A DNA stretch of 64,000 nt from Microbacterium sp. W4I4 (GTDB taxonomy: Bacteria; Actinomycetota; Actinomycetes; Actinomycetales; Microbacteriaceae). Made by a program: the position numbers and the translations under genes. Every line of letters begins with the position of its first letter. Within the stretch, counting starts at the first letter, position 1. Location: positions 1,798,001 through 1,862,000 of the forward strand of contig NZ_JAUSXT010000001.1 in assembly GCF_030816235.1 (NCBI RefSeq), written 5' to 3'. Shown here piece by piece: positions 1 through 64,000 of the stretch. A model generated the notes under the pieces. The model was not told where the DNA came from, did no database searches, and was given only the letters and a program-made list of their open reading frames with translations.

Positions 1-95
1 TGCGGCTAGGTGCTGAGTGATACCTTCTGGCGTGAAAAACGCGCCGCGCCCCTTTCGCAATGACGGCGTGTCGGCGCGGCTCATCGTATTCGGGA

Positions 96-659
96 TCACA
101 TCTCCAGACTATGCCGCAACCCTCCGACACCGGAGAACATCGAGACGATGTTGCCAGAGCAAGATCCGGGTTTGCTACGTTGTGCTGCATCGACCAGCAC
201 CTCCCACCGGTCGGGTGGCATTCGATGCTGCATGTCCTTCAAAGCCAGTTGGACAGTCGTTGCGGGGATGCCTTCGTAGCGGGTGAGGTCCGTGTCGGGC
301 ACATCAGGTCGGTGCTCCAGGTCCATCCACTCTGGCAGAGCACGCCGCACCCGACGTCGCGTACCGACGCGCACTTTTGGCGGGTTGAACTGCCCGAGCC
401 CGAACAGATGCAGCACGGACTCACGATGCAGGAACGCCCCGGCACCGGCGAGAGCGACAGCGATCGTCGGCTCAGTCAACGGCGTCGTCGGCACGTCACG
501 ATGCGCGTAGACACCTTGCCCGTACCCCCGGAGTGCGCCGCGGGCTGCGAGCTTGCGTACCTCGACCGCGGGAACGCCCGCATCCTCTGCCTCAGCGATG
601 GTCACCACACCGTTGCGGGATGCGGCGATCTCCCACAGGTCCTGTCGATAGCTCGCCAT
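96..659 (-). CDS. AbiEi-like type IV antitoxin / transcriptional regulator
   Basis: A 187-residue protein with the usual plan of AbiEi-family antitoxins. An N-terminal winged-helix region (about 5-50: WEIAASRNGVVTIAEAEDAG, then GVYAHRD) is followed by the central AbiEi domain (ALAGAGAFLHRESVLHLFGLG). No AbiEii nucleotidyltransferase toxin is adjacent, as is common for solitary actinobacterial homologues. AGGAGG lies 4 bases upstream of the ATG; a GTG three bases earlier is the alternative start. The last 25 or so residues (SGNIVSMFSGVGG) do not look like the family, so the C-terminus may have been altered. A perfect inverted repeat lies just upstream, suggesting autoregulation. Family assignment is fairly safe; the function in defence or plasmid maintenance is inferred. 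Confidence 0.7.
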   Translation of the reverse strand: MASYRQDLWEIAASRNGVVTIAEAEDAGVPAVEVRKLAARGALRGYGQGVYAHRDVPTTPLTEPTIAVALAGAGAFLHRESVLHLFGLGQFNPPKVRVGTRRRVRRALPEWMDLEHRPDVPDTDLTRYEGIPATTVQLALKDMQHRMPPDRWEVLVDAAQRSKPGSCSGNIVSMFSGVGGLRHSLEM

Positions 660-670
660 CACGCCTCCTC

Positions 671-704
671 GTCAATACCGTACCAAAAACGGTACTCTAT
701 TGAC
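671..704. promoter_or_regulatory. Nested inverted repeats, putative AbiEi operator
   Basis: Between the divergent AbiEi-like gene and the toxin pair there are two nested perfect inverted repeats. TACCGT and ACGGTA are separated by 7 bases (676-694), and GTCAATA and TATTGAC flank them (671-677 and 698-704). AbiEi proteins are known to bind inverted repeats in their own promoters. The position 12 bases from the start codon fits negative autoregulation. Confidence 0.5.
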
Positions 705-785
705 AGCCTCGTGACCTGACGGAACAGCTCAGACGACCCAGGTGGTGCGAGTTCGCCGTTGGTAGGCTCGCCTCAAGGAGTCGAG

Positions 786-1037
786 ATGTCACAGCAACTC
801 TCGCCATGGCGAGTGAATGATGCGGTGCTTTACGACGCCTTGCGCGATGAGCTCCGTTCAGCCATCGCCAGTGTGATGGCCACTGCCGATGGCTCCGGCG
901 ACGAGGTCGTCGCCGTGGTGCGGCAGTCACGGTCCGAGATGTACGGCACGGACGGGTTCGACCGCGACGGGATCGCTTCGCGTCTCGAAGCTGTGCGAGC
1001 ATCCACTCGAACGGCACCGGAGCGGTCGCGTGGCTGA
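786..1037 (+). CDS. Small partner protein of zeta-like toxin (putative antitoxin)
   Basis: An 83-residue acidic protein starting at an ATG with AAGGAG six bases upstream. Its stop overlaps the GTG start of the zeta-like gene by 8 bases, so translation of the two is probably coupled. Size, gene order and overlap match epsilon-zeta type toxin-antitoxin operons, in which the first gene encodes a small helical antitoxin. I see no sequence motif that proves antitoxin function; the call rests on context. The helical N-terminal part (NDAVLYDALRDELRSAIASV) would be compatible with a helical-bundle antitoxin. Confidence 0.55.
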   Translation: MSQQLSPWRVNDAVLYDALRDELRSAIASVMATADGSGDEVVAVVRQSRSEMYGTDGFDRDGIASRLEAVRASTRTAPERSRG

Positions 1038-2028
1038 CGATGAATCGGTGGATGCCAGACGGGTGCAGGATGTCATCCTGCGCTCGTTGTTCGATGGTGC
1101 CCGTCCGAGCGAGACCCCGACGTTCGTGCTTCTGGCGGGTGCGCCGTCCACCGGCACGGGACGTGTGATCGGGCGGCTGCGTCGCGAGCATGACGGGGAT
1201 CTCGTCCCGGTCTCGATCGAGGATCTGCAGGCCTTCCACCCGAGGTACTTGGACACGCAGTTCCGGCAGTCTCCTTCGGGTCGGAAGGAGTTGTCGCAGG
1301 TCGCGGCGTCGTGGCTGCAGGCCAGCATCAGCCATGCGCGCGCGAACGGGTACTCGTTGCTTCTTGAGGGCGAGTTCCGGACTCCGGGAACGGCGCTGGG
1401 CGTGGCGCTACGGTTTGCTGATGCCGGCTATGACGTGCGCGTCGTCACGGTCGCTGCGCGCGAGGATCAAAGCCTGCTCGCGGCGACGTCGCGTGGTCTA
1501 CGCCGCTTGCAGCAAAGGCAGCCGGCGGAGTTCGTCACCCCTGCGGAGAATGAGCAGAGTATGCGGGACGTGAGCGCTCTGATCGTGGCTGCCGCGGACA
1601 GTCCGTTAGTCGGGCGGGTGTCCGTGCTCGATCAGCAGGGTGTGAGCGTTTTCGATGCCGAACGGTCAGAGTCTGGGATGCTGAGCGGAGCATCCGTCGC
1701 GCTGAGCACTTCACGGTCAACTGCGATGAGCGCTCTCGAGGCGACGCAGTGGTTGAGCGAGCTTCGCCACATGACGGAATACGCACGGTCCCTGCGAACC
1801 GTCCCCACCCCCGCGCTTGACTCCCTGGTCGCGCTGCATCAGATGGCGATCCGTCGCGTCGTGCCCGAACTGCCCGTGCCGCCGGGTTCGGAGGTTGTGA
1901 GGATCCAGCAGCAGAAGTTGGCAACAGATCTCGCGGCGCTCAGAGGCATGCAGGTGCACCCAGAGGTCGTCGATGTCGCCGCTCCTACGGTCACTCCCGT
2001 GGAGTCGGGGCCTTCGATCTCCCGGTGA
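1030..2028 (+). CDS. Zeta-toxin-like protein with degenerate P-loop
   Basis: A 332-residue zeta/PezT-family protein. Zeta toxins are P-loop kinases that phosphorylate UDP-activated amino sugars. Recognisable blocks are the strand-loop FVLLAGAPSTGTGR, the HPRY block after IEDLQAF (family: D-x-x-R/HP-Y), and EGEFRTPGT, matching the family EGT-x-R-x-P motif. The Walker A position reads GAPSTGTG, without the conserved lysine of GxPGSGKT, so ATP binding may be weak or lost. The GTG start overlaps the preceding small gene; the longer upstream reading frame is a shadow of that gene. The C-terminal third (VPELPVPPGSEVVRIQQQKL) is outside the kinase core. The 3' half recurs as a fragment at 27.5 kb. 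Confidence 0.65.
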   Translation: MADDESVDARRVQDVILRSLFDGARPSETPTFVLLAGAPSTGTGRVIGRLRREHDGDLVPVSIEDLQAFHPRYLDTQFRQSPSGRKELSQVAASWLQASISHARANGYSLLLEGEFRTPGTALGVALRFADAGYDVRVVTVAAREDQSLLAATSRGLRRLQQRQPAEFVTPAENEQSMRDVSALIVAAADSPLVGRVSVLDQQGVSVFDAERSESGMLSGASVALSTSRSTAMSALEATQWLSELRHMTEYARSLRTVPTPALDSLVALHQMAIRRVVPELPVPPGSEVVRIQQQKLATDLAALRGMQVHPEVVDVAAPTVTPVESGPSISR

Positions 2029-2198
2029 GTCGACCGCGCATTCTGGCGCCGTCCGGATAGCTGCCGAGTTGTAGTGGGCGGTGGGCTGGGTAGTGCCGCG
2101 TCGTGGAATACCGGACTGAGCGCCAGCGAGGGAGGATATGCCGCGAAAGCGCGGAACGGACCAGCACGCCGTCCACTATCCTCTCGCAGCCGGCGGTG
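1489..2198 (+). repeat. Direct repeat, copy 1 (3' zeta gene plus downstream leader)
   Basis: Nearly identical to 27519-28200 in the same orientation. It covers the last 180 or so codons of the zeta-like gene, about 110 bases of spacer and the first 20 codons of a truncated downstream gene. Copy 2 lacks 24 bases present here (between two TCGAT words near 1630-1660) and carries scattered substitutions, so the duplication is not recent. The limits were set by eye from where the match ends. Confidence 0.85.
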
Positions 2199-2215
2199 GC
2201 GACCGTTCACTCTGA
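2138..2215 (+). pseudogene. 5' remnant of a gene downstream of zeta (copy 1)
   Basis: GGGAGG precedes an ATG that opens a frame starting MPRKRGTDQHAVHYPLAAGG, which stops after 25 codons. The same 20-residue start with the same ribosome binding site occurs at 28140 and then runs into unrelated sequence. Both copies diverge right after codon 20, so this is the preserved start of a gene that originally followed zeta and was cut off. The original product is not recognised. Confidence 0.45.
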
Positions 2216-2271
2216 AGACAAGACGACCGGGCTCCATCCTCCTGCCGGTGAGCCGTGCTGCGGGTTCGGGC

Positions 2272-2859
2272 TCACAGCAGAATCTCCAAGGCGTCCTGGA
2301 TCGAGGGGCGCGCCTTCGGGAAGCTCTTGGCCATCGTCAGCAGTGCAGCGGGACTGTTGCCGCGTCCCCGCAGCCATTGTTTGAGCGCGCTGATCGCGAG
2401 GTCGCTCCCCCAGGTGTGCCGTAGCCGGAAGAGATCGATCAGGGTCCGCTCGGTCGAGTACAGCCCGATCGTCAGCCCACCCGGCAGCGCGTATTCCTCG
2501 CGGCCGATTTCGAAGGTGTCGGCGTCGAAGCGGTGCCAGGCGATGGGAGCGTGATGGACAGTGAGTGGTTGCGTCCCGCGCGGGATAGCGATGTCGCTGC
2601 GTGTGGGGATCTCGTCGGTGAGTTCGTGCAACGACAGCGCGGTGAGCAGGCAGAGTGTCGCGTCGGGTTTCTTCGCAGCGATCGCGGTCCATGCCGCGGT
2701 TGTGTCGTCCGTGAGTCCAGCACGCAGGAACAGTCCGGGCGCGATGCGCTCGAACTCACCGGACTCGATCAACCTCTTCAGGCCATGTCGGGTAAGGCCG
2801 TGGTCGGCCAGGCTGTCATAGCCGAGCAGGTCCGGCAAGGTTGCGGCGTCGACCCTCAC
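2272..2859 (-). CDS. AbiEi-like type IV antitoxin (second copy)
   Basis: A 195-residue protein of the AbiEi family. It has an N-terminal winged helix (LADHGLTRHGLKRLIESGEFERIAPGLF) and the AbiEi core (ATLCLLTALSLHELTDEIPTRSDIAIPRG, then STERTLIDLFRLRHTWGSDLAISAL). It is only distantly similar to the protein at the left edge. I chose the GTG at 2859: the longer frame opens with a TTG (2889) lying inside the upstream palindrome. No cognate toxin gene follows. It lies between the repeat copy and the nucleoside cluster and may have travelled with the cargo. Confidence 0.7.
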   Translation of the reverse strand: MRVDAATLPDLLGYDSLADHGLTRHGLKRLIESGEFERIAPGLFLRAGLTDDTTAAWTAIAAKKPDATLCLLTALSLHELTDEIPTRSDIAIPRGTQPLTVHHAPIAWHRFDADTFEIGREEYALPGGLTIGLYSTERTLIDLFRLRHTWGSDLAISALKQWLRGRGNSPAALLTMAKSFPKARPSIQDALEILL

Positions 2860-2872
2860 TCCATTCCAACAG

Positions 2873-2907
2873 AAACCATGACAGGTCAAGCATACCTGTA
2901 ATGGTTT
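2873..2907. promoter_or_regulatory. 35-bp palindrome, putative AbiEi operator
   Basis: The arms AAACCAT-g-ACAGGT and ACCTGT-a-ATGGTTT flank a 7-base centre (CAAGCAT). All 13 paired positions match and only the single spacer base within the arms differs. It sits immediately upstream of the second AbiEi-like gene, where autorepressor sites of this family lie. The length and symmetry suggest binding by a dimer or two dimers. Confidence 0.6.
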
Positions 2908-3032
2908 TTGCTGACCAGTGGTCGAACGGAGTCAGCAACGGGGCCTCGCGTCGCGGCACCGCGCGGTAAGTTCACCCAACTGGATCGGCCTGCTTCGGTT
3001 TCGCGCATTCAGATGACAGAGGCCTTCCCGAT

Positions 3033-3941
3033 TCAATCCCACGTGAGCAGCTCCTCGACCTCGGCGCGATCCCGATACGACGATTGTGCACCCGCGTGCT
3101 GCACAGCGATCGCTGACATCGCCGTCGCGAAGCGGACGGCGTCGGTGAGGCTCGCGCCATTCGCAAGTTCACATGCAGTGGCGCCGACAAACGCGTCGCC
3201 TGCCCCTGTGGTATCGACGGCGCGCACGACATGCGCCGGGATAGAGCGCAGCCCGTCGCTATCAGCAACGAGTGCGCCCGCGACACCAAGGGTGATGATC
3301 ACCGAGCGGGTGCCTGCCTCCCGCAACCCGCGCGCGAGGTCTTCGGGTGCCAATGACTCGTTGCCCAGCACGATTCCCGCCTCATGCTCATTGACGATGA
3401 GTGGATCGCACCAGCGCAAGATGCTGTGCTCCAGCCGCCGCGCCGGCGCCGCATTCAGCACGACCCGAACACCGGTGCGCCCCGCGCGCTCAAGCGCGTA
3501 GGCGACCGTCTCTTCAGGGATCTCCATGCTCGCGACGAGCACCGACGCGTCGCGCCAGGCTTCGGCTGCGGCATCCACGATCGCGGTGCAGACCTCGCGG
3601 TTCTCCCCCGGTGAGACGACGATCGAGTTCTCGCCGTCCGGAGTCAGCAGGATCAGTGCTGTTCCCGTAGGCCCGTCGCCGATGCCGAGAGCAGAGACGT
3701 CCACGCCCGCGTCGGCGAGCGCGTCCCGCAGGAGTCGCCCGTAATCATCATCGCCGACGCGACCGATGAAGGTGGTCTCTGCACCCGCGCGCGCTGCGGC
3801 CGCGGCCTGATTTGCGCCTTTACCCCCGGGGTGCACTCGCAGATCCGAGCCGAGCAGCGTCTCGCCGGCCCCAGGGCGCCGCTCGACTTCGACGACGAGG
3901 TCGGCATTGGCGCTTCCCAGCACGACGACACCGTTCGACAT
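3033..3941 (-). CDS. rbsK: Ribokinase (PfkB family)
   Basis: A 302-residue PfkB carbohydrate kinase that phosphorylates D-ribose at O5, feeding the pentose phosphate pathway. The N-terminal substrate motif (VVVLGSANADLVV), the GGKGANQA signature and the C-terminal catalytic/anion-hole motif DTTGAGDAFVG are intact, and length is normal. I chose the ATG at 3941 (AGAGG 8 bases upstream) because ribokinases begin right at the GSANAD strand. An ATG at 3971 that overlaps the upstream stop is the alternative. It follows a nucleoside hydrolase and GntR regulator, so it most likely takes ribose freed from ribonucleosides. Confidence 0.88.
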   Translation of the reverse strand: MSNGVVVLGSANADLVVEVERRPGAGETLLGSDLRVHPGGKGANQAAAAARAGAETTFIGRVGDDDYGRLLRDALADAGVDVSALGIGDGPTGTALILLTPDGENSIVVSPGENREVCTAIVDAAAEAWRDASVLVASMEIPEETVAYALERAGRTGVRVVLNAAPARRLEHSILRWCDPLIVNEHEAGIVLGNESLAPEDLARGLREAGTRSVIITLGVAGALVADSDGLRSIPAHVVRAVDTTGAGDAFVGATACELANGASLTDAVRFATAMSAIAVQHAGAQSSYRDRAEVEELLTWD

Positions 3942-3967
3942 CTTCCCAACCTCTTCTTCAGCGGTCA

Positions 3968-4951
3968 TCATGCGGCCAATGCTTCGGATTCGTACGCCGC
4001 AATGAGCGCGACGACATCGTCGGCGATTGAATCCTCGATGTCGAGCAGCAAGGTGTGTCGTGCGCCGGGTATGGACGGGTTGCCCGAATAGAGCCCTCGC
4101 AGGTCACAGAGCGTCGCGCCGCGAGACGGGCCGTCCGAGGTGTCGATCACGATGTCGATGACAGGGGCGCTATTGATTCTGAGCGTACCCGCCGCTGCCG
4201 CCACGGCGATCGTGTCGTGCATCGTTGCGGTCCATGTGCCGAACGTCTGCGCGCAGAAGTCGCCGTAGAATCCGAGAATCTGCGACATGTACTGGGCTGC
4301 CGGTCCGCCCGCGGCCAGCGTGGCCCGGCGTTCGGGTGTGATGAGAACTTTCATCGTGACGTCCAGGCCCGCCATCGTGATGGGCCACGCCGCAGCGAAT
4401 ACCGCCGCAGCGGCTTCTGGATCATGCCAGATGTTCGCCTCAGCGACAGGTGACACGTTACCCGGCGACATTGCAGTGCCGCCCATGATCGACACCCCGG
4501 CAATTAGCGACGGAAGCTCGGGTTCAATCACCAATGCCGCAGCGAGATTCGTCAGTGGACCCACGGCGGCGATCCACACCTCACCGGGATGCGCGCGTGC
4601 GGTCTCGACGATCTGCTGCGCCGCAGAAATGGAGGCGGCGGGCCCGACCGGAGTTTCATCGTACGCGTTGCCCTGGCCATCGTCACCGTGTACGAAGTAG
4701 GCGTACTCCTGCTCTTCGCCGAGAATCGGGCGCGCAGCGCCCTGCGCCACAGGGATGTGCCCGGCCCCGACCATTTCGAGGGTGTGGATCGCATTGCGCG
4801 TTCCCATCGGCACTTCGACGTTTCCCCAGACTGTGCCGACTGCAAGCAGATCGATATCGGGGTGCAGCGCTGCGTACATCAACGCCATCGTGTCATCGAC
4901 ACCGGGGTCGCAGTCCAAAATGATCTTCGTCAAACTCTTGTCTTCTTTCAT
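3968..4951 (-). CDS. Ribonucleoside hydrolase (IunH family), copy 1
   Basis: A 327-residue inosine-uridine-preferring nucleoside hydrolase, splitting nucleosides into base and free pentose. The Ca2+-binding DCDPGVDD motif is at residues 12-19, followed by VGTVWGNV, GPLTNLAAAL, SIMGG and AEANIWHDPEAA; the C-terminal His is in TMHDTIAVAAAAG. The start MKEDKSLTKI at 4951 was chosen because family members begin about ten residues before DCDPG; no strong ribosome binding site is visible. It is closely similar to the hydrolase at 11931-12929, probably a duplication. Between a GntR regulator and ribokinase, the likely product is ribose for that kinase. Confidence 0.88.
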   Translation of the reverse strand: MKEDKSLTKIILDCDPGVDDTMALMYAALHPDIDLLAVGTVWGNVEVPMGTRNAIHTLEMVGAGHIPVAQGAARPILGEEQEYAYFVHGDDGQGNAYDETPVGPAASISAAQQIVETARAHPGEVWIAAVGPLTNLAAALVIEPELPSLIAGVSIMGGTAMSPGNVSPVAEANIWHDPEAAAAVFAAAWPITMAGLDVTMKVLITPERRATLAAGGPAAQYMSQILGFYGDFCAQTFGTWTATMHDTIAVAAAAGTLRINSAPVIDIVIDTSDGPSRGATLCDLRGLYSGNPSIPGARHTLLLDIEDSIADDVVALIAAYESEALAA

Positions 4952-4968
4952 GGGGCGGCGAGCGAAAC

Positions 4969-5715
4969 TCACCGACTGAGCAGCGAGGTGACCCGCAGGC
5001 GATCCGAGCGGATCCACACGTCTGAGTATTCGATGGGGCGACCATCAGCGAGGTAGGTGACCTGCTCGAGGTACTGCACCGGATCGCCTTCGGCGATCTC
5101 GAGCAGCTCCGCAGTCTTCGCCGTCGCACGCTGTGCGCTGAACGAGCGGCGAGCTGTGGCGATCTTGAGCCGGTAAACGCCCTCTATTGTCGCGAACAGT
5201 CGCTCCTTCGTGAAGTCGATGTCGTCGATACCGCGCACATCCGTCGCGCGGACGTAGTTGTGCAGCAGCGCGACCGGCCCGTTGACCGCCACATGACGGC
5301 GATACAGACGAAAGACGCGTCCGTCTGATTCGACATTGAGGAGGGCAGCTACCGGAGAGGGCGGAACGACGAGTCCACTTTCCAACACTTCGGTCGTCGT
5401 CACGATTCCCTGCGATGCGTAGTCCTCGCTTAACGTACTGAGCTTCTGCGCGATTGCGGGCTCGATGGTCGCCGACGTGACGAATGTGCCCTTTCCGCGC
5501 ACCTGTCGCAACAGGCCCTCCTGGATGAGGGTGTGCAGAGCCTTTCGCAACGTGCCTCGACTCACCGCGAGTTCTCGTGCGAGCTCCGGCTCACTGGGCA
5601 GGCGATAGGACGGTGGCCATTCACCCGACGCGATGCGCGTGCGGAAACCATCCGAGATCTGTGCATGGATCGCCAAGGGCAGGTGGCGATCGACGGGTCG
5701 AACGTCAACCATCAT
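4969..5715 (-). CDS. GntR-family regulator, HutC/UTRA type
   Basis: A 248-residue regulator with an N-terminal GntR winged helix (about 10-75: YRLPSEPELARELAVSRGTLRKALHTLIQEG, then VRGKGTFV) and a C-terminal UTRA ligand-binding domain (about 90-245: VFRLYRRHVAVNGPVALLHNYV, ending PIEYSDVWIRSDRLRV). The ATG pair at 5715 follows GAGAAGAG at good spacing; upstream codons in the same frame are not used. It sits inside the minus-strand operon between the MFS gene and nucleoside hydrolase. The likely effector is a phosphosugar or nucleoside. Target sites are unknown. Confidence 0.85.
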   Translation of the reverse strand: MMVDVRPVDRHLPLAIHAQISDGFRTRIASGEWPPSYRLPSEPELARELAVSRGTLRKALHTLIQEGLLRQVRGKGTFVTSATIEPAIAQKLSTLSEDYASQGIVTTTEVLESGLVVPPSPVAALLNVESDGRVFRLYRRHVAVNGPVALLHNYVRATDVRGIDDIDFTKERLFATIEGVYRLKIATARRSFSAQRATAKTAELLEIAEGDPVQYLEQVTYLADGRPIEYSDVWIRSDRLRVTSLLSR

Positions 5716-5838
5716 TCGTCTCTTCTCATGCAGGTCGGCTTTATCACGGAGGCAATTCGAGCGTATGCCACGGCGGGAGACCGGCACCGAGGCGCCGCGC
5801 TCCCGCCATGACTATCAGTCGTCGTCGGCGCGTACGGG

Positions 5839-7239
5839 TTATACCTTCTCCCCTGCCGGCGGTCGGATGAACAGACTCGCGATAAGCGCAAGCGCGGCCA
5901 GTCCGCACGAGATCACGAGACCAGTGATGAACCCCTCACGGGTACTCTGAGCGACATAGGGTGCGACGACGGCGATACCGAGGCTCGCTCCGATGCCGAA
6001 CGCAGCGCCGTTCAGGCCGGGCAGGATGCCCGGTTCCGCCTTGGGGGAGAGGAGCACGCCGAGACCATTCACGGTGGTCAGCGCAAGCCCGTTGTAGGCG
6101 ATTCCGAACAGCACGACGGCCACGATGATCGCGCTGAACACCGTCGGGAACACGGCCACGATCGCGATGCCCAGGATGCAGATCGCCAGGCCGATGCGCA
6201 GCATCCGGATCCAGCCGAACTTGCCGGCGAGCCACCCGGAGATAGGCGCGGCAGCCACGCCGATGAGAGCTGGCGGAGTCAGCACGAGTAGCGCCGACAT
6301 ACCGCCGTTCAGACCCAGGCCCACCTCGGTGTTCTGGCTCAAGACCACAAGCGTGAAGTTGATCACCGCGAACACGCCGCACAGGGTCAGCACGGTGGTC
6401 GCGATCATCGGCCAGACCTGGCGCGAACGCAGGTGCTCGACAGCCACCAGCGGATGGGTTGTGCGCTTCTCCAGGAACCAGAAGCCGACGAACGCCGCGA
6501 TCGTGATCGCCGCCCACAGGAGCGTCATCGGATCGAGCCAGCCCTTCGACGACCCTTCCGACACGAAATAAGTGAGCGCGATGAGCACGATGGAGAAGAG
6601 CGCTGCGCCCCACCAGTCCATCTTCCCCGCCGAGCGAGGTGCGCCGTCACGGGGCACGACGAGCCAGATCGCGACGAGACCGATGACGCCGAACACGAGG
6701 ATCACGACGAAGATCGACCGGAATCCGAAGCTGTCGGCAAGCGCGCCGCCCAGGTACGCGTCCAGACCGCCGAGGCCGCCGTTGACTGCGGTCACGACAC
6801 CCATCGCGGTGGCGAACGCCTTACGGGATAAGTTCTCGTTGAGCAGGATGTACGCGAGCGGGAAAGCTGCGGCGGTCGCACCCTGCAGCACGCGACCTGC
6901 AAGCAGCAGGGGCAGGTTCGGCGCGACCAAGCAGATGATCGTTCCGACCATCAGTGTGCTCAGCACGAGGATGAACATGCGCCGTCGCCCGATGAAGTCG
7001 CTCCAACGGGCGAGTACGACACCGCCGACCGCACCTGCGAGGAAGAACAGCGAGATCACCTGCGAGATCGCATCAATGCTCTCGCCGAGGCGGTCCGCCA
7101 TGTCCGGCAGCGCCGGACTGAGCATGCTCGAGTTGAGCTGGTAGGCGAGGACGCCGAGGATCAGTACCGTCACGAGCGCGACGGTGCGCCCTCGCGTCAT
7201 CTGCGGAGGCGCGGCGGCGGTGGTGGCCGATGAGGACAT
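5839..7239 (-). CDS. MFS transporter, probably nucleoside uptake
   Basis: A 466-residue major facilitator protein with at least twelve hydrophobic segments. The cytoplasmic loop 2-3 motif is partly conserved (ARWSDFIGRRRMF), and a hydrophilic central loop (VPRDGAPRSAGKMDWW) is present. AAGGAG lies six bases before the ATG. The family includes many drug and solute carriers, so substrate cannot be told from sequence. Its place after a nucleoside hydrolase, DeoC and a PfkB kinase suggests it imports (deoxy)nucleosides for intracellular hydrolysis, or possibly exports the freed base. Confidence 0.8.
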   Translation of the reverse strand: MSSSATTAAAPPQMTRGRTVALVTVLILGVLAYQLNSSMLSPALPDMADRLGESIDAISQVISLFFLAGAVGGVVLARWSDFIGRRRMFILVLSTLMVGTIICLVAPNLPLLLAGRVLQGATAAAFPLAYILLNENLSRKAFATAMGVVTAVNGGLGGLDAYLGGALADSFGFRSIFVVILVFGVIGLVAIWLVVPRDGAPRSAGKMDWWGAALFSIVLIALTYFVSEGSSKGWLDPMTLLWAAITIAAFVGFWFLEKRTTHPLVAVEHLRSRQVWPMIATTVLTLCGVFAVINFTLVVLSQNTEVGLGLNGGMSALLVLTPPALIGVAAAPISGWLAGKFGWIRMLRIGLAICILGIAIVAVFPTVFSAIIVAVVLFGIAYNGLALTTVNGLGVLLSPKAEPGILPGLNGAAFGIGASLGIAVVAPYVAQSTREGFITGLVISCGLAALALIASLFIRPPAGEKV

Positions 7240-7282
7240 CAGAGAACTCCTTCGTTCATGGGGTAAATGGTGGGATTCGGGT

Positions 7283-8218
7283 TCAGGACAGAGCGTTGAC
7301 CATGGTCTGGAAGAAGAGTTCCTGATCGATCTCCTCGATGACCCGCGCATTGGGCGCGTGTCCAGAGCGGTTCACGGCGTCGACGAGCATGTATCCCTGT
7401 GTGAGCCCCGGATTGGTCTCGACATCGACGAAGTACTCGGTCGCCTTCTTGACGATCGCGGGCTCGACAGCGATCGCTGCAGCGATCGAGTCGGGGTGCG
7501 TACTTCCCTTGACGCCATGCGTCTTCTCGACATACTCGACGCTCGCACGGTTGGCCCGTGTGAAGAACCGCGACTGCGGGGTATCGAGCTCATCGATGAT
7601 CTGAAGCTGCTCGGGACTGAACCGGCCCTGCGTCATCGTGAGATCCCAGGTGACGAGCGTGACGGGGAATCCCGCAGCGAGCACGATCTTCGCAGCCTCA
7701 GGGTCGTGCCAGAAGTTCGCTTCCGCGGCTGCGGTGATGTTGCCGACGGCATTGTTCGTACCGCCCATGATGAACATGTCCTTGACCTTGCCGGCGATCG
7801 ATCGATCAGCCGCCACTGCGCAGGCGAGGTTCGTCAGCGGCGCCTGAGCGATGATGGTGAACTCGCCCGGGTTGTCGTTGATGAGGCGGATAAGCGCCGC
7901 GACGGCGTTCTCGCTCTCTGGGCGCTGCGTTGCCTTGGGGAAACCGGCGCCGCCGAAGCCGTCGACACCATGCACGTAGGACGAGTCATCGAACGGGGCG
8001 ATGAGCGGCAACCGGCATCCCTCATAAACGGGCACCTGCCCGCCGAAGCCTGCAACCTCGATCGTGTACAGCGCGTTCTCGACCATCTGATCGAACCCCA
8101 CGTTGCCATAGTTGATCGTGACGGCCTCGACCTGCGTATTCGGGTGACGCAGGCCGATCATGAGTGCGAACGCGTCGTCCTGCGCGGTGTCGGTGTCGTG
8201 GATCAATCGAAGAGTCAT
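7283..8218 (-). CDS. Nucleoside hydrolase, divergent, in the deoC operon
   Basis: A 311-residue nucleoside hydrolase-fold protein. The metal-binding loop reads DTDTAQDD rather than DTDPGxDD; the aspartates are kept but the Pro-Gly turn is lost. Other family landmarks remain: VTINYGNV, APLTNLACAV, FIMGG and AAEANFWHDPEAA. Near the C-terminal active-site region it has HPDSIAAAIAV. It lies between deoC and the MFS gene, 25 bases from deoC. The partnership with DeoC suggests 2'-deoxyribonucleosides as substrates, which is inference. Confidence 0.82.
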   Translation of the reverse strand: MTLRLIHDTDTAQDDAFALMIGLRHPNTQVEAVTINYGNVGFDQMVENALYTIEVAGFGGQVPVYEGCRLPLIAPFDDSSYVHGVDGFGGAGFPKATQRPESENAVAALIRLINDNPGEFTIIAQAPLTNLACAVAADRSIAGKVKDMFIMGGTNNAVGNITAAAEANFWHDPEAAKIVLAAGFPVTLVTWDLTMTQGRFSPEQLQIIDELDTPQSRFFTRANRASVEYVEKTHGVKGSTHPDSIAAAIAVEPAIVKKATEYFVDVETNPGLTQGYMLVDAVNRSGHAPNARVIEEIDQELFFQTMVNALS

Positions 8219-8243
8219 GGGATGTGCCTTTCGGGAAGTGCGG

Positions 8244-8948
8244 TCAGTAACTGGTGGTCTGGTCGTCGGAAGAATCGGTCACGATCTCGATTCCCGCGCT
8301 CGTCCCAAGTAGCACGGCACCGGCGCTCAGCAGTTCGATCGCCTGTGCGCGGTTCGTGATCGCCCCCGAGGCCTTAACCTGCACACCCGGCCGTGCACGC
8401 TCGACGAGGTAGCGGATGCTGGCGCGGTTAGCGGTCTCGATAGCCCCACTGCTCGCGTTCTTGAGGAACGCGACACCGGCGTCCATCGCAAGATCGACAG
8501 CCGCCTGCTTCTCGGCCTCGCTGAGGAGCGGGAGCTCGAGCATCACCTTGACGGGAACACCCGAGGCGCGAACGACGCCCGCGATGTCGTCGCGGAATTC
8601 ATCGAACATGCCGCTCTTGAGGTAGCCGACCTGCACACCCATGTCGATCTGAGTCGCACCCGCCTCTGCGAGTCGCTCAGCTTCGAAGGCCTTGCCCGCC
8701 GGCGTTGTGACGCCCACAGTCGGGAAATCGAGCGCACTCGCCACACCGATGCCTGTCCCCTCGAGTTCTTTCGCCGTGAGGCTCACCCAAGACCCCGGAA
8801 CCATCGCGGCGTTGAAGCCGTACTCAATGGTCTCCTTCGCGTGGGCGATCATCTCGTCACGGGTGAGGCCGGTCGCGATGCGAGTGTGCTGGATGTAGGG
8901 CGCGAGTTCGCGCGGGGTGAGGGCTGCGAAGTCTGTCTGGGTCGTCAT
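8244..8948 (-). CDS. deoC: Deoxyribose-phosphate aldolase (DeoC family)
   Basis: A 234-residue class I aldolase expected to split 2-deoxyribose 5-phosphate into glyceraldehyde 3-phosphate and acetaldehyde. The DeoC landmarks are present: the strand VKVMLELPLLSE, the Schiff-base lysine in FLKNASSG, and the second catalytic lysine in VKASGAIT, followed by a phosphate-binding LLGTSAGIEIV. Length is typical. GGAAGGAAAC precedes the ATG. It shares an operon with a PfkB kinase and a nucleoside hydrolase, so the chain is deoxynucleoside to deoxyribose to deoxyribose 5-phosphate to central metabolism. Confidence 0.88.
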   Translation of the reverse strand: MTTQTDFAALTPRELAPYIQHTRIATGLTRDEMIAHAKETIEYGFNAAMVPGSWVSLTAKELEGTGIGVASALDFPTVGVTTPAGKAFEAERLAEAGATQIDMGVQVGYLKSGMFDEFRDDIAGVVRASGVPVKVMLELPLLSEAEKQAAVDLAMDAGVAFLKNASSGAIETANRASIRYLVERARPGVQVKASGAITNRAQAIELLSAGAVLLGTSAGIEIVTDSSDDQTTSY

Positions 8949-8968
8949 GGGATGTTTCCTTCCGGTGG

Positions 8969-9895
8969 TCAGTTCTGTGGGTTCTGCGAGCGCATGATGC
9001 GATCGATGTCGGCGCGCGTCGGGAGCGCGTCGATGACTCCCGCGCGTGTCACGGCGTGGGCACCTGCAGCGCTTGCGAAGCGGACGGCGTCGTCGATGGG
9101 GAGGCCCTCGGTGACTGCGACCGCGAGTGCCGCAGTGAATGCGTCGCCGGCTCCCGTCGTGTCCACGACTCGGTCAGCGCTATATGGGGCGAGGACCCGC
9201 GGGGTCTCATCCGTCATGACCGCGCAGCCGCCCGCGCCGAGGGTCAGCACGATTGTTGCGGCGGTCTTCTGCCGCAGGCGACGCAGCAGTTCTGTCGGGT
9301 CAAGGTCATGAGCATCATCGAGCCCGAGCAGCAGCGCCGCCTCGCTCTGGTTCGGCGTGATGATGTCGATCCAGTCCCAGATCTCTTCCGGCAGAACCGT
9401 CACCGGTGCCGGATTCAGCAGCGTCCGGGTTCCCTCTTCATGCGCGACACGCAGTGCCGCGCTCGCCGCTTCGGGTGAGATCTCGAGTGAGACAACGACG
9501 AGGTCGGCCTCACGGACGACGTCGCGGAACGCTTCGACGTGTGCGGGGGTGAGTAGCTCGAGAGCACCGGGGGCGATCGCGATCTCGTTCTCACCGGCGT
9601 CGTCGACGAATATGAAGCCGACCATCGTAGGAGCATCCATGCGTGCGACGTGGCCCGAGCCGACTCCTTCATCACGCCACAGCGTCAGAGCATCGTCAGC
9701 GGCATGATCACGGCCGATCGCCGTCAGCAGTTCGACTTCGGCGCCCAAACGTGCGGCAGCGATCGCCTGGTTGGACCCTTTACCGCCCGGTCCTGCGGAG
9801 TAGAGACCGTGCGACACCGTCTCGCCCGCGGAGGGAAAGTGAGGCACTGTCATCGTCATGCCGACGCCGTACCCGCCGACTGCTGCGATCTTCAT
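8969..9895 (-). CDS. PfkB-family kinase, ribokinase or deoxyribokinase
   Basis: A 308-residue PfkB kinase distinct from the ribokinase at 3033. It has GPGGKGSNQA in the substrate-binding region and DTTGAGDAFTAAL as the ATP/anion-hole motif. The usual ribokinase N-terminal GSANxD is replaced by VGGYGVGMTMTV, so the sugar pocket differs. The first gene of the minus-strand operon, directly upstream of deoC, it plausibly phosphorylates 2-deoxyribose. GGAAG precedes the ATG. Ribose remains possible as substrate. Confidence 0.8.
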   Translation of the reverse strand: MKIAAVGGYGVGMTMTVPHFPSAGETVSHGLYSAGPGGKGSNQAIAAARLGAEVELLTAIGRDHAADDALTLWRDEGVGSGHVARMDAPTMVGFIFVDDAGENEIAIAPGALELLTPAHVEAFRDVVREADLVVVSLEISPEAASAALRVAHEEGTRTLLNPAPVTVLPEEIWDWIDIITPNQSEAALLLGLDDAHDLDPTELLRRLRQKTAATIVLTLGAGGCAVMTDETPRVLAPYSADRVVDTTGAGDAFTAALAVAVTEGLPIDDAVRFASAAGAHAVTRAGVIDALPTRADIDRIMRSQNPQN

Positions 9896-9983
9896 CCCGA
9901 ACTTCCTTGTCTATGGACAACCATGTACATGCACACAACCACATTCGTACGAGTTCGTCAACTTCAGTGCACGACTGGGACAA

Positions 9984-10018
9984 TTGCGTTGCTCCCTCAA
10001 GAGGTATAATGTCATACC
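9984..10018 (+). promoter_or_regulatory. Promoter with overlapping operator for the phosphorylase gene
   Basis: TATAAT at 10005-10010 is a perfect -10 box. The best -35 candidate, TTGCGT at 9984-9989, leaves a short 15-base spacer. The -10 lies inside a 16-bp palindrome, GGTATaatgtcATACC (10003-10018), which would block polymerase if bound. The half TGTCATACC recurs ahead of the next GntR gene at 10873-10880. Confidence 0.45.
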
Positions 10019-10049
10019 CGTATCGTTCCGCAGTACTCAGGGAGCCAAG

Positions 10050-10824
10050 ATGAGCAGTTTTTCAGCTGTTGACAAAGACACGTCAGGCATAGGCGAGCGT
10101 CAGTACCACATAGGAATCGCCCCTGGGGAGGTGTCGAGCGTGGCACTGCTGCCCGGCGACCCGTTCCGGGTGCCGCTAGTCGCCGAGTTCTTGACCGACG
10201 TCAAGACCGTCGCCCACCAACGCGAGCACATGACCATGGTCGGAACCTATAAGGGCCGTTCGATCACCGCGACATCGACGGGTATGGGCTGTCCCTCGAC
10301 CGCGATCGCGGTCGAGGAGCTCATCCGTGTTGGCGTCACGTCGTTCATCCGTGTCGGTTCGTCGGCTGGCCTGCAAAGCGGGATCAAGCCGGGGGACCTC
10401 TTGGTCAGCGAAGGCACGCTGCGCAACGATGGTACGACGGCCGCGTACGCTCATGCTGGTTTCCCTGCCGTGCCAGACCTCGAGATTGCAACAGACGCTG
10501 AAGAAGGTCGCTCGCGAGCTCGTTGCTGGCACGGACACCGAAGCCTATTCGGGGCTCAACGTCAGCGACGACGCGTTCTACGCGGAAGGACCCGAGTGGA
10601 TCGACCAATTGAATAAGCTTGGCATTCTGAATGTGGAGATGGAGAGCTCGGCACTTTACGTGGTGGCCCGGCTGCGCGGGGTTCGCGCCGGCATGATCTG
10701 CGCAGCGTCGAGCAACTTGTTCGACGGAACCAGCTTGTACGACGGCGTGAAGGATCAGCTCAAGGACGGCTGGATGCGCAGCATCGAAGCTGCACTCGAG
10801 ACCGCCGTACGACTGGAGTTGTAG
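10050..10824 (+). pseudogene. udp: Uridine phosphorylase-like gene with a frameshift
   Basis: The two parts together read as a complete nucleoside phosphorylase of the uridine phosphorylase type: LLPGDPFRVPLV, GMGCPSTAIAVEELIRVG, RVGSSAGLQ, then FPAVPDLEIAT in the first frame. KKVARELVAG, NVEMESSALYVVARL and RAGMICA are in the second. The break is in 10491-10499; removing one base restores the frame. A 2-base loss in a GCGC run is the other reading. The enzyme would convert (deoxy)uridine and phosphate to uracil and pentose 1-phosphate. ATG at 10050 follows GGGAG. It is divergent from the deoC operon. Either a real pseudogene or a sequence error; two more single-base shifts occur in this window. 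Confidence 0.75.
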
Positions 10825-10868
10825 CCAGGCGATTCGATCCCTTCGGGCGCAGGGATATAGTCGTTGAC

Positions 10869-10880
10869 TGGTGTCATACC
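10869..10880. promoter_or_regulatory. Partial copy of the GGTAT/ATACC operator
   Basis: TGGTGTCATACC, 70 bases upstream of the GntR gene start, shares TGTCATACC with the palindrome over the phosphorylase promoter and is itself a one-mismatch palindrome (GGTGT/ATACC). A GntR regulator binding both its own promoter and that of the neighbouring gene would explain this. Confidence 0.35.
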
Positions 10881-10950
10881 TCTTGGGTTCGATGCGTGCA
10901 CGAAAATTCCTTCGTGGTTGATGTCTTCCGCTGGTCCGAAGGAGAGCAAT

Positions 10951-11736
10951 GTGAGAGCGACGAAGACCAGTTTCTTGGATAGTCCGCTGCTGACCCCCCC
11001 TGGACAGCCACTACGCATCGCCGTGTACTCACGCATTGCGGAAGGCATCCGAACGAACACCTTCCGGCTCGGTGAGGCATTGCCGCGAGAGACGGAGTTG
11101 GCTGTCTCGCTCGGCGTGAGTCGAACGGTGGTGCGAGAGGCGCTGATGCTTCTCGAGGAGGACGGGCTCATCGTCACCAAGCGTGGCATCGGCCGATTCG
11201 TCACTGATTCGATCCCCCGGGTCGGCCTCGAGGAACTGCGACCTTTCGAGGAAGTCCTCGCTGAACCCAATTCGGCACTGTCGGTGAGGGGCATTGAGTT
11301 CACTCTGCAGCAGGCGACAGATTTCGCCTCAACCTACTTGCATCTCGACTCCGAGGCGAACATCTGGTTTCGTGAGAGCCTCGTCAGCGTCAGCAGTAAC
11401 CCCCTCGCGATCGTGCAGGAGTACCTGCCCGCGGGGCGGGGCCTGAGCGATGTAAGCGAAGAATTCGCGCGCTTCCTGCCCGAAGCGGCAGAGGCTGACG
11501 CGACCGTCCTCAAGTCCGTGCTCGATCGGCTCGGCCCGATCTTCAATGGAGCCGTATGTCATATCGCCGCCAACGTGGTCGGGCAAACGCGAGGTCGACA
11601 GCTTGGAATGAAGGCTAGCGAACCCGTTCTGATACTGACTCAGACCGCAGAGATCAACGGAACCCCGACCTATTTGGCCAAGTGCATCGTCTCGGCACAG
11701 GTGGGAAGCCTATCGGTTATGCAGTCCAGCGGATAG
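10951..11736 (+). CDS. GntR-family regulator, HutC/UTRA-like
   Basis: A 261-residue regulator with an N-terminal GntR winged helix (about 20-95: EALPRETELAVSLGVSRTVVREALMLLEEDGL, then KRGIGRFV). A C-terminal domain of UTRA size follows, with FRESLVSVSSNPLAIVQEYLP and TPTYLAKCIVSAQVG. The GTG at 10951 has AAGGAG at ideal spacing; the longer frame from 10864 runs through the putative operator. It is the natural candidate regulator of the phosphorylase gene just upstream and perhaps of the divergent deoC operon. The effector is unknown. Confidence 0.8.
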   Translation: MRATKTSFLDSPLLTPPGQPLRIAVYSRIAEGIRTNTFRLGEALPRETELAVSLGVSRTVVREALMLLEEDGLIVTKRGIGRFVTDSIPRVGLEELRPFEEVLAEPNSALSVRGIEFTLQQATDFASTYLHLDSEANIWFRESLVSVSSNPLAIVQEYLPAGRGLSDVSEEFARFLPEAAEADATVLKSVLDRLGPIFNGAVCHIAANVVGQTRGRQLGMKASEPVLILTQTAEINGTPTYLAKCIVSAQVGSLSVMQSSG

Positions 11737-11930
11737 CGACTCGCAACGTATCATCGCCTCGTCCGCAAACGGTACCAGCGATTGAATTGAGATCTTCTGC
11801 CCTGCCAGCGGAGTCTAGGTCGACGAGCCGAAAGCGCGAGGCTATTGCCTCTTTGGCACTGCATCCATGATCGGGTCTGTCAGATGCATGGACCTGGGCC
11901 GCGCGTATGTCCCTCGTCGAGGATGGACCG

Positions 11931-12929
11931 TTAGTCACTGTGTCCGGCCTGCGCCCGCGATCGTTTCTCCGCGGCACCTCTGTACTCGCTGATGATCGCC
12001 ACGACATCGTCGGCGATCGAGTCGTCGATGTCGAGCAGCACCGTGCAATGCGCTCCCTCCTGCGAAGGAAAACCCATGTATCGGCCTCGCAAGTCGCACA
12101 GCGTCGAGCCATGCGAGGGCCCGCCCGAGTAGTCGACCTCGACATTGACGACCGGGGCCTCTCGAACGATGAGCGTCCCGGCCGCAGCCGCGACGGCGAG
12201 CGTATCGTGCATGGTCGCATTCCAGGTGCCGAATGCAGTGGCTGCACAGAAGTCACCGTAGAACTGCATTATGGTCGACAAGTATCGACCGGCGCTGCCG
12301 CCGTTGTCGAGCACGGCACGTCGCTCGGGAGTTATTAGGACCTTCATAGTGACGTCGAGGCCCACCATGATGATGTCCCACTTGGCACGGAAGACCGCAG
12401 CGGCCGCCTCGGCATCGTGCCAGATGTTCGCCTCGGCCACAGAAGTGGCGTTTCCGGGTGCGAGCGCGGCACCACCCATGATCGAGACACCGTCGACCAG
12501 CGACGGCAGATCCGGCTCGAGCACGAGCGCCGCGGCGAGGTTGGTCAGCGGCCCGACGGCGACCAACCGGACTTCTCCCGGATGACGGCGCGCTATCTCG
12601 ACGATCTGCTGCGCGGCCCCGATCGGAGCCACGTCGTACACCGGTGCACCGTCGTAAGCGTTGCCCTGCCCGTCCTCTCCGTGCACGTAGCCGGCGAACT
12701 CGGGCTCGGCTCCGACCATCGGGCCGGCGGCGCCCTGTGCGACGGGGACGTCGGCCGCCCCGACCATCTGCAGAGTATGCAGCGCATTGCGCGTTCCCGT
12801 GACCACATCCACGTTCCCCCACACCGTGCCGACGGCGAGCAGCTCTATGTCCGGGTGGAGCGCCGCGTACATGAGCGCCATCGTGTCGTCGACACCTGGG
12901 TCGCAGTCGATGATGAGTTTCGTGACCAC
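11931..12929 (-). CDS. Ribonucleoside hydrolase (IunH family), copy 2
   Basis: A 332-residue nucleoside hydrolase, closely similar along its length to the one at 3968-4951. It has DCDPGVDD at residues 8-15, then VGTVWGNV, GPLTNLAAALVLEPDLPSL, SIMGGAALAPGN and SVAEANIWHDAEAA, with TMHDTLAVAAAAG near the end. Start is a GTG with AGGAG seven bases upstream. It is the last gene of the long minus-strand operon after the BMP-type transporter and would hydrolyse the imported nucleosides. The charged tail (AAEKRSRAQAGHSD) is not family-conserved. Confidence 0.87.
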   Translation of the reverse strand: MVTKLIIDCDPGVDDTMALMYAALHPDIELLAVGTVWGNVDVVTGTRNALHTLQMVGAADVPVAQGAAGPMVGAEPEFAGYVHGEDGQGNAYDGAPVYDVAPIGAAQQIVEIARRHPGEVRLVAVGPLTNLAAALVLEPDLPSLVDGVSIMGGAALAPGNATSVAEANIWHDAEAAAAVFRAKWDIIMVGLDVTMKVLITPERRAVLDNGGSAGRYLSTIMQFYGDFCAATAFGTWNATMHDTLAVAAAAGTLIVREAPVVNVEVDYSGGPSHGSTLCDLRGRYMGFPSQEGAHCTVLLDIDDSIADDVVAIISEYRGAAEKRSRAQAGHSD

Positions 12930-12966
12930 AGCATTTCTCCTAAGGATTCAATAGACGGGCGGCGAC

Positions 12967-13911
12967 TCACACGCCGGCGAACTTCAGGGCGCGCTTCGCG
13001 CGGGCGTTAAACGCGGCTTTCACGCGCACGGCCACGACGACGAGCGCCACGATCGTGATGACATACGGGGTGGTCAGAGCCAGCGAGGAGTTGACCCCGC
13101 CGAGAACCAGCCTGTCCGCCAGCGCATCGGCAGCACCGAAGATGGCGCAGGCGATGAGCGTGCGATACGGCCGACCCAGCCCGAAGGTCAGCGCAGCGAG
13201 AGCGATGAACCCGCGCGACGACGTCATGTTGGCGGTGAAGGATCCGACGGTCGCCATGGCAAGTTGGGCACCGGCAAGGCCGCACAGCAGTCCGGACAGC
13301 AGGATGGCGATGAACTTAACATTGAACACGTTGATACCCGCGGCGACCGCGGCGGGCTCGTCCTCGCCGACCGCCCGCAGGTGCACACCGTACCGGGTTC
13401 GGTAGAGCACATAGGCGTACAGGGGCACGCACAGGAAGGCCAGCCAGACGAGGATGGTCTGGTTGTTCAACGCGGCGCCGATCACGGGTATCTGCCCGAT
13501 CGGGCCCAGGTCGATCTTCGGAAGAAACGCTTTGACGTCTCCGGGCGTGACTCCAGCGTTGCCGTAGAGCACGATCAGAAGCAGCACGGTGATTCCCAGG
13601 GCCAGAAGGTTGATGCCGATGCCGACGACGATGAAGTCCGCCTTGAAGACGAGAGCCGCGATCGCGAATATCAGCGCCAGCAGGCCGGCCGCCCCCATCG
13701 CCGCCAGGATGCCGATCCAGGGACCCGAGAACGCACCGACCGCTACCGCGGTGAAGGCGCCGACGAGCATCATGCCTTCGAGGCCGATGTTGAGGATGTT
13801 CCCCATCTGTGTGAAGGCTCCGCCGACCGCCGCCAGCAGGATCGGAGCGGTCTTCATGAGGATCACCGCGAGGGTGCCCGCGGTGAGGACCTGCGCGAGG
13901 ATGTCGTTCAT
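12967..13911 (-). CDS. Nucleoside ABC transporter permease 2 (BPD_transp_2)
   Basis: A 314-residue integral membrane protein of the branched-chain/sugar permease family, the YufQ/NupC-like subunit of BMP-type nucleoside importers. Family signature segments are NILNIGLEGMMLVGAF near the N-terminus and RTRYGVHLRAVGEDEPAA in the cytoplasmic coupling loop, plus about eight hydrophobic segments. The ATG overlaps the stop of the fused ATPase-permease gene (ATGA), so the subunits are translationally coupled. The longer upstream frame is a shadow of that gene. Confidence 0.87.
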   Translation of the reverse strand: MNDILAQVLTAGTLAVILMKTAPILLAAVGGAFTQMGNILNIGLEGMMLVGAFTAVAVGAFSGPWIGILAAMGAAGLLALIFAIAALVFKADFIVVGIGINLLALGITVLLLIVLYGNAGVTPGDVKAFLPKIDLGPIGQIPVIGAALNNQTILVWLAFLCVPLYAYVLYRTRYGVHLRAVGEDEPAAVAAGINVFNVKFIAILLSGLLCGLAGAQLAMATVGSFTANMTSSRGFIALAALTFGLGRPYRTLIACAIFGAADALADRLVLGGVNSSLALTTPYVITIVALVVVAVRVKAAFNARAKRALKFAGV

Positions 13912-16700
13912 CGTGATTCCGCCTTGCTGGAGTGCACCGGTTCCGTGAGTGAGAGCCGCTTTCTCCGCCCCGGAAGCCGGACGACGAAAGTGGCGGTGAT
14001 CGCGATGATGATGATGCCCTGCAGGACATTGACTACGGGGAGCGGGACACCCACGGATTGGATGCCCGTGCCTCCGGCCATCATCGTCGCGTAGAACAGG
14101 GCCGCGATGAGCGACGCCCAAGGATTCAGTCGCGCCAGCAGCGCGACAGTGATCGCGAGGAAGGCGAATCCCGGGGAAAACTGCTGGATGAAGCGTCCGC
14201 CGTTCGGACCGATGACATACAGCGCACCGGCGAAACCCGCTGCAGCGCCCGAGAGCATGAGCACCTGCATCGACATCGCGCGCGTGGACACACCGGTGTA
14301 CTGCGCAAACCTGTTCATCTCGCCCATCTGCTTGACTTTCAGCCCCCAGATGCTTCGCGTGAGCACTAGCGCGAGCCCGATGGCGATCACGATCCCGATG
14401 ATCAGATCCGGCCCGAAGCCGTACATCGAGTCGAACATCGTGAGCCGGGACTCCTGAGGAATCTTGGGCGAGGCCACGATGCCGCCTTCGGGGTCCTTGA
14501 AGGGGCCCGTCACGAAGAAGTGAGTGATGAGCTTCGCGATCTCGGAGAGCAGCAGCGTCGCGACGATGATGTCGACCCGCCAGAAGGCATAGAGCGCACC
14601 GGGGACGAAGCCCCATGCGGCACCGGCCAGAGCTCCGACCACCAGGATGAGCAGCATGTGGAGCATCGGAGGCAGCCCGGTGATCGCGAATCCCGCGAAC
14701 GCGCCGAAGAATGCGCCGAAGTAGAGCTGTCCTTCGCCACCGATGTTGAAGAAGCCCGCACGGAAGGAGATGATCGTACCCGCCGCCATGATGGCGAGCG
14801 GGATGAACGTGGCGATGATGCTCGCCATTCCGAAAGGCGTCCGCCAACCGGAGGTGAAGAGCTCCCAGTACGCCGCGATCGGGTTCTGTCCGATCAGGAG
14901 GATGATCACGGCACCGAGGACGAGCGCGGCGAGAAGCGCACCGATGGGCTGTGTGGCGCCTTTGACGAGCGCGGTCCCGAGCTCAGTCAGCCTGCTCGGA
15001 ACCGGAGTCCTGAGCACCTGGCGCGCCGTTGCCGTAACGGATTGAGGAGCGAGAATGCTCGTCGTCTTGACCTCCTCCAGGACGATGTCGGCGCTGGGCT
15101 GTTCGGGCTCCGCTAGCGTCGCCCCAGTGGCGGCGAGTTCCGCAGCGCGTCGTGCGTGTTCGAGCTCCGCCTGAGCCAGTGAATCGGGGGTCGGCGCGAT
15201 TCCCGCCATAGCCAAACCGACGGCCACCTCCGACATGTTCTCCTGGGTGAACTCTGCGACGATCCCCCCTCGATAGATCACCAGCAGACGATCCGAGAGG
15301 CTCATCACCTCGTTCAGATCTGCCGAGAGCAGCAGCACTCCCGCACCCCCATCCCGCGCTCGCAGGATCGAGTTGTGCACGAACTCCATCGCTCCGACGT
15401 CGACACCGCGCGTGGGCTGGGAGACGAGCAGCAGCTGCGGCTCCGATGCGAACTCTCGGGCGATGATCACCTTCTGCATGTTGCCGCCGGACAGGGTGGC
15501 CACGGGAGTCTCGGTCGTCGCTCCCCGAATGTCGAACTTCGCGATCAGCGTGCGAGCGAAGTCCCGCATCGCTTTCATCGAGAGCCACCCGAAACGTGCG
15601 ATCGGCGCGTGCAGGTGAGTGCTGACCGCGTTCTCCGCAACGCTCAATGTCGGGGCCGCGCCCTCGTCGTGACGATCCTCGGGGATGTAGGCGAATCCAT
15701 TCGCCCGCCGCTGTGCGACCGACGCACGGGTCATTTCCTTGCCCGCGAAGGTCACCGTGCCCCGGGGCGGATTGTACATGCCGGCGATGGCTGCGGCGAG
15801 CTCCGTCTGTCCGTTGCCCTCGACTCCGGCGATTCCCACGATCTCCCCACGGCGCACGCTCAGGGAGAGATCGTTCACGACGATCGCGCCCCGCTGATCG
15901 ATCGCGTACAAGCCCTCGATGCGAAGCGCCTCGCCGGTGGGGTTCGGCGGAGTGTGCTGCACCCGCAGGAGCACCTCTCGCCCGACCATCAGCCGAGCGA
16001 TGTCGGTCTGGCTCAGTCCTTGCGCAGGCCGGGTGTCCACGACTCGACCGTCGCGGATGACGCTGATCTCGTCAGCGATCGAGAGTACTTCGCCGAGCTT
16101 GTGAGAGATGAAGACGACAGCACATCCTTGTGCCGCCAATTGGCGGACCACGACGAACATCTCCTCCGTCTCGGCCGGAGTGAGCACCGCCGTCGGCTCA
16201 TCAAGGATAAGAACTCTGGTGTCGTGCGAGAGCGCCTTGATGATCTCCACGCGCTGGCGCTGTCCGACGGAAAGGTCCTGAATTGTGTCCTGCGGGTTAA
16301 TCTGCAGCCCGAAGCGGGTGGCCAGTTCTTCGACCTTCTTCTCCATGGCACGCTGACTCAGTCGGCCCAGCCTGTTGCGGAGCTCCCTGCCCAGGAACAC
16401 GTTCGACGCGACCGAGAGCGAGGAGACGAGCTTGAAGTGCTGGTGCACCATCCCGATGCCGAGCGAGTTAGCACGGTTGGGATCGTTCATCACCACCGGC
16501 TCGCCATCGAAGATGATCGTTCCCGAGTCGGGCTGGAGATTTCCGGAGATCATGTTCATCAACGTCGTCTTGCCTGCACCGTTCTCGCCTACGATCGCGT
16601 GCACCCGCCCCGCCGTGATCGTGAGCGAGACGTCCTCGTTGGCCGTTTTCGATCCGAACGTCTTCGTGATGTTCCTGAGCTCAAGGATGCGAGCACTCAT
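13908..16700 (-). CDS. Fused nucleoside ABC importer: tandem ATPase plus permease 1
   Basis: One open frame of 930 residues carries what is normally two proteins. Residues 1-510 are a tandem ATPase of the RbsA/YufO type: Walker A GENGAGKTT, signature LSVGQRQRVE, Walker B VLILDEPTAVLTP, second half with LSGGNMQKV and LLLVSQPTRGVDVG. Residues about 515-600 form an Ala/Glu-rich hydrophilic linker. Residues about 605-915 are a permease with FRAGFFNIGGEGQLYFGA and about eight membrane segments. The second Walker A (GVEGNGQTE) lacks lysine, which is normal for this family. No stop or frameshift separates the parts. It is 72 bases downstream of the binding-lipoprotein gene and overlaps permease 2. 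Confidence 0.85.
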   Translation of the reverse strand: MSARILELRNITKTFGSKTANEDVSLTITAGRVHAIVGENGAGKTTLMNMISGNLQPDSGTIIFDGEPVVMNDPNRANSLGIGMVHQHFKLVSSLSVASNVFLGRELRNRLGRLSQRAMEKKVEELATRFGLQINPQDTIQDLSVGQRQRVEIIKALSHDTRVLILDEPTAVLTPAETEEMFVVVRQLAAQGCAVVFISHKLGEVLSIADEISVIRDGRVVDTRPAQGLSQTDIARLMVGREVLLRVQHTPPNPTGEALRIEGLYAIDQRGAIVVNDLSLSVRRGEIVGIAGVEGNGQTELAAAIAGMYNPPRGTVTFAGKEMTRASVAQRRANGFAYIPEDRHDEGAAPTLSVAENAVSTHLHAPIARFGWLSMKAMRDFARTLIAKFDIRGATTETPVATLSGGNMQKVIIAREFASEPQLLLVSQPTRGVDVGAMEFVHNSILRARDGGAGVLLLSADLNEVMSLSDRLLVIYRGGIVAEFTQENMSEVAVGLAMAGIAPTPDSLAQAELEHARRAAELAATGATLAEPEQPSADIVLEEVKTTSILAPQSVTATARQVLRTPVPSRLTELGTALVKGATQPIGALLAALVLGAVIILLIGQNPIAAYWELFTSGWRTPFGMASIIATFIPLAIMAAGTIISFRAGFFNIGGEGQLYFGAFFGAFAGFAITGLPPMLHMLLILVVGALAGAAWGFVPGALYAFWRVDIIVATLLLSEIAKLITHFFVTGPFKDPEGGIVASPKIPQESRLTMFDSMYGFGPDLIIGIVIAIGLALVLTRSIWGLKVKQMGEMNRFAQYTGVSTRAMSMQVLMLSGAAAGFAGALYVIGPNGGRFIQQFSPGFAFLAITVALLARLNPWASLIAALFYATMMAGGTGIQSVGVPLPVVNVLQGIIIIAITATFVVRLPGRRKRLSLTEPVHSSKAESR

Positions 16701-16731
16701 ATCGGTTCCTTCGTGCGTTAGGTCTGTGGAA

Positions 16732-16765
16732 CGGGTGGGTGCGGACTGCTGTCCCCACCCACCCG
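16732..16765. other. Intercistronic stem-loop between BMP lipoprotein and ATPase genes
   Basis: CGGGTGGGT and ACCCACCCG pair perfectly over 9 bp, and the interior adds GGAC-tgct-GTCC, giving an extended hairpin. There is no T-tract. Placed right after the binding-protein stop codon, it could protect the 3' end of that mRNA or cause partial termination, so that binding protein exceeds ATPase-permease. Confidence 0.6.
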
Positions 16766-16771
16766 CGAGAA

Positions 16772-17815
16772 TCAGCCCAGCGTCGTGGGGACCGCGATGG
16801 ACCCGTCGACGACCTCCTGCTTGTACTTCTCGATCTGGTCGATGATCGACTGCGGCACGAGATCGCCGTTGCCCTCGAAGGTCAATCCGACGCCATCGTT
16901 CGCCAAGCCGAAGGATGTCGCCTCACCGTATTTGAGCGTGCCCTCTTGGGCCTGCGCGATCGCCGTCACGATGGTTCCGCCCGCGTTCTTGAGCATCGAA
17001 CCGAGCACGTGTCCGGGCTGAAGGTCGTTCTGGTTGATGTTCACACCGATCGCGTACTTGTTCGAGTCCTTCGCCGCCTGCAGCGAACCGATCGCCGATC
17101 CGCCCGATGGAACGTATACGACGTCGGCACCCTGGTCGTACATCGCCTTGGCCTGGTCGTATCCCTTCGCCGAATCCGTGAACGAGCCGACGTAGCTCAC
17201 CAAGACCTCGATGGTGGGATCGACGGCCTCGACGCCCGCTTCGAAACCGACCACGAAGTCATTGATGATGGCGACGTCCTGTCCACCGACGAGTCCGACT
17301 TTCTTGCTGCCCTCGGAAAGCGGGAACGCGTCGGTCTCGGTCGTTGCGAGCGCCGCGAGAACTCCTGCGAGGAAAGAGCCCTCGTTCTGCATATACGTGA
17401 TGGAAGCGACGTTGGGCGCGTCGACAACGGCGTCGTACAGGATGTAGTGCTGGTCCGGGAATTTGGGCGCATCCTCGGTGAGGATGTCGAACATGCTGAA
17501 TGTGCCCGTGACGATGACATCCCACTCGCCAGTGGAGACAGACTGCAGATTGGCCTTCCACTGAGCGGGGTTGTTCCCGTCAGCCTGGAGGGTGTTGGTC
17601 TCGTGACCATCACCTTCCAGCTTGTCCATACCGGACTGCGCGTCGTCGAAGAAGCCCTGGTCTCCAAGGGCGCCCGGCACAACGTGTGCGACGGAGATTT
17701 CGCCCGAGGCGCCGTCATCCGTTCCGCTAGGGGTTTCGGCGGGTCCGGTGCAAGCACTCAAGGTCACAACGAGCGCAGCCGCGGCCGCGACAGTGCTGAA
17801 TCGCGAGATCTTCAT
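16772..17815 (-). CDS. BMP-family nucleoside-binding lipoprotein
   Basis: A 347-residue substrate-binding lipoprotein of the Bmp/Med (PnrA-like) family. The signal peptide ends in a lipobox, VVTLSACTG, giving Cys22 as the lipidated residue. Family blocks include HVVPGALGDQGFFDDA and KKVGLVGGQDVAIINDFVVGF. VYVPSGGSAIGSLQAAKD and YAIGVNINQNDLQPG follow. Proteins of this family bind purine and pyrimidine nucleosides. AAAGGAG precedes the ATG. It supplies substrate to the downstream fused ATPase-permease; in this context 5'-deoxynucleosides are plausible ligands. Confidence 0.88.
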   Translation of the reverse strand: MKISRFSTVAAAAALVVTLSACTGPAETPSGTDDGASGEISVAHVVPGALGDQGFFDDAQSGMDKLEGDGHETNTLQADGNNPAQWKANLQSVSTGEWDVIVTGTFSMFDILTEDAPKFPDQHYILYDAVVDAPNVASITYMQNEGSFLAGVLAALATTETDAFPLSEGSKKVGLVGGQDVAIINDFVVGFEAGVEAVDPTIEVLVSYVGSFTDSAKGYDQAKAMYDQGADVVYVPSGGSAIGSLQAAKDSNKYAIGVNINQNDLQPGHVLGSMLKNAGGTIVTAIAQAQEGTLKYGEATSFGLANDGVGLTFEGNGDLVPQSIIDQIEKYKQEVVDGSIAVPTTLG

Positions 17816-17934
17816 GTCAACTCCTTTGTATTCATGTGGGGTTTACTGCGTGGTGGCGCTGCTCGCCGGCCCTCGGGGCGCTCGCACTGCGCAGCACCGC
17901 GAGGATCGGCGAAGGTATGCGAACGTCGCGTCGG

Positions 17935-18819
17935 TCAGTCCGAGGCGCCGTCCGAAAGGTCTAGGTACTGCCGGTGGGCATCCTCCGGGGTCGCGTTCGC
18001 GTGGACGATCGACTGCACGGCGAGCATCATGGCCTCCGGCGCTTCACGCTGGAAGATGTTGCGGCCCATGTCCACGCCGGCGGCTCCCTGATCGAGGGCC
18101 TTGTAGGCCATCGTGAGGGCATCGATCGCCGGCAGCTTCTTACCGCCGGCCATGATCACCGGCACCGGGCACCCGGCGGTGACCTCTTCGAATCCTTCGT
18201 CACAGAAGTACGTCTTCACGAGCTGGGCGCCCAGTTCTGCGATGATTCGCGTCGCGAGGCCCAGGTAGCGAGAATCGCGCACCAGTTCCTTGCCGACGGC
18301 GGTCACGCCGAGAACAGGGATGCCGATCCGCAGCCCGTCGTCGACGAGGGTGGTGAGGTTCTCGATCGACTGGGTCTCGTGCTCACTTCCGACGAATACT
18401 TGAACCGCGACGGCGGCCGCGTCGATGCGGGCCGCATCCTCCATACCCATCGCCAGTCGCTCATTTGAGAGGTCCTTCAGAATGGACGGTCCGCCGGAGG
18501 CGCGCACCACGAGCGCGTTGCGGTTGGATGCAGGCACAACGGAGCGGAGGATTCCGCGCGTGGCCATGAGCGCATCCGCGTGTGGCGCCAGGGGAACGAT
18601 GTTCAGGTCGACGCGCTCCAGGCCGGAGGTCGGGCCCTGAAAGTAGCCGTGGTCGAACGCGAGCATGACGGTCTTCCCGTCCGGACGGAAGATGCGAGAC
18701 AGCCTGTGCTGCATACCGTAGTCCAGTTGCGTCGCTCCCTTGACCGCCAGGGCAGGGGTCTCCTGAGCGATGCCGATGCCGTAGTCCTTCGCGGAGATGT
18801 TTCCTTCGAGATCAGCCAT
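17935..18819 (-). CDS. lsrF: LsrF-type thiolase (3-hydroxy-5-phosphonooxypentane-2,4-dione thiolase)
   Basis: A 294-residue DhnA-type TIM-barrel enzyme recognisably collinear with E. coli LsrF. Matching blocks are [58 protein letters not shown] (catalytic lysine region), [15 protein letters not shown] and [13 protein letters not shown]. LsrF moves the acetyl group of 3-hydroxy-5-phosphonooxypentane-2,4-dione to CoA, giving DHAP and acetyl-CoA. ATG at 18819 follows GAAGGAAA. No lsrK, lsrR, lsrG or lsrB is nearby; instead it sits with mtnA, an aldolase/dehydrogenase fusion and, divergently, mtnK. A role in 5-deoxypentose catabolism is therefore more likely than autoinducer-2 processing. A related DhnA aldolase activity is the alternative. 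Confidence 0.85.
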
Positions 18820-18869
18820 GATGATTTCCTTCGTTCGGGATGGGGTTGGTGCGTGCGAGCGATGAGCTA

Positions 18870-19247
18870 TCAGGCAGTGCTGCCGGATGCCGACTCGCGA
18901 GGGTTCCACGGTTCAGCGTGGGTGTCGCCCGGACTGGACGGCGACTTGATGAAGAGGAGTCGGAACGCGCTCCCGGTCTCATTGATCAGATAGTGGTGCT
19001 CGCCCGGCTCGCAGCGGTAGACGTCACCAGTGCGCATGGTGTGTCTGTACGCTCTCTCGATCCACAGCGTGCATTCGCCTTCGAGGGCGATGAATGTCTC
19101 ATCGCAGTGATTATGGAAATGGTTCTCCACCTCATCTCCCGGACGCAGCATCAGGACTCCGATATCGCTGCTCGAGCCGTTGACGAGGTATGCGGGGCCC
19201 CATTCCCCGTTGCGGTACTCGGGGTTCTCCGTCGATGCGTACTTCAC
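18870..19247 (-). CDS. Small cupin protein, possible phosphosugar isomerase
   Basis: A 125-residue single-domain cupin with both metal-binding motifs: [16 protein letters not shown] (His, His, Glu) and PGEHHYLIN (His). GTG start with GGGAGGCGAGG upstream. It lies between lsrF and the aldolase/dehydrogenase fusion. In the Lsr pathway an isomerase (LsrG) prepares the substrate of LsrF. LsrG has a different fold, but a cupin isomerase could serve the same step here. That role is inference; the fold and metal ligands are visible. Confidence 0.7.
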
Positions 19248-19277
19248 GTCCTCGCCTCCCTGTGTTCGGTCATCGGC

Positions 19278-21245
19278 TCAGATGACACGTTCGTTCCCGC
19301 CGTCGATGGGGACCTGAGCACCGGTGGTGCACGCGAAGGTGTCGTCGACCATGGCGCGTGCGAGTCTGGCGACCCCCGAGCTGGTCACTTCTACACGCAG
19401 GAGATTTCGACGCTTGTACTCGTCAACGCTCATGCCGTAGTGGTGCGCCCGTTTTGCCAGCAGTTCCGGAGTCCACAGGGCCGTATCGAAGACGGCATCC
19501 GGATGGATCATATTCACCCTGATTCCGCTGGCCGCCCATTCCAGGGCGGCGACACGGGACAGTTGAACCAGAGCGGACTTCGATGCCGAGTATGCGGCGG
19601 CTCCCGGCCCCGGCGCCCTGACGTTCTTGGAGGCGACCACCACGACCCGGCCACCGCCTGGCGCGAGGGCGAGCAGAGGCTGAGTGATCGCGAAGAGGTC
19701 GGCGACCGAGTTCACGTTGATGTCCATGGCACGCCGCCACGCGTTCATGTCGAGTTCTGCCAACTGCTGCGAGGGCGGGAAGATTCCGGCGGAGACCACC
19801 AGAATGTCCAGCCCGCCGAATGCGCGGACCACCTGCTCGATCGCGGCGCGCTGCTCGTCGCCACTGGTGACATCCACCTGAATGCCCAGCCACTCGGGGC
19901 CGTCGAATGCATCCACGATCTGCGGGTCGATGTCCCACCCGACCACGCAGGCGCCGGCATCGAGCATCTCTGCCGCTATCGCACGTCCGATCCCCGATGC
20001 CGCACCCGTGACCAGCGCGATGCGACCGGCAAGAGGCTTGTTCCGAAGCGCTCTCGCCAGCTTGTCCCGCTCCGCAGACCAGTGCTCCAGCTCGAAGACG
20101 TGCTGCGCATCGATCGGCTGGTAGCCGCCGAGATCCTCGGCGGCGGCGACGACGTCGACCGTGTGCAGGTAGATGTCCTGCGCGGCCTGCGCTTCGGATC
20201 CGGTGCGCCCTGCGGTGAGCAGTCCCAATTCTGCGTCGACGATCACGCGGGGTGCTGGGTCGTGCGCCGGAGTCTGCGTGCCTTGCGAGTGCTGCGCGTG
20301 GTAGCTGTCGTAATCGGCTGCGTACTGCGCGACGTCGCGTCCGCGCAGGGGTCGGTATCCGGTGAGGATGACATGGTCGGGCGTGATCGGCCCCCGGGAG
20401 ACCGCGGCCATCAGACTGTCGGATGCCAGCAGGTTCGCGGCCTGGTCGTCCCGGACGTTTCGCACGATCATGGGTCGGCCGGCGAAGTCGCTGAGCTGCT
20501 GCCGCAGTCGCGCACGGTCCGCGATGCTGCTCGCCGCCTGATGCACAGGCGCATCCGCTGGCCGATGGCGCTCCGCGATGTAGCGATCGGCGATCTCGAC
20601 GAGTTCGACGTGACGTTCCAGCGCCTGTTGCGGGGTATCGCCCACCGTGAACAGACCGTGGTTCACAATGACCAGCCCCCAGGCCTCAGCCCGCTGCGAG
20701 GCGTGCGCGTTCCAGGCGTCAAGACACGCAGCCGCCGCGACGGGTCCGGGCATCGTGTAATCGACGACGATGACTCTGCCTCCCAGCGCCTCCTGCACGA
20801 GACGCTTGCCGTCAGCGGAGTTCGTGAGCGTGAGGATCGCATCCGAGTGGGAATGCAGCACGGCCACATGCGGCAGAAGTGCGTGGACCAGGGACTCCAC
20901 CGATGCCGGAGGGGCTTCCGGGTCGAGGCACGCCATCGTGAGTTCCCTGGCGAGATCGTTGGCCGCCAGTTCGGTCGGGGGAAGCAGACGGCGGAGGCGG
21001 TCGAGCCGCAATGGCGTGAATCCGTCCGGGGAGATGGTTGCCATATCGTGGCCGCTGCCCTTGACAAGCAGCGCGGGGATCTCCTCCCCGGTGACGTCTG
21101 TCCACGTGAGCTTCACCGATGAGTTACCGCCCCCATGCAGAACCAGTCGGCTGTCGCGACCGATCGCACGGGAGGCTCTCGCGATCTCGGACAGCAGCGC
21201 GCTGCCGTCGCCATCGAGTCCCACTCTTGGGTTCGACAGTGTCAT
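19278..21245 (-). CDS. Bifunctional class II aldolase / short-chain dehydrogenase
   Basis: A 655-residue fusion. Residues 1-220 or so are a class II (zinc) aldolase/epimerase domain with GGGNSS near the N-terminus, Glu and His ligands in VESLVHALLP...LHSHSDA, and NHGLFTVGDT. After a central spacer, residues about 400-655 are a classical SDR: TGAASGIGRAI, SAGIFPPSQ, Ser in VVVVASKNV, catalytic YSASK, VNMIHPDAVFDTALW. The architecture is that of bifunctional rhamnulose-1-phosphate aldolase/lactaldehyde dehydrogenase relatives. Here, beside mtnA, mtnK and lsrF, it likely acts on 5-deoxyribulose 1-phosphate or 5-methylthioribulose 1-phosphate, by aldol cleavage, C4 oxidation or both. AGGAGG precedes the ATG. 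Confidence 0.85.
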   Translation of the reverse strand: MTLSNPRVGLDGDGSALLSEIARASRAIGRDSRLVLHGGGNSSVKLTWTDVTGEEIPALLVKGSGHDMATISPDGFTPLRLDRLRRLLPPTELAANDLARELTMACLDPEAPPASVESLVHALLPHVAVLHSHSDAILTLTNSADGKRLVQEALGGRVIVVDYTMPGPVAAAACLDAWNAHASQRAEAWGLVIVNHGLFTVGDTPQQALERHVELVEIADRYIAERHRPADAPVHQAASSIADRARLRQQLSDFAGRPMIVRNVRDDQAANLLASDSLMAAVSRGPITPDHVILTGYRPLRGRDVAQYAADYDSYHAQHSQGTQTPAHDPAPRVIVDAELGLLTAGRTGSEAQAAQDIYLHTVDVVAAAEDLGGYQPIDAQHVFELEHWSAERDKLARALRNKPLAGRIALVTGAASGIGRAIAAEMLDAGACVVGWDIDPQIVDAFDGPEWLGIQVDVTSGDEQRAAIEQVVRAFGGLDILVVSAGIFPPSQQLAELDMNAWRRAMDINVNSVADLFAITQPLLALAPGGGRVVVVASKNVRAPGPGAAAYSASKSALVQLSRVAALEWAASGIRVNMIHPDAVFDTALWTPELLAKRAHHYGMSVDEYKRRNLLRVEVTSSGVARLARAMVDDTFACTTGAQVPIDGGNERVI

Positions 21246-21246
21246 C

Positions 21247-21759
21247 TCACGCCTCCTGTTCATGCGACACGCAGATCGTCCCGTTCGAGATCTCCTGCAG
21301 TTCGCAGCCCGGCGTCAGGTACTCGATGCGCCCGGCCACCTCCGGGTAGGCGGTTTGAAGAGGGACCCGGCATCCGATGTGGAATCCCTCGGGCGTGTAC
21401 TGCGGGGCCAGAGTCGTTCCCACCAGGGTCCAGTCTCCGAGGGAGGACACCCCCTGCCAGCACCCGGCAGGCGCGACGAACTGCGGACGCTGACCGGAGC
21501 GCAGGTCCATGCCCAGCACCGGTTGCTCGACGGTGCCGTCGGGGTGCAGCACGAGCATCTGCAGCGCGGCTCCGCCGTACCAGTGCCAGATCTCCGCGGA
21601 ATCGAGCGCGTGCAATGCAGAGACGTCGTCGCCGGAGGTGAGGTAGTAGATCGCGCCCGAGTACGCGTTCTCGAACGTGCTGCGGAACATCCCCCCTTCT
21701 ACGGGAAGGCGCTCGAGGCCCAGCATCTCGATCACGTCGTCGGCTCTGAGATCACGCAT
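21247..21759 (-). CDS. Cupin_5 (DUF985) protein
   Basis: A 170-residue protein with the DUF985/Cupin_5 pattern: LGLERLPVEGGMFRSTF, IYYLTSGDDVSALHAL, EIWHWYGGAALQMLVL, FVAPAGCWQGVSS and EYLTPGCE. Members are small beta-barrels of unknown biochemical role. Its ATG overlaps the stop of the nucleoside hydrolase gene by 8 bases, and its stop is one base from the aldolase start, so it is made together with them. A sugar epimerase or isomerase role is conceivable but unsupported. Confidence 0.75.
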   Translation of the reverse strand: MRDLRADDVIEMLGLERLPVEGGMFRSTFENAYSGAIYYLTSGDDVSALHALDSAEIWHWYGGAALQMLVLHPDGTVEQPVLGMDLRSGQRPQFVAPAGCWQGVSSLGDWTLVGTTLAPQYTPEGFHIGCRVPLQTAYPEVAGRIEYLTPGCELQEISNGTICVSHEQEA

Positions 21760-22732
21760 TGTCTCTCCCTGGAATTGTGGCGAAGTCGTGGATCAGTGCG
21801 CCCACGATGAGGCGTCGCACGGCATCGCGATCCACGTCGGATACGAACGTGTGCGCTGTGCCGTGGGCAGCCGCAGGGTCCCCCCAGACGGAGGCGCGGC
21901 CCGACTCGTCCCAGTGCACGGCGGCCGGCAGGCGCTCGACCCTGCGGATGAGGGCCGGGTCGAGGAAGACGGCGGCGGCGATCGAATCCCACACCGTGAA
22001 GGCTCGATCACCCAGACCGTAGGAACGCGTGACGAAGTCCGAGTAGAACGCGGTGGCGTCATGGATGAATCGTGCCTGCGGTGAGCCGTTTCGCGCATGT
22101 TCTTCGAGCAGCGCATAGGGGACGAGGAACGTGCCCCCGATATCCATTCCCACCCAGGTGATCGGACCCTCGGCGCGTGAGACGATCTCGGCCGCCTCCG
22201 CATCGCTGTTCATATTCGGATCGCCCACGGCCAGATAGTTCTGATACCCAGCCACGCCCGAGGCCGCCTGCCTGCGAGCGCCCATGCCGCCCATGATCAC
22301 GACAGATCTGAAGCGCGTGAGAACCGTGGGGTCCACGCGCAGGGCATCAGCGACATTGCGCACGCAGCCAAGCGTCAGCAACTCGACCTCGCCCGGCCGC
22401 TCATGAGCGATGCGCAGGATCTGTTCGCTTGCCGGCTCCGCAGAGAACGCCGCGTTCTCCGGTGTGAGTCCAAGTTCACCGAGGCCGTCTGACCCGTGCA
22501 CGAAGTCGGCGTACTGCTGGTCGTCGCCCGCAGCACGTCCGATGGCGACCGGCACGTCCGCCCGGTTCGTGAGCTCCAGGATGTACCGTGCGTTCGATGC
22601 CGCGTCGTGCACCGAGCAGTTTCCGAAACTGCTGGTCACCGCGACGACGTCGATATCAGCACGGCTGAGCAGTACCAGTAGTGCCAGTGCGTCGTCGACC
22701 CCTGTGTCGGTGTCGATGATGATGCTGCGCAT
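21752..22732 (-). CDS. Nucleoside hydrolase of the mtnA operon
   Basis: A 326-residue nucleoside hydrolase with DTDTGVDD at residues 7-14, GNCSVHDAASNARYILEL, LTLGCVRNVADAL, VIMGG and AVGDPNMNSDAEAAEIV; WDSIAAAVFLDPAL lies near the C-terminal active-site region. It is clearly different from the other three hydrolases in the window. Directly between mtnA and the cupin/aldolase genes, its likely substrate is 5'-deoxyadenosine, 5'-methylthioadenosine or a related 5'-deoxynucleoside, releasing the 5-deoxypentose for MtnK. Substrate is inferred from context. Confidence 0.85.
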   Translation of the reverse strand: MRSIIIDTDTGVDDALALLVLLSRADIDVVAVTSSFGNCSVHDAASNARYILELTNRADVPVAIGRAAGDDQQYADFVHGSDGLGELGLTPENAAFSAEPASEQILRIAHERPGEVELLTLGCVRNVADALRVDPTVLTRFRSVVIMGGMGARRQAASGVAGYQNYLAVGDPNMNSDAEAAEIVSRAEGPITWVGMDIGGTFLVPYALLEEHARNGSPQARFIHDATAFYSDFVTRSYGLGDRAFTVWDSIAAAVFLDPALIRRVERLPAAVHWDESGRASVWGDPAAAHGTAHTFVSDVDRDAVRRLIVGALIHDFATIPGRDNA

Positions 22733-22738
22733 GAGCCC

Positions 22739-23746
22739 TTATCCGATCTGTGAAGTGTCGAGAGAATCACCGCGATCGAAGCGCACGACACGGCTCTCCG
22801 TGACGATCGCGGTGATCAGGTGATGGGGAGTGACGTCGAAAGCCGGGTTCAGCGTCTGCGTTCCCACGGGAGCGGTCTGCCTGGTGCCCCAGTGGGTGAC
22901 CTCGTCCGACCCGCGATCTTCGATCTCGATCTCTGCGCCCGATGCGGTGGCCGTGTCGATCGTCGACTCAGGGGCGACAACGATGAAGGGAATGCCGGCG
23001 TGCTTCGCGGCCAGCGCCAGCGAGAACGAGCCGATCTTGTTGGCCGTGTCTCCGTTGGCGACGATACGGTCGGCCCCAATCAGCACGGCGTCCGCCTTCC
23101 CGCGGCTGAGCAGGAATGGACCCGCAGAGTCGATCGTGAGTTTGAACGGTGCGCCCATACGCGAGAGCTCCCAGGCAGTGAGGCGGGAGCCCTGGAGCAG
23201 CGGTCTGGTTTCCAAGGGGATGACCTCCTCGAGCCAGCCCTGCTCGTGAACGGTCTGGATGACGCCGAGCGCCGTGCCGCGCTCGACAGCGGCGAGGCCT
23301 CCGGTGTTGCAGATCGTCATGACGCGCAGCTTCGCGTAGGGAACCAGCTCGCGCAGGAGATCAGCGCCGTTGCGTCCCATGTCCGTGCAAGCGGCGATGT
23401 CCTCGTCCCTGATTCGCAGAGCCTCCTCAAGGACGGCTTCCGCTCCGTCGGAGAGCTTCGACAGAGCACGGTCGACACCCCAGGAGAGGTTGACCGCCGT
23501 TGGACGGGCTTCGCGAAGCTCTGCGGCCAGACGGCGAACGGACTGCGGGTCTGCACACTGGTCAGCGAGCTGCGCCACTCCCATCGCCCCTGCGACGCCG
23601 AGCGCGGGTGCGCCGCGCACCGCGAGGGCCTGAATCGCCTCGATGACAGACGCGGGTGTCTCCAGCAGGCGAGTGGTCACCGTAGTCGGCAAGAGGTTCT
23701 GATCGATGATCTCGATCGCGCCGTCCACCCAGTCGATTGTTCGCAT
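22739..23746 (-). CDS. mtnA: S-methyl-5-thioribose-1-phosphate isomerase (MtnA/DrdI type)
   Basis: A 335-residue aldose-ketose isomerase of the eIF2B-like family. Key motifs are LAVRGAPALGVAGA, the catalytic cysteine in MTICNTGGLA and the catalytic aspartate in IGADRIVANGDTANKIGS; it ends with NPAFDVTPHHLI. It converts methylthioribose 1-phosphate, or 5-deoxyribose 1-phosphate in deoxyribose disposal pathways, to the ribulose form. ATG at 23746 follows GGAGATGG. No mtnB, mtnC, mtnD or mtnX is present, so the classical methionine salvage route is not encoded here. The partner kinase MtnK is divergent. Confidence 0.88.
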   Translation of the reverse strand: MRTIDWVDGAIEIIDQNLLPTTVTTRLLETPASVIEAIQALAVRGAPALGVAGAMGVAQLADQCADPQSVRRLAAELREARPTAVNLSWGVDRALSKLSDGAEAVLEEALRIRDEDIAACTDMGRNGADLLRELVPYAKLRVMTICNTGGLAAVERGTALGVIQTVHEQGWLEEVIPLETRPLLQGSRLTAWELSRMGAPFKLTIDSAGPFLLSRGKADAVLIGADRIVANGDTANKIGSFSLALAAKHAGIPFIVVAPESTIDTATASGAEIEIEDRGSDEVTHWGTRQTAPVGTQTLNPAFDVTPHHLITAIVTESRVVRFDRGDSLDTSQIG

Positions 23747-23767
23747 TCCATCTCCAGTGATGATCAT

Positions 23768-23780
23768 GTTGACTTACAAC
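23768..23780. promoter_or_regulatory. Putative GntR operator upstream of mtnA
   Basis: GTTGACTTACAAC lies 22 bases upstream of mtnA and matches GTTGTCTTACAAC in the divergent mtnK-gntR region at 12 of 13 positions. Downstream bases CGTTATCAACAC extend the similarity. The intergenic stretch 23747-23949 holds no gene and is noticeably AT-richer than its surroundings. Confidence 0.55.
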
Positions 23781-23949
23781 TCGTTATCAACACGCATAAC
23801 TATGGGTTACCACCTGGACCAATGTCAACTCCCGAATAGCAACCATCATGAGGGTGCTTGGGAGGACGGCGGACAGATAGCTCGCGCGCACGTGCGCGCG
23901 AGCGACACCCGCCGCACGCTCAGCTCCCCGCCACGCGGGAGGAACGACC

Positions 23950-24672
23950 TCAGATGCTGCGGACGACGAAGAAGGCGTAGCGGCCTTCGATGAAGTATGT
24001 GCGGGAGTACAGGACGAGTTCTCCCGAGGAATCCCTGTGCATCTGGCTCAGCAAGAGGAAGAGTCGATGAGACGTCGCACCCGGACCCCATCCGACGTAA
24101 CCGGATTCCACGGCGTGCAGTTCTGCCACCGCGGTGGTGGGCGCTCGATTCAACGTCTCGCGTGCAAAGTGGAACAGCGATCCGTCGACGTCGTCAACAT
24201 CGAACTCCTCTGGCAGCAAACTCGCGGGAACCAAGTCGTAGGAGTAGGCCAGAACCTCGCCGTCCGCCAGTATGGTGCGGCGGATCTCCAGTACTGACGT
24301 GTCTCCGGGCACGTCCATCCGGTCGGCCTCTTCGGGCAGGACCTCACGGATGAGCCGGCTCGCGAAGACGACTTCGGGATTGCGCCCCGTCGCGCGGATC
24401 GATTCGGTGATGGAGCTCAAACGCTCGAGCCCCGTGCGCACCGTCGGCTTGTCCACGACGAACGTGCCCACCCCGTGAGTCGTCTGTACCAGACCGAGCA
24501 CGGCGAGCTCGCGGATAGCTGCGCGGACCGTGGGCCGCGAGACCTCAAACCGTGCACTGAGCTCATTCTCGGGCGGAAGCTTCGACCCTGCCGCGAAATC
24601 GCCTGACGCGATCGATGAACGCAGCTCTTGCGTGACCTTGGCTACAAGTGAGCCCGCTCGCGACTTGCCCAT
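23950..24672 (-). CDS. GntR-family regulator, UTRA type, of the mtnK/mtnA cluster
   Basis: A 240-residue regulator with a GntR winged helix (SKLPPENELSARFEVSRPTVRAAIRELAVLGLVQTTHGVGTFVV in two parts, about 28-75) and a UTRA domain (about 90-240: VLEIRRTILADGEVLAYSYDLVPASLL, ending YSRTYFIEGRYAFFVV). The start is uncertain between ATG 24672 and GTG 24687. It is transcribed away from mtnK and toward mtnA, with a shared motif ahead of both. It is thus the likely local repressor, relieved by a 5-deoxypentose phosphate or nucleoside; the effector is inference. Confidence 0.85.
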   Translation of the reverse strand: MGKSRAGSLVAKVTQELRSSIASGDFAAGSKLPPENELSARFEVSRPTVRAAIRELAVLGLVQTTHGVGTFVVDKPTVRTGLERLSSITESIRATGRNPEVVFASRLIREVLPEEADRMDVPGDTSVLEIRRTILADGEVLAYSYDLVPASLLPEEFDVDDVDGSLFHFARETLNRAPTTAVAELHAVESGYVGWGPGATSHRLFLLLSQMHRDSSGELVLYSRTYFIEGRYAFFVVRSI

Positions 24673-24786
24673 ATGGATCCGCTTCACTCCAAAGCTCTGC
24701 GACCCCTCGAATGCGGGCCTCTGAGTGACCTGTTCCTCGACGTCACAACATTGACAACTACTGTTGAGCTATCTTACGCTACGGGT

Positions 24787-24810
24787 GTTGTCTTACAACT
24801 GTGACAACAC
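24787..24810. promoter_or_regulatory. Putative GntR operator in the gntR-mtnK divergent region
   Basis: GTTGTCTTACAAC (24787-24799) is a perfect 5-bp inverted repeat with a 3-base centre. GTTGTC also pairs with GACAAC ten bases further on, followed by CAC. A related TTGACAACTACTGTTGA lies at about 24750. The tight cluster of GTTG/CAAC words between divergent genes is typical of GntR autoregulation. Confidence 0.55.
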
Positions 24811-24918
24811 GGTTACAAGAACCCTGTTCCACTCCTCCCCGAGTATTCCTGATGCTCACGGGAACCAGGCTGACGATCATTGATGATCGTCGTTCGATCA
24901 CCAGAGAGGTTGACAAGA

Positions 24919-26232
24919 ATGGGACACAACAGTCGCGAAGATTACGAGATCCTCGACGTGGACTCCGTCGCCGACTACCTGCGCAGCCGACCAGCACTCG
25001 CCGAGCGCATCGATGCCGACCAACTCGAGGACATCGCCGAGATCGGCGATGGAAACCTAAACCTGGTCTTCCTCACCCATGATCGGTCCGGACGCGGACT
25101 GTGCCTGAAGCAGGCCCTGCCGTATGTGCGGATGACCGGTGACAGCTGGCCGATGACGCCCGAACGCGCACGATTCGAGGTCGACTCGCTGCGTCTGCAT
25201 GGGAAACTCGCGCCGTCCACCGTGTGCGAGGTCGTCGATTACGACGCGGACCGGTACCTGATCGCCCTGGAAGATCTGAGCGATCACACAGTATGGCGCG
25301 CTGCGCTCAACAACGGGATCATTCATCAAGGGGCCGCCAAGGCGGTGGGTCAGTACATCGCGGCCGTCGCATTCGGGACCTCCGCTCTGGGAATGGACCG
25401 ACATGTCCTCGCCGCCGTGCAGGCGAGGTCTCTGAACCCCGAGTTGTGCCAGATCACCGAGGACTTGGTGTTCACCGAGCCGTCGGTCGACAGCGGCAGA
25501 AATGGAACGATCCCCGCCAACCACGCGGATCTGCGCGAGCTCGCCGCTGACGAGGAGTTCGTCTCAGCGATGGGCCGCGCGAAGTGGAAGTTTATGACGC
25601 AGGCGGAAGCGCTGATTCACGGCGACCTGCACACCGGCTCGGTCATGGTGCGAAGTGCCAAGGGCTCCACGACCGACGACAGCGTCAAGGTCTTCGACTC
25701 CGAGTTCGCGTTCTACGGCCCCGTCGGCTTCGATCACGGGCTTCTCTGGGCGAATTTCGTCTTCGCCGCCGCTCGAAGCGTCGCTCTCGGTGAGGACGCT
25801 CGGGCCGATCAGATCCTGTCGTTCGTCGGCGAGTCCTGGCATGCCTTCGAGAACGAGATGCGCGCCCTCTGGCCCGGACGAATCGATCCCCGGGTCTGGC
25901 GCGAGTGCTTTCTGGAAGAGCGCATCGTCACGTGGCAAGAGGATTCCTGGCTGTTCGCGGCCGGCGAGATGTCCCGTCGCGTCGTCGGGGCGGCGAAGAC
26001 CTCCGACATCGAGTCTCTTCCCGAGGATCTTCGAGAGGGCGCTGTCCGCGGCGTTCTCAACGCGACCCGACAGGTGGTTCGTGTCTACCGGCAGAACAGC
26101 ACGCCGGAATCCTTCACGAAGATCGTCGGCGATGCGCTTCGCGAGGCGCGCACGACGACTCAGCGTGGCGAGGATGTCGAGCCCGCCGCGGTGCAGGACA
26201 CATCTGCATCAATCGCCGGCCTTCATTCATGA
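24919..26232 (+). CDS. mtnK: S-methyl-5-thioribose kinase (MtnK/DrdK type)
   Basis: A 437-residue kinase of the APH-like fold in the MtnK family, phosphorylating 5-methylthioribose or 5-deoxyribose at C1. Characteristic blocks are IGDGNLNLVFLTHD near the N-terminus, LKQALPYVR (ATP-site lysine), the catalytic loop HGDLHTGSV and the metal-binding DSEFAFYGPVGFD. EERIVTWQEDSW follows. Length is close to known MtnK proteins. ATG at 24919 follows AGAGAGG. It is divergent from gntR-mtnA and overlaps the following oxidoreductase gene. The lack of other methionine salvage genes points to sugar disposal rather than methionine recovery. Confidence 0.87.
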   Translation: MGHNSREDYEILDVDSVADYLRSRPALAERIDADQLEDIAEIGDGNLNLVFLTHDRSGRGLCLKQALPYVRMTGDSWPMTPERARFEVDSLRLHGKLAPSTVCEVVDYDADRYLIALEDLSDHTVWRAALNNGIIHQGAAKAVGQYIAAVAFGTSALGMDRHVLAAVQARSLNPELCQITEDLVFTEPSVDSGRNGTIPANHADLRELAADEEFVSAMGRAKWKFMTQAEALIHGDLHTGSVMVRSAKGSTTDDSVKVFDSEFAFYGPVGFDHGLLWANFVFAAARSVALGEDARADQILSFVGESWHAFENEMRALWPGRIDPRVWRECFLEERIVTWQEDSWLFAAGEMSRRVVGAAKTSDIESLPEDLREGAVRGVLNATRQVVRVYRQNSTPESFTKIVGDALREARTTTQRGEDVEPAAVQDTSASIAGLHS

Positions 26233-27266
26233 TGACGTCCGCGAACGTTGTACCGGTGTTCATGGGCTCCGGTCTCATCGCTCACAGTCATGCCCGAGCC
26301 CTCGTCGAACTGGGCCACCGCCCCGCCGTCGTCTGGAGTCCCCGCGCCGATAGCCGGGACCGATTCGCCAGAGCATGGGGCGCCGTCTCCGCACCGTCGA
26401 TCGAGGCGGCGATGGACACGGCAGGAGCAACGCACGTGCACATCTGCACGACACCGATGAACCATAATGAACCCATTCGAGCTGCGGCGGCGCGCGCACT
26501 GACCATCGTCAGCGAGAAGCCCCTCGCCCCTACCGGGGCTCTTGCGCAGGACGCCTTCGATGCCGTGCAGGGTACCCCGACAGAGGCATGGTTGAACTTT
26601 AACCGCCGAATGGATGAGGGCATCCAGCTTCTGAGGTCGATCATGGCTAAGGGCACAATCGGCACAGCCGTCTCGGTCAACGGCCACTATCGCCAACAGT
26701 GGAACGCCACCCCGACCGGGCTGGATTGGAGACTTGATCCGAAGCAAGTCGGTCCGTCGCGCACAATCACCGAGATCGGCTCTCACTGGCTTGACCTGGC
26801 CGCGTTCGTGCTGGGCGCACGCATCACGGCCGCATCGGGCGTGCTCGGCTATGGTGGGCCGCGGGAGTATGTCACCGACACGGATCGTGGAATGGTGAAT
26901 CCGCCCAACGATGACTTCTTCGCCAGCCTGCTGACGTTCGAATCCGGTGCCGTGGGGCAGGTGTACGGCACTCAACTCGCTCACGGAGCGTTCGACGAGA
27001 TTGAACTGCGGATCGACGCGACGCGCGGCAGTGCCGTCTGGTCATCCGAGCATCCCAACCTGCTGAGATTCGGCAACAAGACGGAGGGGATGCGGACGGT
27101 AGGCATCGACTCGCCGACACGGTCGCTCAGCGCGAGCATCTCCGCGATCTATCAGGGAACGGCGCCCGAGCAGGGTGTCGCCACATTCTTGGATGGTGTG
27201 AACAATGCTCGGGCCATCGATGCTGTCCTGGCATCCGCGCGCACGAGGGCGTGGGTGGACGTATGA
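26229..27266 (+). CDS. Gfo/Idh/MocA-family oxidoreductase in the mtnK operon
   Basis: A 345-residue NAD(P)-dependent sugar dehydrogenase-like protein. The nucleotide-binding strand reads VVPVFMGSGLIAHSHARAL, a variant of the usual GxGxxG. EKPLAP is the typical EKP motif, and EIGSHWLDLAAFVLG carries the active-site histidine. ATG overlaps the mtnK stop (ATGATGA), so the two are coupled. It may be an alternative enzyme for oxidising the 5-deoxypentose or its phosphate; the exact reaction is unknown. The unusual GSGLIAH loop deserves note. Confidence 0.78.
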   Translation: MMTSANVVPVFMGSGLIAHSHARALVELGHRPAVVWSPRADSRDRFARAWGAVSAPSIEAAMDTAGATHVHICTTPMNHNEPIRAAAARALTIVSEKPLAPTGALAQDAFDAVQGTPTEAWLNFNRRMDEGIQLLRSIMAKGTIGTAVSVNGHYRQQWNATPTGLDWRLDPKQVGPSRTITEIGSHWLDLAAFVLGARITAASGVLGYGGPREYVTDTDRGMVNPPNDDFFASLLTFESGAVGQVYGTQLAHGAFDEIELRIDATRGSAVWSSEHPNLLRFGNKTEGMRTVGIDSPTRSLSASISAIYQGTAPEQGVATFLDGVNNARAIDAVLASARTRAWVDV

Positions 27267-27533
27267 CGCGGTCATTTTGATTGCACTCGGCCATCAGGTT
27301 GGTAGCAGATGACTAATGGGTGGTCGTTCTCCGAGTCTGCTGTGGCAACGGACGCGTCCGGGAGAAGCTTGGCTCTCCGCGCCGCGCGCCGAGCTGTCGA
27401 GAGCGCGTGGTATGACCTCAAGATGAGGCAATCATCGGGAGTCCAAGCGTGAACAAGTTTGAGCAGGTGATGAGTCGAACATTTTGGGCTGCCGGGCCGC
27501 CGACACCCGGCTTCGACGCGTGGTCTACGCCGC

Positions 27534-28031
27534 ATGCGGGAAAGGCAGCCGGCGGAGTTCGTCACTCCAACGGAGAATGAGCAGAGTATGCGGCACGTGA
27601 GTGCACCGATCGTGGCTGCCGCGGATAGCCCGTTGGTCGGGCGGGTGTCCGTGCTCGATGCCGAACGGTCAGAGTCTGGGATGCTGAGCGGAGCATCCGT
27701 CGCGCTGAGCACTGCACGGTCAGAGGCGATGAGCGCTCTCGACGTGACCCAGTGGTTGAGCGAACTGCGACACACCACCGAGTACGCATGCTCTCTGCGA
27801 ACCGTCCCCGCCCCCGCTATTAACTCCCTCATCGAGCTGCATGAGATGGCGATCCGACGCGTCGTGCCGGAGCTGCCCGTGCCGCCGGGTTCTGAGGTCG
27901 TGAGGATCCAGCAGCAGAAGTTGGCAGCAGATCTCGCTGCTCTCAAGCGCCTGCAGGTGCAGCCAGAGGTCGTCGATGTGGCCGCCCCTACTGTCACACC
28001 CGCGGAGTCGGGTCCTTCGATCTCCCGGTGA
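27534..28031 (+). pseudogene. Zeta-toxin-like gene fragment
   Basis: An open frame of 165 codons matching the C-terminal half of the zeta-like protein at 1030-2028 (from RQPAEFVTP to ESGPSISR). The P-loop, HPRY and EGEFRTP blocks are absent, so no kinase activity is possible. The frame stays open, probably because the duplication is moderately recent. An eight-residue stretch (QQGVSVFD in copy 1) is missing. Confidence 0.8.
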
Positions 28032-28139
28032 GTCGATCGCGCATTCTGGCGCCGTCCGGATAGCTGCCGATCCTTAGTGGGCGGGGGCTGGGCAGTGCCG
28101 CGTCGTGGAATACCGGACTGAGCGCCAGCGAGGGAGGAT

Positions 28140-28200
28140 ATGCCGCGAAAGCGCGGAACGGACCAGCACTCGGTCCACTATCCTCTTGCAGCCGGCGGTG
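28140..28200 (+). pseudogene. 5' remnant of a gene downstream of zeta (copy 2)
   Basis: Same start as the remnant at 2138 (MPRKRGTDQHSVHYPLAAGG, preceded by GGGAGG). The frame stays open far beyond 28200, but that extension runs antisense to the glutaredoxin-like and partition genes and is not coding. Only the first 20 codons are shared between the copies. Confidence 0.45.
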
Positions 28201-28226
28201 CCGTCAACACGGGCATCCCACTCCGG

Positions 28227-28481
28227 TCAACCGAGTCCGAGACCAGCCGCGATCCCGTCTATGAGGTCTGGTCGGAACCCGGACCACCGTGCAAACCCGA
28301 CTTCGACGATCGGCGCTTCGCGGTAGCCGAGCTCGTCGACGAGGAAGGCACGTACGGCAGCGTTGTGTTCGGCCTGGATGTCGACCAGGTCGTATCGGAT
28401 GCGGAGCGCGTCGAGGCGCTGGCAGGTGAGTCGGCAGCGTTGGCAGGACGGCCCGGTCGAGTACACCGTGACACGCGTCAT
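28227..28481 (-). CDS. Glutaredoxin/NrdH-like redox protein
   Basis: An 84-residue glutaredoxin-fold protein. It opens with MTRVTVYSTGPSCQRCRLT, in which CQRC is the redox-active CxxC. It continues with YREAPIVEVG (cis-proline region replaced by APIV) and GFRPDLIDGI, the typical GFRPD end of NrdH/actinobacterial glutaredoxins. Its ATG overlaps the stop of the partition-partner gene, so it is part of the parA operon. Its role there is unknown; similar small redoxins are common in actinobacterial mobile elements. Confidence 0.78.
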   Translation of the reverse strand: MTRVTVYSTGPSCQRCRLTCQRLDALRIRYDLVDIQAEHNAAVRAFLVDELGYREAPIVEVGFARWSGFRPDLIDGIAAGLGLG

Positions 28482-28984
28482 GACTTCGTCCCCCATCCGC
28501 TAGCCGGGACCGCCGCGTCGCCGGAGTGCGAGTCTCCGCGCGTTCGTGACTCCGACGCCTCGGCACATCCGATGTCCCGAACATCCGCAGTCCGCGACAC
28601 CGCAACTCCCCCACTTCGGGAGCGCGCGCCTTCCAGACTCTGTGAGTCTGCGGCTTTCAAACTTCGGAAGTCTGGAACTCCGGAAGCCACAGAGCGTCGG
28701 AGTTCCACCTCGTCCGATCCGCGCAGCTCGCCCTGGTGGGCGAGGAGGAGGTCGATGGCGACGCGGATGAGGGTGTTCTCGGTGATGCGCTCACGACGCG
28801 AGACCCGACGGCGCATCAGCGAGCGGGCGAGATTCGTCAGCTGCGCGTACTGGTCCTCACGAACCCGGGTCTCCTTCCTGGTGAGCTGCGCGAACTTCGC
28901 GACCGGCTCCGCCGCGCCGTCCTGTTGGCGCGCGAGGCGCACCCGGGTCTTCTCCAGTCGCTCGCCGAGATTGACGTGCCCCAT
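28478..28984 (-). CDS. Putative ParB-like partition partner / centromere-binding protein
   Basis: A 168-residue basic protein directly after parA (3-base gap). The middle (about 45-90: REDQYAQLTNLARSLMRRR, then ITENTLIRVAIDLLLAHQGE) looks like a ribbon-helix-helix or short DNA-binding segment as in small ParA partners. The C-terminal 70 residues are a low-complexity Ser/Arg/Ala/Asp tail encoded by DNA rich in inverted repeats. Gene order parA-partner is the normal partition cassette. DNA binding is predicted, not shown. Confidence 0.65.
   Translation of the reverse strand: MGHVNLGERLEKTRVRLARQQDGAAEPVAKFAQLTRKETRVREDQYAQLTNLARSLMRRRVSRRERITENTLIRVAIDLLLAHQGELRGSDEVELRRSVASGVPDFRSLKAADSQSLEGARSRSGGVAVSRTADVRDIGCAEASESRTRGDSHSGDAAVPASGWGTKS
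28631..28706. repeat. Overlapping inverted repeats inside the partition partner gene
   Basis: Three perfect inverted repeats interlock here: TTCCAGACT/AGTCTGGAA (28631-28639, 28669-28677), AGACTC/GAGTCT (28635-28640, 28644-28649) and GGAACTCCG/CGGAGTTCC (28674-28682, 28698-28706). Shorter similar words (CTCCG, CTTCGGGAG) lie to the left as far as 28530. The block falls in the low-complexity coding tail and could be a centromere-like site. Confidence 0.55.
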
Positions 28985-28987
28985 GAT

Positions 28988-29656
28988 TCACCACGCTCCC
29001 TGCAACTGGGGGCTCAGCTGCTCGATCATCTCTAGGCCGAGTCGGGTGACGTCCCAGATCGCGCCCTGCGTGGTCCGGTTGTCCCGGACCGTCGTGACGA
29101 GGCTTCCCAGCACCGGAGCGTCAGCCTGCGCCTTGTACTGACGCAGGTAGGCGTCCAGGCGTGGAATACCGAGGGTGACGTCGAGGAGTTCCTTCCACGT
29201 GTCCAACTGCCCATGAACCCGCGGGTCAATCCGATTCAACAGAACCGCGAAACGGATGCCGCGCGGTTCGATCAACCGTTGAATCGTCCGCATTGTGGGC
29301 TCGACCGCGAGCGGCTCGGGCGCCAGGGGGACGATCACGAAGTCCGAGGCGTCGACGACCGTTTCCAGGGTGCGGGTATCCTCCAGGCTCCCTGGAGTGT
29401 CCACGATCACGAAGTCGTACTCGCCGGCGAGATGCGACAGGCGGGACAGGACCGACGGATGCTGACGTCCGGCGAAATCGAACGGCATGTGCTTGTCGGC
29501 GTTCTCCGCCCACCACACCGTGGACTGCTGCGGATCGACATCCACCACGAGCACACGATGCCGGCGCGACAACGCCGCCGCGAGCTGCATCGTGACCGTC
29601 GTCTTGCCCATCCCGCCTTTCTGGTTCGCGAGCGAAATGATCTTCAACTCAGACAT
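28988..29656 (-). CDS. parA: ParA-family partition ATPase
   Basis: A 222-residue ParA ATPase of the small, plasmid-type class without an N-terminal DNA-binding domain. The deviant Walker A is KGGMGKTT (residues about 12-19), followed by VVDVDPQQST (switch/Walker A'), and Walker B is FVIVDTPG. The start MSELKIISLANQKGG at 29656 was chosen because family members begin about ten residues before KGG; AAGG lies nine bases upstream. It would segregate or stabilise the circular form of the element. Partner gene and glutaredoxin follow in the same operon. Confidence 0.87.
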   Translation of the reverse strand: MSELKIISLANQKGGMGKTTVTMQLAAALSRRHRVLVVDVDPQQSTVWWAENADKHMPFDFAGRQHPSVLSRLSHLAGEYDFVIVDTPGSLEDTRTLETVVDASDFVIVPLAPEPLAVEPTMRTIQRLIEPRGIRFAVLLNRIDPRVHGQLDTWKELLDVTLGIPRLDAYLRQYKAQADAPVLGSLVTTVRDNRTTQGAIWDVTRLGLEMIEQLSPQLQGAW

Positions 29657-29782
29657 CAGCATCACCCTTCTTGCGTATTTAAACTGGGTATTGACACAAG
29701 TAAACGTCTTAGTCGTACACTTGGCAAGAAGGATCTGCGAATCTCCAGTGCGGTAAGGCAAACTAAGGGGGTGAAGGTCGAC

Positions 29783-30361
29783 GTGAACAATCTCGACGGC
29801 AAGACGATGACGTGGCACTCAGCCACGCAGCCCGTCGGGTCCGCGCTGCGCATAGCCCCCGCATTCGTAGCCTCCACCACCGATGAAGACACCGGTGTGG
29901 AGACCACAATCGAGGCGCACTATAACGCCAACGAGGGCCGCTACATCGTCACCGCGATCATCAACCGGGCAGTCCGGGACGACTTCGATCAGCAAGCACT
30001 GCGGCGAACGGCATCCGTCGCGATCCTGCAGGCTGCCATTCCTCACTGCATTGCTGTGCGGCTCACGGACGAGCCGGGTGACACGTGGACGTCCATTGCG
30101 GACCTCACCTCCGCGGAGGGTCGGATCATCCCGTCGTGGATGGCGGCTGCCGCGGTGAAACGCGGGATGAAAGACGAGCGGATGGAAGTCATCGAGATCC
30201 TCTACGGCGCAGCCGCACTCTCCGGCACACCACCCGTCCGTGCCGTGCAGGTCGAACTCGACATCCCCCACCGCACCGCCTCTGACTGGATCAAGAAGGC
30301 CCGCGACGCGGGACGCCTGGAGGGCATGACGTACAACGTCGGCCGCCAGGCAGATGGCTAA
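29783..30361 (+). CDS. Island protein of unknown function with C-terminal HTH-like segment
   Basis: A 192-residue protein I do not recognise. The N-terminal two-thirds (TTIEAHYNANEGRYIVTAII and following, RRTASVAILQAAIPHCIAVRL) look like a globular alpha/beta domain. The C-terminus (VRAVQVELDIPHRTASDWIKKARDAG) has the spacing of a helix-turn-helix. The GTG at 29783 is about 11 bases after AGGGGG; GTG 29771 and ATG 29807 are alternatives. It leads an operon with the excisionase-like gene and integrase, divergent from parA, and could be a regulator of excision. Confidence 0.6.
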   Translation: MNNLDGKTMTWHSATQPVGSALRIAPAFVASTTDEDTGVETTIEAHYNANEGRYIVTAIINRAVRDDFDQQALRRTASVAILQAAIPHCIAVRLTDEPGDTWTSIADLTSAEGRIIPSWMAAAAVKRGMKDERMEVIEILYGAAALSGTPPVRAVQVELDIPHRTASDWIKKARDAGRLEGMTYNVGRQADG

Positions 30362-30578
30362 CCCACAACTCACCGACACAGAACTCACGCCGGCCGCTGC
30401 CCTCACCCCGCTGTTCTACTCTGAAGAGGAAGCAGCGCTGCTCCTCGGCATACACCGCACGACCCTGCGCCACCTCGCCGTCGACGGCAAAGCACCCGTC
30501 CCGCCCGTGCACATCACCGAGCACAAGCGCATTTACCGACGCATCGACGTCGAACGCCTCGCGGGGGTGGCGACGTGA
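30354..30578 (+). CDS. Excisionase-like HTH protein
   Basis: A 74-residue protein with a MerR/Xis-type helix-turn-helix: YSEEEAALLLGIHRTTLRHL, followed by the wing PPVHITEHKRIYRRIDVERL. It overlaps both neighbours: its ATG lies 8 bases inside the upstream gene and its stop overlaps the GTG of the integrase (GTGA). Size, fold and position immediately before the integrase fit a recombination directionality factor. Confidence 0.78.
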   Translation: MANPQLTDTELTPAAALTPLFYSEEEAALLLGIHRTTLRHLAVDGKAPVPPVHITEHKRIYRRIDVERLAGVAT

Positions 30579-31726
30579 GCGTCGAGACGCGAAAGACGAG
30601 CGCGGGCAAGACGAGATACCTCGCCCGCGTCAAGGTCGGGAATGTCCAGGTTGCCACCAAGACGTTCCACCGGAAGAGCGATGCCGAGGCATGGGAGCGA
30701 GAGCAGAAGCACCTGCTGACCACTGGTCGCCCCCTTCCTCCGACCAAGTCGATCAGTCTGGGTGAACTGGTGGTGATGTTCCAGCGCGCACGAGAAAGCG
30801 GGAACCCGCACACCATAGACACGGACAATCACAACCTTGCCGCGCTGTCGAAGCGACTCCTTGTCCGACCCCTGTCGTCGATCCAGTCCGATGACGTCCG
30901 TGAGCATCTGATCGCCGAGTTGCAATCCGGGAAGGCTCCGGCAACCGTCGCGCGGGCACGGACGACACTCAGCGCCCTGTTCACGTACGCGGCCGAGCAC
31001 GATCTGCTTCGCCAGCCGCATCCAGTCAGAACAATGAGGAAGATCCCCGAGCTCGGCATGGCGGCGCAGCGAACACTCAGCCTCAGCGAGATCCCCACTG
31101 CTCAACAGGTCACCGTGACTCTGGCGGCGCTCCGGGAACGGCGCTCCGACATTGCCGACGTGTTCGAGTTCATGTCCCTGACCGGGATCCGGTGGGGCGA
31201 GGCGCGAGCCGCGCGCGTGAGTTGGCTAAGCAAGCATGGACTGGAACAGCTCGACGTGGGACGTTCACACTCAGATGGATACTCGGAAAAGAGCCCCAAG
31301 TCCTGGCGTGGCACGAGATCGATACCGCTTTCGCCTCGCGCGGTAGAGATCTTCCGCGCCCACGCCGCCGGAAAATCATCCGGCAGCTACGTCTTCACCA
31401 ACCGGCTCGGAGGACAGTTGTCCGCGAACCTTGTTCGCAAGTTCCCGCTCGGGTTCCGTCGACACGCGCTTCGACACTTCGCAGCATCGACGTGGTTGAG
31501 ATTGGGCACGCCAGTCAACGAGGTGGCCGAGTATCTCGGAGATGAGGCCCGGACGGTTCTTACGACGTACGCGCACATCCTGGGCGAAGGCCAACGCCGG
31601 GATTTCGTCAACAGATTGGCCAATGCAGAGAGCAGATCTCAGAATCGCGTACACTCCACGTACACTTGGAGCCCAGATTCGTCCCAAGCGAGCGATCTGA
31701 GCGATCGGCCGGGCTTCGGAATCTAG
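30575..31726 (+). CDS. int: Tyrosine recombinase (phage/ICE-type integrase)
   Basis: A 383-residue site-specific recombinase. An N-terminal arm-binding segment (SAGKTRYLARVKVGNVQVATKTF, split) and a SAM-like core-binding domain (about 65-170) precede the catalytic domain. Catalytic residues are Arg in LTGIRWGEA, the HALRH box (His-x-x-Arg) and the nucleophile in TTYAHI, preceded by YLGDEA. Nothing essential appears missing. It ends 20 bases from the 3' end of tRNA-Ser, the expected attachment site. The last 40 residues (STYTWSPDSSQASDLSDRPG) form a hydrophilic tail. Confidence 0.9.
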   Translation: MSVETRKTSAGKTRYLARVKVGNVQVATKTFHRKSDAEAWEREQKHLLTTGRPLPPTKSISLGELVVMFQRARESGNPHTIDTDNHNLAALSKRLLVRPLSSIQSDDVREHLIAELQSGKAPATVARARTTLSALFTYAAEHDLLRQPHPVRTMRKIPELGMAAQRTLSLSEIPTAQQVTVTLAALRERRSDIADVFEFMSLTGIRWGEARAARVSWLSKHGLEQLDVGRSHSDGYSEKSPKSWRGTRSIPLSPRAVEIFRAHAAGKSSGSYVFTNRLGGQLSANLVRKFPLGFRRHALRHFAASTWLRLGTPVNEVAEYLGDEARTVLTTYAHILGEGQRRDFVNRLANAESRSQNRVHSTYTWSPDSSQASDLSDRPGFGI

Positions 31727-31745
31727 CCCCTGACCAGGACTTTTA

Positions 31746-31837
31746 TGGCGGAGACGGAGGGATTTGAACCCTCGGTCCCCTTGCGAGGACTCCACCTTAG
31801 CAGGGTGGTGCACTAGGCCGAACTATGCGACGTCTCC
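31746..31837 (-). tRNA. tRNA-Ser (anticodon GCT)
   Basis: A 92-base tRNA on the minus strand, from GGAGACG (5' acceptor) to CGTCTCC-GCCA (3'), with encoded CCA. It has a T-arm GGTTCAAATCC, an extended variable arm typical of serine tRNAs, and anticodon GCT (complement at 31799-31801) in CCTGCTAAGG. It reads AGC/AGU codons. Its 3' end faces the integrase gene and is the presumed attachment site of the island. Confidence 0.95.
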
Positions 31838-31910
31838 AGGCATCCGGCTCGAAAGAGCGTGGATGCGCGTTGTAATCATAACGGTTCCGCAGGGCAGTCA
31901 CGAATCGAGA

Positions 31911-32912
31911 TCAGCCGCCGCTGGAATCCCTCGCGACGAGTTCGGGCTGGAAGCGCACCCGCCGCTCATGGTCGACTCCGTCGAGTTCCTTCAGTAGCAG
32001 GTCGACCCCGGTCCAGCCCAGCAGTCGCGCGGGCTGGCGCACGGAGCTGAGCGGCACGACGGTGGCCGAGGCGAAGTCGATGTCGTCGTATCCGACCATC
32101 GCGATGTCCTCGGGAACGCGGATGCCGGAGCCGAAACTGAACGCCTGCAGCAATCCGACCGCGAGCAGGTCGTTGGCCGCGAAAACAGCATCCGGTCGAT
32201 CTCCGACCGCACGTGCCGCGAGCAGCTCCCCCGCGGCCCGCCCCTGCAGCACTGTCATCGACGACTGCTCGATGATCTCGAGCGTCGCGCCGGAGGGCGC
32301 TGCCACGGCAGCCTCCGCTCCGCGCAGACGATCCGCGACCTGCTGCACGCTGCGCGGACCGCACACGAACGCGATCCGCCGTCGCCCGCCGTCGAGCAGG
32401 TGCTGCACGGCGAGCCGTCCGCCCTCGACGTCATCGACCGACACCGACGGAAAGGCCTCGGCATCGACCTCCCAGTCGACCAGGACCACCGGCATCCCGC
32501 CCGCGGCGAAGCGCTGCACCGACGCGAGGTCGTCGGATGCCGGCGTGAGCAGCACACCATTCACCCGCTGCTCCTGGAACAGCGCGAGATGCGCGTCCTG
32601 CCGATGGACGTTCTCATCGCTGTTGCCGAGCAGCACCGTCATCCCGGCCTCCGCCGCCCGATCCTCCGCACCGCGCGCGACCTCGGCGAAGAAGGGGTTG
32701 CCGATGTCGGGCACCACCAGTCCGATGCTGCGGCTGCGCCCGGCCCTCAACTGGCGGGCGGCGTCGTTGCGAACGAAGCCGAGCTCGCGGATCGCGTTCT
32801 GCACGCGCGCCACTGTCTGCACGGAGACCCTTTCGGGTCGGTTGAGCACGTTCGACACGGTTCCGACCGACACCCCGGCCGCAGCCGCGACATCCTTGAC
32901 GCCAACTGCCAT
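31911..32912 (-). CDS. LacI-family regulator (rhamnogalacturonan/ABC cluster)
   Basis: A 333-residue LacI-type repressor. The helix-turn-helix is at about 5-27 (VKDVAAAAGVSVGTVSNVLN) with hinge helix RNDAARQLRAGRSRSIGLVV, then a periplasmic-binding-like effector domain (VPDIGNPFFAEVARGAED, VNGVLLTPASDD, AMVGYDDIDFASATVVPLSSVRQP). GGGAGGGG precedes the ATG. It follows a binding-protein gene on the same strand and is the nearest candidate for the AAACGTTT/AAGCGCTT operators in this locus. Effector is unknown. Confidence 0.87.
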   Translation of the reverse strand: MAVGVKDVAAAAGVSVGTVSNVLNRPERVSVQTVARVQNAIRELGFVRNDAARQLRAGRSRSIGLVVPDIGNPFFAEVARGAEDRAAEAGMTVLLGNSDENVHRQDAHLALFQEQRVNGVLLTPASDDLASVQRFAAGGMPVVLVDWEVDAEAFPSVSVDDVEGGRLAVQHLLDGGRRRIAFVCGPRSVQQVADRLRGAEAAVAAPSGATLEIIEQSSMTVLQGRAAGELLAARAVGDRPDAVFAANDLLAVGLLQAFSFGSGIRVPEDIAMVGYDDIDFASATVVPLSSVRQPARLLGWTGVDLLLKELDGVDHERRVRFQPELVARDSSGG

Positions 32913-32970
32913 GCAGTTCCCCTCCCACTGCCGCCCGCGAAGGGCGTGCGTTCCACCTTCTCATCCCGAG

Positions 32971-32983
32971 CGGGTCTCACCCG
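32971..32983. terminator. Weak stem-loop after the first binding-protein gene
   Basis: CGGGT-ctc-ACCCG lies just downstream of the minus-strand binding-protein gene that ends at 33000. The stem is only 5 bp and there is no T-tract, so a terminator function is doubtful. Confidence 0.25.
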
Positions 32984-32999
32984 GAAACGACGTCACCTC

Positions 33000-34283
33000 T
33001 CATTGCAGAATGACGTCGGCCTCGTCGAAGAACTGGTTCACCGCATCATCGACGGACACGGTTCCGAGGCCGATCTCGCGACCGAGGTCCCAGAACTTCT
33101 GCTCCAGGGATCCGTATCCGACGACCGGCACGGGCGGCGCCTCGCCGACGCGATCCGCGACGGAGGCGATGTAGTCGGCGACCTGCTTGTCGATGCCTTC
33201 CAGCGTGGTGCCGGCCAGCTTGCTCGACGAGGCGGGGAAGCCCAGGGTGGTGCCGAAGATGCGCCCGGCGTCCTCGCTGTTGACGATGAAGTCCAGGAAC
33301 GTCGCGGCGGCTTCCGGATGCTTGGTGTTGGGCGCGAGCGCGATCTGCAGACCGCCCTGCTGGTAGAGGTCCTTCGACCCTTCGACCGCTGTGGGCGGTG
33401 CCACGATCGACATCGCCTTCGCGCCGGAGTCGGCGAGGTAGCCGCCGAGGAAGTTGCTCCAGCTCATCTCGCTCGCGGTCAGCTGACCGCCCAGGCCCGA
33501 CTTCGGGCTGATCTCCTCGAGCCGCTGCTGGGGGACGGTGACGCCGTCGCGCAGTTCGGCGCCGCTGGACCAGTAGTCCTTCAGCTCGTCCTTCGTGAAG
33601 CCGAGCTTGCCGTCTGCGGTGTAGAGGTTCTCGCCTTCGGCGCGCAGCACGAGCTCGAAGCCCTGGATGCGCTGCGTGTAGTCGGTGCCGCCGAAGACCT
33701 TGCCGTCGGATGCCTCAGTGAAATCCGCCATCCAGGTGTTGAAGTCCTCGGGGCTGGAGCCGGCCTCGGGCGCCTGAATGCCGTATTCGGCCAGCAGATC
33801 CTCGTTCACGAAGTTCGCCCACATGCTGTAGCCGGTCGGCAGGGAGTACTGCACGTCGTCGAGCCGGCCGGTGCCGAGCAGCGAGTCGTCGAACGTGGAG
33901 AAGTCGATGTAGTCCTTCACCTTCGCCAGGTCCATCACGTGCCCGCTCTCGGCGTACTGACGCAGGTAGCTGTCCGAGAACTGGAACACGTCGGGAAGGC
34001 CGCCGCCGGCCGCCTCGGTCGCGCGCTTCTCCCAGTAGCTGGGGAAGTCGCTGAAGGTGACCTTGATCGTGATGTTCGGGTGCTTCTCGTTGAACGCCTC
34101 GATCAGCTGGTTGTAGCGATCAGCGCGGTCGTCGTTGCCCCAGAACGCGAAGTCCAGCGACACCTCCGCCTCGGGATCGTACGTGGCGGCCGGCTCCGCC
34201 GCGGCGCATCCGGCCAGCATCAGTGCACCGGCGGCGGCCGCCGATGCGACGACGATCAGACGTCGATTCAGGGATTTTCTCAT
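33000..34283 (-). CDS. ABC transporter sugar-binding lipoprotein (family 1), copy A
   Basis: A 427-residue extracellular solute-binding protein of CUT1-type importers. Signal peptide with lipobox LMLAGCAA; mature part begins near EVSLDFAFWGNDDRADRYNQ, with EAAGGGLPDVFQFSDSYLRQY and GYGSLEQKFWDLG. ATG at 34283 follows AGAGG. It is collinear and clearly similar to the protein at 36966-38258, which stands at the other end of the same operon. Ligand is probably a rhamnogalacturonan-derived oligosaccharide, from context. Confidence 0.88.
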   Translation of the reverse strand: MRKSLNRRLIVVASAAAAGALMLAGCAAAEPAATYDPEAEVSLDFAFWGNDDRADRYNQLIEAFNEKHPNITIKVTFSDFPSYWEKRATEAAGGGLPDVFQFSDSYLRQYAESGHVMDLAKVKDYIDFSTFDDSLLGTGRLDDVQYSLPTGYSMWANFVNEDLLAEYGIQAPEAGSSPEDFNTWMADFTEASDGKVFGGTDYTQRIQGFELVLRAEGENLYTADGKLGFTKDELKDYWSSGAELRDGVTVPQQRLEEISPKSGLGGQLTASEMSWSNFLGGYLADSGAKAMSIVAPPTAVEGSKDLYQQGGLQIALAPNTKHPEAAATFLDFIVNSEDAGRIFGTTLGFPASSSKLAGTTLEGIDKQVADYIASVADRVGEAPPVPVVGYGSLEQKFWDLGREIGLGTVSVDDAVNQFFDEADVILQ

Positions 34284-34336
34284 TCTCGGGACCTCTTCCA
34301 TAGAACTCTCGAACGGGTGTGACGACAGCAGAAGTT

Positions 34337-34990
34337 TCAGCGCCGACGGCGCACCGGGACGGCGACGACCGCCAGTGCGGCGCATCCGATCGCCGGGATG
34401 AACAGGGGGATCAGCGCCCAGGTCACCACGCCGACGAAGACGGCGGTGGCCGCGATGTAGAGCGCGCCGACGGCATCCGCTCGCACGATCCCGGGAACCT
34501 CACGAACCGCCGCCCGCCATCCGGCCTGCGGCGACCAGGCACCGGCTGCGACCAGTACCGCGACCGCCAGGATCACGAGGCCCGCCCAGCCGACGACCCC
34601 CACGATCTCGCCGCCGGGCAGTACGCCGGAGCGGGCCAGCACGACGTCCACGGTGAGCACAGCGGCGATCAGCACGGCCGGCACGCCGACGACCAGAGAC
34701 GGCAGGATGCCGGTTCGCACATCCGCCCAGAACAGCGCTGCCCGGGAGTCCTCAGCCGCGGCGAACCGACGCAGCTGACGGATGCCCGCGGCCAGCGCGA
34801 TCGGCAGGGTGACCACCGCCAGCGAGACGAGTGCGATCAGCAGGCCGACCGTGAGCACCTCGCCGAACAGACCGAACTTCGCCTTCGCCCCGGGATGCGG
34901 CCCGGCGACGAAGTCCTCGCCGACAGGACCGGCACCGGAGCGCGCCTCGCGCACTGCGGCCCGGTTCCCACGACGACGAGTCGGCGACAT
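34337..34990 (-). CDS. YesL-like (DUF624) integral membrane protein
   Basis: A 217-residue membrane protein with about five hydrophobic segments, starting with a hydrophilic Arg-rich stretch and PHPGAKAKFGLFGEVLTVG. The segment WADVRTGILPSLVVG is typical of DUF624/YesL proteins, which accompany CUT1 oligosaccharide importers, including the rhamnogalacturonan yes operon of Bacillus. The start codon is two bases from the stop of the upstream permease gene. Biochemical role is unknown; it may assist transporter function. Confidence 0.7.
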   Translation of the reverse strand: MSPTRRRGNRAAVREARSGAGPVGEDFVAGPHPGAKAKFGLFGEVLTVGLLIALVSLAVVTLPIALAAGIRQLRRFAAAEDSRAALFWADVRTGILPSLVVGVPAVLIAAVLTVDVVLARSGVLPGGEIVGVVGWAGLVILAVAVLVAAGAWSPQAGWRAAVREVPGIVRADAVGALYIAATAVFVGVVTWALIPLFIPAIGCAALAVVAVPVRRRR

Positions 34991-34992
34991 GC

Positions 34993-35892
34993 TCAGCCCT
35001 TCAGACCCTGCGTGGCGACCCCGTCCACGAGGAAGCGCTGGAACACGATGAAGAACAGCAGGATGGGGACCAGTGCCACGAACGAGGCGGTCACCGTCGC
35101 GCCGTAGTCGGCACCGCCGGATGAGGCGTCGTTGTAGAGCCGCAGGGCGATCGGGAGCGGATAGTTCTCGGGGCTGGTCAGATACAGCAGCGGACTGAGG
35201 AAGTCGTTCCAGGTCCAGATGAACGCGAAGATCGCGCAGGTGATCAGCGCCGGCCGGATCAGCGGCAGGATGATCGACCAGAAGATGCGCAGGTGTCCCG
35301 CCCCGTCGATGCGCGCCGCCTCATCCATGTCGCGCGGCATCTGGCGGATGAACTGCACGATCAGGAACACGAAGAACGCCTCGGTGGCCAGGAACTTCGG
35401 CAGGATCAGCGGGATGAAGGTGTCGATCCAGCCGAGCTTGTTGAAGATGATGTACTGCGGGATGATCACGACGTGGAACGGCAGCAGCAGCGTGCCGATC
35501 ATGGCGGCGAACAGGATGCCGAGACCCTTGAACTGCACGCGGGCGAATGCGTAGGCGGCGAGCGCCGACGACATCACCGTGCCGACCACCGCGGAGGCGG
35601 CCAGGATGAGCGAGTTCAGGAAGAAGCGCCACATCGGCACTCCGGCGATGCCCTCCATGACCTTGCCGTAGTTGTCCAGCGTGGGGCTGACCGGGAACAG
35701 GCCGGGGTTCTGCCCGAACTCGTCGTTGGGCTTGAAGGTCGACAGGAACAGCCAGACCAGCGGGTAGAGCACGATGACGGTGAGGATGATCAGGCCCACC
35801 ATCCAGATCACGGTCTGGACGGTCTTGCGCTTGACCCTGCGCCGTGCGGGGGCAGCCACCCGGCGGGTGCTGTCGGCGGTCGTGGAGGTCAT
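34993..35892 (-). CDS. Carbohydrate ABC transporter permease (CUT1, inner subunit 2)
   Basis: A 299-residue permease of the MalG type with six predicted membrane segments and the ATPase-docking EAA loop EAARIDGAGHLRIFWSIILPL at about 195-215. FLSTFKPNDEF and GTLLLPFHVVIIPQY are family-typical. ATG overlaps the stop of permease 1 (ATGA). No ATPase gene is in the operon, which is normal for CUT1 systems that share a common MsmK-like ATPase. Confidence 0.9.
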   Translation of the reverse strand: MTSTTADSTRRVAAPARRRVKRKTVQTVIWMVGLIILTVIVLYPLVWLFLSTFKPNDEFGQNPGLFPVSPTLDNYGKVMEGIAGVPMWRFFLNSLILAASAVVGTVMSSALAAYAFARVQFKGLGILFAAMIGTLLLPFHVVIIPQYIIFNKLGWIDTFIPLILPKFLATEAFFVFLIVQFIRQMPRDMDEAARIDGAGHLRIFWSIILPLIRPALITCAIFAFIWTWNDFLSPLLYLTSPENYPLPIALRLYNDASSGGADYGATVTASFVALVPILLFFIVFQRFLVDGVATQGLKG

Positions 35893-36884
35893 TTGTCGTC
35901 TCCTGCGTAGTGCACCCAGGACTTCTGCGTGCGGAAGAGGATGAATGCCAGCAGGGCGACCACGATCAGCAGCACCCAGGCGATCGCTGCGGCGTAGCCC
36001 ATCTGCCCGTCCGAGAAGCCCCGCTTGTAGAGGTAGACGGTGATGAAGTTGGTCATTCCGGCGGGTCCGCCGGTGCCGTTGGAGATGATGTACGCGGATG
36101 CGAAGACCTGGAACGCGCCGATCAGGCCCAGCAGCAGGTTGAAGAACATCACCGGGGAGAGCATCGGGATGGTGACCGCCCGGAATCGGCGCCACGCACC
36201 GGCTCCGTCCATCTCGGCGGCCTCGTACAGCTCCTTGGGGATCTGCTTGAGTCCGGCGAGGAAGATGACCATGGTCGAGCCGAAGGTCCACACGTGCAGC
36301 AGGATCATCATCGGCAGCACCATGGCGGGGTTGCCGATCCAGCCGCCGAGGTCGATGCCGAAGATCTGCAGGCCGCTGTCGACGGGGCCGTCGGTGGCGA
36401 ACATGGCCCGCCAGACGATGGCGACCGACACCGAGGCGCCGATCAGCGATGGCGCGTAGAACGCGGAGCGGAAGAACCCCGAGCCCCTGTCGCGGTAGTT
36501 CAGCAGCATCGCGACGCCGAGCGCTGCGGCGAGCGTGATCGGGGTTCCCACGAACACGTAGATCAGGGTGATCTCGGCCGACTGCAGGAACACCGGGTCC
36601 TTGGTGAACAACCGGATGTAGTTGTCGAAGCCGATCAGCCGCGGCGGCTGGAAGATGTTGTACCGCGTGAACGACAGGTACAGCGAGTACGCCATCGGCA
36701 CGAGGGTGAGACCGAGGAAGCCGATCAGCCACGGTGTGAGGAATGCGAAGCCGACGGCGGTCTCGCGTCGCGCGCGAGTGCGCTGGCCGGGGCGGGTCGG
36801 GTCAACCTCGCGTCGGCCCTTGCGCAGCAGATGCGCGCTGGGGCGGTCTTCGGTGACGATGACCCTTGTCGCAGTGGTGCTCAC
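35889..36884 (-). CDS. Carbohydrate ABC transporter permease (CUT1, inner subunit 1)
   Basis: A 331-residue permease of the MalF type. It has a 45-residue hydrophilic N-terminus, then FLTPWLIGFLGLTLVPMAYS and five further membrane segments. The EAA loop is ELYEAAEMDGAGAWRRFRAVTIP. GTG start. It lies 81 bases downstream of binding protein B with a strong stem-loop in the gap. Confidence 0.9.
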   Translation of the reverse strand: MSTTATRVIVTEDRPSAHLLRKGRREVDPTRPGQRTRARRETAVGFAFLTPWLIGFLGLTLVPMAYSLYLSFTRYNIFQPPRLIGFDNYIRLFTKDPVFLQSAEITLIYVFVGTPITLAAALGVAMLLNYRDRGSGFFRSAFYAPSLIGASVSVAIVWRAMFATDGPVDSGLQIFGIDLGGWIGNPAMVLPMMILLHVWTFGSTMVIFLAGLKQIPKELYEAAEMDGAGAWRRFRAVTIPMLSPVMFFNLLLGLIGAFQVFASAYIISNGTGGPAGMTNFITVYLYKRGFSDGQMGYAAAIAWVLLIVVALLAFILFRTQKSWVHYAGDDK

Positions 36885-36924
36885 GGGGCTGTCCTTCCGG
36901 GTGTGCGGGCGGGTGTGGAGGGTG

Positions 36925-36960
36925 CGCCGGCGGATCGGGAGCTGTCCCGATCCGCCGGCG
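36925..36960. other. Perfect 16-bp stem-loop after binding-protein gene B
   Basis: CGCCGGCGGATCGGGA pairs perfectly with TCCCGATCCGCCGGCG across a GCTG tetraloop, starting 5 bases after the binding-protein stop codon. There is no T-tract. It probably acts as an mRNA 3'-end stabiliser or partial terminator that sets the binding protein to permease ratio. Confidence 0.75.
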
Positions 36961-36965
36961 ATGCC

Positions 36966-38258
36966 TCACTGGTTGAGGACGACGTCCATCTCGGTGAAGA
37001 ACTGCTTCACAGCATCATCCACCTTGACGGTTCCGAAGTTGAGCTCGGTGCCCAGCACGCGGAACTTCTCCTCCAGGCTGCCGTAGCCGACGATCGGCAC
37101 GGGCGGCGCGTCGCCGAGGCGGTCGGCGATCGAGGCCTCATAGTCCTTGATCTGCGTGCTCATCGGGTCGAGGTCGGCTGCTTCCAGAGCCGTCGTCGAG
37201 GCGGGCAGACCACGGTTGGTGCCGAAGATCTTGCCGGACTCGGGCGAGTTGATGAGGAAGTCCACCAGCGTCGCAGCAGCCTCGGGGTGCTTGGTCTTGG
37301 CCGAGATCGCGTGCAGCATCGACGGCTTCAGGTACAGGTCCTTCGCGCCGTCCTTCGTGACGGGCGGGGCGACCAGGCCCAGCTCGGTGTAGCCCTCGCC
37401 CAGGTTGCCCAGGTAGCCGGCACCGAAGTTGTCCCACGTCAGCTCACTGGCGGTCTTGGCGGCGTCGAAGGCGCTGAGCGGCAGGAGTTCCTCTGCCTGC
37501 TGCTGCGGAAGGACGGCGCCATCGCGTGCCGCGGCGCCCTCGTTCCAGAACTCGGCGAGACGCTTCTCGTCGAAGCCGGGGGTGCCGTCCTCGTTGAAGA
37601 GGTTCTTGCCCTCGCTGCGCAGCTGCAGCTCGAAGTTCTGGATGCGACCGGTGTAGTCGCTGCCGCCGAAGACCTTGCCGTCCGAGGCGTCGGTGACCGA
37701 CTTCATCCAGTCGGTGTAGTCGCTCCAGCTGCCGCCCTCGAAGTTCTCGACACCGGCGGTCTCGAGAAGCTTCGGGTTGGTGAACAGGCCCCAGGCGTTG
37801 GTGGAGGTGGGGATCGCGTAGGTGGTGTCGTCGACGACGCCGATCTTGAGGATGTTGTCGGCGAGCGGCTTCTTGTCGATGATGCCGCCGAGGTACGGGC
37901 CGAGGTCCAGCAGCAGCCCGTTCTGCGCGTACTGGCGCAGGTACGAGTAGTCGAACTGCATGACGTCGGGCAGACCGCCGCCGGCCGCCTCGGTCTGCCG
38001 CTTCTCCCAGAACTCGGGGAAGCCGAGGAAGGTCGAGTTGACCTTGATGTTCGGGTACTCCTCGTTGAACGCGTCGATCGCCTTGTTGTACAGATCGGCG
38101 CGGACGTCGTTGCCCCAGAACGCGAGGTTCAGGGTGACCTTCTCGTCGGGGTTGAACGTGGCGGAGGGATCGGCCGTCTCACCGGCGCAACCGGCCAGAA
38201 CAAGCACCGCTCCGGTCGCGAGCGCGGCCGCGGCCACCAATCGCTTCTTGTTGAACAT
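36966..38258 (-). CDS. ABC transporter sugar-binding lipoprotein (family 1), copy B
   Basis: A 430-residue lipoprotein with lipobox LVLAGCAG after a charged MFNKKRL start. The mature part (TLNLAFWGNDVRADLYNKAID, in pieces; EAAGGGLPDVMQFDYSYLRQY; GYGSLEEKFRVLG) is collinear with copy A. ATG at 38258 follows GAGAGG. It is the first gene of the transporter operon, under a promoter overlapped by LacI-type sites. The two binding proteins may recognise oligomers of different length or decoration. Confidence 0.88.
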   Translation of the reverse strand: MFNKKRLVAAAALATGAVLVLAGCAGETADPSATFNPDEKVTLNLAFWGNDVRADLYNKAIDAFNEEYPNIKVNSTFLGFPEFWEKRQTEAAGGGLPDVMQFDYSYLRQYAQNGLLLDLGPYLGGIIDKKPLADNILKIGVVDDTTYAIPTSTNAWGLFTNPKLLETAGVENFEGGSWSDYTDWMKSVTDASDGKVFGGSDYTGRIQNFELQLRSEGKNLFNEDGTPGFDEKRLAEFWNEGAAARDGAVLPQQQAEELLPLSAFDAAKTASELTWDNFGAGYLGNLGEGYTELGLVAPPVTKDGAKDLYLKPSMLHAISAKTKHPEAAATLVDFLINSPESGKIFGTNRGLPASTTALEAADLDPMSTQIKDYEASIADRLGDAPPVPIVGYGSLEEKFRVLGTELNFGTVKVDDAVKQFFTEMDVVLNQ

Positions 38259-38348
38259 CTTTGTCCTCTCTGTGAACATCCCCCCTGCGGCTGAGCCGAG
38301 GGACATCCGTGTCCATGTGGGTGCAAGGCGCGCTGCCCGAGGGTCCAT

Positions 38349-38395
38349 GGGAAAGCGCTTCCCTGCAAACTAACTCAAATTGAAACGTTTTTCAA
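38349..38395 (-). promoter_or_regulatory. Promoter and two LacI-type operators of the ABC operon
   Basis: On the minus strand TTGAAA (38390-38395) and TAGTTT (38367-38372) are spaced by 17 bases. The spacer contains AAACGTTT (38383-38390), and GGGAAAGCGCTTCCC (38349-38363), with core AAGCGCTT, covers the transcription start region. Both cores are standard LacI/GalR operator centres. The region also includes the last codon of the neighbouring glycosidase gene. Confidence 0.65.
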
Positions 38396-39336
38396 GACCG
38401 GATGCCGCGAGGGACTCCACCGTTCCGTGACTCTCCGAGGCCCAAGACGCCCGCTTCGACCGCCAACCGTGTGCGATGCACCGCCGAGCGGCGCAGCTCA
38501 CCACTCGGCGCATGCACTTCGGCATCCGCCTGTCCGAAGTAGTAGAACCAGACGTTCTCGCCGTCGCGCACGTGAGCGCCGTGATGGGCGTGGCCGCCGT
38601 TCGGCGCGGACCCGAGGATCACATCATCGGGTCCGCCCTGGCGGGTCCAGCGGATGCCGTCGTCCGAGCGGTGCACGCCCATCCCCCGCCATTCGTCCAC
38701 GAGCATCCACCAGAACCCGCCGAGCTCGAACACGTCTGGCCCCTCGTGCGGGTTCCCGCCGATCGCGACTCCGTCCACGCGCCAGTCGCGCAGGTCGGGC
38801 GAGGTGGCGACCATGGTGACGGAGTCGGCGGCTTCGTCCTTGTACCAGAGCCGCCAGAGCGCATCGGGGGTCTGCGCGATCGCCGCATCGATCACCCGGT
38901 CGCTGCTGAGCGCGAGCGGTGCGATCCGACGCCAGTCGCGCAGGTCTTCCGAGACGTACTCGACGATCTCGCGCACGTGGCCCTGCCACCGGTCGGGGAC
39001 GCCGTCGATCTCGGTGAGGTGCATGCGCCACTGCGCGCCGTCCCAGATCACCTCGGGTGCCCAGTGAGTGCGGTCGACGTCGGCGGGCGGTGGCCCGGGC
39101 TCGAGGAGAAGACCGGATGCCGTCGGCTCCAGCGTCCCGGCGTACTCCCACGCCACCCCATCAGCCGACATGGCGACGCCGATGCGGCTGCCGTGCACCC
39201 AGGCGACGCCCGGTCCGGGCTCTGCCAGGCTGGCCCGACGCTGGGTGTAGAACATCCACCAGTCGCCGGCGCTGTCGATGACGACGCGAGGGTCGGTGGC
39301 CCCGTCGTAGACCGGATCACGGAACAGATCGGTCAC
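38392..39336 (-). CDS. Five-bladed beta-propeller glycosidase-like protein (GH43/GH117 type)
   Basis: A 314-residue protein with repeated propeller-blade signatures: DPRVVIDSAGDWWMFYTQR, THWAPEVIWDGAQWRMHLTEIDG (in pieces), DALWRLWYKDEA, PDVFELGGFWWMLVDEW and NGGHAHHGAHV. No signal peptide, so it acts inside the cell, probably on imported oligosaccharides. GTG at 39336 overlaps the stop of the upstream Gfo/Idh gene (GTGA). The family includes many specificities and the substrate cannot be read from sequence. Confidence 0.7.
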   Translation of the reverse strand: MTDLFRDPVYDGATDPRVVIDSAGDWWMFYTQRRASLAEPGPGVAWVHGSRIGVAMSADGVAWEYAGTLEPTASGLLLEPGPPPADVDRTHWAPEVIWDGAQWRMHLTEIDGVPDRWQGHVREIVEYVSEDLRDWRRIAPLALSSDRVIDAAIAQTPDALWRLWYKDEAADSVTMVATSPDLRDWRVDGVAIGGNPHEGPDVFELGGFWWMLVDEWRGMGVHRSDDGIRWTRQGGPDDVILGSAPNGGHAHHGAHVRDGENVWFYYFGQADAEVHAPSGELRRSAVHRTRLAVEAGVLGLGESRNGGVPRGIRS

Positions 39337-40454
39337 GGACGCAGGTCCTGCACGGGGCTCCTGAAGCCGGCGCGGTGCGTCGGGTGCCCCGCCAGCTGCT
39401 CCGGCGTGATGGCTGCGCCGTCGGCGGCCGCGGAGGCGTAGATCGCCGCCACGATCTCCAGCGAGCGCGCGGGCGCATCGGCCGTGGGCGGCAGCGGAGT
39501 GCCGTCGAGAAGGGCGTCGAAGACGTCGCGCAGCAGCGGCGCGTGGTCGCTGCGCTCCTCGGCATCCGGGAAGGCCCACCCCTCCGCCTCGGCTTCGAAT
39601 CCGGGCGCCGGGGTGATGCGCCAGTTCTCGTGCCCATGCCCGTAGACGTGGTCGACCGTGATGGTCGCCTTCTGCGCGTCGATGCGGATCGAGCTGGTCT
39701 CCCGCGGCGAGACCGCGCTGGTGATGACCTGTGCGACGACTCCGGCGTCGAAGACGATCGTGGCCGTGGAGACGTCCTCGGTCTGCGTCTCGCGATCAAG
39801 ACGGAACAGGCGCCCCTGCACGCTGGACCAGTCGCCGAGAAGGTGGGCGAGCAGGTCGATCTGATGGATGCCGTGGCCGAGCGTCGTGCCGCCGCCCTCG
39901 GTCTCCCACTTGCCGCGCCACGGCACGGCGAAGTAGTCCGCGTCGCGGTACCAGAGCGTCTGGCAGACGGCGACCAGCGGCCGGCCCAGTGCCCCGCCGG
40001 TCAGCAGTCCGCGCACGTGCGCGGCGGCCGTGCCGGTGCGCTGCTGGAAGACGACGGCCAGCTGCCGGTCGGCGGCGAGCGCGGCTGCGCGCATGTCGTC
40101 GAGCTCGTCGAGCGAGGGCGCCGGAGGCTTCTCCACGATGACGTGCGCGCCGGCGGCGAAGGCGGCCAGGGTCTGTGCCCGGTGGGGCCCTGGAGGGGTG
40201 CAGATCAGGACGACATCCGGATGCTGTGCGGCGAGCATCTCGTCGTAGTCGCCGTACGATTCCGGTACGTCGTACTCGGCGGCGAAGGCGGCCGCCCGAT
40301 CGGCGCTGATGTCGGCGACCGCGACGAGCTGCGCGCGCGGGTGCGCGGCGACGGCCTTCGCATGCAGGTTGGCGACGGATCCGGTGCCGACGAGCACGCA
40401 GCGCAGTGTTCTTTCGGATGGCACCGTGCGGTCGGACGGGGTGTGGGGCGACAT
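39333..40454 (-). CDS. Gfo/Idh/MocA-family oxidoreductase
   Basis: A 373-residue NAD(P)-dependent dehydrogenase-like enzyme. It has a Rossmann motif VLVGTGSVANLHAKA, EKPPAP as the EKP motif, and GGTTLGHGIHQIDLLAHLLG with the conserved active-site His-x-x-Asp. ATG at 40454 follows GAGGAGG. It is translated together with the propeller glycosidase. Members oxidise or epimerise sugars, or remove sugars by a redox mechanism. Substrate is unknown. Confidence 0.82.
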   Translation of the reverse strand: MSPHTPSDRTVPSERTLRCVLVGTGSVANLHAKAVAAHPRAQLVAVADISADRAAAFAAEYDVPESYGDYDEMLAAQHPDVVLICTPPGPHRAQTLAAFAAGAHVIVEKPPAPSLDELDDMRAAALAADRQLAVVFQQRTGTAAAHVRGLLTGGALGRPLVAVCQTLWYRDADYFAVPWRGKWETEGGGTTLGHGIHQIDLLAHLLGDWSSVQGRLFRLDRETQTEDVSTATIVFDAGVVAQVITSAVSPRETSSIRIDAQKATITVDHVYGHGHENWRITPAPGFEAEAEGWAFPDAEERSDHAPLLRDVFDALLDGTPLPPTADAPARSLEIVAAIYASAAADGAAITPEQLAGHPTHRAGFRSPVQDLRP

Positions 40455-40482
40455 CGATCCTCCTCGGGGGACGGATCGATCA

Positions 40483-40494
40483 TAACGTTTCAAT
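40483..40494. promoter_or_regulatory. LacI-type half-palindrome upstream of the Gfo/Idh gene
   Basis: TAACGTTTCAAT shares TTGAAACGTT (read on the minus strand) with the operator ahead of the ABC operon. It lies in the 35-base gap between the PmoA-like gene and the Gfo/Idh gene. Confidence 0.45.
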
Positions 40495-41407
40495 CGGGGC
40501 GCGTGCCGTTCATCAGCAGGCCGCGCAGCGCTTCGGCGATCCGCGGCGCGTCGTCTGCGTCGGCGTCCGCGATCCCCACCGCATAGCGGAACACCACGCT
40601 CTGCCCTGCCGCCACGCGCAGCTCCTCGCTGAAGAACGGTGCCGGATTCAGCGCGGCGTACTCCTCCGAGCGGGCGAACCACTGCGGCGGGTGGTGCGGG
40701 TTGTCCGCAGCATCCGTCATCACGATCAGCGAGGTGGCGTCGACGGCATCGTGACGCCCCACGAACCCCATCCACTCGTGACGCTGCCCGCGCACATCCG
40801 AGCCGGTTCCGGTGCCCGTGGCGGTCACCAGGCGCCCCTCGGTGAACGAGCGGGGCCCACGCCAGAACAGGCCGCCGTAGCCGGCATTCTCGCGCCCGCG
40901 CGTGGTGGGCGAGCCGATCGAGATCGCGGCATCGGTCGTGTTGGTCATGGCGGTCTTGAAGGTGAGGGCCCAGGCGGTGTCGTCAAGGATCCGGGCGGTC
41001 ACCGTGCGGCGCTCGACGAACATCGGGCGTCCGCCCTCGGAGATCCACTCCAGGTCGTGGGAGAAAGTCGCGATGTGCCCTTCGACCGCCGCGACGGCCG
41101 TGTCGATGTGGGCCTGCGTGCCGTCGTTGGACAGTTGCACGTAGCCCTGGTCACGCAGATAGGTCGGCCCGCCCCAGAAGTTCTCGTCGTCGACGACCGG
41201 CAGCGACCAGGCGAGGCCCTTGTGCCAGACGTGGTCCCACGGGCGGAACAGGCTCACCACGTGGCCGGCGCGGGTGCGGATCGGGTCGAGGTAAGGCTTC
41301 GGCGACTCCAGCTGCACGGTGTCGGGCCGGGTCACGTAGCGGAACAGCTCGACGTCGCCGTCGGCGACCGACACCGCACGGTCGGTGCGGCTGAGCGTCA
41401 GTGCCAT
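40490..41407 (-). CDS. PmoA-like (DUF6807) protein
   Basis: A 305-residue protein of the family annotated as PmoA/DUF6807, often found beside Gfo/Idh enzymes in actinobacterial sugar clusters. Recognisable blocks: YLDPIRTRAGHVVSLFRPWDH, HVWHKGLAWS, ENFWGGPTYLRDQGY and RGPRSFTEGRLVTA. The His-rich pattern (RPWDHVWHKG) suggests an active or metal site. The name does not imply methane oxidation. A role in sugar ring or glycoside chemistry with the Gfo/Idh partner is inference. Confidence 0.72.
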   Translation of the reverse strand: MALTLSRTDRAVSVADGDVELFRYVTRPDTVQLESPKPYLDPIRTRAGHVVSLFRPWDHVWHKGLAWSLPVVDDENFWGGPTYLRDQGYVQLSNDGTQAHIDTAVAAVEGHIATFSHDLEWISEGGRPMFVERRTVTARILDDTAWALTFKTAMTNTTDAAISIGSPTTRGRENAGYGGLFWRGPRSFTEGRLVTATGTGTGSDVRGQRHEWMGFVGRHDAVDATSLIVMTDAADNPHHPPQWFARSEEYAALNPAPFFSEELRVAAGQSVVFRYAVGIADADADDAPRIAEALRGLLMNGTRPD

Positions 41408-41548
41408 CGCACGGTCTCCTCACATGGTGTTCTTCATCGGGGGCGATCTCGAGCGTACGGCGTGCGGGCAACGCCGTGATGACACACGACACGGAACGCT
41501 CTCCGGCCCGCACCCACCGTAGGCTCGTCTCCGACAGCAGGAGGACGG

Positions 41549-42538
41549 ATGCCGCGGGCGAAGATCACCGAGGTCGCCCGCGAGGCGGGAGTCTCACTGT
41601 CGACCGTGTCGCGCGTCATGAACGGCAACCCCACGGTCGACGCCGCGCTGGCGGAGCGGGTGCGCGAGGTCGCCGCCCGTCTCGGCTACTCGGCCAATCC
41701 GCTCGCCCGCAGTCTGGTGCTCGGGCGCACGCAGACGATCTCGGTCGTGGTCCCCGATCTCGCCAACCCGACCTTCCAGGCGATCCTGCGCGGGCTCAGT
41801 CACGCAGCCTCCAAGGACGGCTACCACGTGCTGATCTCCGACACCGAGGAGCGCGTGGAGGACGAGCAGGAGATCGCCGTCACGACCCGGCGGCGCACCG
41901 ATGGCGTGATCCTCTGCGCGCCCCGCCTCCCCCAGGACGAGCTGTCCGCCCTGCTCCCCGCGATCGGGCCGGCGGTCGTCATCAACCGTCCGCCGCAGCC
42001 CGAGGTGCCGACGGTGTCCGCCGACTACGGCGTCGCGACCGCCGGGCTCATCGCCCATCTGCAGTCGCTCGGACATCGACGCCTCGCGTTCCTGTCGGGG
42101 GCGGTACGCAGCGCATCGGGTGAGGCCCGCCGACGCGCCATCGCCGCGGCATCCGACGCGGATCCCGCACTGGAGGTCGTCGAGATCAGCGCCGGGGTCG
42201 ACTTCGACAGCGGCGCCGCAGCAGCCGATGCAGTGCTCGCGAGCGGCGCGACCGCCGCCCTCGCATTCAACGACCTCGTCGCGATGGGACTGCTCTCGGC
42301 GGTCACGAGCCGCGGCGTGCGGGTTCCCGACGACCTGTCGATCGCCGGGTTCGACGACATCCCCTTCTCCGCCTACACGAGTCCTCCGCTGACGACGGCG
42401 TCCGTCCCCGCCGCCGATCTGGGCGAGCGCGCCTGGGCCGCCATGCACGCCCTGCTCTCCGGCGGCGAGCCGGAGACCGACGTGACCCTCGCACCGCAGA
42501 TCGTCGTGCGCGCGAGCACCGCACCCGCCGCGCACTGA
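41549..42538 (+). CDS. LacI-family regulator (hexuronate module)
   Basis: A 329-residue LacI repressor. The helix-turn-helix is at residues 5-25 (ITEVAREAGVSLSTVSRVMN), the hinge ANPLARSLVLGRTQTISVVV, then the effector domain (VVPDLANPTFQAILRGLSH, DGVILCAPR, SIAGFDDIPFSAYTSPPLTT). CAGGAGG precedes the ATG. It is divergent from the PmoA-like gene and precedes the oxidoreductase-dehydratase operon, whose promoter carries AAACGTTT. Confidence 0.88.
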   Translation: MPRAKITEVAREAGVSLSTVSRVMNGNPTVDAALAERVREVAARLGYSANPLARSLVLGRTQTISVVVPDLANPTFQAILRGLSHAASKDGYHVLISDTEERVEDEQEIAVTTRRRTDGVILCAPRLPQDELSALLPAIGPAVVINRPPQPEVPTVSADYGVATAGLIAHLQSLGHRRLAFLSGAVRSASGEARRRAIAAASDADPALEVVEISAGVDFDSGAAAADAVLASGATAALAFNDLVAMGLLSAVTSRGVRVPDDLSIAGFDDIPFSAYTSPPLTTASVPAADLGERAWAAMHALLSGGEPETDVTLAPQIVVRASTAPAAH

Positions 42539-42577
42539 CCGCCCCTGTCTCCGACCATGACCCGCGTGATAGCCTGA

Positions 42578-42589
42578 GAAAACGTTTCC
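42578..42589. promoter_or_regulatory. LacI-type operator, GAAAACGTTTCC
   Basis: A near-palindrome centred on AACGTT, 18 bases upstream of the Gfo/Idh gene start and directly after the LacI gene. It fits repression of the hexuronate module by the adjacent LacI protein. Confidence 0.55.
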
Positions 42590-42607
42590 TGAGATCTGGA
42601 GTCATCG

Positions 42608-43957
42608 ATGCCACGCCTTCGATATGCCCTTGCCGGAGCCGGTCACCGCGCACAGATGTATGTCGGCGCGATCATCGGCGAGCACCGCGAGCGGGCCGAG
42701 CTCGTCGCCATCTGCGAGCCGAACCCGGTGCGCGCCGAGATCCACGCCCGCGCAGTGGTCGACGCCGGCGATCCCGCTCCCCGCATCGGCGCACCGGACC
42801 AGCTCGAGCAGCTGATCCGCGAGGAGAAGGTCGACCGTGTCATCATCACGGCGCGCGACGACCTGCACGCCGAGCTCATCGTTCGCTCCCTCGAGGCCGG
42901 TGCCGATGTCGTCGTCGAGAAGCCGTTGACCATCGACGCCCCCAGTGCCGCGCGCATCGAAGAGGCCGTCGCCCGCACCGGCCGACAGGTCGTGCTCACC
43001 TTCAACTACCGCTACTCGCCGCGCAACAGCGCGCTGCGGCAGGTGCTGCAGGACGGCGAGATCGGCGAGATCACCTCGATCGACTTCTCGTGGATGCTGG
43101 ACACGAACCACGGCGCCGACTACTTCCGCCGCTGGCACCGCGAGAAGAAGAATTCCGGCGGGCTGCTCGTGCACAAATCCAGCCACCACTTCGACCTGGT
43201 CAACTGGTGGCTGCGCTCGCAGCCGCGCCGCGTGTTCGCATCCGGTGGTCTGCGCTTCTACGGCGCCGAGAACGCGGCGGCCCGTGGCCTCGGCGACCGC
43301 CCCGCACGCGGAACCCACGACGACGGCGACCTGTTCGAGCTGGATCTGCGCAAGGATCCGCGACTGAAGGCGCTGTACCTGGATGCCGAGCAGCACGACG
43401 GCTATCTGCGCGACCGCGACGTGTTCAGTGAGGGCATCACGATCGAGGACAACCTCGCCCTGATCGTCGACTACGCCTCGGGGGCGACGCTGTCGTATTC
43501 GCTCAATGCGCACTCGCCGTGGGAGGGCTACCGGGTCGCTGTGAACGGCACCCTCGGCCGCGCCGAGCTGACGGTCGTCGAGCGCGGCGCCGTGCTCGCC
43601 GGCGAAGGGCTGCACCCGGCGATCGACCCGAGCCTGACGGGCGCTGACCGCCCCACGAGCCTGCGCCCCGAGGGCGAGCACCTGATCGTGCAGAAGCACT
43701 GGGGCGAGGCGTACGAGGTGCCCATCCCCGGAGACTCCGGCGGTCACGGCGGCGGTGATGTGCTGCTGCTGAACGACGTCTTCGTCGGCCCGGGCGAGGA
43801 CCCGCTGGCGCGCCCGGCGGACTGGAGCGACGGCATCCGCTCGATCGCCGTCGGCATCGCCGGCAACCGATCACTGGAGACCGGGATGCCGGTGCAGGTC
43901 GCCGACCTCGGCGTCCACCTGCTCGAGAACGCCGACGAGGGACGAGGCGCACGATGA
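42608..43957 (+). CDS. Gfo/Idh/MocA-family oxidoreductase, long form
   Basis: A 449-residue member of the Gfo/Idh family with an extended C-terminus. N-terminal Rossmann segment YALAGAGHRAQMYVGAI, EKPLTI, then the catalytic region GGLLVHKSSHHFDLVNWWL. The insertion GGLRFYGAENAAARGLG is typical of the larger subgroup. First gene of a tightly overlapping operon with the dehydrogenase, KdgD-like and dehydratase genes. Likely acts on a sugar acid or glycoside; exact reaction unknown. Confidence 0.82.
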   Translation: MPRLRYALAGAGHRAQMYVGAIIGEHRERAELVAICEPNPVRAEIHARAVVDAGDPAPRIGAPDQLEQLIREEKVDRVIITARDDLHAELIVRSLEAGADVVVEKPLTIDAPSAARIEEAVARTGRQVVLTFNYRYSPRNSALRQVLQDGEIGEITSIDFSWMLDTNHGADYFRRWHREKKNSGGLLVHKSSHHFDLVNWWLRSQPRRVFASGGLRFYGAENAAARGLGDRPARGTHDDGDLFELDLRKDPRLKALYLDAEQHDGYLRDRDVFSEGITIEDNLALIVDYASGATLSYSLNAHSPWEGYRVAVNGTLGRAELTVVERGAVLAGEGLHPAIDPSLTGADRPTSLRPEGEHLIVQKHWGEAYEVPIPGDSGGHGGGDVLLLNDVFVGPGEDPLARPADWSDGIRSIAVGIAGNRSLETGMPVQVADLGVHLLENADEGRGAR

Positions 43958-44877
43958 GCCGCATCGTCGTCACCGGCGGCGCCGGGCGGCTCGGCCGCAG
44001 TCTGGTCGCCGGACTCGCCGAACGCGGTCACGAGGTCGTCTCCTTCGACCGCGCGGTCTCCGACGTCCCGCAGCTCGCCGACGCGCAGCAGTTGGCGATC
44101 GACCTGACGGATGCGGATGCCACGGCATCCGCCCTGCAGGAGGCGCAGGCCGACGCCGTGATCCACCTCGCTGCGATCGCCGTGCCGTTCAGCGCACCGG
44201 AGGACGTCATCCTGCGCACCAACGCCGCCCTTGCCATGAGCGTGCTGGGCGGTGCCGTGCGCGCCGGAATCGGCCGCATCGTTGCCGCGTCGAGCCTGAC
44301 CGTGCTCGGCTACGGGACATCCGGCTGGCTGCCCGATCGCTTCCCCCTCGACGAGCAGACCGCACCGAAGCCCTCGCACGCCTACGCGCTCTCGAAGCAC
44401 CTGGTCGAGCAGACCATGGCCATGCTGCAGCGCCAGCGCGACGACATCCGATTCGCCTCCTTCCGTCCCTGCTACGTGATCGCTCCCGAGGAATGGCGCG
44501 GTGCGCCGACCCAGCAGGGGCACACGGTGCGCGAGCGCCTGGACGAGCCCGCACTGTCCGCCCCCGCGCTGTTCAACTACGTGGACGCGCGCGACGTCGC
44601 CGACTTCACCGACACCCTGCTGCAGGCCATGCCGGAGATCCCCAACGGCGAGACCTTCATCGTCGGCGCCGATGACGCGCTGGCCCGTGAGCCGCTGGCA
44701 GACCTGCTCCCCCGCTTCGTGCCGGGCAGCGACGAGCTCGCCTCTGTGCTCACCGGCACCGCACCCGCGTTCTCGAGCGCGAAGGCCCGTCGGCTGCTCG
44801 GCTGGCGCCCCGAGCGGTCCTGGCGCACCGAACTCGCACCCCACCCGCACACCCCGACCCAGGGAGCTCCGGCATGA
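43954..44877 (+). CDS. NAD-dependent epimerase/dehydratase-type enzyme, possible uronate dehydrogenase
   Basis: A 307-residue extended SDR. The dinucleotide motif is VVTGGAGRLGRSL, the acidic tip DLTD, HLAAIAVPF, SSLTVLGYG with the catalytic Ser/Thr region, and catalytic YALSK. ATG overlaps the upstream stop. Its place just before a KdgD-like gene and an enolase-superfamily dehydratase suggests oxidation of a hexuronate to the aldaric acid lactone, the first step of the oxidative uronate pathway. It is somewhat longer than known uronate dehydrogenases, so another sugar substrate is possible. Confidence 0.75.
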   Translation: MSRIVVTGGAGRLGRSLVAGLAERGHEVVSFDRAVSDVPQLADAQQLAIDLTDADATASALQEAQADAVIHLAAIAVPFSAPEDVILRTNAALAMSVLGGAVRAGIGRIVAASSLTVLGYGTSGWLPDRFPLDEQTAPKPSHAYALSKHLVEQTMAMLQRQRDDIRFASFRPCYVIAPEEWRGAPTQQGHTVRERLDEPALSAPALFNYVDARDVADFTDTLLQAMPEIPNGETFIVGADDALAREPLADLLPRFVPGSDELASVLTGTAPAFSSAKARRLLGWRPERSWRTELAPHPHTPTQGAPA

Positions 44878-45774
44878 ACTTCGACGGCATCCTCTTCTTC
44901 CCCGTCACCCCTTTCACCGCCGACGGCGCGATCGATCACGAGCTGCTCGCCCAGCATGTCGACCGCGGCGTCGCCGCCGGCGCCGGGGGCGTTTTCCCCG
45001 GCCTGCGGCACGGGCGAGTTCCACGCCCTGTCGGCCGGCGAGGCGGCATCCGTGGTCCGCACCGCCACCGACGCCGTGGCCGGCCGGGTGCCCGTGATCG
45101 CCGGAGCCGGTGGCACGCTCGGGCACGCGATCGAGGTCGCGAAGGCGGCGTCGGATGCCGGAGCCGACGGACTGCTCGTGCTGCCGCCGTACATGGTCGG
45201 CGGAACCCAGGCGGGCCTGATCTCCTACGTGGAGCAGATCGCTGCGGCATCCGATCTGCCCGTCATCGTCTACCACCGCGGCATCGCGCAGTACACCGTC
45301 GACTCGATGCGTCGTCTGGCACAGAACCCCCGTGTGGTCGGATTCAAGGACGGCACCGGCGACATCGGCGCCGCCCAGCTGATCGTCCGCGCGGTCGCCG
45401 ATGAGGGCAGGGCGGACTTCGCGTTCTTCAACGGTCTGCTCACCGCCGAGCTCACCCAGGCCGCCTACCGCGGCATCGGCATCCCGCTGTACTCCTCGGC
45501 CGCCTTCGCGATGATCCCCGACGTGGCGAACGCCTACTACCGGGCCTACGTCGACGGCGACGAGGCACGCCGGCTCGAGCTGCTCGACGGCTTCTACCGG
45601 CCGCTGGTCGGCCTGCGCGATGAGACCCCGGGCTTCGGCGTCTCGCTGATCAAGACGGGCCTGCGGCTGCAGGGGATGCCGGTCGGCTCCGTGCGCGCGC
45701 CGCTCGTCGACCCGACGCCCGACCAGGAGCGCCGACTCGCCGAGATCCTCGAGGCCGGGCGCGCCCTGCTGTGA
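44874..45774 (+). pseudogene. kdgD: 5-dehydro-4-deoxyglucarate dehydratase (KdgD-like) with a frameshift
   Basis: The first frame gives MNFDGILFFPVTPFTADG and VAAGAGGVFP; the second continues with ACGTGEFHAL, VIAGAGGTLGHAIEVAK, LVLPPYMVGG, VIVYHRGIAQYT and GFKDGTGDI (Schiff-base lysine). All are standard for the KdgD branch of the dihydrodipicolinate synthase family. One surplus base at 44995-45002 (TTTTCCCCGG run) breaks the frame; total length is 3n+1. The intact enzyme would make 2-oxoglutarate semialdehyde with loss of CO2 and water. Since the operon is otherwise intact, a sequencing error is quite possible. ATG and terminal overlaps with both neighbours are preserved. Confidence 0.82.
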
Positions 45775-46853
45775 GCACGATCGCCCGGTTCGAGGCCCGA
45801 CTGCTGCGGGTGCCGTTGACACGCCCCTGGGGCGCGGACGTCACCTCGGTCGGCGTCATCGAGACGCACGTCGTGCGCGCAGACGGCGCCGAGGGATGGG
45901 GCTTCTCGTGGACGCCGCAGATCGGCGCCGAGGCCGTGCAGGCACTCCTCGCGCATGACATCGCGGCCGCCGCGATCGGTCGCTCGGCCGTGCCCGGCGA
46001 GGCATGGCAGGGCCTGTGGGAGCACCTGCACGAGGCCGGCGGCGGGGGCATCACGACCATCGCGCTCGCGGGCCTGGACCTGGCGCTGTGGGATGCCGAG
46101 GCCCGCAGCCGCTCGCTGCCGGTGTCGTCGCTGCTGGGCCGCCACCGCGATTCCGTGCGCGCCTACGGCTCGGGCGTGAACCTGCACTACTCGCTGGACG
46201 AGCTCACCGCACAGGTGCGGCGGTGGACGGATGCCGGATTCGCGGCCGTGAAGATCAAGGTCGGCCGCCCCTCACTGGAGGAGGATCTGGAGCGCGTGGC
46301 CGCCGTGCGCGACGTGCTCGGGCCGGACCGCGAGCTGATGATCGACGCCAACCAGCGCTGGGACCTCGACCGCGCGACACGCTCGATCGATGCGCTCTCG
46401 GCGTTCGAGCTCTCCTGGATCGAGGAGCCGCTGCGCGCCGACGATCTTGCAGGGCACACCGAACTCGCCCGCCGCCTGGCCGGCTCCAGCGCCGTCCCCA
46501 TCGCGCTGGGTGAGAACGTGCACACCGCGCACCGCTTCGGGGACTTCCTGCGGGCGGGCGCCGCGCAGATCGTGCAGCCGAACATCGTGCGTGTCGGCGG
46601 CATCACGCCGTTCCGGCGCATCGCCGACCTCGCCGAGCAGCACGGCGCGGCTCTGCATCCGCACCTGCTGCCCGAGCTGTCGGGACAGCTGGCACTCACC
46701 CTGCCCGGCACCGTCGCAGAGCCCTGGACGGAGGATGTCGAGGACGCCGGCTTCGGCGAGCTCGGCGCCCTCGCAGAGCCCTCGCCCGTGGCGGTCCGCG
46801 ACGGCAGACTCACCGAGACCGTGCACGTCGGGCTCGGCATCCGCTTCCGCTGA
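45771..46853 (+). CDS. Mandelate racemase/enolase-superfamily dehydratase or cycloisomerase
   Basis: A 360-residue enolase-superfamily enzyme. The N-terminal capping domain begins RLLRVPLTRPWGADV. The barrel shows KIKVG (base lysine), metal ligands in MIDANQRWD, WIEEPL and ALGENVH, and HPHLLPELS near the end. GTG start overlapping the KdgD stop. By context it likely acts on galactarate or its lactone, as a dehydratase or galactarolactone cycloisomerase, upstream of KdgD. Superfamily is certain; substrate is not. Confidence 0.82.
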   Translation: MSTIARFEARLLRVPLTRPWGADVTSVGVIETHVVRADGAEGWGFSWTPQIGAEAVQALLAHDIAAAAIGRSAVPGEAWQGLWEHLHEAGGGGITTIALAGLDLALWDAEARSRSLPVSSLLGRHRDSVRAYGSGVNLHYSLDELTAQVRRWTDAGFAAVKIKVGRPSLEEDLERVAAVRDVLGPDRELMIDANQRWDLDRATRSIDALSAFELSWIEEPLRADDLAGHTELARRLAGSSAVPIALGENVHTAHRFGDFLRAGAAQIVQPNIVRVGGITPFRRIADLAEQHGAALHPHLLPELSGQLALTLPGTVAEPWTEDVEDAGFGELGALAEPSPVAVRDGRLTETVHVGLGIRFR

Positions 46854-46872
46854 CGCGCCCGCACTTCAGACA

Positions 46873-46884
46873 GAAAGCGCTTTC
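46873..46884. promoter_or_regulatory. LacI-type operator, perfect palindrome GAAAGCGCTTTC
   Basis: A perfect 12-bp palindrome 15 bases upstream of the GH35 start codon. It shares the AAGCGCTT core with the site downstream of the ABC operon promoter. Confidence 0.65.
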
Positions 46885-46899
46885 CGATACGCTGAGGTC

Positions 46900-48666
46900 A
46901 TGACCTCCCGCTTCGTGATCGGCGAGACCGATTTCCTTCTCGACGGCGCCCCGCACCGCATCATCTCCGGTGCCATGCACTACCCCCGCGTGCACCCGGA
47001 TCTGTGGCGCGACCGCATCCGCAAGGCGCGCCTGATGGGCCTGAACACCATCGAGACCTACGTCGCCTGGAACGCGCACGAGCCTGTCAAGGGCCAGTGG
47101 CGTCAGGACGGCGACGTCGACCTCGGCCGCTTCCTCGACATCGTCGCCGAGGAGGGCATGCACGCGATCGTGCGCCCCGGCCCGTACGTCTGCGCCGAGT
47201 GGCACAACGGCGGCCTGCCCACCTGGCTGACGGCCGACAAGAGCATGAAGCTGCGCAGCAGCGATCCGGCGTATCTGGCCGAGGTCACCTCGTACCTCGA
47301 GAAGGTCAACGCGATCATCGCGCCCCGACAGATCGACCGCGGCGGCAGCGTGATCCTCGTGCAGATCGAGAACGAGTACGGCGCGTACGGCGCCGACAAG
47401 GACTACCTCGAAGCGCTGATCCGCGTCACGCGCGACGGCGGCATCACCGTGCCGCTCACGCAGGTCGACCAGCCCATCCCGCACATGCTCGAGAACGGCT
47501 CGCACCCCGAACTGCACAAGACCGGCTCCTTCGGCGGGCGCATCGACGAGCGTCTGGCCACGCTGCGGGAGTACCAGCCGACCGGGCCGCTGATGTGCAT
47601 GGAGTTCTGGTGCGGCTGGTTCGACCACTGGGGCGAGAAGCACCACACCACGGCATTCGCCGACAGTGCGGCGGACCTGGACCGACTGCTGGCGGCCGGG
47701 GCGTCCGTGAACATCTACATGGTGCACGGCGGCACGAACTTCGGCCTGACCGCAGGAGCCAACGACTCCGGACGCTACCTGCCGATGGTGACCAGTTACG
47801 ACTACGACTCCCCCATCACGGAGTCCGGCGACCTGACCGAGAAGTTCCACGCCTACCGCGAGGTGATCGCCAAGCACGCTCCGGTGCCCGATCTGCCGGT
47901 CGCGGAACCGGTCGCGGCCCCGACGCCGCGGGCCGAACTCGAGGCGGTCGCCGCCCCGCTCGACCTGGTCGCCACCGACCGCGGCGCCTTCGCGACGCCG
48001 CCGACGATGGACGAGCTCGGTTCCGATGTCGTGTTGGCGGAGTACACGACGGATGCCGCGGGCGCCGGTGTGCTCGAGGCCGAAGTGCGCGACTACGCCT
48101 GGGTCGAGCGCGACGGGACGGCGGTCGGACGCCTGCAGCGCACGATCGGCGAGCTGTCCCTGGCGATCCCCGCCGGACAGCAGCTGCGTCTGCTGGTCGA
48201 GGAGACCGGCCGGGTCAACTACGACCAGAAGATCGGCGAGGCCAAGGGCCTGATCGGCGTCCCGCTGCTGGACGGCACGGCCCTGGAGGGCCCGTGGCAC
48301 GTGCGCACCTTCGACGTCGCCGCCCTCGGCGCCGCGGTGTCGGATGCCACGGTGTCAGGCGCCGTGGCCGCGACCCCGATCGCGAACGGCCGTGCGACCG
48401 GGCCCGTCGGTCTGCGGGGGAGCTTCGACCTGGACGAGCCCGCCGACCTGTTCCTCGACACCGCCGGCTGGGGCAAGGGCTACGCCTGGGTGAACGGCTT
48501 CTTCCTGGGCCGCTACTGGCGTCGCGGCCCGCAGCGCACCCTGTACGTGCCGGGACCCGCCACGCGCGCAGGCCGCAACGACGTCGTCATCGTCGAACTC
48601 GAAGCCATGACGGATGCCACGGCGCGCTTCCTCGCGCGCCCCGATCTCGGACACGAGGTGGAGTGA
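46900..48666 (+). CDS. GH35 beta-galactosidase
   Basis: A 588-residue glycoside hydrolase of family 35. N-terminal barrel with ISGAMHYPRVHPDLWRDRI, NTIETYVAWNAHEP, RPGPYVCAEWHNGGLPTWL; the acid/base glutamate is in QIENEYGAYG and the nucleophile in LMCMEFWCGWFDHWG. C-terminal jelly-roll domains end with GKGYAWVNGFFLGRYW. No signal peptide, so it is cytoplasmic and would remove beta-galactose from imported pectin side-chain oligosaccharides. ATG is preceded by GCTGAGGTC. Confidence 0.9.
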   Translation: MTSRFVIGETDFLLDGAPHRIISGAMHYPRVHPDLWRDRIRKARLMGLNTIETYVAWNAHEPVKGQWRQDGDVDLGRFLDIVAEEGMHAIVRPGPYVCAEWHNGGLPTWLTADKSMKLRSSDPAYLAEVTSYLEKVNAIIAPRQIDRGGSVILVQIENEYGAYGADKDYLEALIRVTRDGGITVPLTQVDQPIPHMLENGSHPELHKTGSFGGRIDERLATLREYQPTGPLMCMEFWCGWFDHWGEKHHTTAFADSAADLDRLLAAGASVNIYMVHGGTNFGLTAGANDSGRYLPMVTSYDYDSPITESGDLTEKFHAYREVIAKHAPVPDLPVAEPVAAPTPRAELEAVAAPLDLVATDRGAFATPPTMDELGSDVVLAEYTTDAAGAGVLEAEVRDYAWVERDGTAVGRLQRTIGELSLAIPAGQQLRLLVEETGRVNYDQKIGEAKGLIGVPLLDGTALEGPWHVRTFDVAALGAAVSDATVSGAVAATPIANGRATGPVGLRGSFDLDEPADLFLDTAGWGKGYAWVNGFFLGRYWRRGPQRTLYVPGPATRAGRNDVVIVELEAMTDATARFLARPDLGHEVE

Positions 48667-49634
48667 TGACCGCGTACACCGCAGCCTTCGATTGGGCACG
48701 TCGGCATGTGCAGGCGGAGCGCCTGCCCACCGCCGTGCTGGGCATCGCGGATGCCGCTGGCATCGTCGCGCTGGACGGGTTCGGCGCGGCGACGGATGCC
48801 GTGTACCCGCAGTTCTCGGTCACGAAGGCGCTGGTCGGCATCACCGCCGCCCGCGCGGTGGAGCGCGGACTCCTCACGCTCGAGACCCCGCTTTCGGCGG
48901 CGCTTCCGGAGTTCGGCGCCGACCGTGACGACGTCGTGCGGCTGCGCCACCTGGTCAGCCACACGTCCGGCATCAGCGAACCCGAACTCGACACGGCCGT
49001 GCCGCTGCGCACCGAGCTGCTCAGCCGGGATCGCGACTTCCGTGCCGGCACCGCATCGCGGTACTCGACGATCGCCTTCGAGGGCATCGCGGCGCTCACC
49101 GAGCACGCGACCGGCGTCCCCTGGCACGAGGACACGTTCGCCTGGGCGCACTCCATCGGCGCCGACGGCCTCGCACTCGACCACGAGGGATCGATGGACG
49201 TGGTGGATGCCGCCGAGGCCGGGCTCGACATCGATCAGTTCCGCGCGAACCGGTCTGCGGGCGCCGGCCTGCTCGGCCGCGCCGAAGATCTGCTGCGCAT
49301 CGGCTCCGAACTGCTGCGCATCCACGCCGGCGAGACCGACGGCATCCTCGCCCCGGCGACGCTGCGGATGATGCTGCGCCCCCTCACCGGCGACATCCCG
49401 CGCCTGGATCCCTACCCGATCGAGCGCGGTCAGGACTGGGGCTTCGCGTTCAATCTGCGCACCCGCGCTCCCGGCCTGATCGACCGCGACACGTACGGCC
49501 ACGGCGGCTGGGCGGGCACCGAGTTCTGGGTGCACCCGAGCGCCGGGCGGTGCTGGGTGCTGCAGACCAATCGTGCCGAACGGCCGGGCGTCGATATCGA
49601 CGAACTCGACAATGCAGTCGTGAGCGAGCGGTGA
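48666..49634 (+). CDS. Serine hydrolase of the beta-lactamase/class C family
   Basis: A 322-residue protein with the beta-lactamase fold motifs SVTK (SxxK, residues about 51-54), a Tyr motif in RYSTIAFEG and HGG (YGHGGWAG) near the end. HLVSHTSGI is a family hallmark of the esterase/penicillin-binding group. No signal peptide is visible. ATG overlaps the GH35 stop. Members include esterases and amidases; in this locus an esterase removing acyl groups from oligosaccharides is plausible, but unproven. Confidence 0.8.
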   Translation: MTAYTAAFDWARRHVQAERLPTAVLGIADAAGIVALDGFGAATDAVYPQFSVTKALVGITAARAVERGLLTLETPLSAALPEFGADRDDVVRLRHLVSHTSGISEPELDTAVPLRTELLSRDRDFRAGTASRYSTIAFEGIAALTEHATGVPWHEDTFAWAHSIGADGLALDHEGSMDVVDAAEAGLDIDQFRANRSAGAGLLGRAEDLLRIGSELLRIHAGETDGILAPATLRMMLRPLTGDIPRLDPYPIERGQDWGFAFNLRTRAPGLIDRDTYGHGGWAGTEFWVHPSAGRCWVLQTNRAERPGVDIDELDNAVVSER

Positions 49635-49644
49635 TGAACGGACG

Positions 49645-51850
49645 ATGATCCACTCCGTCAGGCACCGCGGGTGGGCCGCTGCGGCATCCGCCAGTCCTCT
49701 GCCCGAGCCCGCCGAGGCGGCGCTCGGCATCACCGTGACCGACCGCGCCGTGCTGCGCGACGGCGTGCCGGTCGTGCCGGTGTCGGGCGAGGTCCACTTC
49801 AGCCGGCTGCCCCGCGAGCGCTGGGCCGAGCGGGTGCGCCAGATGCGCGCGAACGGCATCACCCTGGCATCCGCCTATGTGCTCTGGCTGCACCACTCCC
49901 CCGAACGCGGCGTCGCGCATTTCGACGGCAATCGCGATGTCGGCGCCTTCATCGACGCATGCGCTGCGGCCGGGCTCGAGGTCGTGCTGCGGATCGGCCC
50001 GTGGGCGCACGGCGAGGCGCGCAACGGCGGGTTCCCCGACTGGGTGCAGGCGGCCGACGTCGAGCACCGCAGCGACGATCCGGGCTATCTCGAACTGGTC
50101 GCCGAGTGGTTCGGCCAGTTGGCGGAGAATCTCGACGGACGCGTGCGGCCGGGTGGCCCCGTCGTGGCGATCCAGCTCGAGAACGAGCTCTACGACCGGC
50201 CCGAGCATCTGGTCACCCTCAAGCGGATGGCTCGGGATGCCGGGATGTCCGCTCCGCTGTGGACCGCGACCGCCTGGGGTGGCGCACAGCTGCCTCCCGG
50301 CGAGGTCATGCCGCTGTTCGGCGGGTACGGCGACGGATTCTGGGCCGATCCCGCCGACGACTGGGACTCCTCTTTCCGTGCGCACTACTTCCCCTCTCAC
50401 ACCTGGGACGACCCGGGCGTCGGCGCCGATGTGCGCGCCACGCAGGGCTTCGACGCCGCGGTTGCGACGGCGCCGGCATCCGACCCGCTCGGTGGCTTCC
50501 CGCCGGCGACCTGCGAGCTCGGCAGCGGCATGGCCACGGCCTATCACCGCCGCCCGGTGCTCAGCGGCCGCGATGTGGCCGCGCTCGCCCAGGGGAAGAT
50601 CGGCAACGGCTCGGCCTGGCAGGGCTATTACATGTTCGTCGGCGGCCGCAATCCGGGCCCGGGGATGCAGGAGACGCAGGCCACCGGCTATCCGAACGAC
50701 ATGACCGAGTGGAGCTACGACTTCCACGCGCCGATCGGCCAGTCCGGTGATCTGCACGAGTCCGCTGCGCTGCTGCGCGCGCAGCACGCTTTCCTGGCCG
50801 CCTTCGGCGACCGGCTCGGCGAGATGACCTCGAGCCTGCCCGCACTGCAGGCGACCGGGCTGGACGACACCAGGACACCGCGCTGGGCGCTGCGCTCGAA
50901 CGGGTCGGAGGGCTTCTGCGTCATCACGCATCACCAGCCGCACCGTCCCCCGCACGAACCCGTGCAGGACGTTCTCGACGTGCAGCTGCAGGTCGAGCTG
51001 GACGGCGAGACGCTGCTGCTGCCGAGCATGCCCGTCGACATCCCGGCCGGCACGATCGCCCGCTGGCCGGTGGGTCTGCGGTTCGGCGACGCGCGACTGC
51101 GGTGGGCCACGGCATCCGCTCTCACGGTTCTGCCGGACGGCACGCTCGTGCTGACGGCCGATGCCGGCATCCCGGTCGAGGTCGCCGTCGGCGATCTCGC
51201 ACCCGTCATCGTGACCCCGGGCGCGCTCGAGATCGGCGGGCTGTCGCTGCTGGTGCTCGCGGACGCGGGCGATGCCTGGGTGCTCGGCGACGAGCTGTGG
51301 CAGTGCGACGGGCAGCTGCTCTGGGACGGCACGACCGTCGAGGCGCGGGATGCCGTGTACCTGCGCCGGTTCGATCCGGCCACGCGGGCGTGGGTCTCGG
51401 CGCCGGCGATCGGGCCGGAGCCGGCGCGGCCCGTCGGCATCCGACGGATGCGGGATGCCGCCGAGGTGCCCGCCGACCACGGCTTCGGCGGAGCGCGGGC
51501 ACCTCGCCCCGACCGCCGAGGTCTTCGACGACCTGGCAGCCGTCTTCGCCCTGGATCTCCCCGCCGGCGACGGCGATGCCGTGCTCGACATCGACTGGGC
51601 CGGCGACACCGCGCAGCTGCGGGTGGACGGCAGGACGGTCGATGACCGCTTCTGGGACGGCACGCGCTGGTCGGTGTCGCTGCGCGACGTCGGAGCGGAT
51701 GCCGGCAGCACCGTCACGCTGCACGTGCTGCCGCTGTCCATGGAGAGCACGGTGTGGCTGCCGGACGCGATGACGCAGCGCGGGGATGCCGCGCGGGGTG
51801 TCGTGCGAGCGGTCAGCGTGCGGACGCGCACCCGCCCAGCCACCATCTGA
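49645..51850 (+). pseudogene. Second GH35-like glycosidase gene with a late frameshift
   Basis: The first frame covers a GH35-type barrel: VSGEVHFSRLPRERWAERV, GITLASAYVLWLHHSPE, RIGPWAHGEARNGGFPDW, acid/base in QLENELYD and the region ATCELGSGMATAYHRRPV where the nucleophile is expected. At 51490-51491 a surplus G shifts the frame; the rest (HLAPTAEVFDDLAAVF to RTRTRPATI) continues in the next frame as the C-terminal jelly-roll. Total length 3n+1. If the shift is real, the protein ends with an aberrant tail after about 615 residues but keeps the catalytic domain. Sequencing error is an alternative. Confidence 0.75.
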
Positions 51851-52020
51851 CCCGCGAGCCACCACGCAAGCACGCGCTGGTTGCGTGTGTGGCTCGTCGA
51901 TTGCCTGGTGGCTCGACGATTGCGTGCGACGCAGCGCCGCAACGAGGTCCGATGTGAAACGTGTCAGAAAATGCTTGCCCTGCTGATGCGCGACATGCAA
52001 GGATCATGATCAACCCTTTG

Positions 52021-52034
52021 GGAATACGTTTTCC
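52021..52034. promoter_or_regulatory. LacI-type operator GGAATACGTTTTCC
   Basis: A near-palindrome centred on ACGT, about 110 bases upstream of the large secreted enzyme. The rest of the 296-base gap (51851-52146) holds no gene; short repeats of GTGGCTCG around 51850-51925 are the only other pattern seen. Confidence 0.5.
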
Positions 52035-52146
52035 GAAGGTTGGATCACGGGACCGTCGTTCGTACGCGTCCCGGCTTCCATGATGCGCATCGCGCTGCTG
52101 CGGTGACCGTCAGACCCCCTTCGACAGCGACGCCCAAGGAGGAATC

Positions 52147-55100
52147 GTGGATCATCCCACCCGTTCTGCAGGATCGTTCTTCGCACGACGCACCCGAAGC
52201 ACCCTCGCGGTCGCGACGACGGCCGCTCTCATCGGCGCAGTCCTCACCGCATCGCCCGCCGCCGCCGCGCTCGCCCCTGCCGATGACGGCAGTTGGCGCT
52301 TCGACTTCGGCACCTCGACCAGCCCCGTGGCCGAGGGATACCAGCAGGTGCTCACCACCTCGCTGTACACCGCCGAGTCGGGCTGGGGGGTGACCGTCGC
52401 AGACGGCGTCGCACTGTTCGACCGCAATCGCACCGGCAACCGCACCCCGGCAGAGCCGGTGGCCGAGGACTTCGTCGCGGGCACCGACTGGGGCTTCCTG
52501 CTCGATGCCGTGCCCGCCGGCGAGTACGACGTCACCGTGTCGATCGGCGACGCGCTCGCCGGCACCTCGGGCACGAACGCGACCGTGGCGCTCGAAGGCG
52601 TCGCGCAGACTCGACTGACCACCGAGAAGGGCGGCACGACCACGCAGACGTTCCGGACCGCAGTCGAGGACGGCCAGCTCACCGCCGGATTCACCGGCAG
52701 CGGGCTGGGCGCCTATGTCAACGGGCTCGTCGTCACTCCGGTCGTGCCGGCGACCCCCGCCGACCTCACCGTGACCCGCGTGGCATGGGACTCCGTCGAC
52801 CTGAGTTGGGGCGCCGGGGACGGCGCTAGCTCCTACCGAGTGCTGCGCGCGGACGTCGTCGGTGACGTCGTCGGAGAGTTCAAGCAGATCGTCGAGACAG
52901 ACAAGACCTCGTTCACCGACTCCGACGTGACCGAAGGCGACTCCTTCGCGTACACGGTGCAGGCGGTGAGCCCGTACGGAGCCGTCTCGGCGCCCACGGA
53001 TGGCGTTCGCAGCGGGGTCATCCCCGCACTGGCCGTCCCCGCGGCGCCGACCGGTCTCACCGTGACGAAGGTGACGAAGACCGACATCTCGCTCAGCTGG
53101 TCGGCGGCCGTCAACGCCGCCGAGTACGTGCTGGAACGAGCCGGCGACGACGGCGTGTTCACGCCCATCGCGACCACGACCGACCTCGTGCACGTCGACG
53201 TCGTCGACACCACCCGCGCGTGGTCGTACCGAGTCACGGCGCGCAACACGGCCGGCTCGTCGGCGGCATCCGACCCCGTCGTCTCCCCGGTCTACACCGC
53301 GCCCGCGCCGCTGCCCACTGGCGATCGGGTCGTGTTCGACTTCGGCCCCGGTGCCGTCGCCGACGGCGCTCTCGCCGTCACCTCCACCACCGCCTACTCC
53401 GACGAGTGGGGCTACGGCTTCAGCACCGCACCCACCGCGGAGTCTCCGGACGTGGACCGCGGCGGAGACGATCCGCTGCGCGATGACCACGTGGCAGCCC
53501 AGGGCGGCATCTTCGAGGTGCAGCTCGGCGCCGGGGACTACACCGTGCAGCTGATCGCCGGCGACCGCACGACCGCGAGCGACATCGCCATCACCGCCGA
53601 GGGCATGGCGAAGGTGCAGGCGACCGCGAAGCCCGCCGGCGAGTACCTCGAGATGGCGTTCCCGATCGCCCTGGTCGACGGCCGGCTGACCTTCCAGGTC
53701 AGCGGTGACGCCGCGGCGCTCGATGCGCTGACCATCATCCGGCAGCCGAAGCGGCTCGCCGGGGCGATCCCCACGGCATACATCGCCGGGGACTCGACCG
53801 TCCAGACCTATGACGGCTCGGCATACGCTCCGCAGGCGGGCTGGGGCCAGATGATCGACCGGTTCTTCGCCGACGACATCGCCTTCGCCAACCATGCGAT
53901 CGGCGGACGGAGCTCGAAGAACTTCATCAGCCAGGGTCGACTCGACGACATCCTTCGCGGCATCCGCCCCGGCGACTACCTGTTCACCCAGTTCGGCCAC
54001 AACGACGCGACCCAGGGCGTCGACGACCGCTACGCCAGCCCCGCTGACTACAAGGAGTACCTCCGCACCTACGTGCAGGGGGCTCGCCAGCGTGGCGCCA
54101 CACCCGTGCTGGTCACCCCGGTCTCGCGGCGCAGCTTCAACGCCGACACCGGGCTGTTCAACGTGAGCTTCCCCGAGTACGTCGACAAGATGAAGGAGCT
54201 CGCCGCCGAGGAGAACGTGCTGCTCGTCGACCTGTCGGCATCCAGCCGTGCGTACCTCGACCAGATCGGGCCGGAGGCCGCGAAGGCCGTGTTCCTGTGG
54301 GTCGACCCTGGCATCTTCCCGAACCGCCCCTCGGGCACCCAGGACGACACGCACTTCCAGGAGTACGGCGCCATCCAGATTGCCCGACTGATCGCGCAGG
54401 ACGTCGTGGACCTCGATGACCCGCTGGCCGCGAAGGTCATCGACATCGACCCGCCCGCCGAGGTTCCCTCCGCGCCACAGCATCTCGTCGCGGGCTCCAT
54501 CTCGAACGCCGGGGCCGTGCTGCAGTGGCAGGCCTCGCCCGGCGCCGACATCTACCGCATCGAGCGTCAGGCCGTGGCCGACCCCGACCCGCAGTGGGCG
54601 CTGGTGACCACGACGACGCAGAACTCCGCCATCGTGCAGGGGCTGGCCGAGGGCACCGGATACCGCTATCGCGTCATCGCGGTGAACGGCCGCGGCGACT
54701 CGGAGCCCTCGGAGGTGGTGACGTTCACCACCAAGCAAGCGAGGTGGAAGTTCGACTTCCAGCTGGCCGGCAACCCGCTGATGGCCGGCTACACCGAGGT
54801 CAACCCCGATGCCGGGTACAGCGCCGAGGCCGGGTTCGGCTTCGCGACCCCGCTGCCCGCCAACGCCGGCCGTGACCGCGGCGCCGCCGACGGATCGAAC
54901 GACCTGTTGCGCGACTTCGTGCTGCCGGGTGATTCCAGCGAGTTCCTGCTCGATGTGCCGAACGGCACCTACTCGGTGAAAACCTACTCGGGCGACTGGA
55001 TCGGCTCCACGCGCACGAACTTCGACCTCGAAGGTCGCGCCTTCGGCAGCGGCAACGCCGGCAAGGGCTCCGTCAACGAGTCCGTGCGCGGTCCGGTGCT

Positions 55101-58100
55101 GGTCGCCGATGGACAGCTGACCGTGCGCGCCTACGGCGCGGCAGCCGGCACCCGTCTGAACGGCCTGGAGATCACGCCGATCCTGCTGGGACCGATCGGC
55201 CTGCAAGTGACGGATGTCAACGCCGACCCGGCCGCGCCCGCAGTCCAGCTGGACTGGACGAGCGACGCGGACGTGACCTGGAACGTGTACCGCACCTCGG
55301 AGTTCGACAAGAAGGCGACCAGGGTCGGCGAGACGACCACGGCATCCTTCACGGACACCACGGCCCGGATCGGGCTGGACTACTCGTACCACGTCACCGC
55401 AGTCGACCAGACCGGGCTGGAGTCGGTGCCGTCGGCATCCGTCGACGTGTCCTTCGTCGACCCCGACGTGACCACCCCGGGTGCGCCGACCGGCCTGGCC
55501 GTCGATCGCCTCGACAAGCGCGAGGTGGAGATCTCATGGGCGCAGCCGAGCACCGCGCTGTACGCGATGGTGTTCCGCTCCGAGATCGCCGGCGAGCGCG
55601 GCGAGCTGGTCGGATTCACGGCCACCAACCGCTTCACCGACACCGACGTGCTCACCACGATCCCGTACCACTACACGGTGGTGGGGGTGAACGCGGGCGG
55701 TGCGGGCACGGCATCCGCGCAGCTGACGACGGATGCCGCCACCGTGCTGCAGCGCCAGGCCGAATACCTCGACCGGGCTCCCGTCGCCGTGCGAACCGAT
55801 GACGGCAACCTGGTGTCGTGGCGGATGCTGGGCACCGACCCCGACGAGGTCGCCTTCCACGTCTATCGCGACGGGAAGCGCATCACCGACGAGCCGATCA
55901 CGGACTCGACGAACTACCTCGACAAGGCCGGGTCGGCGGATGCGACGTACTTCGTCACGAAGGTGCTGGGCGAGGTCGAGACCACCGAGACCGACGAGTT
56001 CGGCGTGCGGGACGGCGACTACCTCTCGGTGCCGCTGGATCGCCCCGCCGACGCGTACACGAAGGACGGCCAGCCCTACTCGTACCGGGCCAACGACACG
56101 AGCGTCGGCGATGTGGACGGCGACGGCCAGTACGAGCTGATCGTGAAGTGGGACCCCACGAACTCCAAGGACAACTCCCAGGCCGGTTACACCGGCAACG
56201 TCTACCTCGACGCCTACCGGCTCGACGGCACGCGTCTGTGGCGCATCGACATGGGCGTCAACATCCGGGCCGGCGCGCACTACACGCAGTTCCAGGTGTT
56301 CGACTACGACGGCGACGGGCGTGCCGAGGTCATGGCCAAGACCGCCGACGGCACGATCGACGGCGCAGGCCAGCCGATCGGCAACGCCGGCGCCGACCAC
56401 CGGAACAGCTCGGGCTACGTGCTGACCGGACCGGAGTACCTCACGGTCTTCGACGGCGCGACGGGCACGGCTGTCGACACGATCGACTACACGCCGCCGC
56501 GCGGTGACGTCGGTGCGTGGGGCGACACCTACGGCAACCGGGTCGACCGGTTCCTCGCGGCGACCGCCTACCTGGACGGCGAGCACCCGTCCGCGATCTT
56601 CAGCCGCGGCTACTACACCCGCGCGGTGATGGCCGCGTACGACTTCGACGGTGCCGAGCTGCATGAGCGCTGGGTGCTCGATTCGAACGACCCCGGCAAC
56701 GAGGGCTTCTACAGCATGGGCAACCACAACCTGTCGGTGGCGGATGTCGACGGCGATCAGAAGGACGAGATCGTGTTCGGCTCGGCCACGGTCGATGACG
56801 ACGGCACGCTGCTGTACTCGACGGGTCTCGGTCATGGCGATGCGCTGCACGTCTCGGACCTGGTCCCGTCGCGTCCCGGCCTGGAGGTGTTCGCGGCCCA
56901 CGAGGACATGGGCAACTCGGAGAACCGGGGAGCGACCATGCGCGATGCGCGCACCGGCGAGGTGCTCTGGTCGATCCCGGCGCTCAAGGACACCGGCCGC
57001 GCCGCCGCCGGCGACATCGACCCGCGATACGAGGGCGCCGAGGGCTGGGCGATCGGCGGAGACGCCGCCTGGGACTCTCCCGTCGGCCAGCTGACGTCCT
57101 CGACCGGCGAGCTCATCGCCGAGAAGATCCCGGCGGCCAACTTCCTGGCCTGGTTCGACGGTGACCCGCTGCGCGAGATCGTCGACCACGACTGGAACGC
57201 CGACACGTCGCAGGGCGTGCCGACGATCTCGAAGTGGAACTGGGACACCGAGTCGGAGGATGTGCTCCTGAAGGCCGACGGCGCCCAGTCGAACAACGGC
57301 ACCAAGGGCACGCCGAACCTGCAGGCCGACCTGTTCGGCGACTGGCGGGAGGAGATCGCCTGGCGCTCAGACGACTCGAGCGAACTGCGCATCTACTCCA
57401 CGACGGATGCCACCGAGCTGCGTCTGCGCACGCTGATGCACGACCCCGTGTACCGACTGTCCGTCGCATGGCAGAACACCGGCTACAACCAGCCGCCGCA
57501 GACCAGCTTCTTCCTGGGCGACGGGATGCAGCAGCCTGCGGCCCCGCGGATCGCGGTGACCGGAGACCCGACCGGGGCTTCGGACACCACCGCTCCCGTG
57601 CTCGCCGGCCTGCCGGCCGAGGGCAGCCTGCTGGCCAGCACGTCCGACCTCACGGTCGATGTGACGGCATCCGACCCCGAGTCGGGGGTGCGCAACCTGG
57701 ACATCGCGTTCGATGGCGAGCCGGTCTCAGCCGGTCAGGTCATCGATCTCGACGGCCTGGCGGGTCCGCACACCCTCACAGTGAACGCGGTCAACCACGA
57801 CGGTCTCGTGACCAGGGCATCCGTCTCGGTGTTGGTGTACGACGACGAGGGCACGAGCAGCAAGCCCGGACGCGGCGCGCTCTCGACCGACTCCGGGTGG
57901 GACACCGGTCTGCACGACGGCGACCACACGGTGTCGATGAACCTGTGGAGCGGGACCAACGGCGCGGTGTTCCGTCTGTACGAGAACGGCGAGCTCATCG
58001 CCACGAAGCTGCTCGATGCGAATTCGCCCCAGGCGCAGCTGACCACCGTCGCAGTGAGCGGCAAGTCGAACGGCACGTACGTGTACACCGGCGAGCTGAT

Positions 58101-58434
58101 CAACGCGAACGGCTCGACGGCCACGACATCCGTCTCGGTCACCGTGAAGGATGCCGCCCCCGGCGTCCCCGTCGTCAGTCATGACAACCGGGACAAGGAC
58201 GGCAGCTACACGGTGACGGCCGATCTGTGGTGGGGAACCAACGCCACCTCCTACCGGCTGTACGAGAACGGCACGCTGATCGACGAGCAGTCGCTCACCG
58301 CGGCGACGCCGAAGGCGCAGCAGGCGAGCACCGCGATCACCGGGCGCGCACCCGGCACGTACGAGTACGTCGCCGAGTTCATCAATGCAGCCGGTTCCAC
58401 GAAGTCGAAGCCGGTGAAGGTGACGGTGCGCTGA
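52147..58434 (+). CDS. Secreted rhamnogalacturonan acetylesterase / rhamnogalacturonan lyase (CE12-PL11 fusion)
   Basis: A 2095-residue extracellular protein. Signal peptide to about 42 (ends [10 protein letters not shown]). Malectin/CBM35-like domain about 49-198; two FnIII domains about 200-385; second malectin-like domain about 395-533. SGNH acetylesterase about 540-755 follows: [19 protein letters not shown] and DDTHF are its catalytic blocks. Then FnIII, a third malectin-like domain about 867-1013 and two FnIII to about 1197. A PL11 lyase occupies about 1204-1800 ([74 protein letters not shown]). An Ig-like domain and two 85-residue repeats end the protein. It would deacetylate and cleave the rhamnogalacturonan I backbone outside the cell. 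The start is a GTG at AAGGAGGAATC. Confidence 0.88.
57919..58434 (+). repeat. Two tandem protein repeats at the C-terminus of the secreted enzyme
   Basis: Two modules of about 85 residues share [76 protein letters not shown]. They resemble carbohydrate-binding or cell-surface modules seen at the ends of secreted actinobacterial glycosidases. DNA identity is moderate, so they are not a recent duplication. Confidence 0.7.
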
Positions 58435-58441
58435 GCCGTCG

Positions 58442-58495
58442 CCTGGACGGAGAGGCCTCGGCGGGCCGATGCTCGTGGGCGCCTCTCCCTCCAGG
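58442..58495 (+). terminator. Stem-loop after the secreted enzyme gene
   Basis: CCTGGA-c-GGAGAGGC and GCCTCTCC-c-TCCAGG pair over 14 bp with one mismatch and a loop of about 24 bases. It starts 8 bases after the stop. There is no T-tract, as is usual in very GC-rich actinobacteria. Confidence 0.55.
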
Positions 58496-58530
58496 TGGCC
58501 CGGACCTCCGGGTGCGCCGCAATCGCGGCA

Positions 58531-58542
58531 TGAATCGTTACA
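58531..58542. promoter_or_regulatory. Putative rhamnose-regulator operator (rha transporter)
   Basis: TGAATCGTTACA matches the reverse complement of TGAAACGATTCA at 63441-63452 in 11 of 12 positions. It lies 70 bases upstream of the rhamnose-binding protein gene. A shared operator would coordinate transporter and isomerase expression. No regulator gene for it is in the window. Confidence 0.55.
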
Positions 58543-58612
58543 ACATCTTTATGTGGTCCGGAATACCATGGGGCTGAACCGGCCCCGCCGGTTTCGCCAA
58601 CAAGGAGGTTGC

Positions 58613-59644
58613 ATGAAGTTCATCGGAAAGATCCTCGCCGTCACCGCGGTGGCCGCACTCGCCACCACCGCCCTCGCGGGCTGCACGCAGCGCGGGAGCA
58701 CGGATGGCGCATCCGAAGGGCCGGGCACCTCGAACAAGGAGGTCTCCGTCGCCTTCGTCCCCAAGCTGCAGGGCATCCCGTACTTCGAGGCCATGAACAC
58801 CGGCGGACAGGCCGCAGCGAAGGACCTGGGCCTGAAGTGGCTCTACCAGGGTCCGACCTCGGCCGATGCCGCAGCGCAGGCCGACATCGTCCGCTCGTAC
58901 ATCCAGCAGAAGGTCGACGTGCTGTTCGTCGCTCCCAACGATCCGAACTCGATGGCGCCGGTGCTGCAGCAGGCCAAGGATGCCGGCATCCGTGTCGCCA
59001 CCGCCGACACCGACGCGCCGGACTCCGTCCGCGAGCTGTTCGTCAACCAGGCCTCCACAGAGGGCATCGGCGAGACCCTGACGGATCAGCTCATGACAGC
59101 CATGGGAGGCAAGGGCAAGTACGCCATCGTCTCCTGCGGCGAGACGGCCGAGAACCTCAACTCGTGGATCGCCGTGCAGAAGAAGTACACGGCAGAGAAG
59201 TATCCGGATGCCGAGATCGTCGACATCGTCTACGCGGGCGAGGACCAGGCCAAGGCGACCCAGATGGCCACCGACCTGATGAACGCCCACCCCGACCTGA
59301 CCGGACTCGTCGGCGAGTGCACCTCCAGCGCTCCCGGTGTCGCCCAGGCCGTCGCGGACGCCGGCAAGATCGGCAAGGTCTTCACCGTCGGACTCGGCAC
59401 GCCGCAGGCGATGAAGCCGTACCTCGACGCGGGCTCCTCCAGCGCATCCGTGCTGTGGGACGTCGAGGCGCTCGGATACCTCACCGCCTGGGCCGGCCAG
59501 CAGCTGGCCGAGGGCAAGGAGATCCCCGCCGAGCCCGATGTGAAGGCCGCTCCGGACGCGAGCTACGACGCCGGCACGAAGGTGCTGCTGCTCGGACCGC
59601 CGCTGGTCATCACGAAGGACAACGCAGGAGACTTCTCCTACTGA
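58613..59644 (+). CDS. rhaS: Rhamnose ABC transporter binding lipoprotein
   Basis: A 343-residue periplasmic-binding protein of the ribose/rhamnose class (peripla_BP_4). Signal peptide with lipobox TALAGCTQ. Typical blocks: VAFVPKLQGIPYFEAMNTGG, VDVLFVAPNDPNSMAPVLQQA, ADTDAPDSVRELFVNQA, GLVGECTSSAPGVAQAV. AAGGAGG precedes the ATG. With the tandem ATPase, two permeases, mutarotase and isomerase downstream, rhamnose is the likely ligand. AI-2-binding LsrB-like proteins are the closest alternative fold. Confidence 0.87.
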   Translation: MKFIGKILAVTAVAALATTALAGCTQRGSTDGASEGPGTSNKEVSVAFVPKLQGIPYFEAMNTGGQAAAKDLGLKWLYQGPTSADAAAQADIVRSYIQQKVDVLFVAPNDPNSMAPVLQQAKDAGIRVATADTDAPDSVRELFVNQASTEGIGETLTDQLMTAMGGKGKYAIVSCGETAENLNSWIAVQKKYTAEKYPDAEIVDIVYAGEDQAKATQMATDLMNAHPDLTGLVGECTSSAPGVAQAVADAGKIGKVFTVGLGTPQAMKPYLDAGSSSASVLWDVEALGYLTAWAGQQLAEGKEIPAEPDVKAAPDASYDAGTKVLLLGPPLVITKDNAGDFSY

Positions 59645-59654
59645 CGGTCCGCCC

Positions 59655-59687
59655 GCGTGCGCCGCACCACCCCGGTGCGGCGCACGC
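59655..59687. other. Perfect 14-bp stem-loop after rhaS-type binding-protein gene
   Basis: GCGTGCGCCGCACC and GGTGCGGCGCACGC pair perfectly around an ACCCC loop, 10 bases after the stop codon and 33 bases before the ATPase start. No T-tract. It probably stabilises the binding-protein mRNA or partly terminates transcription. Confidence 0.75.
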
Positions 59688-59720
59688 GTCGACCCCCGAG
59701 ACCGACGCAGGAGAGTGGCG

Positions 59721-61262
59721 ATGGTGCAGCCCCGACTCGAGATGAGTGGAATATCCAAGCGGTACGGCGGCGTGCGGGCGATCCGCGGGGCCGACCTCGA
59801 GGTCCCTCCCGGATCCGTTCACGCCCTGGTCGGCGAGAACGGTGCGGGCAAATCCACCCTGATCAAGATCCTCGCCGGTGCGGAGCAGGCCGACACCGGC
59901 ACGATCCGCATCGACGGCGCCCCGGTGCACATCGACAGCACGGGTGACGCGATCGCCCTCGGCATCCAGACCGTGTACCAGGAGCCGCACCTGTTCCAGG
60001 ATCTGTCGGTGGCCGAGAACTTCTTCGTCGGGCGGGAGATCACCCGCGGTCCGATGATCGACTGGCGCGCGCAGGCCCCGCGCATGCTCGAGCTGCTCGA
60101 CGTCGTAGGCCTGAACCGCGCCGTCGCCTCGCAGCCCGTGCGCTACCTGTCGATCGCCCAGCAGCAGCAGGTGTCGATCGCCAAGGCGCTGCTGGAGGAC
60201 GCCAGGATACTCATCCTCGACGAGCCCAGCGCGATCCTCACGCAGAGCGAGATCGACGTGCTGTTCGGCGTCGTCCGACGGCTGGCATCCGACGGCGTCT
60301 CCATCATCTACATCTCGCACCGCCTCGATGAGCTGTTCCAGATCGCCGACACCGTCACGATCATGCGCGACGGCAGCACCGTCTCCACCGACCCGATCGG
60401 CGAGCTGACCGTGCGCGACATCGCGGAGCGGATGGTCGGCGGTGAACTGTCCAGCGGCGTCCGCTCCCCCGGGCCCATCGGCGAGACCATGCTCTCGCTG
60501 GAAGGGCTCACCCTCGACGGCGCATTCGCCGACGTGACCTTCGAGGTGCGCCGCAACGAGATCGTGGGACTCTACGGTCTGGTCGGCGCCGGCGCCGCCG
60601 AAGTGGGCGACGTGGTCTACGGGATGCGACGACCCGACTCGGGCACGATGCGCGTCGTCGGCAGTGCGCACACGGTCCGCAGCCCGCGGCAGGCCAAACG
60701 CCGCGGCGTGCGGATGCTGCCGGCCGACCGCTCCAGCCAGGGGACGTTCTCGTTCCAGTCGATCGCGTTCAACATCACCATCGGCTCCCTGAACCTGCTC
60801 TCCGACATCCCCGGCTGGATCAGCCGACGCCGCGAGCGTCGCACCGCGCAGGACCTCATCGACCGGCTGGCCGTGAAGACTCCCAGCTCCCGTCAGCCCG
60901 TGCGCGCCATGTCCGGCGGCAATGCGCAGAAAGTGGTTCTCGCCCGTCAGCTCGTCGAGCGCCCCGATCTGCTGGTGCTCGCCGAGCCCACCCAGGGCGT
61001 CGACGTCGGTGCGAAGGAGGAGATCCATCAGATCGTCTCCGCCCTGGCGGATGCCGGCACCGCCGTGCTCATGATCACGACCGACCTCGCCGAGGTGCTG
61101 CGCGTCTCGGATCGGATCATCGTCTTCCGCGGCGGCCGCGTGGTCGCCGAGCTGCCGCCGACGGCGACGCAGAGCGATGTACTGGCGCTCGCCGCCGGCC
61201 ACGAGGGATCGCCCACACGCCAGCCCGAGAACTCCGATCAGGAAGGCGGTGCGAGCGCATGA
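59721..61262 (+). CDS. Rhamnose ABC transporter ATPase (tandem NBD)
   Basis: A 513-residue sugar ABC ATPase with two nucleotide-binding halves. First half: GENGAGKST, LSIAQQQQVSIAKAL (a variant signature), LILDEPSAILT. Second half: GLVGAGAAEVG (no lysine, as usual), MSGGNAQKVVLARQL, LAEPTQGVDVGAKEE. CAGGAGA precedes the ATG. The first-half signature LSIAQQQQV is the form common in AI-2/rhamnose-type ATPases. It energises the two permeases that follow with overlapping genes. Confidence 0.88.
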   Translation: MVQPRLEMSGISKRYGGVRAIRGADLEVPPGSVHALVGENGAGKSTLIKILAGAEQADTGTIRIDGAPVHIDSTGDAIALGIQTVYQEPHLFQDLSVAENFFVGREITRGPMIDWRAQAPRMLELLDVVGLNRAVASQPVRYLSIAQQQQVSIAKALLEDARILILDEPSAILTQSEIDVLFGVVRRLASDGVSIIYISHRLDELFQIADTVTIMRDGSTVSTDPIGELTVRDIAERMVGGELSSGVRSPGPIGETMLSLEGLTLDGAFADVTFEVRRNEIVGLYGLVGAGAAEVGDVVYGMRRPDSGTMRVVGSAHTVRSPRQAKRRGVRMLPADRSSQGTFSFQSIAFNITIGSLNLLSDIPGWISRRRERRTAQDLIDRLAVKTPSSRQPVRAMSGGNAQKVVLARQLVERPDLLVLAEPTQGVDVGAKEEIHQIVSALADAGTAVLMITTDLAEVLRVSDRIIVFRGGRVVAELPPTATQSDVLALAAGHEGSPTRQPENSDQEGGASA

Positions 61263-62278
61263 CCTCGCAGCTCGAACAGCGGACGGCGACCGTCTCGCTC
61301 AAGCGCATTCTTCCTCCGGTGATCACCGGCCAGGAGATCGTGCTGGTCGCGGTGATCGCCGTGCTGTGGGTGCTGCTGGGCTTCTTCACGCCCTCGTTCC
61401 TCTCCCCCGGCTCCATCGGACCGCTCCTGGTCGCCGTCGCCCCCGTCGCGCTGATCGGCATCGGCATGACGTTCATCATCATCACCGGCGGCATCGACGT
61501 ATCGGTCGCCGGCATGACGATGGTCTGCGCCGTCGTCACGGCACGGCTGCTGGTCTCCTTCGACATCCCGCTCGTCCTGGCCGTTCTGGTGTCGATGGTG
61601 GTGGGCGCCGCGCTCGGCTCGCTCAACGGGTTCCTCGTGGCGTACGCCCGGGTGCATCCGATCATCATCACGTTCGGCACGTGGAACCTGTTCCTGTTCC
61701 TCGGATACCGCGTGTTCGACTCGTCGACGGTCAACGGCATCCCCGACACCTTCGACGTCTTCGGCAAGGGAGCCGCGGGCAGCACGCTGGGTGTGCCGAA
61801 CGCCTTCGCGATCGTCGTCGTGCTCGTCGTCGCCGCCTGGTGGTTCCTGCGATACACGCGCGTCGGCCGCAATCTCTACGCGATCGGCGGCAACGCCGAA
61901 GCCGCGCGCCTCACCGGCATCTCCGTCCAGCCGAGACTCGTGTGGGTCTACGGCATCACCGGTCTGCTCGTGGGCCTGGCGGCCTGCATCACGATCGCCT
62001 CGGGCACGTCCTCACTGGATCAGTCGGTGGGCAACGGGCGGGAGCTGGAGGTGATCGCCGCCGTGGTCATCGGCGGAACCTCCATCATGGGCGGGCGGGG
62101 CTCGGTCGTCGGCACCCTGCTGGGAGCGCTGCTCGTGCAGACCGTGGCGGTGGGCGTGACGCAGCTGGGCTGGCCCTCGCAGCTCTCCCGGCTCTTCGTC
62201 GGCGCGTTCATCATCATCGCGGTCGGCACCGACCTGGTGCGAGAACACGCACGTCGCAAGGCGGGGAGGAAGTCATGA
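61259..62278 (+). CDS. Rhamnose ABC transporter permease 1
   Basis: A 339-residue permease of the BPD_transp_2 family with about ten hydrophobic segments. It contains TFIIITGGIDVSVAGMTMVCAVV and the coupling loop TRVGRNLYAIGGNAEAARLTGI, and ends in a basic tail (REHARRKAGRKS). ATG overlaps the ATPase stop. Confidence 0.88.
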   Translation: MTSQLEQRTATVSLKRILPPVITGQEIVLVAVIAVLWVLLGFFTPSFLSPGSIGPLLVAVAPVALIGIGMTFIIITGGIDVSVAGMTMVCAVVTARLLVSFDIPLVLAVLVSMVVGAALGSLNGFLVAYARVHPIIITFGTWNLFLFLGYRVFDSSTVNGIPDTFDVFGKGAAGSTLGVPNAFAIVVVLVVAAWWFLRYTRVGRNLYAIGGNAEAARLTGISVQPRLVWVYGITGLLVGLAACITIASGTSSLDQSVGNGRELEVIAAVVIGGTSIMGGRGSVVGTLLGALLVQTVAVGVTQLGWPSQLSRLFVGAFIIIAVGTDLVREHARRKAGRKS

Positions 62279-63378
62279 GCGCTGCCGCACAGTCCACCGG
62301 GCTCGGTGCACGGCTGCGCACCTGGTTCACCGATGGAGGTCTGAGCGATCGACGCAGCGTGCTCGTCGTGCTGCTGCTGGTCCTGCTCATCGCCATGACG
62401 ATCCTCGACGGCGCGGGAGCCACGTCGGCCTCGTTCAACTCCGACTATCTCGCATCCGCGCTGATCAACCTGGTGCCGCTGGCGCTGCTGGCGATCGCCG
62501 AGCTGTTCGTGATCACCACGGGCAACGGCAGCATCGACCTGTCGGTGGGCTCGATGGTGTCTCTGGTGGGAATGGTCTTCGGCATCCTCTACGGCGTCGC
62601 CGAGTGGAGCTTCCTCGGCGCCGCCACGGCGGCTCTTCTCCTGGGCGCGCTGCTCGGAGCGGTCAACGGGGTGCTGACCGCCTATTTCGGCTACCCCGCC
62701 CTGATCACCACCCTCGCGACCTACTACGCCTTCGCATCCATCGCCCTGGTCATCACCAATGCCTCGCCCGTCTCGGGCGGCCGCATCCAGGGCCTGTACA
62801 GCGCAGCGCAGTCCATCGAGCTGCCGCTGATCGGCGCCTACCTGCCACTGGTGCCGCTGGGCGTGTTCACATTCCTGCTGCCGGTGGTCGTGATCGCCTG
62901 GATCGTGCTGAACCGCACCACCTATGGACGGGCACTGTACGCGGTCGGCACGAACGAGACCGCCGCGCGCTGGGCGGGCATCGACACCCGCCGCACGCAG
63001 TTGATGGCGTTCGTCGCGTCCGGCGTGATCAGCGGACTGGTCGCGATCTACACCGTGGCACAGTTCGCCTCGGCCAGACCGGATGCCGGGACGAGCGGGG
63101 CCGGCATGGCGCTGCCCGCGATCACCATCGCGGTCCTGGGCGGCGTGGCGATCACCGGTGGAGTGGGCCGGATCGGCGGCGTGGTGCTGGCGGCACTGCT
63201 GATCGTCTGGACGAATGCCTCGATCCTCATCGTCGTGCCAGGCAACACCGGCACACAGCTGCAGTTCCTGGCGCTCGCGGTCGTGCTGATCGGCGCCTCG
63301 CTCGTGGATGCGCGCAGCAACCGTCCGCGGCGGCAGAGACGCGAGACGACCGCATCTCGTACGGCGACGGTGTCCTGA
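62275..63378 (+). CDS. Rhamnose ABC transporter permease 2
   Basis: A 367-residue BPD_transp_2 permease. It has ELFVITTGNGSIDLSVGSMVSLVG and the coupling loop RTTYGRALYAVGTNETAARWAGI, about ten hydrophobic segments, and a basic C-terminus (RSNRPRRQRRETT). ATG overlaps the stop of permease 1. Together they form the heterodimeric channel of the importer. Confidence 0.88.
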   Translation: MSAAAQSTGLGARLRTWFTDGGLSDRRSVLVVLLLVLLIAMTILDGAGATSASFNSDYLASALINLVPLALLAIAELFVITTGNGSIDLSVGSMVSLVGMVFGILYGVAEWSFLGAATAALLLGALLGAVNGVLTAYFGYPALITTLATYYAFASIALVITNASPVSGGRIQGLYSAAQSIELPLIGAYLPLVPLGVFTFLLPVVVIAWIVLNRTTYGRALYAVGTNETAARWAGIDTRRTQLMAFVASGVISGLVAIYTVAQFASARPDAGTSGAGMALPAITIAVLGGVAITGGVGRIGGVVLAALLIVWTNASILIVVPGNTGTQLQFLALAVVLIGASLVDARSNRPRRQRRETTASRTATVS

Positions 63379-63410
63379 CCCGATCACGGCGGATCGCAGA
63401 GACGCGGCTC

Positions 63411-63452
63411 TTGCATCCGCCGGATCGAGCCGATAGTCTCTGAAACGATTCA
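63411..63452 (+). promoter_or_regulatory. Promoter and operator of the rhaM-rhaI operon
   Basis: TTGCAT (63411-63416) and TAGTCT (63434-63439) are spaced by 17 bases. TGAAACGATTCA, a palindrome with one imperfect central pair, follows immediately at 63441-63452 over the transcription start. The same word occurs inverted upstream of the transporter operon. Confidence 0.6.
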
Positions 63453-63472
63453 TAACTCCGGAAGGAACCACG

Positions 63473-63829
63473 ATGACCGTGACCCGCATCGCCTTCGAGC
63501 TGCAGGTGCGCCCCGAGCTGCTCGATGAGTACCTCGCCCGGCACTCGCCGGTCCGGCCCGAGATGCTCGCCGAGATCGCCGCGTCCGGCCGGCGCAACTA
63601 CTCGCTGTTCCTCGCCGAGGGCGGGCGCCTGATCGGCTACTACGAGACCGATGACGATGCCGCCGCACAGGCCTACCTCGCCGCATCCGAGATCGCCGGC
63701 CGCTGGGAGGCCGAGATGGGCCGCTTCTTCGTCGGCCTCGAAGGTCGCCCCGATCAGGCGGCCACGCCGCTCACCGAAGTCTTCAACCTCGAAACACAGC
63801 TGGCTGCAGCAGAAAGCACCGAATCATGA
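63473..63829 (+). CDS. rhaM: L-rhamnose mutarotase
   Basis: A 118-residue dimeric alpha/beta-barrel protein of the RhaM family. RIAFELQVRPELLDEYLARH carries the conserved His, NYSLFLAEGGRLIGYYETDD the core strands, and AEMGRFFVGLEG the C-terminal helix. It interconverts alpha and beta L-rhamnose for the isomerase. GGAAGGA precedes the ATG; the stop overlaps the isomerase start. Confidence 0.9.
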   Translation: MTVTRIAFELQVRPELLDEYLARHSPVRPEMLAEIAASGRRNYSLFLAEGGRLIGYYETDDDAAAQAYLAASEIAGRWEAEMGRFFVGLEGRPDQAATPLTEVFNLETQLAAAESTES

Positions 63830-64000
63830 GCATCCTCACCCCTGACATCCTGACCGAGCTCGAGAAGCAGTCGATCGAACTGCCCTCGTGGGCGTTCGGC
63901 AACTCCGGCACCCGGTTCCGCGTGTTCGGCACGCCTGGCACGCCGCGCGACCCCTTCGAGAAGATCTCCGATGCCGCGCAGGTTCACAAGTACACCGCAC
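63826..64000 (+). CDS. rhaI: L-rhamnose isomerase, 5' part (runs off the window)
   Basis: The first 58 codons of an L-rhamnose isomerase of the RhaI (Pseudomonas/actinobacterial) type. LEKQSIELPSWAFGNSGTRF and VFGTPGTPRDPFEKISDAA are family-typical. The catalytic metal site lies beyond the window. ATG overlaps the mutarotase stop (ATGA). It converts L-rhamnose to L-rhamnulose. Confidence 0.88.
   Translation, partial: MSILTPDILTELEKQSIELPSWAFGNSGTRFRVFGTPGTPRDPFEKISDAAQVHKYTA

Follow-up and report, generated by a model that had tools for sequence, protein, structure and literature searches.

An LsrF-Type Thiolase in an Actinobacterial mtnA Operon Suggests an Overlooked Route from 5-Deoxyribose to Acetyl-CoA

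5′-Deoxyadenosine is a common leftover of radical-SAM enzymes. In the window, a stretch of 64,000 nucleotides from Microbacterium sp. W4I4, we found that what appears to be an operon for such 5′-deoxynucleosides includes an enzyme that normally cuts autoinducer-2 (AI-2): LsrF is encoded among close-set genes headed by mtnA. In this setting LsrF very probably serves the breakdown of 5-deoxypentoses, because its linkage to these genes recurs without lsrK, has at least two origins, retains an isomerase-like neighbor and is accompanied by a shared palindrome. The separate assembly of this arrangement in relatives from two phyla suggests an overlooked route from 5-deoxyribose to acetyl-CoA, whose individual reactions, above all the oxidation step, we infer from the genes. 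Judged by title, no paper in the open-licence literature was found to link LsrF to mtnA, to methylthioribose or to a nucleoside hydrolase with an aldolase, or 5-deoxyribulose to a thiolase, and the word LsrF is absent from the main text of both PMC6079011 (on 5-deoxyribose) and PMC6302742 (a salvage review).

Organization of the Gene Cluster

Genes for MtnK, MtnA, a nucleoside hydrolase, an aldolase/SDR fusion (aldSDR), a cupin and LsrF lie together at 17.9–26.2 kb of the window, as an earlier note on this DNA had stated. The single cupin of that note proved to be two proteins of different families (Cupin_5 and Cupin_2), and the operon is longer than the span considered there, continuing to position 11931 with a BMP lipoprotein, an ATPase–permease fusion, a second permease and a second nucleoside hydrolase. 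LsrF, MtnA and MtnK were assigned by scores above the curated NCBIfam cut-offs; the features are as follows:

24919..26232, plus strand: mtnK (TIGR01767, 335.3 bits vs a cut-off of 275)
26229..27266, plus strand: Gfo/Idh/MocA oxidoreductase, overlapping mtnK (PF22725/PF02894/PF01408)
23950..24687, minus strand: GntR/UTRA regulator of the cluster (PF00392 and PF07702)
22739..23767, minus strand: mtnA, methylthioribose/5-deoxyribose-1-phosphate isomerase (TIGR00512, 367.2 bits vs 279)
21752..22732, minus strand: NH1, nucleoside hydrolase, putative 5′-deoxynucleoside hydrolase (PF01156 and motif comparison)
21247..21759, minus strand: Cupin_5 (DUF985) protein (PF06172)
19278..21245, minus strand: aldSDR, RhaEW-like fusion of class II aldolase and SDR (PF00596 and PF13561)
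18870..19247, minus strand: Cupin_2 protein, LsrF partner and putative isomerase (PF07883 and alignment)
17935..18819, minus strand: lsrF, 3-hydroxy-5-phosphonooxypentane-2,4-dione thiolase family (NF006081, 457.6 bits vs 297)
16772..17815, minus strand: BMP/PnrA-type binding lipoprotein (PF02608, 190.9 bits)
13908..16700, minus strand: ABC ATPase fused to a permease (two PF00005 stretches and PF02653 in one 930-aa frame)
12967..13911, minus strand: second ABC permease (PF02653)
11931..12929, minus strand: NH2, nucleoside hydrolase with Glu in its AEAN motif (PF01156, 268 bits)

On the minus strand MtnA, NH1, Cupin_5, aldSDR, Cupin_2 and LsrF follow one another in operon-like spacing, with intergenic gaps of −8 to +50 bp; MtnK and the Gfo/Idh protein are encoded on the plus strand, and the GntR/UTRA regulator separates the two gene sets. 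Since most of this arrangement recurs in other genomes, we regard it as more than a product of chance. MtnA is the sole PF01008 match in the genome, and its start lies more likely at 23746, which has a GGAG upstream, than at 23767. The window encodes four nucleoside hydrolases: in NH1 an Asp replaces the Glu of the AEAN motif, which the other three retain. It also contains two PfkB-family genes, at 3033–3971 and 8969–9895 (PF00294), that look ribokinase-like by eye. The Bmp lipoprotein, the ABC ATPase and the two permeases (PF02608, PF00005, PF02653) make up an importer of the BMP/PnrA type with a predicted nucleoside substrate.

Proposed Thiolytic Pathway

In the reaction sequence that we favor, the BMP-type ABC importer would take up nucleosides resembling 5′-deoxyadenosine or MTA, from which NH1 would release 5-deoxyribose (or 5-methylthioribose), and MtnK together with MtnA would provide 5-deoxyribulose 1-phosphate. 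Within the RhaEW-like fusion, the SDR half would then oxidize this sugar phosphate with NAD+ at C4 (or C3), yielding 3-hydroxy-5-phosphonooxypentane-2,4-dione (P-HPD) or its isomer, which Cupin_2 would isomerize or epimerize and LsrF would cleave with CoA to DHAP and acetyl-CoA. A second exit, to DHAP and acetaldehyde or acetate as in the DHAP shunt, would be offered by the aldolase half of aldSDR. That the operon imports and degrades 5′-deoxynucleosides in this manner, by SDR oxidation and LsrF thiolysis plus the aldolase exit, is in our estimate an evenly balanced proposition. Its chemical core works on paper and is our preferred reading: by formula, P-HPD is indeed 5-deoxyribulose 1-phosphate oxidized at C4, as had been pointed out before, and its thiolysis with CoA would follow. 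If the route operates, the thiolytic exit would retain both carbons as acetyl-CoA and bypass a reactive aldehyde, and methylthioribose would yield methylthioacetyl-CoA. In these bacteria, annotation as an AI-2-processing enzyme would then not indicate turnover of a quorum signal, and LsrF annotations beyond the enteric bacteria would need rereading.

LsrF, a member of the DeoC/LacD-type aldolase family with its conserved lysine, scores above the curated LsrF cut-off and has its active-site lysine and barrel-end motifs conserved: it shares with E. coli LsrF Lys202, which we take to be the active-site lysine, and the motifs DHGYF, TRG, AGGKK and VDMGRN. For its neighbor Cupin_2 the predicted structure (pLDDT 93.6) retrieved generic cupins from the PDB; the top matches include cupin phosphomannose isomerases but point to no firm function. 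A Cupin_2 relative adjoins LsrF in another actinobacterial locus (L097), where the operon also encodes an LsrK-like kinase. The LsrG-like isomerization formerly ascribed to "the cupin" retains a candidate in Cupin_2, as the partner of LsrF, and loses one in Cupin_5. Neither Cupin_5 nor the Gfo/Idh protein, which had been considered as an alternative oxidant to the SDR domain, has a half-length relative in any of 80 MtnK loci among the matches listed, and we therefore do not regard either as a general part of the pathway.

The Aldolase/SDR Fusion and the Oxidation Step

The SDR domain remains as the candidate oxidant, and aldSDR accompanies all six LsrF-linked loci among the 80 MtnK loci listed. 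The fusion falls narrowly below the cut-off of NF006196 (824.6 vs 831) and far below that of TIGR02632, the model for RhaD fusions (372.6 vs 567.75), which the genome's own RhaEW clearly exceeds (994.4 bits); together with an AraD-type epimerase these two are the three PF00596 genes of the genome. Like RhaEW, aldSDR joins a class II aldolase to an SDR and has intact catalytic motifs, in both domains and in LsrF-linked and unlinked members alike; it differs in its score and in its position in the tree, apart from RhaEW, and no rha gene was recognized in the cluster. According to excerpts of PMC3870299, RhaEW is NAD+-linked and converts rhamnulose 1-phosphate and NAD+ to DHAP and lactate by aldolase plus aldehyde dehydrogenase activity, with both DHAP and lactate absent when NAD+ is omitted. 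The latter observation, as excerpted, leaves room for an oxidation that may precede cleavage in a fusion of the RhaEW type. On these comparisons aldSDR is a candidate NAD+-dependent oxidant of 5-deoxyribulose 1-phosphate. No residue of aldSDR was found that is common to all compared LsrF-linked members and absent from the compared unlinked members in both phyla, a comparison that left out the partial L012 row; position 130 (Leu vs Gln in L033 and L037) separates the actinobacterial LsrF-linked members only.

Relation to Known Systems

One close parallel is the DHAP shunt (DrdK–DrdI–DrdA; MtnK–MtnA–Ald2), which likewise employs a kinase, an isomerase and a class II aldolase and with which E. 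coli strains grow on exogenous 5′-deoxynucleosides (excerpts of PMC6079011, PMC10986504, PMC12632272). By NCBIfam cut-offs both MtnK and MtnA of the cluster belong to the methylthioribose/5-deoxyribose type, whereas a stand-alone class II aldolase (Ald2/DrdA) is absent and the only such domain is that of the SDR fusion, which stands beside a cupin and LsrF and is accompanied by a nucleoside-type importer and hydrolases. Moreover, the E. coli shunt carries acetaldehyde on to ethanol in air (excerpts of PMC10986504), whereas LsrF would here give acetyl-CoA. To say outright that the pathway differs from the DHAP shunt, as had been done, is nevertheless too strong: the aldolase domain of aldSDR keeps its catalytic residues, so that both exits may operate.

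With Lsr-type AI-2 catabolism (LsrK–LsrG–LsrF) the cluster shares the LsrF family and an isomerase-like neighbor, and the end products would match; the difference lies in the entry, which here proceeds via MtnK and MtnA. No LsrK stands beside LsrF in the cluster and none exceeds the cut-off in the genome. The earlier note was right that other AI-2 and methionine salvage genes are missing alongside: LsrK, LsrR, LsrG and LsrB were unmatched among the operon products, and of methionine salvage the cluster shares MtnK and MtnA, with mtnB/C/D/W/X unmatched among the cluster proteins scanned (the genome-wide check being that for PF00596).

Recurrence and Origins of the Linkage

A survey for lsrF with mtnA or mtnK and without nearby lsrK, proposed at the outset, showed that this linkage recurs in two phyla, namely in several Actinomycetota, including Timonella senegalensis (L121), and in Chloroflexota. 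Among the 80 MtnK loci listed, which were picked by similarity and are not independent, aldSDR occurs in 13 and LsrF in the fetched flanks of six, all with aldSDR (Fisher p 5.7e-6); the survey covered 10-kb flanks, including some short MAG contigs. A further locus, L095, carries LsrF, cupin and aldSDR on a short contig. In a class sample of 177 Chloroflexota genomes MtnK was found in eight, LsrF in 12 and both in six, where they are adjacent (Fisher 6.2e-7, two of the six genomes being known beforehand). In the corresponding sample of 394 Actinomycetes genomes, with MtnK in 15 (13 above the cut-off) and LsrF in seven, the two occur jointly only in the genome of the window. Four other LsrF loci (L088–L091) have GlpD-like and FGGY genes, with aldSDR not nearby.

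In the LsrF tree (27 rows, without the near copies L090 and L091, without L118, which represents the same place as L020, and without L121), the rows from an MtnK context fall into two clades, one actinobacterial (98/96) and the other from Chloroflexota (99/98), and a single origin of the linkage is rejected (p-AU 0.0002). LsrF has been recruited to MtnK-bearing clusters at least twice, as the sequences themselves establish. In each phylum the nearest LsrF rows adjoin LsrK-type kinases (93/95 and 93/91, not starred): those of Chloroflexota all exceed the AI-2 kinase cut-off (5/5), that of L097, the nearest actinobacterial setting, falls below it (457 vs 528). The neighbor of LsrF is common to both settings, as an Rpe-like protein in Chloroflexota and as the cupin in Actinomycetota. 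We consider it nearly as likely as not that a thiolytic 5-deoxypentose branch via P-HPD arose by at least two captures of LsrF with its isomerase from LsrK-type-kinase operons.

A Shared Operator-Like Palindrome

The GntR/UTRA regulators of LsrF-linked relatives are 39–64% identical to that of the window, and a palindrome shared between the loci is their putative operator. Two of its sites in the window are:

24787..24799, unstranded: putative operator GTTGTCTTACAAC between GntR and mtnK, one mismatch to GTTGTCNGACAAC
23768..23780, unstranded: putative operator directly upstream of mtnA, two mismatches to GTTGTCNGACAAC

Taken by itself, the window has four sites where chance predicts 2.34, a difference that is not significant, and neither of the two listed sites rises above chance on this basis. 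Across 21 loci there are ten exact sites vs 0 expected and 20 with at most one mismatch vs 0.45 expected, counts to which L008 and L013 contribute the very sites that supplied the pattern. In L008 the palindrome precedes mtnA as well as aldSDR–cupin–LsrF, and L012 and L109 have it upstream of LsrF. Operator-like sites are thereby common to mtnA and to LsrF or its operon in two phyla.

Alternative Explanations

The most serious alternative, which we still judge unlikely, assigns the whole flux to the DHAP shunt: aldSDR would form DHAP and acetaldehyde, the latter going on to acetate, while LsrF and the cupin would merely clear P-HPD arising as a side product when the SDR oxidizes uncleaved sugar phosphate. 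The intact aldolase and SDR motifs and the RhaEW precedent (excerpts of PMC3870299) are consistent with it, as are the seven of 13 MtnK–aldSDR loci (among the 80 listed) without LsrF in their flanks and the position of the aldSDR operon, which occupies the operator slot that belongs to a lone class II aldolase in L018, L022, L026 and L027. However, at least two recruitments of LsrF took place, each time with the same kinds of partner retained, and a separate class II aldolase is already present in clusters L007, L008, L009, L095, L121 and L020, which makes aldSDR with LsrF look like more than a spare. A thiolytic role of LsrF is also challenged by the notion, quite improbable in our view, that LsrF acts as a class I aldolase cleaving 5-deoxyribulose 1-phosphate to DHAP and acetaldehyde; its DeoC/LacD-type family and conserved lysine would permit this, but its motifs match the AI-2 thiolase and another aldolase domain is found in LsrF–MtnK clusters with enough contig.

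LsrF may instead handle AI-2 (phospho-DPD) formed through the cell's own LuxS, which the genome encodes, with an unlinked kinase and a place in the operon that is a regulatory convenience. Its family membership and the LsrK-type kinases beside its relatives elsewhere agree with such a role, which we nonetheless deem improbable: the best LsrK match of the genome reaches 135.5 vs 528, and although none of 14 control genomes passes either, which makes that control uninformative, the model does respond in the Chloroflexota loci; the importer belongs to the BMP class, in L007 the sugar-binding protein has a weak match to RbsB and none to an LsrB model at E 1e-10, and operator-like sites are common to mtnA and LsrF or its operon in two phyla. 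In addition, MtnK phosphorylates the anomeric hydroxyl and not the primary hydroxyl required for phospho-DPD. Highly improbable, finally, is a breakdown of ordinary ribonucleosides that would yield DHAP and glycolaldehyde by way of ribose 1-phosphate and ribulose 1-phosphate. A ribose 1-phosphate/ribulose 1-phosphate route of this type is known in halophilic archaea, NCBIfam has a ribulose-1-phosphate aldolase model, and the window has its four nucleoside hydrolases; yet MtnK and MtnA exceed the methylthioribose cut-offs, the two PfkB-family genes could handle free ribose, and NH1 is set apart by its Asp from the Glu of the other three hydrolases.

Operon and Genomic Surroundings

The genome (G000) consists of one contig of 3.84 Mb, of which the window covers G000:C1:1798001-1862000. 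On its minus strand mtnA, a nucleoside hydrolase gene (NH1), a Cupin_5 gene, the gene of a class II aldolase/short-chain dehydrogenase fusion (aldSDR), a Cupin_2 gene, lsrF, and genes for a BMP lipoprotein, an ABC ATPase-permease fusion, a second permease and a second nucleoside hydrolase form a close-set run, which we treat as a single operon. On the opposite strand lie mtnK and a Gfo/Idh gene, separated from the operon by a GntR/UTRA gene; LsrF, MtnA and MtnK pass the curated NCBIfam cut-offs.

23767 down to 11931, minus strand: close-set gene run from mtnA to the second nucleoside hydrolase, gaps of -8 to 119 bp
3968-5017: nucleoside hydrolase gene
7283-8218: nucleoside hydrolase gene
11931-12929: nucleoside hydrolase gene
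21752-22732: nucleoside hydrolase gene

Within the operon, positions 13908-16700 encode two nucleotide-binding domains (ABC ATPase) and a permease in a single 930-aa frame. The Cupin_5 (DUF985) gene at 21247-21759 overlaps a hydrolase gene; across the best 80 of at least 577 MtnK loci this Cupin_5 has no half-length relative.

Because two further nucleoside hydrolase genes and two PfkB-family, ribokinase-like genes lie to the left of the operon, the region as a whole resembles an island for nucleoside use. Direct repeats at 1472-2201 and 27499-28203, 26.0 kb apart and 88-96% identical, bracket this region, the left copy lying inside and just past a Zeta_toxin-family gene, and a Phage_integrase-family ORF (30575-31726) abuts a tRNA-Ser gene (31746-31837): together, these are signs of a genomic island. 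A phosphorylase-superfamily gene (PF01048) at about 9858-10830 appears to be broken by a frameshift, be it a pseudogene or a sequence error, as the family-like sequence, judged by eye, shifts between frames.

Substrate

The BMP importer and the nucleoside hydrolases point to imported nucleosides as the substrate. In the Crithidia nucleoside hydrolase, the glutamate of the AEAN motif contacts the 5'-hydroxyl. NH1 carries an aspartate at this position, in contrast to the glutamate of the window's three other hydrolases, and so do 8 of 9 hydrolases taken from eight MtnK loci (L028-L032, L042, L045 and one of two in L043, the other L043 hydrolase having Glu); judged from the residue, this exchange would fit 5'-deoxynucleosides. 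No MTA/SAH nucleosidase over the cut-off was found in the genome: the best match (36.2 versus 73.8 bits) is a DeoD-type phosphorylase. The hydrolase genes at 3968 and 11931 are alike in DNA (69-87% over stretches).

Recurrence of LsrF with MtnK

A scan for MtnK relatives confirmed at least 577 stretches, and among the best 80, which were kept, six loci carry LsrF within the fetched flanks: L007, L008, L009 and L013 in Actinomycetota, L012 and L020 in Chloroflexota. The lsrF-mtnK linkage in other genomes to which the earlier note had looked is thus borne out in two phyla. Actinobacterial loci run (lone class II aldolase)-LsrF-cupin-aldSDR-GntR, followed by divergent MtnA-sugar ABC-MtnK; in L013 no cupin gene separates LsrF from aldSDR, and MtnA lies beyond the ABC genes. 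A search of 37 whole genomes of MtnK loci, with that of L031 left out, returned LsrF in 10, as a linked copy in six and elsewhere in four:

G563 (L095): lone aldolase-LsrF-cupin-aldSDR on a 7.6-kb contig
G571 (L096 and L097): two LsrF copies, away from the MtnK locus
G579 (L098): LsrF away from the MtnK locus
G587 (L099): LsrF away from the MtnK locus

In an order-level sample, MtnK occurs in 3 of 198 genomes: the window's own, G172 and G080. G172 has a full cluster (L121) and an LsrF identical to that of Timonella senegalensis (P0043; the first five residues lie outside the comparison), which places the window's genome in the same order as Timonella and therefore in Actinomycetota. Around MtnK of G080 (L123) there is a lone aldolase-like match, and no LsrF was seen within 20 kb. 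At class level, 7 of 394 genomes have LsrF and 15 have MtnK (13 of these over the cut-off); the two coincide only in the genome of the window. Among 177 genomes of the Chloroflexota class of G573, 12 have LsrF, 8 MtnK and 6 both, adjacent to each other (Fisher p 6.2e-7, a value that ignores relatedness and includes G573 and G565, known before sampling); L119 and L120 are the two MtnK loci of this sample without LsrF.

Operator-Like Palindrome

The palindrome GTTGTC-N-GACAAC, first noticed in L008 and L013, was searched across 21 selected loci totalling 377,056 bases, with expectations from 20 first-order shuffles: 10 exact sites were found versus 0 expected; allowing up to one mismatch gave 20 sites versus 0.45. 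Copies flank the GntR gene, whose product we infer to bind them. In L018, L022, L026 and L027, mtnA is preceded by one copy and a lone class II aldolase, across GntR, by the other; in L008 and L033 the sites stand in front of aldSDR and mtnA. The Chloroflexota copies lie about 105-130 bp upstream of LsrF (one mismatch in L012 and L109, two in L112 and L020), with a two-mismatch copy also before mtnA in L020 and none of that form in L111 and L113. The window has a one-mismatch site between GntR and mtnK and a two-mismatch site before mtnA, by count alone not above chance.

A Proposed Thiolytic Route

Oxidation of 5-deoxyribulose 1-phosphate at C4 would give exactly 3-hydroxy-5-phosphonooxypentane-2,4-dione, the LsrF substrate; this identity, put forward in the earlier note, holds on paper by formula reasoning. 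LsrF yields DHAP and acetyl-CoA (PMC7828210). No dehydrogenase other than the SDR half of aldSDR was recognised throughout the LsrF-MtnK clusters that have enough contig, and, among the best 80 of at least 577 MtnK loci, LsrF occurs only where aldSDR is present (6 of 13 with it, 0 of 67 without); the flanks of the other 7 of 13 aldSDR loci hold no LsrF. Six clusters (L007, L008, L009, L020, L095, L121) also contain a class II aldolase outside the fusion, so that the fusion could be available for a different role; the window has no such separate aldolase. For the related fusion RhaEW, PMC3870299 reports that neither DHAP nor lactate forms without NAD+, read by its authors as aldolase activity requiring the dehydrogenase domain; oxidation before cleavage would fit this dependence as well. 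Across phyla, aldSDR shows no LsrF-specific residue, and both active sites are intact. The lack of such a residue and the occurrence of aldSDR without LsrF speak against the route. On balance, we consider the chances that the thiolytic route operates to be roughly even; that LsrF serves 5-deoxypentose breakdown in some way is very probable.

The proposed pathway fits as a variant of the DHAP shunt (kinase, isomerase and class II aldolase, giving DHAP and acetaldehyde). The steps upstream of LsrF are already known. What seems new, as far as could be seen, is the LsrF arm with its two or more origins, together with the nucleoside-importer form; the open-licence papers searched yielded nothing that connects LsrF with the use of 5-deoxyribose or methylthioribose.

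Settings and Origins of LsrF

LsrF occurs (a) beside MtnK/MtnA/aldSDR, (b) with an LsrK-type kinase (L087, L097 and the five Chloroflexota loci L108 and L114-L117), and (c) together with a GlpD-like dehydrogenase and a xylulokinase-like FGGY kinase (L086, L088-L091, L096, L098); L099 and L110 were left outside these settings. The AI-2 kinase cut-off is passed by six of the seven kinases in (b) (575-626 versus 528), with that of L097 below it (457). Despite LuxS (G000:C1:1201562-1201996), the window's genome has no LsrK-type kinase over the cut-off. Setting (c), with aldSDR in 3 of 7 loci, would follow the same logic as the proposed route, namely phosphorylate, oxidise, cleave; its loci include a sugar ABC importer.

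In a tree of 27 LsrF rows, with groups named from gene context and L095 counted as MtnK-context, the six actinobacterial MtnK-context rows form one clade (98/96) and the six from Chloroflexota another (99/98). Closest to each clade are rows from its own phylum in LsrK context, one row for the first (93/95) and four for the second (93/91; neither value starred). A topology that joins every MtnK-context row in one group is rejected (p-AU 0.0002 with 27 rows, 0.006 with 19). The aldSDR tree splits deeply in two, with LsrF-linked as well as unlinked sequences on either side, and the genome's own RhaEW stands apart on a long branch. This second fusion of G000, RhaEW by family score, lies some 4 kb beyond the right edge of the window (L100 7822-9879).

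The isomerase-like partner of LsrF is specific to the phylum and is retained as the upstream genes vary, since an Rpe-like epimerase adjoins LsrF in 11 of 11 Chloroflexota loci of settings (a) and (b), and Cupin_2 does so in Actinomycetota, both in setting (a) and in operon L097 of (b), whose Cupin_2 is 38% identical to the window's. The epimerase tree divides along the same (a)/(b) line as LsrF. Such a partner would be expected if LsrF receives the same intermediate in both settings. An extra isomerase candidate is a SnoaL-like protein encoded after MtnK (L012 6278-6637), with homologues in L020, L109 and L111-L113, hence in 6 of 6 Chloroflexota LsrF clusters. Genes for RuBisCO-like proteins lie close to two MtnK clusters (L014 11586-14630, beside split transketolase genes, and L020 107-1198) and may point to a further fate of the ketose phosphate.
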